Below, in pieces: positions 1 through 32,139 of a DNA stretch of 32,139 bases. The stretch spans positions 1 through 32,139 of the forward strand of contig JAJVHZ010000095.1 of assembly GCA_022072255.1 (NCBI GenBank), given 5' to 3'. Source of the DNA: Gammaproteobacteria bacterium (lineage in GTDB: Bacteria > Pseudomonadota > Gammaproteobacteria > JAJPIJ01). Below the pieces are notes generated by a model that worked only from the letters and a program-made list of their open reading frames with translations, was not told where the DNA came from and made no database searches. Both the position numbers and the translations under genes were made by a program. The stretch's first letter is position 1. Every line of letters starts with the position of its first letter.

Positions 1-1
1 A

Positions 2-2851
2 AAGATATCTGCTAGCGCACTTACGCTCGACGAGAGCCAGAAACAGGCTGCGAGGGTGCCCGCAGGGCCGCTGCTGATAGCTGCTGGTCCTGGCACTGGT
101 AAAACTCGCACGCTTGCCGGGCGTGTTCTCTATTTGCTCGGCAGCGATGTCCCGCCTGAAGCAATCCTCATTCTAACCTTTTCCAACAAGGCTGCAGAAG
201 AATTGCGTGACCGGGTGAAACTGGTTGCGGCTGATGAAGCGCAGAAGATCAGGATTGAGACCTTCCACTCATTTGGTCTTAATCTATTAAGGAAGTACGG
301 CACGAAAATTGGGCTGCCGCCAAAGCCAGTCATTCTTGACCCGGTAGATGCGCTGTTTCTACTCGAAAGATCGCTGCCCAAGCTCGATCTTGATCACTAT
401 GAAAATCTGTACGAGCCGACAAAGTTCCTCAACGACATCCTGAAGGCCATCTCGCGGGCAAAGGATGAGAATGCAGGGCCGGATCGTTACCGCGAACATG
501 CTGAAGCAATGGCCACATCTGACGAAGTCACGGATGTCCAAAGGGCGCTGGAAGTAGCGCGGGTCTACGAATTCTATCAGGAATATCTGAATGAAAACGG
601 CTTGCTCGATTTCGGCGATCTGATCTGTCGATCAATTGAGTTGTTGCGGAAACATCCGACGGTAAAAGACGATGTGCGCCGGACTTATGCGCATGTGCTG
701 GTTGATGAGTATCAGGATGTCAATCGCGCGAGCGGCCTGCTGTTGAGGGAAGTCGTCGGTGATGGCAAAGGGCTCTGGGCTGTAGGAGACATTCGTCAGT
801 CAATTCACCGCTGGCGCGGTGCGACGACTGCGAACATGCGCCTGTTCTCTGACGATTTCCCGAACGCGAAACCACAGATGTCGCTTGAGGTCAACTACCG
901 TTCCCAGCCTCCAATTGTGGATGTTTTCTCGGAATTTGTTCCGCAGATGAGTGCGACAAAGGCGGCGAAGTTTACACCCTGGCAGAAGGACAGAAACCAC
1001 AATGGTGGGATGGTGAAGTACGAAATCGCGGCCGACGAACGCGCCGAAGCTCAGGGCATCGCACGCGAGATCGAAGAGAATTTTAAGTCAGGCATACCCT
1101 ACCGCGAGCAAGCGGTGATCTGTCGTTCGCATACGTCGCTTGCACGGGTCGCTCGCTACCTGGAGGATGAGAACGTGCCGGTGCTGTACCTGGGGGACTT
1201 CTTCGAGCGGCCGGAAGTGCGCGATATGCTGTCGTTACTCTCGCTGGCGTGTCAGCCCGATGGTAGCGGCCTGTTGCGCGTAGCTCGTTTTCCAGAGTAC
1301 GACATCCCACTTTCTGATGTGCAAGCCCTGCGAAAACTGGCGAGAGAGAAAGAGAGGCCGTTTCCCGCCGCGCTCACGCTGGCTTCAGAAGCGGAGGATC
1401 TTTCGACTTACGGTAAAGAAAAGCTAGAACTGCTTACCAGACAGCTTGACGATCTGTGTTATGGAAAGTCAGCATGGATGACACTCACACGATATTTGTT
1501 CGTCAGGAGCAGTTATCTCGCGCCGTTTATCGCTGATACTTCCGTTGCTGGGCAGCAGCGCCGCCTTGCGCTCTACCAATTGATTCAGTTTGTCCACAGT
1601 CACCTCGGTCGAGCAGTTGAAGGCGGCGTTGATCCGAAGAAAGATCTACTCAGGTATATTCGCAGGCTAGAGATTTTTGGCGAGGAGCGGCAACTCCGTC
1701 AGGTTCCCGCCTGGGCCGACGGGATTGACGCCGTGCGTGTGTTGACGATTCACGCAAGCAAAGGCCTGGAATTCAGCGCGGTCTTTCTGCCTGTTCTTGG
1801 CGGCAGGTATATGCCGACGAACAACCAACGTCCAAATTGTCCGCTTCCCACCGGAATAATCGCTGAGGTTAATCAAGACTGGCATTTGGAAGAAGAGGAG
1901 TGTCTGTTTTTCGTTGCGCTCTCGCGGGCGCGCGATCATCTTTGCCTGTCACGCGCCGTCAAATACGGTCGCGCCGGCAGTAGAGCCTCAAAGTTTATCA
2001 ACCATATTGCCAAACGGCTTCCGAAACGGGGCGATAATCAAATAACGTGGCCTGCGAGAGCGGCTGCGGCGGAAAGTGTAAAGCCTGTAGTGCAAACAGA
2101 GATTTCCGTTGGTGACTTGGTTCTCCCGGAGCGCCTCCTGGATGTCTATTTGAAATGCCCACGCAAATATTATTACGAATTTGAACTGGGTCTAGGAGGC
2201 AGGCGTGACGACTCAGCCTACGTTCAGTTTCATCAGTGTGTTTATGAAGCGCTGCGCTGGATGCAGAGCCAGCGGCTCGCTGGAAAGGAAGCGGTGTATG
2301 AAGAGGCGCAGGCGTATCTGGGCGAAGTGTGGCAGAAAAAAGGGCCTGTGACGCATCCACACGAAACTGTCTATCGAAAGAGGGCGGAAGAAATGGTCGA
2401 GGCGGCGATCCGGCGACTGCCGTTGCCCGGTTCAAAATCGGCGCCTGCTGAACATGAGGTTGCGCTCTTTCATGGCCGCGTCAAACTTACTTTTGATTAT
2501 GCGGAACTCACTGAAGGAGATGGTGAATCGGTATTGTTGATACAGCGCCTGCGTACTGGGAAGCCGACCAAGAGTGAGGCTAAGAAAAGAATTTATGGCT
2601 TGTATCAGAGAGCGGCGCAACAGAAATATCCGCACGCCAAACGCCAGATACAAATCCTTTATCTCTCAACTAATGAGGCGCAAGAAGTTGAATTGGAGTC
2701 AGATCAAATAGAAGAACACTTGGCGGAATATGACACTGCTATTGCTGGGATTCTTCAGCGAGATTTCCAACCAAAACCCAACGACCACGAATGCCCTCGC
2801 TGCCCCCACTATTTCATCTGCCCGATGGCGGGGGAATCTGTGGCAGTCTGA
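2..2851 (+). CDS. UvrD-family (SF1A) helicase with C-terminal Fe-S/PD-(D/E)XK-type domain, 5'-truncated by window edge
   Basis: ATP-dependent 3'-5' DNA helicase of the UvrD/PcrA/AddA type. The reading frame is open to base 2, and the residues before the GTG at 56 (LTLDESQKQAA) match the family Q-motif, so the true start lies upstream and GTG 56 is not the start. Numbering from that GTG, I see Walker A GPGTGKT (11-17), motif II DEYQD (217-221), GDIRQSIHRWRG (244-255), NYRSQ (280-284), VLTIHASKGLEF (motif V) and VALSRAR (motif VI). The C-terminal third begins at about residue 690 with YLKCPRKYYY (Cys701) and ends with CPRC..... C (Cys913, 916, 922), the cysteine layout of Cas4/AddB-type Fe-S nucleases. 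The expected nuclease segment (D-Y-K-T-G-K) reads Q-R-L-R-T-G-K at 830-836, so catalytic Asp and Lys appear to be lost. The gene is separated from the next by about 200 bases. A role in DNA repair or phage defence is inference. Confidence 0.9.
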   Translation, partial: KISASALTLDESQKQAARVPAGPLLIAAGPGTGKTRTLAGRVLYLLGSDVPPEAILILTFSNKAAEELRDRVKLVAADEAQKIRIETFHSFGLNLLRKYGTKIGLPPKPVILDPVDALFLLERSLPKLDLDHYENLYEPTKFLNDILKAISRAKDENAGPDRYREHAEAMATSDEVTDVQRALEVARVYEFYQEYLNENGLLDFGDLICRSIELLRKHPTVKDDVRRTYAHVLVDEYQDVNRASGLLLREVVGDGKGLWAVGDIRQSIHRWRGATTANMRLFSDDFPNAKPQMSLEVNYRSQPPIVDVFSEFVPQMSATKAAKFTPWQKDRNHNGGMVKYEIAADERAEAQGIAREIEENFKSGIPYREQAVICRSHTSLARVARYLEDENVPVLYLGDFFERPEVRDMLSLLSLACQPDGSGLLRVARFPEYDIPLSDVQALRKLAREKERPFPAALTLASEAEDLSTYGKEKLELLTRQLDDLCYGKSAWMTLTRYLFVRSSYLAPFIADTSVAGQQRRLALYQLIQFVHSHLGRAVEGGVDPKKDLLRYIRRLEIFGEERQLRQVPAWADGIDAVRVLTIHASKGLEFSAVFLPVLGGRYMPTNNQRPNCPLPTGIIAEVNQDWHLEEEECLFFVALSRARDHLCLSRAVKYGRAGSRASKFINHIAKRLPKRGDNQITWPARAAAAESVKPVVQTEISVGDLVLPERLLDVYLKCPRKYYYEFELGLGGRRDDSAYVQFHQCVYEALRWMQSQRLAGKEAVYEEAQAYLGEVWQKKGPVTHPHETVYRKRAEEMVEAAIRRLPLPGSKSAPAEHEVALFHGRVKLTFDYAELTEGDGESVLLIQRLRTGKPTKSEAKKRIYGLYQRAAQQKYPHAKRQIQILYLSTNEAQEVELESDQIEEHLAEYDTAIAGILQRDFQPKPNDHECPRCPHYFICPMAGESVAV

Positions 2852-2958
2852 GAGCGGGACAGTGGATCTCCAACTTTTGCCCTCCTGAACGAAGAATCGC
2901 CTTAAAAAATCCGATGTGACATTTCCGGTTTGGCATGGTCGCCGGTACTGATGTGGGC

Positions 2959-2980
2959 AGTGGCGAAAGAATTCGCTGCT
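2959..2980 (+). other. Hairpin between helicase and ubiquitin-like operon
   Basis: A 9-base stem (2959-2967 with 2972-2980, including two G-U pairs) closes a 4-base loop AGAA; its inner five pairs GCGAA/TTCGC are perfect. No T-run follows on either side, so it is not a canonical intrinsic terminator, although it sits where one would separate the helicase transcript from the operon that follows. Function unknown. Confidence 0.35.
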
Positions 2981-3054
2981 CACGTCCGAGGCGGGCGTGT
3001 GGTTGAACTGTATTCTTCCGCGCTCCAAAGGCGCAGTTTGTTGAGGTATTTGTA

Positions 3055-3561
3055 ATGAGTGACAAAACAATTGAGCTGTTTCTTCAGGGAGAAGGGATCA
3101 ATGACATCAAGCTGATTCGCGTGCCGCATGACTGCAAGGTGCGCGAACTGATCGAAAAAATACAGGCGGAGATGGGCGCCGCACAGTCCGAGACGGGAGA
3201 GATGTTTCTTCTACTCGAAGATCACGATGACGAACTCCATCCGGATGCGAGTCTGAATGAAGCGGGCATCGGCCATCGTCATCGCATCCATTGCCACCGG
3301 TGCCGCCGGATCGAGGTGACGGTGAATTTCAATAGCGAGAGCAAATCGCACACCTTCTCTCCCTCCAACACGATCAAAAAGATCAAGCATTGGGCTGACG
3401 AACAATTCAAACTGAAGGGCGTTGACGCCACCGAACATGCGCTCCAACTCTGCGGGACGAATACGAGACCCGATGAAGATGTGCATATTGGCTCGCTTGT
3501 GCGCTCCCCGAACTGCAAGCTCTGCTTCGATCTGGTGCCGAAGAAAAGGGTGGAAGGCTGA
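3055..3561 (+). CDS. Tandem ubiquitin-like protein (multi-ubiquitin type)
   Basis: A 168-residue protein made of two beta-grasp-like halves, about residues 4-80 and 84-163. Each half has the ubiquitin-style rhythm: a beta hairpin, a lysine-rich helix (ELIEKIQAEM; TIKKIKHWADEQF) and later strands. The second half and its end (FDLVPKKRVEG) match the multi-ubiquitin family of bacterial E1/E2/JAB operons. The chain ends on glycine (Gly168) with no residues after it, so it could be activated without C-terminal trimming. Two CxxC pairs occur, at Cys80/83 in the linker and Cys154/157 in the last strand. The ATG has a GAGGT ribosome site at 3043-3047. As first gene of a four-gene operon it should be the protein modifier that the E1 and E2 attach to targets. 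Family assignment is by recognition, not by a database search. Confidence 0.85.
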   Translation: MSDKTIELFLQGEGINDIKLIRVPHDCKVRELIEKIQAEMGAAQSETGEMFLLLEDHDDELHPDASLNEAGIGHRHRIHCHRCRRIEVTVNFNSESKSHTFSPSNTIKKIKHWADEQFKLKGVDATEHALQLCGTNTRPDEDVHIGSLVRSPNCKLCFDLVPKKRVEG

Positions 3562-3575
3562 GACGGGTAGGTTTG

Positions 3576-4049
3576 ATGAATCCTGACGAAAGAGTTTTTT
3601 GCGCTCATCTTGAGCAGGGGCCGTTCCAGAGCGGTGTTGACCGGGGCCGGTGGCGGCTGGTCTCGGTCAACTGGCCGTACTCGGTCATCGCGGTCAAGGC
3701 GGCGGAACGCACAAACGCTCCGCCTGAGTACGCCTTCCGGTTTGAACTCGGCAACTACCCGGCGGCGGCGCCGACAGCGCGGCCCTGGAATGAAGACAGT
3801 GATACTCCACTCGAACGTCAACGGTGGCCAGGCGGGCGGGGACGTCTTCAATATGCTTTCAACCCGGACTGGAAGGGTGGCTCAGGTTTGTATTTGCCTT
3901 GCGACCGCCATGCCATCGAAGGACACGATCCCTGGCGTGCACAACACCCGGAAATGATCTGGGACCCAAGGGGTGACATCACACAGTATCTGAGGATTAT
4001 CCATGACCTTCTCAATTCGGAAGATTATACGGGAGTTCGCGGTGCCTGA
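3576..4049 (+). CDS. E2-like ubiquitin-conjugating protein (prokaryotic type)
   Basis: Predicted carrier that takes the ubiquitin-like protein from the E1 as a thioester and passes it to a target. 157 residues from ATG 3576, chosen over the adjoining TTG 3573 because GGGTAGG lies just upstream. E2-like hallmarks are the strand and proline stretch FELGNYPAAAPTARPW (57-71), then GLYLPCDRHAIEGHDPW (104-120) with Cys109 as the only plausible catalytic cysteine, followed by a W-D segment and a terminal helix (YLRIIHDLLN) ending in Y.G. This matches E2-like proteins of bacterial Ubl operons and is shorter and more divergent than eukaryotic E2s. It follows the Ubl gene by 14 bases, and its 3' end overlaps the JAB gene. 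No RING or other E3 gene lies nearby. Confidence 0.75.
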   Translation: MNPDERVFCAHLEQGPFQSGVDRGRWRLVSVNWPYSVIAVKAAERTNAPPEYAFRFELGNYPAAAPTARPWNEDSDTPLERQRWPGGRGRLQYAFNPDWKGGSGLYLPCDRHAIEGHDPWRAQHPEMIWDPRGDITQYLRIIHDLLNSEDYTGVRGA

Positions 4050-4524
4050 TCATCGGCTGAGCTGTTCGACAGGTCTGTGGAAGCAAGGTCTCAGAGAACT
4101 TCGCAGGCGCACTGAAGGGGAACATGAAAGCGGGGCATTCTTGCTGGGATCCCATGAAGGAAACTGCCGCCGGATTACCCGATTCGTTTACTACGACGAT
4201 CTCGATCCGTACTCGCTGGACACAGGAATTGTCGTTTTTGATGGAGCGGGTTACGGACCACTCTGGCAGCTTTGCCGTGAAACCGAATTGTCAGTAGTTG
4301 CTGATGTACATGTTCACGGCGGTTCACCGCGGCAAAGCACTGCCGACCGCGAAAACCCGATGATCGCCATGCCCGGTCATGTTGCGCTGATCGTGCCGCG
4401 CTTGGCGGAGCGCGCCTTCAGGCCGTCTGAGCTGGGCATCTACGAATATGAGGGCCAGCATCGGTGGAAGGAATGGAGCGGTAATCGCGCCGATCAATTT
4501 TTCTATGTTGGATTCTGGGGGTAG
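4042..4524 (+). CDS. JAB/MPN (JAMM) zinc metallo-isopeptidase
   Basis: Predicted deconjugating protease that removes the ubiquitin-like modifier from targets or processes it. From GTG 4042 the protein has 160 residues with all JAMM residues present: Glu29 in ESGAFLLG, the HxH pair His90/His92 and the S-x-x-D motif Ser99/Asp102 (VHVHGGSPRQSTAD). I chose GTG 4042 because GGGAG lies six bases upstream, it overlaps the E2 stop by 8 bases as expected for translational coupling, and the conserved fold begins right after it. An upstream ATG at 4003 would add 13 residues (MTFSIRKIIREFA) inside the E2 gene. In known bacterial Ubl systems the same family acts as the deubiquitinase partner. Confidence 0.85.
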   Translation: MPDHRLSCSTGLWKQGLRELRRRTEGEHESGAFLLGSHEGNCRRITRFVYYDDLDPYSLDTGIVVFDGAGYGPLWQLCRETELSVVADVHVHGGSPRQSTADRENPMIAMPGHVALIVPRLAERAFRPSELGIYEYEGQHRWKEWSGNRADQFFYVGFWG

Positions 4525-4528
4525 TTAA

Positions 4529-5953
4529 ATGGAAGCAGCGCTGAATGCAGAGCGGATTGGTGATGAACTCAATCGGACGGTGAAACTGGCTATGGATACC
4601 GGAGAAGCCGCCACCCCGGAAGAAGCCAGAGACATATTCAGGCGTTATCGCCTCTGTCTGATTATAGGCGCAGACGTTGCGTCATCGCCGTCGAAACAGG
4701 CGGCTCTGCTCACGGCTGTGAATACGGGTCGGCGCTGTTTTCTTGGCGGTGTCGAAGTGTTTGGCTGCTCTGACGCGCAACTATTGATTCCCTGGCGCAA
4801 CTGCCGAACGATCGCGGAAGCGGTCACGGATCTTCAAGGAAGCTTGACGTATTCAATAGAAGAGCTCATTCCGCGGATTATTATCGGTGATGTTGAAGGT
4901 ATAGAGGGAAGAAGTGAGTTTGCTGTGAGAGCCACTTTTGACGGGTGGCGCGGTGGAGTCGTGCCAATGGATGATGGGCGGCGATTGAATGAGCGGAACG
5001 AATTCACGCCGGCCGGAGTGCTTGCGGGGGCGCTCGCTGTTTCGGAAGCATTCCAGCATGTTCGCGGGCACAACGCGCAGGCCGGGCGCAGAGCCGTCGG
5101 GTTATCGCTCTGGCAACCTAATGCTGCAGTATCCTGGCTTGACGATTGTGAAATCGGCCCGCGACCGGATCTGCTGCCGGCACGATTGTGGCTGATTGGG
5201 CTTGGCCATTTGGGACAGGCGTATTTGTGGACGCTGGGATTTCTGCCTTATGAGCGGCCCAGTGATTTTCAGCTTATCTTACAGGACTACGACGCTCTTG
5301 TTGCGGCGAATGACAGCACATCGCTACTTACTGACCGCAGACTGGTTGGACAAATGAAAACCCGTGCAATGGCCGGCTGGTGCGAGGGGCGTGGGTTTCG
5401 CACACGAATCAATGAGCGCCGCTTCGCCCCCAATTTTCGCATCGATGAAGAAGAACCACAGGTGGCGCTCTGCGGAGTAGATAATGAACTAGCGCGCGCC
5501 GCTCTGGAGGACGTCGGCTTTAGCCAGATCATTGAGGCTGGACTGGGACGGGGCACTGAAGAATATCTTGCATTTCAAATACACTGTTTCCCGGCCAACC
5601 GCTCCACGCGCCAGCGATGGGGAGGAGGCGCATCTGCACAGGCGCAATCGTCATTATTGAACCATCCGGCTTATCTGTCGCTGGCCTCAGGGGGAATGGA
5701 TCAATGCGGTCTAACGATGTTGGCGGATAGAGCAGTAGGAGCATCGTTTGTCGGGGCTTTTACTTCGACTCTTGTTGTAGCCGAACTGCTGAGGATGGCA
5801 ATGGGGGAACGTCGCTATGAGGTGATTGATGGGACCCTGCGCTCACCTGAGAACCTCAAGGTGTTTGCCAGTGGTACGCTGGAGGGGTTGTTCAATCCGG
5901 GGGTTACCACACCCCATCAAAACGTGCCAAAACTAGCTTGTGTAGTAACCTGA
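4529..5953 (+). CDS. E1-like ubiquitin-activating protein (ThiF/MoeB fold)
   Basis: Predicted to adenylate the C-terminal glycine of the ubiquitin-like protein with ATP and carry it as a thioester. Of 474 residues, about the first 210 form an N-terminal domain I do not recognise. The ThiF domain follows: nucleotide loop LIGLGHLG (222-229), acidic Asp253 (LQDYDAL), the Asn261/Arg270-271/Lys277 adenylation set and LCGVDN (314-319). Cys393 in GGMDQCGL sits where the E1 catalytic cysteine lies, just before the helix that ends the domain. The paired CxxC zinc motif of MoeB/ThiF is not visible. The gene starts 5 bases after the JAB stop with GGGGGTAG as ribosome site and is the last gene of the operon. 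Confidence 0.85.
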   Translation: MEAALNAERIGDELNRTVKLAMDTGEAATPEEARDIFRRYRLCLIIGADVASSPSKQAALLTAVNTGRRCFLGGVEVFGCSDAQLLIPWRNCRTIAEAVTDLQGSLTYSIEELIPRIIIGDVEGIEGRSEFAVRATFDGWRGGVVPMDDGRRLNERNEFTPAGVLAGALAVSEAFQHVRGHNAQAGRRAVGLSLWQPNAAVSWLDDCEIGPRPDLLPARLWLIGLGHLGQAYLWTLGFLPYERPSDFQLILQDYDALVAANDSTSLLTDRRLVGQMKTRAMAGWCEGRGFRTRINERRFAPNFRIDEEEPQVALCGVDNELARAALEDVGFSQIIEAGLGRGTEEYLAFQIHCFPANRSTRQRWGGGASAQAQSSLLNHPAYLSLASGGMDQCGLTMLADRAVGASFVGAFTSTLVVAELLRMAMGERRYEVIDGTLRSPENLKVFASGTLEGLFNPGVTTPHQNVPKLACVVT

Positions 5954-6081
5954 GTCTGATAACGAGGAGCTAGCATAATATTGTTGAAAGGAGTAAGGAT
6001 TGTGGTCAGTCTTTGCTTGCATGTGCGTGGTTGGATGGTGTTATCGTTTGCTGGCGTAGGTTTTGGTAATCGTTATCAGAC
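5954..6081. repeat. Perfect 12-base inverted repeat flanking 104 bases
   Basis: GTCTGATAACGA at 5954-5965, immediately after the E1 stop codon, is the exact reverse complement of TCGTTATCAGAC at 6070-6081. A 12-base exact match this close together is unlikely by chance. It could pair as the closing stem of a structured RNA, or be the terminal repeats of a tiny remnant element. The enclosed ORF (from TTG 5981) shows no protein-like composition. No reverse transcriptase or transposase is nearby. Confidence 0.6.
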
Positions 6082-6113
6082 GCACATTGTTCTAAAATTT
6101 CAATTCCCTTGTG

Positions 6114-6148
6114 CCCACTCGATAGGAAACCTGTCGAGGAGTCGTGGG
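6114..6148 (+). other. Strong hairpin in the E1-queC gap
   Basis: CTCGATAGG (6118-6126) pairs with CCTGTCGAG (6130-6138) across an AAA loop, with a single T-G wobble. A further CCCA/TGGG pair (6114-6117 with 6145-6148) extends it past a bulge. There is no T-run, so it is not a standard terminator. With the upstream 12-base repeat it suggests that this 419-base gap is transcribed and folded, as an untranslated leader or small RNA. No known riboswitch class (preQ1 included) was recognised. Confidence 0.45.
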
Positions 6149-6286
6149 TGGGGGAACGTTGGTCAGGCACTCATCTGCAGTCTGCCCTGGTTAAAGGGGG
6201 CCTACAAAATTTTGCCGGGTGAAAACGACTAGGTTGCTAAATTTATCTTGCGGGCGAAAAAGGAGCTATATTAGCTTGAGGGCACC

Positions 6287-6376
6287 ATGACAAATAAGGC
6301 TGATATAAACGCTGATAGCAGACAGGGCCTTGAACCCAACTATCTCATCCTCATACAAGTAGGAGAGGGAACGTGA
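6287..6376 (+). CDS. Short leader ORF overlapping the queC start
   Basis: ATG 6287 opens a 29-codon frame (starting [14 protein letters not shown] and ending VGEGT) whose TGA at 6374-6376 overlaps the queC GTG at 6373-6375 as GTGA. A GAGGG ribosome site lies at 6278-6282. The arrangement fits translational coupling: ribosomes finishing the leader could restart on queC. The peptide has no recognisable domain and could be an accidental frame. AGGAGAGGG at 6361-6369 would also serve queC directly. Moderate to low confidence that the peptide is made. Confidence 0.35.
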
Positions 6377-7089
6377 GCGTAGAGACGCGCAAAGCAGTTG
6401 TATTGTTGAGTGGCGGTCTGGACTCAGCAACCGCACTGGCAATAGCGAGAAGTGAAGACTATGAAATTTTCGCGCTGACTTTTCGCTATGGTCAGAGACA
6501 CGAAGTTGAGATTGAGGCGGCCCGACGCATTACCAGTTTCTTTAAGGTCACTCAACACGTCATCGCTCAAATCGACCTGCGTGCCTTCGGAGGGTCTGCG
6601 TTGACAAGTGATATCGCCGTACCCAAAGGACGTACTCCCGATACGATGGCACAAGGTATTCCGATCACTTATGTGCCAGCGCGCAACACCATCTTTCTTT
6701 CATTCGCACTGGCATGGGCTGAGGTGCTAGAGTCGAATGATATTTTTATCGGTGTCAATGCAGTTGATTATAGCGGCTATCCTGACTGCCGCCCCGAGTA
6801 CATCGAGGCGTTTATGAGGATGGCAAACCTTGCAACGAAAGCGGGAGTAGAAGGAAGACAGCAACTGAAGATTCACACCCCGCTAATCAGCTTGACGAAA
6901 GCGGAAATAATCAGACGAGGGCTGTACCTCGGGGTTGATTATTCGCTCACCAGCACCTGCTATGATCCCTCTCCTGCCGGTCTGGCATGTGGATGTTGTG
7001 ATGCCTGTACGCTGCGTCTCAAGGGATTTGCAGAAAACGGACTCAATGATCCAGTAGGCTACAGAACAGAGTTTAGGCACTCTATCTAA
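6373..7089 (+). CDS. queC: 7-cyano-7-deazaguanine (preQ0) synthase QueC
   Basis: Converts 7-carboxy-7-deazaguanine to preQ0 using ATP and ammonia. preQ0 is both a queuosine precursor and the base that DpdA inserts into DNA. All family marks are present in 238 residues, the usual length: PP-loop SGGLDS (13-18), [34 protein letters not shown], and zinc cysteines Cys196, Cys206, Cys209 and Cys212 in the CY...CG.C..C..R pattern. The GTG start is preceded by a strong AGGAGAGGG and overlaps the leader ORF stop. It lies between the Ubl operon and dpdE in the same direction, and so most likely feeds the Dpd pathway. Its very canonical sequence argues against a specialised QueC-like enzyme such as QatC or CBASS Cap9. 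Confidence 0.95.
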
Positions 7090-7095
7090 GTTGCC

Positions 7096-7126
7096 ACTCT
7101 CGAAGCTGCTTGGTCCTGGCGAGAGT
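7096..7126 (+). terminator. Possible terminator-like hairpin after queC
   Basis: ACTCTCG (7096-7102) pairs exactly with CGAGAGT (7120-7126), seven bases after the queC stop, around a 17-base loop. There is no T-run after the stem and the loop is long, so intrinsic termination is doubtful. Confidence 0.3.
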
Positions 7127-7162
7127 AACCGCGACGGAGGTTTATAGGCAGGAGTAATTACT

Positions 7163-7213
7163 GTTAGTCAGCAGGAGCCCCGCCCGTGTGTTGGAGCCAC
7201 ACTCTTTACTAAC
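7163..7213. promoter_or_regulatory. Nested inverted repeats upstream of dpdE
   Basis: GTTAGT (7163-7168) pairs with ACTAAC (7208-7213). Nested inside, GTGTG (7186-7190) pairs with CACAC (7198-7202). They lie in the 201-base gap before dpdE, about 80 bases upstream of its start, where a promoter or operator of the large restriction operon is expected. I cannot identify convincing -35/-10 boxes. Confidence 0.3.
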
Positions 7214-7290
7214 ACTGAAATTTTTCCGCACTATCAATCTCTCTGTTGCGAAGTTTGAGCGATGTATAGGCAACAGGGGATCATATTCAT

Positions 7291-10200
7291 ATGGACGGTC
7301 ACATTATTAAGCATGCGCATCATGGCATTGGCAAGGTGGTCGGCGTGCAACCTGGGCAGGTGAGAATCCGTTTCCTGAGCGGGCAAGAGATGGCATTCAA
7401 ACCTCATGCCTTCAAAGATGGGATCCTCGCGCGTGCGAAATTGAGTGTGGGCAGCCGCTGCATCGGCCTAAATGGAGAATGCACAGTCAGACGCATCGCA
7501 GCTTTAGCCGGTGATGCTCCAATTGAATACGAGGTTACGTATGAAAGCGGATTGAGCGCCGTGGTAAGCGAAGTGGCGCTGACACCTTTACCCGGGCGAG
7601 GCGTGCAGGATCCCCTCCTTCAATTTGCCGGACTCGATCTGCAAAGTTACGGGTTGTTCAGATTGAGGGAACGGCTCGTTAACGCAAATGCAAAATCACT
7701 GCGCGAGGGGAGCGGGCTGCGTGCTTTGCTCTCTAGCCGCATTGATTTGCGTCCGCACCAGGCGTACGTGGCGGGCGTGGTGCTGCTCGATCTCTCCCGA
7801 CGCTACCTTTTGGCCGACGAAGTCGGGCTTGGCAAGACAATAGAGGCTGGCATCGTTGTCCATGACCTTCTGACCACCAAGCCCGACGCCCGCGTGCTAG
7901 TACTTTGCCCAAGCGCCTTAGCACAGCAGTGGTTGTGTGAACTCTACGCTAAATTCGGGGGGCAGGTGTTTACACTCTTGGATTTGCACGCGGGCAAGAG
8001 GATTAACTGGCAGGGTTTGCAAAAAGTAATTGCCTCGACGACCTTGGCCGCCTATGACCTGTCGAAAGAATTGTCGAAGATTGCCTGGGACATAGTAGTG
8101 GTGGATGAAGCGCATCATCTGATCAACTCCCCCGTGCTTTATGAGTTTGTCCGTCAACTGTCCCGCTCGGTTCCTTCGCTTCTCCTGCTGAGCGCAATTC
8201 CGGCTCAACGGCGTGAAGACGATTTTCTGCGTTTGCTGGCACTGCTGGAGCCTGACCGCTATCAATCGGATTCCTGTAACGCTCAGGAGGAGTTTCGCAC
8301 ACTCTACTCAGCTCAAAGTGCCATTGGGCGCCGGTTACGCCGTCTGTCACGCCGGATTGAAGGTGTTTCGTCAGGTGATTCGACGCCGGAGGAGGTAAAA
8401 GAGCTTGCGCTGAGCCTGATAGAGTTGCCGGTCCTCAGCGAGGATAAACGACTGAACAGCATGATCGCATTGCTCGAGACAGGCGAACAGGCTTTCATTG
8501 ATGATGCGCGCGCCATCGTTCACTACGTCGCCGATCGCTACCGCATTCACCGACGCATCCTTCGTAACCGCAAAACCCGGTTGATTGAGGAGGGCCAGAT
8601 ACAGTTGATTCAACGCCGTTTTGCGCCGTTCCCCTATCAACCGGAGCAAGTGGAGATCGAATTGGTGGAAGCTGTCGAGGCCATTATTAGGGAACTTCGC
8701 CAAAGGGAAGCCCAAAACGATGTAATTGTCCCTTTCGTTCGCACCGCCCTTCAGAGTTTGGTGCTGCCGACGACCGCGCGAGACTTCTTGGAGAGACTGG
8801 CTGATGCAGACTCGGGGAGGCTCAACAGCAAGGGGATGGATTATCTGGCGATGGGATACATGTTCGGTTATGAGGATTGGGAAGATTATGCTGAGTTGGT
8901 GTGTGTGGGAGTCCGGGGTTACCTTTCAGATGAACTGGCGGAGCACGCGCTGGCCCGCGCTACCGCTTGGTGCAGGTCTGCCAAAGCCGTTTCACGCTGG
9001 GACGTACTCGTTAAACTCTTGAGGAGCCGACAACAGCAGACCCCTCTGCCCAAAATCCTTATCTTCGCTGGGTTCCCCGGCGCGGCGGAGGCCCTTGCTG
9101 AAAGGCTGCGCGCTGAATTCGGCAATCAGGCGGTGAAGGAATTCCGGTTCGATCTCTCACAAGAAGAGAAAGAACTGAGTGTGCGTCAATTTCAGACCAA
9201 TCCGGCCACATGGCTATTGGTTTCGGATGAAACCGGCGGAGAGGGGAGGAATTTTCAGTTCGCCGCAGAATTGGTTCACTTCGATACTCCGTGGTATGCG
9301 GCGAGAGTCGAACAGCGGATCGGGCGATTAGACCGGCTGGGCCGTGAAAAGGTCAGATCGGACGTGGTCTCGAACGTCATCTTCAGCGAAGGTTCAGTAG
9401 AGGACGGACTGATATGTTGTTACCGCGCGGGAATGAAAGTCTATGAACAGTCCATCAGCGGTCTGGAGTTCGCGTTGCGCGAAGTCGAACGTCGCATCGC
9501 AGAGGTGGCGATAGATCGGGGCTACGAAGGTTTGTGTGATTATGTCGAGGAGTTAAGCCAGTTGGCTGAGCAGGAGCGCGCGCAGGATGAGAGCGAGTCG
9601 GTGCTGGACGAGGCTTCATTTGAACTCAGGGCGGCAGAGCGATACCGCAAGATTTCCCACGCTCGGGATGGAGACAAACTACTGGAAGAAGCGTTCGTCG
9701 GCTATTTCCGCGGCATCTCCTCGGAGCGATCGGCCAAGGAGATTTATGATCCGGCCTTCCCGCGCGGCATCTGGAAATTCGTAGTGGACGATGCGCGCTT
9801 TGGGCAACTTCCTTTCGCCGGACAGGAGGGTGACGGGTTGCAGGGAGAGGTGAAGGGAACCTTTCTACGTGAGATCGCGCAGCAGCGGCCTGATTTGAAC
9901 TTCTTCAACGTGGGAAATCCTTTCTTTGATGCTGTCATCCGGTCACTGGTGCTGCATCCGACTGGCCGCACCTACGCCATTGCCTGTTGCGTCGCCGAGC
10001 ACGAACCTTGGATGGGCTTTGAGTATGTCTTCTTTGCCGCGCCCGATCTGAAACCGCTGGCGAATAATTATGGGTTGGTAAATCAGGCGTTAGGTCTTTT
10101 TACTGCGCCGCCATTACGCCTATTTTGCGACGGAGAGGGCAACTTCACTGAGCGCGCTGGGGAACTGCTGACCATCCGAAGCAAGCTGAAGCTCGAACAT

Positions 10201-10527
10201 AAAAACGGCTCGTGGTGGAATCTCACCAAAGAGAAATCGCGGTTATTGCCACAGTCGTTCGGCCAGCGGGAATGGCCGGAGGCTGTGAGCCATACATACC
10301 AACTGGCGAGAGACAGAGCGCGACGCCTGTTTCGGCAGCGCCTGGCTTTGACACTAGAGGCAGAGACAGCGCGCATCGCCGAGCAGATCAGGCAAGCCAA
10401 AGGGCAGCCTGAGAGATTCACTGAAAATGAGGTCGCAGCGCTGCTGCTTCTGCTCGATTCGATTACCAACTGGGGCGTCGAACTGGACAGCCTCGGCTTT
10501 CTCTCACTCAATGAAATAACGGTTTGA
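7291..10527 (+). CDS. dpdE: DpdE: SNF2/RapA-like helicase-ATPase of the Dpd system
   Basis: SF2 DNA translocase; in Salmonella Montevideo dpdE is needed for the restriction-like phenotype of the Dpd cluster. In 1078 residues, an N-terminal SH3-like stretch (GIGKVVGVQPGQVRIRF) is followed by LRPHQ and Walker A DEVGLGKT (176-183), DEAH box (272-275), and the C-terminal helicase lobe with GGEGRNFQ (about 648) and motif VI RIGRLDRLGR (about 676-685). The C-terminal 350 residues have no recognised domain. All ATPase motifs are intact. The AGGGGA at 7275-7280 lies ten bases before the ATG, with a 201-base gap upstream, so a promoter for the eight-gene operon probably lies there. Its TGA falls within the TTGA that could start dpdF. 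Confidence 0.88.
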   Translation: MDGHIIKHAHHGIGKVVGVQPGQVRIRFLSGQEMAFKPHAFKDGILARAKLSVGSRCIGLNGECTVRRIAALAGDAPIEYEVTYESGLSAVVSEVALTPLPGRGVQDPLLQFAGLDLQSYGLFRLRERLVNANAKSLREGSGLRALLSSRIDLRPHQAYVAGVVLLDLSRRYLLADEVGLGKTIEAGIVVHDLLTTKPDARVLVLCPSALAQQWLCELYAKFGGQVFTLLDLHAGKRINWQGLQKVIASTTLAAYDLSKELSKIAWDIVVVDEAHHLINSPVLYEFVRQLSRSVPSLLLLSAIPAQRREDDFLRLLALLEPDRYQSDSCNAQEEFRTLYSAQSAIGRRLRRLSRRIEGVSSGDSTPEEVKELALSLIELPVLSEDKRLNSMIALLETGEQAFIDDARAIVHYVADRYRIHRRILRNRKTRLIEEGQIQLIQRRFAPFPYQPEQVEIELVEAVEAIIRELRQREAQNDVIVPFVRTALQSLVLPTTARDFLERLADADSGRLNSKGMDYLAMGYMFGYEDWEDYAELVCVGVRGYLSDELAEHALARATAWCRSAKAVSRWDVLVKLLRSRQQQTPLPKILIFAGFPGAAEALAERLRAEFGNQAVKEFRFDLSQEEKELSVRQFQTNPATWLLVSDETGGEGRNFQFAAELVHFDTPWYAARVEQRIGRLDRLGREKVRSDVVSNVIFSEGSVEDGLICCYRAGMKVYEQSISGLEFALREVERRIAEVAIDRGYEGLCDYVEELSQLAEQERAQDESESVLDEASFELRAAERYRKISHARDGDKLLEEAFVGYFRGISSERSAKEIYDPAFPRGIWKFVVDDARFGQLPFAGQEGDGLQGEVKGTFLREIAQQRPDLNFFNVGNPFFDAVIRSLVLHPTGRTYAIACCVAEHEPWMGFEYVFFAAPDLKPLANNYGLVNQALGLFTAPPLRLFCDGEGNFTERAGELLTIRSKLKLEHKNGSWWNLTKEKSRLLPQSFGQREWPEAVSHTYQLARDRARRLFRQRLALTLEAETARIAEQIRQAKGQPERFTENEVAALLLLLDSITNWGVELDSLGFLSLNEITV

Positions 10528-10535
10528 ACAGTGCG

Positions 10536-12941
10536 ATGAATTGGCTCGAAACTTTAAAGACAGCCCTTGAGCGGGGAGTTCCGCCGGAACTGATTCCTGG
10601 CCAACCGGAGATGGCAGACGCTTCAGATTATGCCGTCTGGCGCTTTCTGCAGTCGTGGCAGCTTGACCAGCAATTGGGGCCTGATCAGGTTGTTCTCCTG
10701 CGCCAACTCGCCCGCTGGCGACAGGGAAACTTATTCGTCGGCAAATTACCAGCCGCACTCTCCTGCTATCACTTAAAAGCTGGGATTGAAGTAACTCCGG
10801 CAGGCAACCTTATCGCCAAACCTTTCAAGCCTTCATGGCTGCACGATGACTATGTTGATGCTGCCAGCGGAATTGATGCGCGCCCTGAGCCGCGACGTGA
10901 AGCAGAGGACATCACCGCCGAACCTTATCTGAACTCATTAGGCTTTCGGATGTGGCAGTCACAGGCGCAAAAGGAGGGGGCTTGGCTCGCAATCACGGCG
11001 CCGCCTGGTTCCACTTCGCTCATTACACTGCCGACAGGTTCAGGCAAGAGCCTGTGCTTTCAGTTGCTCTCCCGTTTTGGGAGCGGCGTCACCGTTGTCG
11101 TTGTGCCGACGGTCGCACTCGCCATGGATCAATGGCGCAGCGCCAAAGAAAGGCTAGGACATATTCCTGACCTTAATCCCCGCTACTTCGCGGCGAATGA
11201 TCCTGATCTTGATCCTGAGACTGTATTGCGCGATTTGCGCGAGGGGCGCACACGACTGGTCTTCACCTCGCCCGAAGCATGCGTTTCAGGCCGTTTGCGC
11301 CGCGTGTTGGACCAGGCGGCGCGCAGCCACCGGCTGGAAAACCTAGTGATTGACGAAGCGCATATGATCGAAAGCTGGGGTATGTACTTCAGAGTTGATT
11401 TCCAACTGCTCGCGACGCTGCGCCGCAACTGGCTGCACGCTTCTGAGGCCTCGCTGCGCACGTTCCTGCTTTCCGCGACTTTCACTCCGCGCAGTCGCGA
11501 GGTGCTGCGCTCGCTGTTCGGAGACGGAGGAGAATGGCGCGAGTTCGTCAGCCAGCGATTGCGCCCTGAGATCACTTACTATTCACACAAATTCCATTCG
11601 GACGATGAGCGCACAGAGGCGGTGCGGGAGTGTGCATGGCGACTGCCTCGCCCCGCGATCTATTACACGACGGAGGTTGAAGAGGCCAAGAGGTTCGCAG
11701 CCCTCTTTGCCCAAGAAGGCTTCAAGCATGTCGGCTGCTTTCATGGCGAGACGCCACCCACGGAACGCCGCTCGCTGCTTTCCCGCTGGCGCGCGGATGA
11801 AATTGACATCATGGTGGCCACTTCCGCTTTTGGCTTGGGCGTTGACAAGCCGGATGTGCGCGCGGTGGTTCATGCCTGTATGCCTGAAAGCATGCATCGT
11901 TACTATCAGGAAGTCGGGCGCAGCGGGCGAGACGGCTTCTCCTCAGTTTGCCTGCTCCTTCCGACCAGGAGAGACATTGAAGTGGCAAAAGGCCTAGCTC
12001 CAAAACTGTTAAGCGAAGAGACGGCGCAGCAACGCTGGGAGAGTATGTGGGCGAATCGTGAGACCGTCTCCGAAGACGAGTACATCTGGAAGGTGAGCCC
12101 AAACGCGCGGCGCACGGAACTGCTGGGGACGCGCACCGGTGAGGAGAACGTCCGCTGGAACAAGCGGCTCATTCTGCAACTGTTGCGCGCGGGGAAACTG
12201 GAAGTGCTGGACTTGGAAAATAGCTCGGAGGAAGGAATGAGCGAAGCGCTCGAATGGGTCAAAGTGCGGTTGCACTTTCCGCCCGCTTCTTCCAACGTCG
12301 GCAGCAGCATCTCGGCGCAGCGTGACGAAGAGTTGAGGCAGGCGAGTGAAGGCTTGGCGCAGGTGCAGGCGTACTTGGATGATCAGCAACCGGTCTGCCG
12401 GATACTTCAAAAACTTTACGACTGCTCAACGCGGCGAGTGTGCGGCGGTTGCCGCGCCTGTCGGCGCGCGGGCAAATCGTTCCAGAGTTGCCCGCATCTC
12501 GATTTTGAAGCCCACCCGCCCGGCAATCCTTCTCGTCAAGTCATCATCAACATTCCCGACCTATCGCGGGATAGAGAAGCGCTTGCTTGCCTGAAACTTT
12601 TACGAGATTTGGTCAAGCACAGAGGTATTCGCCGATTTGCCTGTGCGCCGAGGCGCCAAGATTTAATTCTCGGATTGCTCGGCCAGGCGTTCAATGAAAA
12701 CGACCTCCACCTCTACCGGCTTGATTCCTTGCCCTCTGAGCCTGCGTTCGATCTGCATCCTGATGAGGCAATAGCCTGCTTTCACGTCGGTGGGTTGAAT
12801 CAAGCGGCGCTTGATTTCTCGCTGGGCAAGGAGGTCATTCACCTGATCTGTACCGGGGTGAGCCACGTTCGCGCTGACGGACGCTTTCCCGGTGAGGCCG
12901 CCGGATGGAGCTTCTATCCCGGCTTTGAATACTGGCGTTAG
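10536..12941 (+). CDS. dpdF: DpdF: RecQ-like DEAH helicase of the Dpd system
   Basis: ATP-dependent DNA helicase of the RecQ type within the Dpd restriction arm. From ATG 10536 (801 residues): Walker A PTGSGKS (166-172), DEAH (273-276) in VIDEAHMIESWG, LLSATF, VATSAFGLGVDKPDVRAVVH, and motif VI QEVGRSGRDG from residue 458. A cysteine cluster CGGCRAC........ C near residues 635-650 looks like a zinc-binding element, as in RecQ proteins but placed differently. An alternative TTG at 10524 overlaps the dpdE stop as TTGA and adds four residues; I prefer the ATG, but neither has a strong ribosome site. Intact motifs indicate an active motor. The substrate (unmodified invading DNA) is inferred from the system. 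Confidence 0.88.
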   Translation: MNWLETLKTALERGVPPELIPGQPEMADASDYAVWRFLQSWQLDQQLGPDQVVLLRQLARWRQGNLFVGKLPAALSCYHLKAGIEVTPAGNLIAKPFKPSWLHDDYVDAASGIDARPEPRREAEDITAEPYLNSLGFRMWQSQAQKEGAWLAITAPPGSTSLITLPTGSGKSLCFQLLSRFGSGVTVVVVPTVALAMDQWRSAKERLGHIPDLNPRYFAANDPDLDPETVLRDLREGRTRLVFTSPEACVSGRLRRVLDQAARSHRLENLVIDEAHMIESWGMYFRVDFQLLATLRRNWLHASEASLRTFLLSATFTPRSREVLRSLFGDGGEWREFVSQRLRPEITYYSHKFHSDDERTEAVRECAWRLPRPAIYYTTEVEEAKRFAALFAQEGFKHVGCFHGETPPTERRSLLSRWRADEIDIMVATSAFGLGVDKPDVRAVVHACMPESMHRYYQEVGRSGRDGFSSVCLLLPTRRDIEVAKGLAPKLLSEETAQQRWESMWANRETVSEDEYIWKVSPNARRTELLGTRTGEENVRWNKRLILQLLRAGKLEVLDLENSSEEGMSEALEWVKVRLHFPPASSNVGSSISAQRDEELRQASEGLAQVQAYLDDQQPVCRILQKLYDCSTRRVCGGCRACRRAGKSFQSCPHLDFEAHPPGNPSRQVIINIPDLSRDREALACLKLLRDLVKHRGIRRFACAPRRQDLILGLLGQAFNENDLHLYRLDSLPSEPAFDLHPDEAIACFHVGGLNQAALDFSLGKEVIHLICTGVSHVRADGRFPGEAAGWSFYPGFEYWR

Positions 12942-12955
12942 GAGAATACAGATAG

Positions 12956-13819
12956 ATGTTTACTGACGGACCCGTAACGCCCGTCCGCGTTGAAATACTA
13001 ATTGATCTTATGCGCGGCCTGTCTGTCCGAAGAATTGATCGCGCATTGTTGGCGCAGTTATTGCAACCGGAAGGGCTGCCGAGCCTCGATCCGAAAAAGA
13101 GAGTTCAAGCGCAGGAAACCCTCAAGGCCGCATTGGATCTCGGAATCATGACTGAGGACGCTGACGGAACGTTGAAACTCATCGTGGAGCGCAAGGACAA
13201 ACGCACCGCCAAGCAAATCCTCTTGGCAGCGCTCGATGAGGTCGTCATCTCCAGCACGGAAGTAGAGCCGTATTTCTCGCTCTTTTACAGCTATCTGCTG
13301 TCACTCAATGCTGACGGATGCGTTAACAGATCGAACAGTGAATGGGCTGTTGATTTCGAACGTGACGTCTTTGGAGGGCAGCGCGTGAATAATCCTTTCA
13401 ACGAAGTAAAATTGACCGGCCTGCATCGCTGGCTGAGCTACGCTGGGCTTGGCTGGTATGACATCAGCGAGGTCTTTCAACCCAATCCTTACGAGCGTCT
13501 TCGTCGCCGTCTTGGCGCCATTTTCGCCGGCGAAGCGAAACTCACCGGCGAAGAGTTTATGCGCCGGCTGTCAGAAGCCTGCCCGGAGTTGGATGGGGGC
13601 GCGATTTTCAGGCGGGCAGACCGTGGTTACGATCCCGCCGCTAAAGTCTGCACGCTGGGTTTGAGTCACGCACTGATTGATTTGCACCAGGACGGCTGGA
13701 TCCGCCTCGATTGTCCTCGCGACAGCCGCGGGTGGAGCATTGAAGCGGCGGCGCCGCCCGGCGACAGTTTGCAGTCCGGTCGCATTGACACGGTGGAATT
13801 GGTTAAAGTCACTGAGTAA
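12956..13819 (+). CDS. dpdG: DpdG: Dpd restriction-arm protein of unknown biochemical function
   Basis: 287 residues, mostly helical, with no catalytic motif I recognise. The N-terminal half (ILIDLMRGLSVRRIDRALLAQLL, followed by an ETLKAALDLGIMTEDADGTLKL segment) resembles a winged-helix arrangement, which would suit a DNA- or partner-binding adaptor; this is inference. It starts 14 bases after dpdF, with GGAGAA ahead of the ATG, and ends two bases before dpdH, so the three genes are surely co-transcribed. The DpdG name rests on its position between the RecQ-like DpdF and the ATPase DpdH, the order known for dpd clusters, and on length. In Salmonella, dpdG is among the genes reported to contribute to restriction. 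Confidence 0.72.
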   Translation: MFTDGPVTPVRVEILIDLMRGLSVRRIDRALLAQLLQPEGLPSLDPKKRVQAQETLKAALDLGIMTEDADGTLKLIVERKDKRTAKQILLAALDEVVISSTEVEPYFSLFYSYLLSLNADGCVNRSNSEWAVDFERDVFGGQRVNNPFNEVKLTGLHRWLSYAGLGWYDISEVFQPNPYERLRRRLGAIFAGEAKLTGEEFMRRLSEACPELDGGAIFRRADRGYDPAAKVCTLGLSHALIDLHQDGWIRLDCPRDSRGWSIEAAAPPGDSLQSGRIDTVELVKVTE

Positions 13820-13821
13820 TT

Positions 13822-16800
13822 ATGCCTGCAACGAAATTTGGGCAGCCCTGTTGGGAAGCCGGTAACATCGCTAAAGTCATCTCCACGGTCGCCCAACTGG
13901 ATGCCGAATACATTGATTATTTCCTCGCCACCCACGCCCCCATCAAACACATTCGTCACGACGAAACGCAGGAGTTGTTGAACGAAGAGCAATTTTTCCT
14001 GGAGCTAATGAAGCCGAGTCGCGGTGAAGTTCTGGCGGTAGTTCACGGCGATCCGGGGACCGGCAAATCCCATCTGATTCACTGGCTGAAGCTACGTTGC
14101 GAAGATGGCCTCACAAGACAGGAGCTTTCAAATTTGGCGCCGGTTCTGATCCAGCGTCGCACCGGGAGTCTCAAGGACGCGCTGGAACAGATGATTCAGC
14201 AACTGCCGCAAGATTTCGCTCATTACCTCACACCCGTTAAAAGCGCGCTTGAGAAGATCTCTGATCTTACGGCCCGCGACAAACTCGTCGGCGAACTCTA
14301 CCTTGAATTAGCAACCAGGCGGGCCGATCGTGGCCGCGCTCCGCTCCCGCGGCATCTACGCTATCTTCCGCAGGTCTGTGGCGGTTCAACTGGGTTTCGA
14401 CAGTGGCTATGCCGCGAGGCCGGAGTGATTGACCGCGTCATCAAACTTCTAACGCAACAAAGCGAAGTGGATGAGCGCGAGGGATTGCCCTCATTCGTCG
14501 AGCAGGAATTCAACCTCACCGAAGCCCGCTATAGAAATAAGGCGCGCAATACGGATGAGGTCTACGGCCTCATTGAAGACTTTCTAGATGAACCTTCATT
14601 GCGCGAGGAGGCAGCCAGTTACTTCAATGAAGTGCTGCCGGACGCCGTTAAAGAGATGACCGGCCTTGCCGGTACGAGGTTGCGTGATGTCTTTGATCAG
14701 ATTCGCGCCGACCTGAGAAGACAGGGGAAAGAGTTGGCGCTTTTCATCGAGGACGTTTCGGTGATGTCAGCGCTCGACGAGGAGGTCTTTGTCGCTCTAG
14801 AACCGCAGAAACGACAAGGCTTGTGCCGGATGATCGCCGTCGTCGGAGTAACCAACCAAGGGTGGAATCGCCTTCCGCATAACCAAAAACAACGCGTCAC
14901 GTATCCTGTTTCCATTGGCGGCCAGATGACCGACGAATGGTGCCGCGATCCGCGATCGGTGGCAGAGTTTACAGCGCGCTATTTGAACGCTCTGCGCCTG
15001 CCGCCTCAGGACGTTGGTGCGATAGCACATCACAGACGCAACGGCAGAGATGTGACCATTAGCGCTTGCGAGCGTTGCCCAGTGAGGGAAGAGTGCCATG
15101 GGATTTTCGGCGCGGTCGAGATCGAAAATTTGGACGTCGGTCTGTTCCCGTTGACCAACAGCGCTCCACAACGCCTGCTCAGCAACCTGCAAGAACATTT
15201 GAGAGATCGTCGGAATCAGCGCGGCTTGTTGGCGCATATCCTCCAACCAATACTCGACAAGGGGCATGAGGATTTGGAAGCAGAAACGTTCCCGAATTTT
15301 CCGATGGCGGTAGAGTCGCCGCCGCCGACATACTGGACGGGCTTTGAGGAAAGATTCTGCGGCGGGTGGAATCCGGGGGACAAAAAACGCCTGAAATTCC
15401 TGGCGCAGTTTTGGGTCGAAGCGCGCGACACTGATGAGGCCGTGGAAAAGTTGCAACCGTTTCTTGAGCCGCTCGGCTTTCGGGAGTTCAGCGCTGCAGC
15501 AGCCATTAAGCCAGTCAGCCCACGTCAAGCAACTGTCGAAAAACGCGAGCAGAAAACCACTCAGGAAACACCGCAGCAGGCTGAGCGTGAGAAACTCAAC
15601 GAATTACTCCACAATCTTGATAAGTGGATGGCCGGTGACGTGCTGGTGGGCGATCCGGAAGCGCGGGGAATGCTGGCCGACTTGATTCGCAAAGCTATGC
15701 CTTGGGACGACCATAGCTTTCCACCGCTCGAAGTATGGAAGACGCTGCTCGGCGAGGGATCGAACTACAAGTTCATAAACATTGAGGGGATGCGAAGCAA
15801 ACTGGTCGGCACGAAGTTTTCCATCCGTTTCGAGCGCACAAAAGAAACACGTGACTTGCTGGAAGCTTTGGCGCAGTACCAGTACGCCGGCGCCCGCTCT
15901 TGGAACTTCCCACACGGCGAGTTGCACAAGCGCACCGTCGCCGCATGGGTGCGAAAGCATAGCGAAGAAATCATCGGCCAGTTGCAACCGCCAAACGTGC
16001 TTGATACGAGAGCGCCGGTCGCTGGCGCAGTGCAGTTCTTGGCTACCTATGCGCTGATCGGGCGACGGGCCAAGCTGCCGCAAGAATTGCCCGAACTGGT
16101 AAAGACGCTGCTTGCCGATGGCCAAGACGAGTTGCCTGCCGCGTTGAGCAAAGAGTGGAAGTCGTTGGTTGAGGACCTGCGGATCAGGCGGCCTGAGATC
16201 AGGCGGTTTCTGCTCAGGGAGCTTGATATTCCGCAAGGCAGAAAGGCGCGCGAAATCAACTTCATCAATCCCTTGCCGATCATTCAGGAGGCCGCGGCTT
16301 ACACGAGCGACCCGAAGATTTCGCCGCCTGGCGATGAGTACCATCAAGACTTCTGGCAAACGCGCTACGATGTTTTTGAAAAGGCCGGCAGGTACTCAGA
16401 CCTTGCGGCGGCGCTCGATCTGGAGAGGTTGGCAATCAGCGATTTGGTGGAACGCATTGCCTCATCGCTGCATACTGCCGGTTACAGCGCCGGCAATCTG
16501 CCTGAAGCGCTCGCAAATTACTGCGCCGACCTCGCGGAGGTTCTTCAGGCGCTAAGAAAAGCCAAGTTCCCAGTGCCTGACAAGGACTTCGATGAACTCA
16601 TCAGGCGTAAGGTTTTCGTCGAGCGAAGAGAGGTTTGGATGACGGCCATCAGGGAGGCCCAAGAAGCCGCCGAGGCAGAGGACCTGATGTCGGTCATGCT
16701 CTTCGATCCGAAAAACCTGCAAGAGGCGAGCGTCTGTTTGACAGTGGCTGAAAAGTATCGCTCCGTTTTAGAGCGAGAGGTCGAGGCGAAATTGCGGCAC

Positions 16801-16887
16801 ATTGAACAAGAGGGAGACCCGGATCAGCTTGCCGCCGAACTGCTTCAGTCGCTTGAAGCGATTGCAGCGATAACCGCGGACAAGTAA
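13822..16887 (+). CDS. dpdH: DpdH: large P-loop ATPase of the Dpd system
   Basis: 1021-residue protein with a single clear P-loop, GDPGTGKS (76-83), in LAVVHGDPGTGKSHLIHWLK. A likely Walker B is LALFIEDVSVM (about 306-316), giving an AAA+/STAND-like ATPase in the first third. A cysteine group ACERCPVREECHG (Cys416, 419, 425) may bind metal. The remainder is long and helical, with several EAAA/EEAEAE-type coiled-coil stretches near the C-terminus, suited to assembly with partners. It starts two bases after dpdG without a clear ribosome site, suggesting coupling, and is followed 10 bases later by dpdI. The gene name follows operon order and the ATPase domain. The exact role in restriction is not known. 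Confidence 0.8.
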   Translation: MPATKFGQPCWEAGNIAKVISTVAQLDAEYIDYFLATHAPIKHIRHDETQELLNEEQFFLELMKPSRGEVLAVVHGDPGTGKSHLIHWLKLRCEDGLTRQELSNLAPVLIQRRTGSLKDALEQMIQQLPQDFAHYLTPVKSALEKISDLTARDKLVGELYLELATRRADRGRAPLPRHLRYLPQVCGGSTGFRQWLCREAGVIDRVIKLLTQQSEVDEREGLPSFVEQEFNLTEARYRNKARNTDEVYGLIEDFLDEPSLREEAASYFNEVLPDAVKEMTGLAGTRLRDVFDQIRADLRRQGKELALFIEDVSVMSALDEEVFVALEPQKRQGLCRMIAVVGVTNQGWNRLPHNQKQRVTYPVSIGGQMTDEWCRDPRSVAEFTARYLNALRLPPQDVGAIAHHRRNGRDVTISACERCPVREECHGIFGAVEIENLDVGLFPLTNSAPQRLLSNLQEHLRDRRNQRGLLAHILQPILDKGHEDLEAETFPNFPMAVESPPPTYWTGFEERFCGGWNPGDKKRLKFLAQFWVEARDTDEAVEKLQPFLEPLGFREFSAAAAIKPVSPRQATVEKREQKTTQETPQQAEREKLNELLHNLDKWMAGDVLVGDPEARGMLADLIRKAMPWDDHSFPPLEVWKTLLGEGSNYKFINIEGMRSKLVGTKFSIRFERTKETRDLLEALAQYQYAGARSWNFPHGELHKRTVAAWVRKHSEEIIGQLQPPNVLDTRAPVAGAVQFLATYALIGRRAKLPQELPELVKTLLADGQDELPAALSKEWKSLVEDLRIRRPEIRRFLLRELDIPQGRKAREINFINPLPIIQEAAAYTSDPKISPPGDEYHQDFWQTRYDVFEKAGRYSDLAAALDLERLAISDLVERIASSLHTAGYSAGNLPEALANYCADLAEVLQALRKAKFPVPDKDFDELIRRKVFVERREVWMTAIREAQEAAEAEDLMSVMLFDPKNLQEASVCLTVAEKYRSVLEREVEAKLRHIEQEGDPDQLAAELLQSLEAIAAITADK

Positions 16888-16897
16888 GGCGGAACTG

Positions 16898-17584
16898 ATG
16901 TCTAAATGGCTTGAGTTGAAGCAAAAGATTGAGACCATTCCGGAAAAGGAAGGGCGTAAAAATTTAGTCGGGAAGTTAGCGATCTACGGCAGCAAGACCG
17001 CCGAAGCGCGCGACTCTCTTGCCCGGAGCGCCCAGGCTCAACGGTGCGCGCAAAGTGTCTTTCCCGAAGGAGGCTTTCAACGAAGCAAGAAGCAGTTAAG
17101 CGAAGCCGTGAGCGCCGCGCGCACGCTCCACAAGAAACTCGTTAAACAGATAGAAGCAGTTGAGAAAGATGCATCAGAAAAGCAGTTCCTAGCCATTGAC
17201 GAATACGCCAAAGCGGCGCGGAACAGCTTGAAAGACCAATGGAGCAATTTGCTCGGTCGCAAGATTGCTGACTTCGAAAACCTGGTTAAGGTGGCAAGTG
17301 AAGCTGATCTGGCTGGCAGTAAAAGCCTGACTGAAATCTTGAGCCGCCTGCGTGCACAGGCAGCGAATCCACCAAACAATGGTGAGGCCGCAAAGCGCAT
17401 TGCGGCGGATCTTGAGAGTTTGAAAAATTCCGTCAGCACTTTGGGCCTCGAAGGCCGAGTGGGGGAATTTTTGATTGCGGCAGCGGAGGGGCGAGGTAAC
17501 CCGAAAGACCTCGGTGACCCTGAAATTGTGGCCTTTATTGACCACAATAATCTATGGAATTTGCTCTCAGTAAAGCTTCGGTGA
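16898..17584 (+). CDS. dpdI: DpdI: coiled-coil protein of the Dpd system
   Basis: 228 residues, highly charged and predicted to be almost wholly helical. Residues about 60-130 (SKKQLSEAVSAARTLHKKL...) have the heptad-like hydrophobic pattern of a coiled coil. No catalytic motif, signal peptide or membrane segment is visible. It begins 10 bases after dpdH, with GGCGGA before the ATG, and ends six bases before dpdJ. The closing segment (DPEIVAFIDHNNLWNLLSVKL) looks like a conserved tail. A structural or bridging role between the DpdH ATPase and the DpdJ helicase is plausible but unproven. The name comes from position and size; in Salmonella dpdI is linked to the restriction phenotype. Confidence 0.68.
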   Translation: MSKWLELKQKIETIPEKEGRKNLVGKLAIYGSKTAEARDSLARSAQAQRCAQSVFPEGGFQRSKKQLSEAVSAARTLHKKLVKQIEAVEKDASEKQFLAIDEYAKAARNSLKDQWSNLLGRKIADFENLVKVASEADLAGSKSLTEILSRLRAQAANPPNNGEAAKRIAADLESLKNSVSTLGLEGRVGEFLIAAAEGRGNPKDLGDPEIVAFIDHNNLWNLLSVKLR

Positions 17585-17590
17585 AACTCT

Positions 17591-20500
17591 ATGTCCGTTA
17601 CTGGCTTTGTCAGCGAATTTTTGTCTTTCCTCGAACAGCAGGAGGCGCGTCTGCTCTCCTGGGGCTTTTACAACGTTTCGTTCGGAATCTCCGAAATTGA
17701 AGACTTGCTGGAGCAGGAGGCGCCGGACTCTCTCCTCGAAGCCTGGCAGGAGTTGCAGAACGGAGGCTGGACAATAGACCTGCTGGTGAGTGAGATGGAG
17801 TCCAGCAATCTGCTCTACCGGGTTGCTCCCGGCGAGGAGGTTTATCGAACGAGATTTGCCGAGGGAGTACGGCTGCTAGCGCGGCTGCGTCAGATGTTCA
17901 GACCGCAGGATTGGGCTACCGGCCCGAAGCTTGTTTCTGACATCAAACTCCATCTCGCCCCCAGACGTTACCCGCGCCGGGATCAGTCGGCAGCGGACTG
18001 CTGGAAGGATTTAGAGGAGATTTGCTGGCGGCGTGAACTGCAACGGACTGCATTCGATGCGCTGACAATGGGAAAAGACTCTCAGCCGCTGAATTTCTCC
18101 CGATTCCAACGCCAAGCGTTCAAAAACATTCTTAGTCGTTACCGAGGCAGAGGCTCAACTGGCTCGGTCATTAGCGCGGGAACGGGAGCGGGCAAGACAA
18201 AGGCCTTTTACATCCCTGCATTCCTGGGCGTGATGGCCGAACTCTCGCCGAGGCATTCGCTGCAGCAGTCAGCATTTACAAAAATCATTGCCATTTATCC
18301 TCGGAACGTTCTGCTGGCCGATCAACTCCGCGAGGCCCTCTCTGAGGCTTCGAAGCTGCGCCCTGTGATTGAGCATTTCAGGCTGCGCCCGCTTACCTTC
18401 GGAGCCTTGTTGGGCACGACAGCTGAAGAGCGATGGTTCAATCCTAACGGCGATGGCAAGTATGAAGCTGAGCGGCGGAACTGGAAGCGAGTTGGCAATG
18501 GCTTTGTCGTGCCCTTCGTCAAATCCCCGATTGACCCGAGTCAGGACCTCGTCTGGCGCGATGAGGACAGGCAGCACGGCCTGACCGCCCTTTATCGAGC
18601 GGACGGCTCGGCTCAGGAGCCGGACGTCCCCGACGGCACGTTAGCTCTCACACGTGAGCAGCTCAAAACCAATCCACCGGACATACTTTTCCTCTCGGCG
18701 GAAATGCTTAACCGCGAGATGGGTAATCCTGAATGGGCGCGCACATTTGGCATTGGCATGCGCGAACGAGCGCCGCGCCTCCTATTGCTCGATGAGGTAC
18801 ATGCCTACGAGGGAATCCACGGCGCACAGGTCGCATGGGTGTTGCGCCGGTGGCGATACTGGAGCGGCGCGCGCGATCTTCATGTGGTAGGACTTTCGGC
18901 TACGCTGAAAGAAGCGCCGAAGCATCTCGGATTGGTAACAGGCATCCCTGCCACCTCGATCCAGGAGTTCACTCCGGCCGACAGCGATCTGACAATGGAG
19001 GGGATGGAATATAACCTTGCCATCAAAGGAGACCCGGCTTCCGGCGGCAGCCTGCTCGCCACCTCCATTCAAAGCGCCATGCTGCTCACGCGTTTGTTGA
19101 CGCCGAGAAACCTGCCGCCGGCGCGCCGCGCGGGCGATGCAATCACGTCGTCGGCCTTTTACGGGCGCAAGGTCTTCGGTTTCACGGACAACCTGGACGG
19201 CCTGAATCGCTGGTACTCGGATATGAACGATGCTGAGAGTAACAAGTGGCTGGCTAGGTTGCGTCTGCACCCGCAACAACGCCAGCCTGCGGCCAACCTC
19301 CCGGCTGCGATCATCCGCCGGATGGACGAGGAAGGGCAGATCTGGGAACTGCCCAGACGCTTAGGGTATAACCTGAACCAACCGCTGGTCGTTTCCCGAT
19401 GTAGCTCTCAGGACCCCGGTGCAAACGTGGGTTCGGACTTAATAGTGGCGAGCGCCAGTCTGGAAGTCGGATTCGATGATCCGGAAGTCGGGATCGTTCT
19501 ACATCACAAACGCCCCGTCTCAATCTCATCCTTCATTCAGCGAAAGGGACGCGCCGGGCGCCGTGTCGGCACGCGGCCATGGACAGTAGTCGTGCTTTCT
19601 GATTACGGCGGCGACCGCTGGGCCTTCCAGAATGCGGAGCGCCTGTTCCAACCGGAAATTGAGACGATTTTTCTACCTATCACGAATCCCTATGTTCTGC
19701 GCATTCAGGCGACATACTTTCTGGTAGACTGGCTTGGTCACCGGATTGCGAATGGCAGCCCATTCAATTACCTGTCGCGGAGCCAGCCGGGGAATGCCGC
19801 GCGCAGAGCCATTGAGATACTCAAAGACTTCATCAATCTTGGCGCCGAATGGCGCAAATTCAGGAACGATTTCGCTCGCGCTTTTGGTCGGCCATATGGC
19901 GCCGGCGGGAGAAAATTCAGTGATGCGGAACTCGACGCGATTTTTTGGCAGTCGCCGCGCCCCGTGCTCCGCCACGCCGTGCCAACTCTTTTACGGAAAC
20001 TGGAAGCAGGTTGGCGTTGCGCCAACCCTCAATTGAGCGGACAGACTGAGGATCGAGGCGCGAATCGCCCGCTCCCGCAATTCCTGCCGCAAGCCACATT
20101 CGCCGAACTCGGTGGTTCCGACGTACGACTCAGCTTTTCTGACCAAGCCGGCAAGGATGATGAATACCTGAACGTATCGCGCGCGCTCTTTGAGGCCTGT
20201 CCGGGGCGCGTTTCCAAGCGTTATGCCACCCGTGTCGGGGAGGAGGGCTACTGGCTTGCCTTCTCGGAGCAGTTGCTGCAACGCGTTGGTGACTCAGCCG
20301 CACCCATTAGCGCGCTCTTTCCGGACCGCCTCTTCCTTGAAAACACTGATGGCGTCGCCATCTACCAGCCGCAGGCAATTGAATTACGGCATCGGCCTAA
20401 CCAGGTGCTGGATACCAGCAACGCTTCCTGGAACTGGCAGAGCCGTATTCAAGCACTCACGCCCGGCTCCAGACTTGCTATTTTCGCAGGCGGGCCGTGG

Positions 20501-22177
20501 AGCGATGTAGTGAGCCATTGTGAAGTCCACCTTCATCGCGACCAATCCGGCATCAGCGTTTTGCGTCACGCCCGCTCGTGTGACTACGAGTTACGCCTCC
20601 AGCGCGGGATATCCAGCCGGGGCAGGCTGACGCTGGCTGCGAGCGACGATGGTGGTACCGTCGTGCCGGAGGCGGTCGGGTTTCAACTCAACGTGGACGG
20701 TATTGCCCTACACCTGAAGCGCGAACACCTTCAGAACGTGGTAGACGATGAAGCCTCTCGCCGGTCCCGCTTTCGCCCGGATTACTTTCTGGATCGGGTC
20801 AGAGCTTCTGAAGTTCTGAGAGAGCGAATGAGCATTTTTCTTGCGGATTGGCTATGGCAAACCAGCATGGCTATGCTGGCGGCGACGGCGCTACGGCAAC
20901 AGTGTTCGCTGGAAGAGGCGCAACAGAGGTTGACCGGGTTGCGGGAGCAGGCGGCCAGGCGCGTACTCGATACGATCTTCCAATTTCAGGGCATTGATCA
21001 GCAGGGCGATCCGCGACTGAAAGACAGGATTCTCGACCAGTGGCGTGATCCCATTATGTTGGGTGAAATGGAGACTCTGGAAATGACACTCTGGGCAAGC
21101 CCGGATGCCGGTTATCAGGAATGGGTGCGACGACGCTACGTTGCCTCGCTGGCGCAGGCATTTCGCGCAGCGGCGGTTAGCCGATTGAATGAGGTTTCGG
21201 AAGATGACCTCATGGTGGACGTCGTATGGACAGCAGAAGGCGACGCGGAAATTTACCTGACCGAAACGAGTTCCGGCGGGCTGGGGCAAATTGAAATGAT
21301 CGTTCATGAGCTGAAGCAATCACCCGAAGCTTTCCTCGAGGGCTTGCGCCACGCCCTCTCTTTTTGCCCCAGGCATTTCATTGCTGACAATTTGTTAGCA
21401 GTGTTGAGGCTAGTCAATTCCGCGACGGAGCAAGGAAGTCAACTGAGCGGTGCTTTTGCTCAGGTGCGCGCAGCACAAGGATTCCAGGCACAGGACGAGG
21501 CACGGCGCAGGCTCCGAGCTACGCTCGAAGAGATCGGGTTGGCCTCCTCGCGCGCGGTAGTGGTGGCGTTAGTTACCAAACTCCTGCGCGCAGGAAGCTC
21601 GCCGCGCACCGACGTTATTCTTCACTTGCTCAACCGCGCCTGGCGGCGGCGCGAGGAAAGGCTCGGCCTCTCTATTGATCCGCGCGTGTTCGCTTACCTG
21701 TGCGTGCAATACCCACCCGCGCAGCGACGACTGAGGCAACTTTTCAGAGAAGTCAGTGGCGGAGAGGATCCGGATGATGCGCAACTCTACGCCGTACTTC
21801 AGCAGTTTCTCCTGCCCGGCTGCGAGGATAGTTGTCCTGTATGCCTCGATCAGTCACACCGCTATCACGATTTTGGCCGCCCGTCGCGTTCGCTGGCAAC
21901 AGACCAACTCAAGTTCAGAATACATGAGGTAACGGTAAACGAGCACCCCGACGACTGGCTTGACCTCGTGCGACAGCGGCTGTTGAGTGATTCCGATTTG
22001 CAAGTCGTCGTCGACAGTTCGCGGCTTGCGGCCGTAGCCAGGGAAATACAGGGATTGCTCGCTGAAGAGTTGGAAGCAGGATTCCTGTTGCGCCCGGCTT
22101 CGATTGCCGGCGTCAGGCGTGAAGGCGCTGACTGGAAAATACACCTTCAGCTCAAGGGGGTGAACTATGGCGCTTGA
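17591..22177 (+). CDS. dpdJ: DpdJ: very large SF2 helicase of the Dpd system
   Basis: 1528-residue DExH helicase. Motifs in order: SRFQRQAF (Q-like), Walker A GTGAGKT (about 198-204), DEVH (401-404) in LLLDEVHAYEGIHGAQV, GLSATLKEAPKHLG, ASASLEVGFDDPEVGIVLHH, and motif VI QRKGRAGRRVG (about 649-659). The segment after the helicase core is long. Near the C-terminus CEDSCPVCL (about 1411-1419) followed by H/D residues resembles the zinc site of DUF1998-type helicase C-terminal domains (MrfA, DrmB). This suggests kinship with helicases of DISARM-like systems, by inference. The dpdJ end overlaps dpdK by 11 bases. All motor motifs are intact. Confidence 0.87.
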   Translation: MSVTGFVSEFLSFLEQQEARLLSWGFYNVSFGISEIEDLLEQEAPDSLLEAWQELQNGGWTIDLLVSEMESSNLLYRVAPGEEVYRTRFAEGVRLLARLRQMFRPQDWATGPKLVSDIKLHLAPRRYPRRDQSAADCWKDLEEICWRRELQRTAFDALTMGKDSQPLNFSRFQRQAFKNILSRYRGRGSTGSVISAGTGAGKTKAFYIPAFLGVMAELSPRHSLQQSAFTKIIAIYPRNVLLADQLREALSEASKLRPVIEHFRLRPLTFGALLGTTAEERWFNPNGDGKYEAERRNWKRVGNGFVVPFVKSPIDPSQDLVWRDEDRQHGLTALYRADGSAQEPDVPDGTLALTREQLKTNPPDILFLSAEMLNREMGNPEWARTFGIGMRERAPRLLLLDEVHAYEGIHGAQVAWVLRRWRYWSGARDLHVVGLSATLKEAPKHLGLVTGIPATSIQEFTPADSDLTMEGMEYNLAIKGDPASGGSLLATSIQSAMLLTRLLTPRNLPPARRAGDAITSSAFYGRKVFGFTDNLDGLNRWYSDMNDAESNKWLARLRLHPQQRQPAANLPAAIIRRMDEEGQIWELPRRLGYNLNQPLVVSRCSSQDPGANVGSDLIVASASLEVGFDDPEVGIVLHHKRPVSISSFIQRKGRAGRRVGTRPWTVVVLSDYGGDRWAFQNAERLFQPEIETIFLPITNPYVLRIQATYFLVDWLGHRIANGSPFNYLSRSQPGNAARRAIEILKDFINLGAEWRKFRNDFARAFGRPYGAGGRKFSDAELDAIFWQSPRPVLRHAVPTLLRKLEAGWRCANPQLSGQTEDRGANRPLPQFLPQATFAELGGSDVRLSFSDQAGKDDEYLNVSRALFEACPGRVSKRYATRVGEEGYWLAFSEQLLQRVGDSAAPISALFPDRLFLENTDGVAIYQPQAIELRHRPNQVLDTSNASWNWQSRIQALTPGSRLAIFAGGPWSDVVSHCEVHLHRDQSGISVLRHARSCDYELRLQRGISSRGRLTLAASDDGGTVVPEAVGFQLNVDGIALHLKREHLQNVVDDEASRRSRFRPDYFLDRVRASEVLRERMSIFLADWLWQTSMAMLAATALRQQCSLEEAQQRLTGLREQAARRVLDTIFQFQGIDQQGDPRLKDRILDQWRDPIMLGEMETLEMTLWASPDAGYQEWVRRRYVASLAQAFRAAAVSRLNEVSEDDLMVDVVWTAEGDAEIYLTETSSGGLGQIEMIVHELKQSPEAFLEGLRHALSFCPRHFIADNLLAVLRLVNSATEQGSQLSGAFAQVRAAQGFQAQDEARRRLRATLEEIGLASSRAVVVALVTKLLRAGSSPRTDVILHLLNRAWRRREERLGLSIDPRVFAYLCVQYPPAQRRLRQLFREVSGGEDPDDAQLYAVLQQFLLPGCEDSCPVCLDQSHRYHDFGRPSRSLATDQLKFRIHEVTVNEHPDDWLDLVRQRLLSDSDLQVVVDSSRLAAVAREIQGLLAEELEAGFLLRPASIAGVRREGADWKIHLQLKGVNYGA

Positions 22178-22721
22178 GCAGGAGTTCCGCCAGGCGAGCC
22201 GTGATGTATGGTCGCACGGCAGCGGGCAGCAGTTGCGTGACCTGCTGGCTTCATCTCTGAGCACCCTGCTGCTGCTCGAAGGAGAGAAGCACGCATATTT
22301 TTCCAGCCCCTGGGTCTCCGACTTCGTCCTCTTCGAAAATCATTTCGGCCAGTTCAGCGCGCTCTTTCCTGAATTCGGCGATCAGACCGAAATCCGATTC
22401 AGCGATTACCTAGTCTGTTTGGCGAAAAAACTTCCGGTGAGGATCATCACGACCAGCAGCGAGGTCTCTGCCAGTTTTCGTAGTCACCTGGAACTTCGTT
22501 CTTCCGCGCCTATCCAGGTGCGAACCGCGCCGGACGAGTATCACGAGAAAGGCATTCTCGCGCCGTCCTTCTACATCGAGGGATCGATGAATATCACTTA
22601 CAGCGGGGTTTACGTCAGAGGGGAAAAAGTGACCTATCACTCGGCCGGAAATCCGCAGGGAGCAAGCAAAATTTCCGCCGCTTACCTGGAGTATGACCGC
22701 CGTTGGAGCATCCTGAAATAA
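22167..22721 (+). CDS. dpdK: DpdK: phospholipase D-fold protein of the Dpd system
   Basis: 184 residues with a single PLD half-site: His126-x-Lys128 (YHEKG) and Gly139-Ser140-x-Asn142 (EGSMN). One half-site is normal for PLD-fold nucleases that work as dimers (Nuc, BfiI). The aspartate usually found five residues after the lysine is replaced, with Pro133 there. The earlier segment HAYFSSPWVSDF matches the first strand of the PLD fold. The start overlaps the dpdJ stop by 11 bases, so it is translationally coupled. This is the most nuclease-like protein of the standard Dpd set and the natural candidate for cleaving DNA that lacks 7-deazaguanine, but no such activity can be read from sequence alone. 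Confidence 0.82.
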   Translation: MALEQEFRQASRDVWSHGSGQQLRDLLASSLSTLLLLEGEKHAYFSSPWVSDFVLFENHFGQFSALFPEFGDQTEIRFSDYLVCLAKKLPVRIITTSSEVSASFRSHLELRSSAPIQVRTAPDEYHEKGILAPSFYIEGSMNITYSGVYVRGEKVTYHSAGNPQGASKISAAYLEYDRRWSILK

Positions 22722-22732
22722 AGAGTCTGTCT

Positions 22733-24931
22733 ATGCTCACACCAGATCAAATCACCTTGCTGCGCCGGTTACAAGGCAATTGGCCGAAGGACCTCCAACT
22801 AACGTTTGATGAGCAGAACAGACCGGATATTGCCGAGCATCCACTGGCCGGCGAACTACTGGCGCTGAGCCGCAGTGAGCGCGCGTCACTTCCATTTTTC
22901 ACCCCCAACCGCCCAGACCGCATCATCTGGCTGACGATTGCGCCCAATGCAGAAGAGCTGCAGTCGGCGATGGCGGACCTGCGCGCATGGCTGTTGCCCA
23001 GTTTCGGCTGGGAAGATGAGCCGCCAATCGTCGCACCGGGAGAATCTTCAGGCCCGTTGAGCGAAGTGCTGCGCGCGCTTTCGCCAGCAGGTTATTTCCG
23101 CTGGTGGACGATGCGGACTGAATTCAGCCGCGCGGTCGGCAAACTTCGCGCGCTGCGCGACCTCGAGCAGAGTCGCCCGGCGCACGCCCACGCACGGCCT
23201 CCCTCACTCTTCGATTTGCGGCAGCAATACGATGTGGCGTTGCTGACGGGCGATGTTGAGGCGGCGCAGGAGGCGATTGACGGCATCAACCTTCATCAAC
23301 TCGATACGGCGGCCAACACGTGCTTTATGCAGTTGCGCCTCTGGGACCATTTCCGGGAGTACGAACGCATCGTCACTCACCCGCAACTTGCAGAATTGGT
23401 TCGGTTGCGCATGCCGCACAGCATCCGTCTGGCCGTCATACGCGGCTTCCACGCGCACTTTCTTGCGCCGCTGGAAGAGCGCGAGGAGGTCCAATCTGCC
23501 GCGAGCGTCTACGCTGAACGTGTTAACGACTCCTTGACAGGGTTACTCGAACTTTGCCGCCCCTCGGACGGGATTGAGGCCAGGCGATGCATCGGCTATA
23601 AAGCCTGGCTTTTGCAGGATGGAAATCAGGCAAGACAGTTGCGCGAGGATTTTCAAGACGAAGTGCTCGATCAACTCCTTGCGCCGCTCACCTTGCCCGA
23701 AACTCTCCAGCCTTCAATTCTGGACTATTTTTACAACGCCCTCCGGCGCGGCGACTGGAGAGCCGTTCAGGAGGCCGGGCAGCAATTGCTGCTCGAAAAG
23801 GTCGAGGGAGAAGTTGGTGTCGGGCGGGAGCATTTGCAGGGCGTCTTGCGCCTCAGCCTGGAATTCCACGCTAATCCCGGCCTTTGTGAATTGCTTGGAA
23901 AATCCCCGCTGCCATCCGCGCCTGTACCGGTTCTGGTCGTTCCGCAAACGTGGCCGGAGTTTGTAGCACGGATCAAAGAAAAAGAATGGTCGGGCGCAGA
24001 CCGCTTCTTGACTCTGGATAACAGACCCTCACTCGGCGATTTAAGTCTGCCTGAACTGAGCCAGGTGATCGAAGTTTTGGAAGAGTTGCTGACCGACCCT
24101 GACATCCACCGTGATCAGACTGGTCACCAGTTGGCGCTCGGCAGCCTGCCAGTCATCATCAAAGACTTCCTCCTGGATCCTGAATTCCCGCGCCCATACC
24201 TCAGCAATGTGTATCGCCAACTGCTTCAACTCTGGTGTGGACAGAAGCGTGGCTCGGCTTCACCGCCTGACGCCAATCTCGTGTTGACATTGGCAGAGGC
24301 AGTATTGCGGCTCGACAGCACATCTGAGCGCGAAGTAGCGGAGGTAATCCGCGACTGGTGGGCGGCGCGCAGAGCGCGCGTTATGTTGCCGTTCCTCTTA
24401 AGTGGGCTGGATATCCTTTCAGAATTGACCCCTGAAAGGATTGTCACCGAAAGTCTGTGGGTGGATGGCGCGGCTCTCATCCGCCTTGACCCGCTTGCCT
24501 TTTCCCTCGGAGAGCGACAATTGTGGCGTGTTATCGGCAGCCGCATCGGACTTGATGAGAGTACGATCGATGATTTTCTCGGCATTGAATCAGCGGTTGA
24601 GAATGAAGAGCCTGACCCTCTGGCGGAAGCCGGTTTGAAGAAGGTGGCCATTGTTTCGCTGCGCGAAGAGGCGGCACACGCGGCTGCGGCGCTGATCGGG
24701 CAGCGGTCAAAAGCGCAGGTGCTGGTGGTGAGCGAAACGCACGCCGGCGTCCAGACCGCAAGCGCCAAGACCGCGGACGTTATCCTTTTTGTATGGGCCA
24801 GCAGCACTCACGCTGTTTATCGCGCCTTCGACGGAGTGCGAGAGAAATTGTCATACGTTCAAGGCAAGGGGGCAGCCAGTATCGTACTCGCTCTCGAACG
24901 TTGGGTGATAAAACAGCAAGAATCCACGTGA
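22733..24931 (+). CDS. dpdD: DpdD: Dpd system protein of unknown function
   Basis: 732 residues from ATG 22733. An in-frame TTG at 22703 inside dpdK would add ten residues, but the ATG 11 bases after the dpdK stop is favoured. The body is leucine-rich and helical, with TPR-like stretches (for example residues 150-330). The last 100 residues look like a small alpha/beta domain (KVAIVSLREEAAHAAAALIG..., ADVILFVWASSTHAVYRAFD..., YVQGKGAASIVLALERW) resembling sensor or DUF2325-like Rossmann domains. That comparison is my impression only. It is the last gene of the restriction operon and converges on the endonuclease gene with only 29 bases between stops. The name follows size and its place beside dpdK. 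Confidence 0.72.
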   Translation: MLTPDQITLLRRLQGNWPKDLQLTFDEQNRPDIAEHPLAGELLALSRSERASLPFFTPNRPDRIIWLTIAPNAEELQSAMADLRAWLLPSFGWEDEPPIVAPGESSGPLSEVLRALSPAGYFRWWTMRTEFSRAVGKLRALRDLEQSRPAHAHARPPSLFDLRQQYDVALLTGDVEAAQEAIDGINLHQLDTAANTCFMQLRLWDHFREYERIVTHPQLAELVRLRMPHSIRLAVIRGFHAHFLAPLEEREEVQSAASVYAERVNDSLTGLLELCRPSDGIEARRCIGYKAWLLQDGNQARQLREDFQDEVLDQLLAPLTLPETLQPSILDYFYNALRRGDWRAVQEAGQQLLLEKVEGEVGVGREHLQGVLRLSLEFHANPGLCELLGKSPLPSAPVPVLVVPQTWPEFVARIKEKEWSGADRFLTLDNRPSLGDLSLPELSQVIEVLEELLTDPDIHRDQTGHQLALGSLPVIIKDFLLDPEFPRPYLSNVYRQLLQLWCGQKRGSASPPDANLVLTLAEAVLRLDSTSEREVAEVIRDWWAARRARVMLPFLLSGLDILSELTPERIVTESLWVDGAALIRLDPLAFSLGERQLWRVIGSRIGLDESTIDDFLGIESAVENEEPDPLAEAGLKKVAIVSLREEAAHAAAALIGQRSKAQVLVVSETHAGVQTASAKTADVILFVWASSTHAVYRAFDGVREKLSYVQGKGAASIVLALERWVIKQQEST

Positions 24932-24960
24932 CGCTTCGCGCACTCCGGTTGATGCGATTG

Positions 24961-25944
24961 TTAGACCGCGTCCTCTTGGAATAGCAGAAGCTGCCGGCTG
25001 CTTGGTATTTTTCCTGAAAAGTATTCGACGAAATCAGGGAAGTCTGCCTCAACTATTCGCATCCAAGGACGATCTGGTAATAAAGGATCAAGCATCCGGT
25101 TAAGCTTTCCTCTGTCGATAAGTTTGATAATCATTCCACATTCACTAGCTCGACCTATAGCTTCATAAGCTCGGTATGTGAAGTGGTCAGCCGTAGAAAC
25201 GACAATTCCATAACTGGAATTTTCAAGCAGCATTGTGCCAAGGAGATTGCGGACAGTACTTATCCCTTCTGCGGAAGAAGGTTTTTCCCTGCGCTTTACT
25301 TGAATCAGCCATTTCTGTTTAGCAGAGTCTATAAAAAGAACATCAATACCTCCATCATCAGGCTTCCCCACATGAACTACTTCCGAATCACCATAATTCG
25401 TTTTGAATATATCAGCGACTAGCTTTTCAAGTCGGCGAGGATCAATCGTATGCCAAAGCATAGGGCTTCTTCTGATGTATTGAGTAAATTCTTCTAAACA
25501 ACCTTCAGGTAACGTTTCGTCAAACGCTAGAACTTTTGATATATGACTTCGATAGTCATGGTCAAAAAGGATGCCTCTGTCTCCGATTTCGCTTCTCAAG
25601 TAATGCCAGCGCCAGTACATACAATTAGAGCAGTGTTCCAGGCAGCCTAAAAGGCTATTAGGCTCTTCAAGCAGTCCAAGCTTGTCAAAGTCCTCCTCCA
25701 TTGTTTTTATGTGCTTTATCAATTTGAGTGAGGCTTTACAATAAGGACAAACTGTACTTACTAAGGGGAATTCGATTGCAGGCTCGTCGCTGCGGATAAA
25801 TCTATTTATACTCTGTTTGAAATGATTTCGGAATAACCGAGGGCTTGCAGGGTCAAATACAAGTCCGCCAGTGGGCACTTGGTAGGCCCGAATTGATAAC
25901 TGGTCGTAATATGCCGAAGCCAAATTGTCACCTGATTCAAGCAT
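24961..25944 (-). CDS. Mrr-type restriction endonuclease with N-terminal zinc ribbon
   Basis: 327 residues. The C-terminal half carries an Mrr_cat-like PD-(D/E)XK nuclease: Glu173 in RRLEKLVADIF, Asp201 in DDGGIDV, Gln215-Val-Lys217 in LIQVKRRE, then GIVVSTADHFT. All catalytic positions look intact. The middle holds a zinc ribbon, Cys66/69 with Cys105/108 and Trp/Tyr residues. Mrr-family enzymes cut DNA, often in response to base modification. It is the last gene of the - strand operon, 40 bases after the second dpdB, with no clear ribosome site. Base use is markedly AT-richer than its neighbours: by hand count 23 G+C of 60 at 25081-25140 and at 25501-25560, against 32 of 60 at 24181-24240 in dpdD. 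That points to recent acquisition. It is not part of the standard dpdA-K set. Confidence 0.82.
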   Translation of the reverse strand: MLESGDNLASAYYDQLSIRAYQVPTGGLVFDPASPRLFRNHFKQSINRFIRSDEPAIEFPLVSTVCPYCKASLKLIKHIKTMEEDFDKLGLLEEPNSLLGCLEHCSNCMYWRWHYLRSEIGDRGILFDHDYRSHISKVLAFDETLPEGCLEEFTQYIRRSPMLWHTIDPRRLEKLVADIFKTNYGDSEVVHVGKPDDGGIDVLFIDSAKQKWLIQVKRREKPSSAEGISTVRNLLGTMLLENSSYGIVVSTADHFTYRAYEAIGRASECGMIIKLIDRGKLNRMLDPLLPDRPWMRIVEADFPDFVEYFSGKIPSSRQLLLFQEDAV

Positions 25945-25984
25945 GATTAAAGTGAATCATAGCTGTCTAACTATTGCAAATAAT

Positions 25985-27175
25985 TTATTGATCCACGCTG
26001 TCATGAAACAAGGCGGGTTGCGAATTGACTTCTTTCTTCACCCCTCTACTCTCCTGATTCCAGACCAAGCTCTTATATTGCACCAGCAGGTAATTTGAGA
26101 GCAGTTGGATATCCTTGGACGTATTTTGAATCTCGTTCCACTTGCGTTGGCAGCCGGGGCCGAAGTTCCAGTAGCCGTCAGTCCACCGGCAGAGTTCCCG
26201 CAACGGTTCAAGGTCAGCGGCGAATTGATTTTCGGTTGGAATAGTCATTCGGCGATGGCGCTCAGCTATGGCATCCATCAGAAACCCTAAGCTGATGATT
26301 CCCGCTCCATGAACCAATCGGGAGCGGCGCGGCGGCAAGCCCCACGCCTGATCGAACACCTTCCTGACTGCCCCCCAGAAGTTCCGCAGTACATTCATAA
26401 TACTGTCTACGTCACCAGGGCCGTCCGGCGTGTAACGAAAGCGATAGAGAACTCCGTCGCTCAGGCTGTTCTCCAGCATCTTGAGAATGGAATTGTCCTT
26501 GATATCTCCCAGCGGCGCGGTCGGAGTCTGGATACGCCCTTTGAGCGGAGAGTCTTCTTCGTGGTTGAGCAGGTCAAGCAGGTAAGCAGGGAAACGACGG
26601 CGCTCGAGCAGGCTCGGCAGCGCGGCTTCGGTGTTCGGGAGCAGTTCGTAAATCAGCCCCTTCGGCAAGGGTTTGGTGGAGTTGACCAGAATAAATTGCT
26701 CCGTCTGCTCACGGACTTCGCTGGTGATGAACGCGGTAACGCAAATCGGGAACGATTCAATTTCAGCGTCGCGAATTGCGGCCAGACGCTGCTGGCCGTC
26801 CACGATGAAGCCCGGCTTGTCTTCGGCTGCAAGGCTGGTGTCAACCGGAATGACAAGAGAACCGACTCTCGTGTAAGAGGGCGAGGCGGCAAAGTCTGCG
26901 GATGGCTCAAATCGGACGCTGGTGTCGAAGGCAACTACGACGGCGTTGGGAACCATCGGGGACTCGCTTTCGAGATAATTCCTGATCTCCGCTATGTGGG
27001 AAAGCACCTCCGGGCGCTGATACCCGCTCAGGCCTTTTCCATCCTCTCGACGGATGCGAGAGATGGTTGCGAAGGAGGAGATCAGCTTGCCATCGATGGC
27101 AAAACTGTAGAGCAGACGATCCCCTCCCTGCCTTACTTCGATTGCCGGCACTCTTAACTCAGTCAGACCTAACAT
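25985..27175 (-). CDS. dpdB: DpdB-like DGQHR-domain protein, copy 1 (downstream of dpdA)
   Basis: 396 residues of the DndB/DpdB DGQHR family. The signature is FIVDGQQRLAAIRD (Asp126-Arg130), with GYQRPEV (51-57) before it and LVNSTKPLPKGLIYELLP after it. DpdB helps DpdA insert preQ0 into DNA. This protein is a clear paralogue of the other DGQHR gene in the same operon: the signature falls at the same residue numbers and the same blocks recur in the same order. It starts 32 bases after dpdA, with AGGGGGA ahead of the ATG. Which of the two is the true functional DpdB cannot be told from sequence; a regulatory role like that of DndB is another possibility. Confidence 0.78.
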   Translation of the reverse strand: MLGLTELRVPAIEVRQGGDRLLYSFAIDGKLISSFATISRIRREDGKGLSGYQRPEVLSHIAEIRNYLESESPMVPNAVVVAFDTSVRFEPSADFAASPSYTRVGSLVIPVDTSLAAEDKPGFIVDGQQRLAAIRDAEIESFPICVTAFITSEVREQTEQFILVNSTKPLPKGLIYELLPNTEAALPSLLERRRFPAYLLDLLNHEEDSPLKGRIQTPTAPLGDIKDNSILKMLENSLSDGVLYRFRYTPDGPGDVDSIMNVLRNFWGAVRKVFDQAWGLPPRRSRLVHGAGIISLGFLMDAIAERHRRMTIPTENQFAADLEPLRELCRWTDGYWNFGPGCQRKWNEIQNTSKDIQLLSNYLLVQYKSLVWNQESRGVKKEVNSQPALFHDSVDQ

Positions 27176-27206
27176 CAGATTCCCCCTATCGGTTACTCGA
27201 TGATGA

Positions 27207-28469
27207 TCATACGGTCACTACTTTGCTTCCTGCCCTGTCTTCGCCGAGCACTTCCAGTTCACGCTGCAATCTTCGGTAAAAGACCCAGACGTTATGAAGT
27301 CCGCGGCGGCGGTTGCGCTCGGCCCCGCGAAAGAGAATGACGTGGTAGCCGATACTCCGGCAAACATCGCAATGGCAATGTGACCATGGACGGTCAGTCA
27401 GCACTTCCCGATAGACTTCCCGCATGTCCCGCTCCGGCTGGCAAAAGTTGTCATAAGCGACCACCGCTTCAAGAGCCTGTTCGAGAGGGCATTCCCCAGC
27501 AGCGAACTTTTTCAGCGACGCAAGACAGGACTTCTCAAGCTGCCGGGCGCGATCCTGTGACACCTGCCCCGATTTGATTCGCTTCTGTAATTGCGGATTG
27601 CCTTCCACTTGCGGGACCCGGACGGCCGTGTAAGTGCGATCAAGGGTGTAGTAATTGTCTTTATCGTCCTTAAACGCTCGGCGCAGCGGCGAGGTACTGT
27701 CAAAGCTTGCCACTCCGTAGCGGGCGAAGGCCTCCAAGTGATCCGTGCGCGTCACGCCGAGCAGATGAAGCTTTGTTTCCGGCTTCCTTACATCGGCAAT
27801 CGCAACCAGGCAGGAGATGATTTCCTTTGTCTTCAGCGGCACCATGCCGCCGAGTGCGATATAGGTGTAGCCCATCTGCTGGAGCGCCTGAACGGCGCGT
27901 GCATAGGACAAAGGGCTCCATCCCTGTGCAACGCCGACAGGCTCGAATTCGGGTTTGATTGCACGATGCCTTGCTAGAAACTCCGAAGCCAGTTGGAGAG
28001 TGATCTCCAGGCGGAGCCGAAAATCTGAGGGAACCGCATCTGGAGCCTCATCGAATTTGGGTTGGTACGCTAGGATCACGTGATCAACCGAGATTCCGAA
28101 GTCGAATGCACACTCGACGTAAAATTGCATTACCTCGTCCACCGTGTAAGGCGGAACTGCCTCGCGTACGTAGGTGAAAGCCCCGCAATCTCCCATTATC
28201 GGAAGATTACGGGGGTCGGTCCTGAAAAATTCCGGTGCGCCAACTCTTAACAGCCTGTGCCGCTGGGCCATCGTGTAGCGGCTGCTGCCGTTGCCATAAC
28301 CGTCGACGATCCCTTTGGAAACAAGTAGTCCGTCGTAGACTGTCGATGAAAACACTTCGTGGGCGTACAGATCATCACGATGCCGTACGCGGTCAGGAGA
28401 GCGGCTCTCCCTTTCGAAGTCGAAACTCGGATCAACAAAATCCTGACTGTCCGGGAAAAAGAATTTCAT
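27207..28469 (-). CDS. dpdA: DpdA: DNA-guanine transglycosylase (TGT-like)
   Basis: Replaces guanine in DNA with preQ0 and is the key enzyme of the Dpd system. 420 residues from the ATG at 28469, which shares one base with the upstream stop (TGATG), so translation is coupled; a TTG one codon earlier is possible. TGT hallmarks are visible: MGDCGAF with Asp94, the VAQGW...Y and ALGGMVPLKT segments of the base pocket, SFDSTSPLR with the likely nucleophile Asp257, and a zinc site Cys365-x-Cys367-x2-Cys370 with a later histidine (probably His392, RGLHN). Compared with tRNA TGT the sequence is diverged as expected for DpdA, and the operon of two dpdB-type genes and a dpdC candidate supports a DNA substrate. 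Confidence 0.94.
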   Translation of the reverse strand: MKFFFPDSQDFVDPSFDFERESRSPDRVRHRDDLYAHEVFSSTVYDGLLVSKGIVDGYGNGSSRYTMAQRHRLLRVGAPEFFRTDPRNLPIMGDCGAFTYVREAVPPYTVDEVMQFYVECAFDFGISVDHVILAYQPKFDEAPDAVPSDFRLRLEITLQLASEFLARHRAIKPEFEPVGVAQGWSPLSYARAVQALQQMGYTYIALGGMVPLKTKEIISCLVAIADVRKPETKLHLLGVTRTDHLEAFARYGVASFDSTSPLRRAFKDDKDNYYTLDRTYTAVRVPQVEGNPQLQKRIKSGQVSQDRARQLEKSCLASLKKFAAGECPLEQALEAVVAYDNFCQPERDMREVYREVLTDRPWSHCHCDVCRSIGYHVILFRGAERNRRRGLHNVWVFYRRLQRELEVLGEDRAGSKVVTV

Positions 28470-29614
28470 CAACTGGCCTTCCGTTTGTTGAGGTATGTGC
28501 GAATCAAAAAGTTCGACAGCATGCGAAGGTGAGATGGCACATTCTGAATTTCATTCCAACGCAACCCGCCCAACTCCTCCCACACGCCGCTGGTCCAGCG
28601 GCAGAAAGGCCGAATGCGCCCAAGTTCACGTTTAACCACTGCCTGAGCCTTGGGAGCCTCCAGGTCAACCATCGGCATCACCCTATCCATCAGCCGACCC
28701 ATCGCACGAATTCCGGCTCCATGCATGAGGCGGCTCTTCTCCGGACGCAACCCCCAAGCCTCTGGGAACGTGTCTCTGACGGCGCTCCAGTAGGTGATGA
28801 GCAGCGTACGGACGCTTTTAAAATCAGTCACGCCCGTCGCCACGTTACGGAAGGGGAAGAGCACACCGGAGGGTGAGCTGAAGCTTTCCTGGAGCATCTT
28901 GATAATGACAGTATCCGTCACTACGGCATTCTCCAGTTTCGACGCGCTGGTCGAGGCTCTCCTGATTAATCCATGGAAAGGGGACTCGGGATCCAGATTG
29001 AGTTGCTCACAGAGCGCCGATGGAACTTTGCGAGCCGCTAGGTTAGCCGGCAGGATGGTCGAGACTTCTGGTAACAACTCGTCAATCAGACCGCGCGGGA
29101 GCGGCCTGGTGGTATTGACTCTCAGAAACTGGTCGCGCTGCAGGTCCAAGTCGTCCGCCACGAAGGCGTTGACGGGAACCGGGAACCCGGTTTTTTTCTT
29201 CTGACTTTGCGTCAGCGCCAAGGTCCGTTGCTGCCCGTCCACAATCCAAGCTGGTTTTGTTTCGCCCGGCTGGGGCAGCGGTATTTCCAAAGTGCCGGTC
29301 ACGGCCCCACCCTTATCCACCTTCGGGCCACGGCTTTCTCTGAACACCACGTCAGATGAAAGAGCCAGAATGACAGAGTTTGGAAAGATCACTTTCCCGC
29401 TGTCCAGATACTCGATGATGTTCTGAATGTGGCGCTTGACTTCGGGGCGCTGGTATCCGATCAATTTCCCTTTCTCATCACGGGAGACGCGGGAGATGTC
29501 GGCGATCTGAAGGATCTCATCACCGCTCAGGGAGAAGAGGTATAGCGGGTGTGCGGGGTCTTGATCAATCCGCAGGGCGCGCCGGCGGAGCAGTGCAGGG
29601 CGCTTGATTTTCAT
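28469..29614 (-). CDS. dpdB: DpdB-like DGQHR-domain protein, copy 2 (upstream of dpdA)
   Basis: 381 residues with the DGQHR signature WIVDGQQRTLALTQ (Asp126-Arg130), GYQRPEV (53-59), and FLRVNTTRPLPRGLIDELLP. It is a paralogue of the gene at 25985-27175: both share SR..RDEKGK/REDGKG, GYQRPEV, the DGQQR block, N(S/T)T(K/R)PLP(K/R)GLI.ELLP and an ending with PFCRWT(S/D)G.W. It overlaps the upstream gene by four bases (ATGA), has a strong GAGGAGG ribosome site inside that gene, and is coupled to dpdA through TGATG. The tight link to dpdA makes it the better candidate for the DpdA partner. Known DpdB is reported to be required together with DpdA for dPreQ0 in Salmonella. Confidence 0.82.
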   Translation of the reverse strand: MKIKRPALLRRRALRIDQDPAHPLYLFSLSGDEILQIADISRVSRDEKGKLIGYQRPEVKRHIQNIIEYLDSGKVIFPNSVILALSSDVVFRESRGPKVDKGGAVTGTLEIPLPQPGETKPAWIVDGQQRTLALTQSQKKKTGFPVPVNAFVADDLDLQRDQFLRVNTTRPLPRGLIDELLPEVSTILPANLAARKVPSALCEQLNLDPESPFHGLIRRASTSASKLENAVVTDTVIIKMLQESFSSPSGVLFPFRNVATGVTDFKSVRTLLITYWSAVRDTFPEAWGLRPEKSRLMHGAGIRAMGRLMDRVMPMVDLEAPKAQAVVKRELGRIRPFCRWTSGVWEELGGLRWNEIQNVPSHLRMLSNFLIRTYLNKRKAS

Positions 29615-30576
29615 TGGCAGCCTCCTCTGACCTCCCAGTAAAGTTCCTTGAACCTGCTTTGCTCACATGCCAACTTCCTGGCTCTCAACTTTCTCAGGAG
29701 CGCGCTGCAACTCGGCTGCGGAGCGCGTTTCAGGCCGGACTCCAAAAATTTTCGCACCTGGTCGTCTGTCATGCGCTTACGTTGCAATTTCGGTATCTCG
29801 GGCGCGCGCTTAATTAATGCCTCAACTCGCTTTCCGACGGCTTCGGCATCGAAGCCCCATGAACTTACCTTGTTCAGAATCAGCGATGCGACTCTTGCAT
29901 GCAGCGAGACACAACTGCCTCCGAGCCTGGGCTGCAAACGTGTACTGGAAATAACAGCATGGTCACGCAGCAGACCATTGGTTAACTTGCAAGGTGAGGT
30001 CACAACCATCAATCGGCCAGGCGATGCGAACGCCGACAGCGCGGCCTGCAAATCCTTTTCAGCTGCCGCCAGATAATGCGGTGATGCGACCAGCAGAAAA
30101 TATGACCGTCCGGAGTCCAATAACAACTCAGCCAAAGAGCGCGACTCATCCTTTCCTCCGCCCGCAAACTGGCACAAACTGTCCCACCACGTCTGAAGCA
30201 TCGTCTCGCGCTCTTGTGCTGACTGCCCGGTAATAACAACAGAATCCGGTTCAGCGCTCGCGAAGGTAGCGGAATAGGGGTGGATACGGGCATTGGCCGG
30301 GATCAGTCCGTACCCGGCGGACATTACCCAGAGCCTGGCCTTAAATCCGGCATCGCGGGCCAGTTCGGGCAATTCTCTGGCGATGGCCCAGTGCTCTCCG
30401 GCATATAAATCCTCCACCGCGACCCTTGGCCCCCGATGCCGCACCAACCGGCGGCGCCACTCTTTGACCCTACCCTCCATGCCGGCGGCCGCTATGGACC
30501 GGAGTCGAAGATCGTCTGATACCAAGGCGGTTTTGCGGTTGGTGCAGTTCACAATGATTTGCAGCGACGGTTTCAT
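29611..30576 (-). CDS. dpdC: DpdC candidate: YaaA/DUF6884-like protein
   Basis: 321 residues. The N-terminal 220 residues have the pattern VNCTNRKT (10-16), YAGEHWAIARELPELA, LWVMSAGYGLIP, HPYSATFA and later VVTSPCKLTNGLL. This is the 'small-molecule/base-handling' pattern shared by YaaA and DUF6884-type proteins that are often found with 7-deazaguanine genes. DpdC converts preQ0 in DNA to amido-7-deazaguanine. Position just upstream of dpdB-dpdA, with a four-base ATGA overlap, fits that role. The C-terminal 100 residues are basic and helical (RAPEIPKLQRKRMTDDQVRKFL, cut here), apt for DNA binding. I am fairly sure of the link to the Dpd pathway but less sure of the DpdC name, since I could not align it to a reference. 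Confidence 0.6.
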   Translation of the reverse strand: MKPSLQIIVNCTNRKTALVSDDLRLRSIAAAGMEGRVKEWRRRLVRHRGPRVAVEDLYAGEHWAIARELPELARDAGFKARLWVMSAGYGLIPANARIHPYSATFASAEPDSVVITGQSAQERETMLQTWWDSLCQFAGGGKDESRSLAELLLDSGRSYFLLVASPHYLAAAEKDLQAALSAFASPGRLMVVTSPCKLTNGLLRDHAVISSTRLQPRLGGSCVSLHARVASLILNKVSSWGFDAEAVGKRVEALIKRAPEIPKLQRKRMTDDQVRKFLESGLKRAPQPSCSALLRKLRARKLACEQSRFKELYWEVRGGCQ

Positions 30577-30650
30577 TCTTCACATGTAGACCACGATTTA
30601 TCACATGACCTAATGCCGGGAATCTACATCAACTTGAGAAATAAAACCAG

Positions 30651-30687
30651 TGTAATTACGCCGCACTCCCAGTGATGAATAATTACA
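30651..30687. promoter_or_regulatory. Dyad TGTAATTA / TAATTACA between folE2 and the dpdC candidate
   Basis: TGTAATTA (30651-30658) and its exact reverse complement TAATTACA (30680-30687) are separated by 21 bases in the 111-base gap. The first copy also contains the palindrome GTAATTAC. The symmetry and AT-richness suit an operator or a transcript fold between the two - strand genes. No regulator gene is visible in the window. Confidence 0.3.
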
Positions 30688-31485
30688 TTAACGCTGTCGC
30701 TGCCACTCGACCTCGGCGAAGGCGTTGTGGTTGTGAATGCTTTCCTGATTCACGGCTTGAACCCTGAACCAGTCAATGCGGTCGTTGGCCCGCAGTTCAA
30801 CGGCGACGTTCCTCACCATGTCTTCGACGAACACCGGATGGTCATAGGCATGCATCGTGACATGTCTTTCATCTGCGCGTTTGAGAAGCGGATACACCGG
30901 AGAGGACGCTGATCGTTCGGCGATTTCGATGAGTTCCTCAATCCAGATCATTTGGTGTCCCCCATCACTTGAGGGCAAGCTGCGCACCTCAATACCGATA
31001 TATCCGCGTTGATTGTGTGCGCCATAATCGCTGATTGCCTTACTACAGGGGCAGAGGCTGGTCACTGGAACCCGAACCCTCAAGGTGAAATCATTTCTGT
31101 TGCCATTCACTTTCCCAACGAAAGCGCACTCGTAATCCATCAGTGCTCTGGCTCTACTTACTGGCGCTGTCCGTTCAAGAAAGTATGGGAAACTGACCTC
31201 CAGACTGGCGCTCTCTGCCTCAAGGCGTTCCCGGACGGCGTGCAGAATTTTTGGGAGAGTCCGCATCGTCACCTCACCGCGGTGTTCATTTAGTACCTCG
31301 ATGAAGCGGCTCATATGCGTGCCCTTGAAGTCATGGGGGAGGCTAACAGACATCGCTAAGTTGGCGATTGTTTCCTGCCTTCCCCGTTCCCTGTCATAAA
31401 CAACTATTGGATAACGGAGGTCACTGACCCCGACCTTGTTGATCGGAATGAGCCGATCATCCTGATGATTTTGAATATCGTCCAC
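30688..31485 (-). CDS. folE2: GTP cyclohydrolase FolE2 (type IB)
   Basis: Opens GTP to 7,8-dihydroneopterin triphosphate, the first step shared by folate and preQ0 synthesis. 265 residues, the usual length. Diagnostic features of the metal-flexible GCYH-IB family are present: KGTHMSRF with His57, VTSLCPCSKAIS with Cys145/Cys147, NQRGYIGIEV and the terminal NQESIHNHNAFAEVEW. The GTG start has a good GAGGTG ribosome site (complement of 31490-31495). It leads the - strand operon, 111 bases before the dpdC candidate, so it most likely raises precursor supply for DNA modification. It may equally be the cell's general enzyme, but position inside the island favours a dedicated copy. Confidence 0.93.
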   Translation of the reverse strand: MDDIQNHQDDRLIPINKVGVSDLRYPIVVYDRERGRQETIANLAMSVSLPHDFKGTHMSRFIEVLNEHRGEVTMRTLPKILHAVRERLEAESASLEVSFPYFLERTAPVSRARALMDYECAFVGKVNGNRNDFTLRVRVPVTSLCPCSKAISDYGAHNQRGYIGIEVRSLPSSDGGHQMIWIEELIEIAERSASSPVYPLLKRADERHVTMHAYDHPVFVEDMVRNVAVELRANDRIDWFRVQAVNQESIHNHNAFAEVEWQRQR

Positions 31486-31641
31486 AGTTCACCTCTTTTT
31501 TAACTGTTATTGGCAGGGACTTTGATGGTGACTTATGATTCTATATGTGGCTAGAAGAAAGTAAAGACCCACAAGATGTTGAGTGATACGTTGCTGGGGG
31601 CGAATCGTCAACCATAGAAGGAGAGTGCGGTGAAGAATGAA

Positions 31642-31660
31642 GTGCGCGTTTGCCGCGCAC
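31642..31660 (+). other. GC-rich hairpin in the divergent gap before the FG-GAP gene
   Basis: GTGCGCG (31642-31648) pairs exactly with CGCGCAC (31654-31660) around loop TTTGC. It lies in the 219-base divergent gap between folE2 and the FG-GAP gene, about 45 bases before the ATG at 31705. No T-run follows. It may be part of the leader of the + strand gene. The remainder of the gap should hold promoters for both directions, but I see no convincing boxes. Confidence 0.4.
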
Positions 31661-31704
31661 GACTCGTGTCGGGGCGAAGTTCTGGTTCCGATAGGATCGA
31701 ATCC

Positions 31705-32139
31705 ATGAAAATAACTCCTCCAATCATCATTCGCGTGGCGTTGCTGCTGACAAGCGCATGTTTTCCTGCCGCGGCGACGCTCAGTTTAGGTTCGGCCTGG
31801 GACAAGATGGCGACTACTCCTGCCGAAGGGCTTCAGCAATTGAAATACAACAATCCCGGTCTGGTCGTGGACCTCGGCGTGGGATTGTGGGCCTGGCCCG
31901 TTCCGTGCGACGCGGACGGCGACGGCGATTTTGATCTGATCGTGTCCTGTCCCGATAAGCCATCCAACGGAGTCTGGTTGTTCGAGAACGCCGCTGGCGA
32001 CACTGCGAAAAACAAGCTGCCGGTGTTCAAGCCCGCGCGACGCTTGAGCGCCACACAGCATTACGTGATGCCGAGTTATGTGGGAGGCCGGCTGCGTGTG
32101 CTGACACCAGGTCTCGAGTACGCGGACTTTGAAAAAATC
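31705..32139 (+). CDS. Exported FG-GAP/VCBS-repeat protein, 3'-truncated by window edge
   Basis: 145 codons run open to the last base, so only the N-terminus is seen. The start MKITPPIIIRVALLLTSACF has a basic end, a hydrophobic core and either a lipobox-like TSAC or a signal-peptidase site near AAATL, so the product is exported. Residues about 72-95 (CDADGDGDFDLIVSCP, then GVWLFENAAGD) match the calcium-binding FG-GAP/VCBS propeller repeat. An AGGA at 31692-31695 supports the ATG; an in-frame GTG at 31630 would spoil the signal peptide. It shares no function with the defence genes and probably marks the chromosomal edge of the island. Extracellular or surface role, ligand unknown. Confidence 0.78.
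   Translation, partial: MKITPPIIIRVALLLTSACFPAAATLSLGSAWDKMATTPAEGLQQLKYNNPGLVVDLGVGLWAWPVPCDADGDGDFDLIVSCPDKPSNGVWLFENAAGDTAKNKLPVFKPARRLSATQHYVMPSYVGGRLRVLTPGLEYADFEKI

Follow-up and report, generated by a model that had tools for sequence, protein, structure and literature searches.

The window analysed here, a whole contig of 32,139 nucleotides, carries a near-complete Dpd locus as judged from NCBIfam and PADLOC profile matches. The order on the plus strand is QueC, DpdE, DpdF, DpdG, DpdH, an open reading frame without match, DpdJ, DpdK and DpdD. On the minus strand FolE2, DpdC, DpdB, DpdA, a second DpdB and finally a nuclease gene follow one another. The features are these:

6373..7089, plus strand: QueC, preQ0 synthesis (TIGR00364, 201.1 bits)
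7291..16887, plus strand: DpdE, DpdF, DpdG and DpdH (DpdF above the NCBIfam cut-off; DpdE, DpdG and DpdH below)
17591..22177, plus strand: DpdJ helicase (NF041067, 1180 bits)
22167..22721, plus strand: DpdK, PLD-like, with H126-x-K128 and GSMN (NF041068, 105.1 bits)
22703..24931, plus strand: DpdD (NF041061, 181 bits, below the cut-off of 300; PADLOC DpdD, E = 5.9e-119)
24961..25944, minus strand: zinc-ribbon Mrr-type PD-(D/E)XK nuclease gene, the ribbon being putative (ATG start, 327 aa; PF04471 match)
25090..25449, minus strand: Mrr_cat domain of the nuclease, residues 166-285 with E173, D201, Q215 and K217 (PF04471; coordinates computed from residue numbers)
25621..25749, minus strand: part of the nuclease gene from C66 to C108, putative four-Cys zinc ribbon (coordinates computed from residue numbers)
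25985..27175, minus strand: DpdB paralogue 2 (NF041060, 486.9 bits)
27207..28472, minus strand: DpdA transglycosylase (NF041059, 578.9 bits)
28469..29614, minus strand: DpdB paralogue 1 (NF041060, 426.2 bits)
29611..30576, minus strand: DpdC (PADLOC DpdC, E = 7.4e-76)
30688..31485, minus strand: FolE2 GTP cyclohydrolase, preQ0 synthesis (NF010200, 291.4 bits)

The nuclease gene lies 40 bp past the second dpdB, and its stop codon and that of dpdD converge at a distance of 29 bp. A preliminary description of this DNA had placed an Mrr-type gene at the end of a modification operon in a dpd context. The exact open reading frame is indeed the final gene of the minus-strand modification operon, and since a near-complete Dpd locus surrounds it, the context was right. 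Compared with the dpdA-K set (NCBIfam NF041059-NF041068), the gene sits within such a locus at the dpdB2/dpdD junction, but it matches no Dpd model, in agreement with the earlier statement that the standard set includes no Mrr nuclease, and it is missing from most dpd records examined. The two DpdB paralogues flank DpdA, and this dpdB-dpdA-dpdB order is found in most of the dpd loci fetched.

DpdK is described as the PLD-family endonuclease of the dpd cluster in the accessible part of PMC5567051. We considered the nuclease as a substitute for a broken DpdK and rejected this idea, as H126, K128 and GSMN are all preserved in the DpdK of the window, just as in four further DpdK proteins. Because the PLD residues (HxK, GSxN) are retained, the nuclease is an addition and no replacement.

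The nuclease matches Mrr_cat over residues 166-285 with 62.6 bits against a curated Pfam cut-off of 21. The catalytic residues E173, D201, Q215 and K217 are present in the Q-x-K form of the PD-(D/E)XK motif, and C66, C69, C105 and C108 are found in the N-terminal part. The pattern CxxC...CxxC-x2-W suggests a putative four-Cys zinc ribbon. We aligned ten members of the family. They share an N-terminal four-Cys putative zinc ribbon, a linker and an Mrr_cat domain with a QVKRR motif, and the residues C66, C69, C105, C108, W111, E173, D197, G199, D201, Q215, K217, R219, E226 and G236 are invariant in all ten. Thus the catalytic residues and the four cysteines named beforehand are present and conserved throughout, with the ribbon itself deduced from the pattern. 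Left out of the alignment were H3 and H4 (match figures the same as H2), H6 (Priestia, 34% coverage), G133 (not fetched), G037 (L065; one weak match) and a broken copy from Hymenobacter.

The fold model of the nuclease is poor (mean pLDDT 48.9) and usable for part of the catalytic core only; the zinc-ribbon region has a pLDDT below 50, too poor to show a fold. The top Foldseek match of the model is EcoT38I (E = 1e-4), which supports the PD-(D/E)XK core only, and the best sequence match among solved chains is RPA12 with E = 0.24. At E ≤ 0.1 the Pfam models on the protein are Mrr_cat, Mrr_cat_2 and a plant B3 model. Mrr_cat is the sole Pfam domain above its cut-off, and no modification-reading domain was recognised; likewise a Pfam search found no regulatory or sensor domain. 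The NCBIfam families gave no match, and PADLOC gave only weak PDC-S02 matches (best E = 1.6e-5) and no Dpd model. Promoter and terminator counts at the gene equal the shuffled level. With E. coli-type Mrr (PF04471) the nuclease shares the catalytic domain and the Q-x-K motif. The canonical E. coli-type enzyme is defined by an N-terminal winged helix, Mrr_N. The window nuclease instead has the four-Cys putative zinc ribbon N-terminally, and Mrr_N is not among its Pfam matches at E ≤ 0.1.

The G+C content of the gene is 0.431 (GC3 0.384) as compared to 0.581 for DpdD and 0.554 for DpdB2, so that the much lower value noted earlier relative to both neighbours is real. It is the lowest of the 20 open reading frames measured in the window, the other 19 ranging from 0.506 to 0.598. 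The Dpd island has a G+C of about 55% and the host of about 66%. In a host sample of 20 stretches of 20 kb each (400 kb, G+C 0.66), none of the 245 open reading frames of at least 200 aa has a G+C of 0.431 or less. These steps in G+C suggest two layers of foreign DNA, the Dpd island within the host and the nuclease within the island. Each of the four further intact close copies likewise has a G+C below the average of its locus (0.513/0.58, 0.532/0.587, 0.553/0.586 and 0.527/0.637). The low G+C is therefore a habit of the family as well as a sign of capture. The nuclease is not always the lowest: open reading frames with equal or lower G+C are 5 of the 22 others in the Agrobacterium vitis locus and 2 of the 11 others in a prophage.

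At two other dpd loci the junction is closed up. In an Enterobacter plasmid (L035) dpdB ends at 22366 and the converging dpdD at 22390, with a gap of 23 bp and no nuclease between them. In the genome G102 (L062) dpdB2 ends at 12858 and an open reading frame with DpdD matches at 12869, again with no nuclease in the gap of 10 bp. Flanking direct repeats that could mark an insertion were limited to short, chance-like ones. Taken together, the composition, the closed-up dpdB/dpdD junctions elsewhere and the fact that the gene is no part of the dpdA-K set support a capture of the nuclease by the Dpd island well. The preliminary description had spoken of a recent capture; for its being recent only the composition speaks.

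We searched 72,556 plasmid records by tblastn for DpdA (E ≤ 1e-20) and for the nuclease (E ≤ 1e-5). DpdA was found in 17 plasmids and the nuclease in six, and a single record, A. vitis pUnnamed2, is common to both. There the match covers 79% of the nuclease query with 41% identity and converges on dpdD with 95 bp between. It is also the sole one of the six plasmid matches that covers about 80% of the nuclease. The chance that one of six matches in 72,556 records strikes one of 17 dpd records is about 1 in 700. That nine of the 17 dpd plasmids lack the nuclease was read from tblastn of the whole record and not from a fetched locus. In A. vitis the stretch from the modification genes to the nuclease (L032:10315-14697) also contains a pair of IS5 transposases, one additional DGQHR protein and an AT-rich HNH gene (G+C 0.476), an arrangement reminiscent of an insertion hot spot.

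An exact-peptide pattern scan of genome contigs gave a single match, the genome of Neorhizobium galegae. Its locus reads DpdC-DpdB-DpdA-DpdB-QueC, a HAD gene, the nuclease (9926-10825) and an open reading frame at the dpdD position (10974-13241, minus strand). The latter matches no Dpd model; together with DpdK and DpdJ it converges on the nuclease. The nucleases of these two Rhizobiaceae dpd loci are 41-47% identical to the window protein and lie at the same place, converging on dpdD. The two copies are 87% identical to each other and are counted as one lineage. Thus, the search for the same insertion in other dpd loci, as the preliminary description had proposed, was positive, and such loci are rare.

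In 299 genomes of the phylum DpdA is above the cut-off in three and a family match (E ≤ 1e-8) is found in five; both occur together only in the window's own genome. Among 397 genomes from the order to which N. galegae belongs, three have DpdA and three a family match (E ≤ 1e-10), and here the N. galegae genome alone has both. A search of the class (369 genomes) and of the 56 nearest relatives of the host returned only the window's own genome; among the 176 genomes of the family of N. galegae only the latter matched. Dpd-positive records that had not been chosen for the nuclease carry it in one of 17 plasmids and in none of four genomes (G102, G178, G381, G583). A profile of the ten members was run on 17 stretches (the window, 14 from dpd-positive records and two with Ssp genes, some of which do not reach dpdD) and matched only in the window, A. 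vitis, N. galegae and the two Ssp loci. The phage records contained no nuclease match, and neither did the E. coli genomes in a DNA search with the nuclease gene. The pattern scans of genome and viral contigs demanded exact short peptides and returned few loci, which is why absence in these scans means little. The nuclease is a rare accessory of dpd loci which recurs independently of the window, and because it is rare among dpd records, Dpd can do without it.

The literature searched, whose coverage was partial, yielded no description of dpd loci with an Mrr nuclease. A survey that covers 2,335 unique dpd windows assigns dpdA-C to synthesis and dpdD-K to restriction and mentions HNH endonucleases; the accessible main text, supplementary tables aside, contains no word starting with "nuclease" (PMC11888242). 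A Cas4-like PD-(D/E)XK nuclease near tgt genes appears in the available portion of PMC5567051, and a table in the accessible part of PMC12707154 places Mrr and Dpd in different islands.

The family is not exclusive to dpd loci, as two copies are linked to Ssp, one of them intact and the other broken, and a third lies in a prophage. In the IMG/VR contig 3300031111_000528 a relative with 43-45% identity is the last gene of a phosphorothioation operon, the closely spaced row SspB-SspC-SspD-helicase-HATPase-ORF326-Mrr. The Ssp matches are strong (SspB, E = 9.8e-104; SspC, 5.7e-161; SspD, 5.5e-91), the helicase has PbeA-like matches, the HATPase is MzaB-like, and an opposing serine recombinase follows the nuclease. 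Models of SspE and SspFGH are not among the matches of the open reading frames scanned in this contig. SspE and SspFGH are likewise nuclease effectors next to an SspBCD marking module, but they are different genes, and the Ssp relative of the window nuclease comes with a helicase, an MzaB-like ATPase and ORF326. The notion that this relative is the only candidate nuclease of the contig was dropped, as ORF326 has a PLD-type HLK...GSAN pattern; against the DpdK profile ORF326 gave no significant match (hhalign probability 3), and Pfam lists nothing for it. The operon (L044:5423-9814), with helicase, MzaB-like ATPase and ORF326 ahead of the nuclease and no known Ssp effector model, is possibly a new Ssp effector set. 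The broken copy is a 111-aa open reading frame on a Hymenobacter plasmid (L033:9962-10559; profile E = 2e-28) that adjoins SspA, SspB, SspC and a PAPS reductase.

A further relative (36-42% identity) lies among prophage genes (VapE, polymerase A, portal) in IMG/VR 2844571421_000002. Apart from a weak DrmD/DpdE helicase match, PADLOC found nothing of Dpd or Ssp in the eight open reading frames scanned there, one of which is the nuclease. Remoter kin share 23-29% identity; their neighbours include a RecQ-type helicase, a HARE-HTH protein and a CHAT protein, an OLD-TOPRIM ATPase with UvrD and a plasmid Rep gene, and one such relative is found in a Tolypothrix plasmid. At L064:4394-10384 the remote member is about 1 kb from the OLD-TOPRIM ATPase and UvrD pair, which we take to resemble Gabija. 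Since the prophage copy has no marking system among the flanking open reading frames scanned and the remoter kin adjoin other genes, the family can exist without either Dpd or Ssp. The preliminary description would have been contradicted by a nuclease that is widespread outside dpd loci and has no effect on Dpd-dependent restriction. This applies in part only: kin do occur outside dpd loci, but the close family is rare in all sets searched.

With two outgroups in the tree, the five intact close members are a single clade (100/100). Inside it the nearest partner of the window copy is the Ssp copy, though with weak support (81/84). The three dpd sequences are grouped in 0% of the bootstrap trees, and the AU test does not reject their grouping (p = 0.09). 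Separate captures of the dpd copies appear to be favoured over a single origin. This tree, in which the dpd Mrr genes are not one clade, would also suit a hitch-hiker, that is, an unrelated defence gene which settled in a tolerated gap where two operons converge and which is functionally unconnected with Dpd. The sporadic presence and the foreign composition of the nuclease would be explained as well, as would the HNH gene and the two transposases in the A. vitis stretch. We nevertheless regard a mere passenger as unlikely, because the best match among 72,556 plasmid records was located in a dpd plasmid, of which there are only 17, with junction and orientation as in the window, and because a relative also ends an Ssp operon.

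We tentatively suggest that the nuclease is an accessory restriction effector of Dpd, a mobile enzyme predicted to cut non-self DNA without reading the 7-deazaguanine mark. This is possible, if somewhat less than an even matter. A rare mobile Mrr nuclease with a putative zinc ribbon has been captured by the Dpd island between the modification and the restriction operons. It would then cut DNA which Dpd treats as non-self, alongside DpdK as the standard candidate nuclease. The choice of target could come from the helicases and ATPases of the system, or the host mark might simply block cleavage. The nuclease is probably blind to the mark, because its family accompanies marks of two unrelated kinds and a search of the window protein revealed no modification-reading domain. 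In particular the Ssp kin, which accompany an unrelated backbone mark, would argue against a nuclease tuned to 7-deazaguanine.

The known Mrr enzymes are Type IV enzymes: in the accessible parts of the sources, Mrr restricts 5mC- and 6mA-modified DNA (PMC5567051) and Rv2528c is named as another such enzyme (PMC11279042). The window protein could accordingly be a self-sufficient Type IV enzyme against foreign marks in methylated or hypermodified phage DNA, which would cover phages missed by the restriction of unmodified DNA and would leave the dADG and dPreQ0 of the host alone. The close relative living alone in a prophage fits such an enzyme. However, Pfam finds no modification-reading domain in the nuclease, and a mark-dependent enzyme would have to tolerate both host marks with which the family occurs. 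We consider this alternative rather unlikely.

A parallel to an accessory effector is found in the Dnd loci of phosphorothioation, where, according to the accessible text of PMC10853773, varied and exchangeable endonucleases accompany the marking module and are commonly placed directly downstream of the modification genes or at the locus edge. The window nuclease is similar in this respect, but that paper concerns Dnd, and neither "Dpd" nor "Mrr" occurs in the accessible portion of its main text. The same text proposes that standalone nucleases at Dnd locus edges are back-up suicide nucleases. By analogy, the window nuclease might degrade DNA indiscriminately when a phage inhibits the main Dpd machinery, and its boundary position and standalone architecture fit these edge nucleases. 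Yet the Ssp copy lies inside an operon and not on the other strand, and no regulatory or sensor domain was found in the nuclease; such a role seems improbable.

As kin are found at the same place in dpd islands and also in Ssp, the accessory effector proposed here may be an interchangeable cutting part. A more far-reaching version, which we think doubtful, is that a mobile mark-blind nuclease plugs into the Dpd base-mark and the Ssp backbone-mark systems alike and has repeatedly entered Dpd islands at one docking site, the junction of the modification genes and dpdD. A nuclease with a recognisable catalytic residue (K217) in Dpd offers a direct handle on restriction. If it is true that the same nuclease serves Ssp, this would suggest that marking and cutting modules are swapped between unrelated epigenetic defences.

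Some other genes of the locus deserve mention. The open reading frame at the dpdI position (16898-17584, plus strand, 228 aa) has no NCBIfam match and only weak similarity to ZorA (E = 4.6e-4) and, in Pfam, to bestrophin (E = 0.077). At the edge of the locus (56-2851, plus strand) lies a UvrD-type helicase that carries a PD-(D/E)XK domain (PDDEXK_1, E = 4.2e-14) fused to its C-terminus; L037 (13850-14986) and L040 (16570-17583) also have UvrD-like genes close to the dpd genes, in L040 together with a PDDEXK_1 gene of its own. Between 3055 and 5953 on the plus strand a small open reading frame with weak ubiquitin-like/YukD matches (E about 0.004) is followed by two without Pfam match. In Sinorhizobium americanum an E2-ThiF-JAB protein is encoded near dpd genes (L036:6552-8813), and some dpd islands may have a link to a bacterial ubiquitin-like module.
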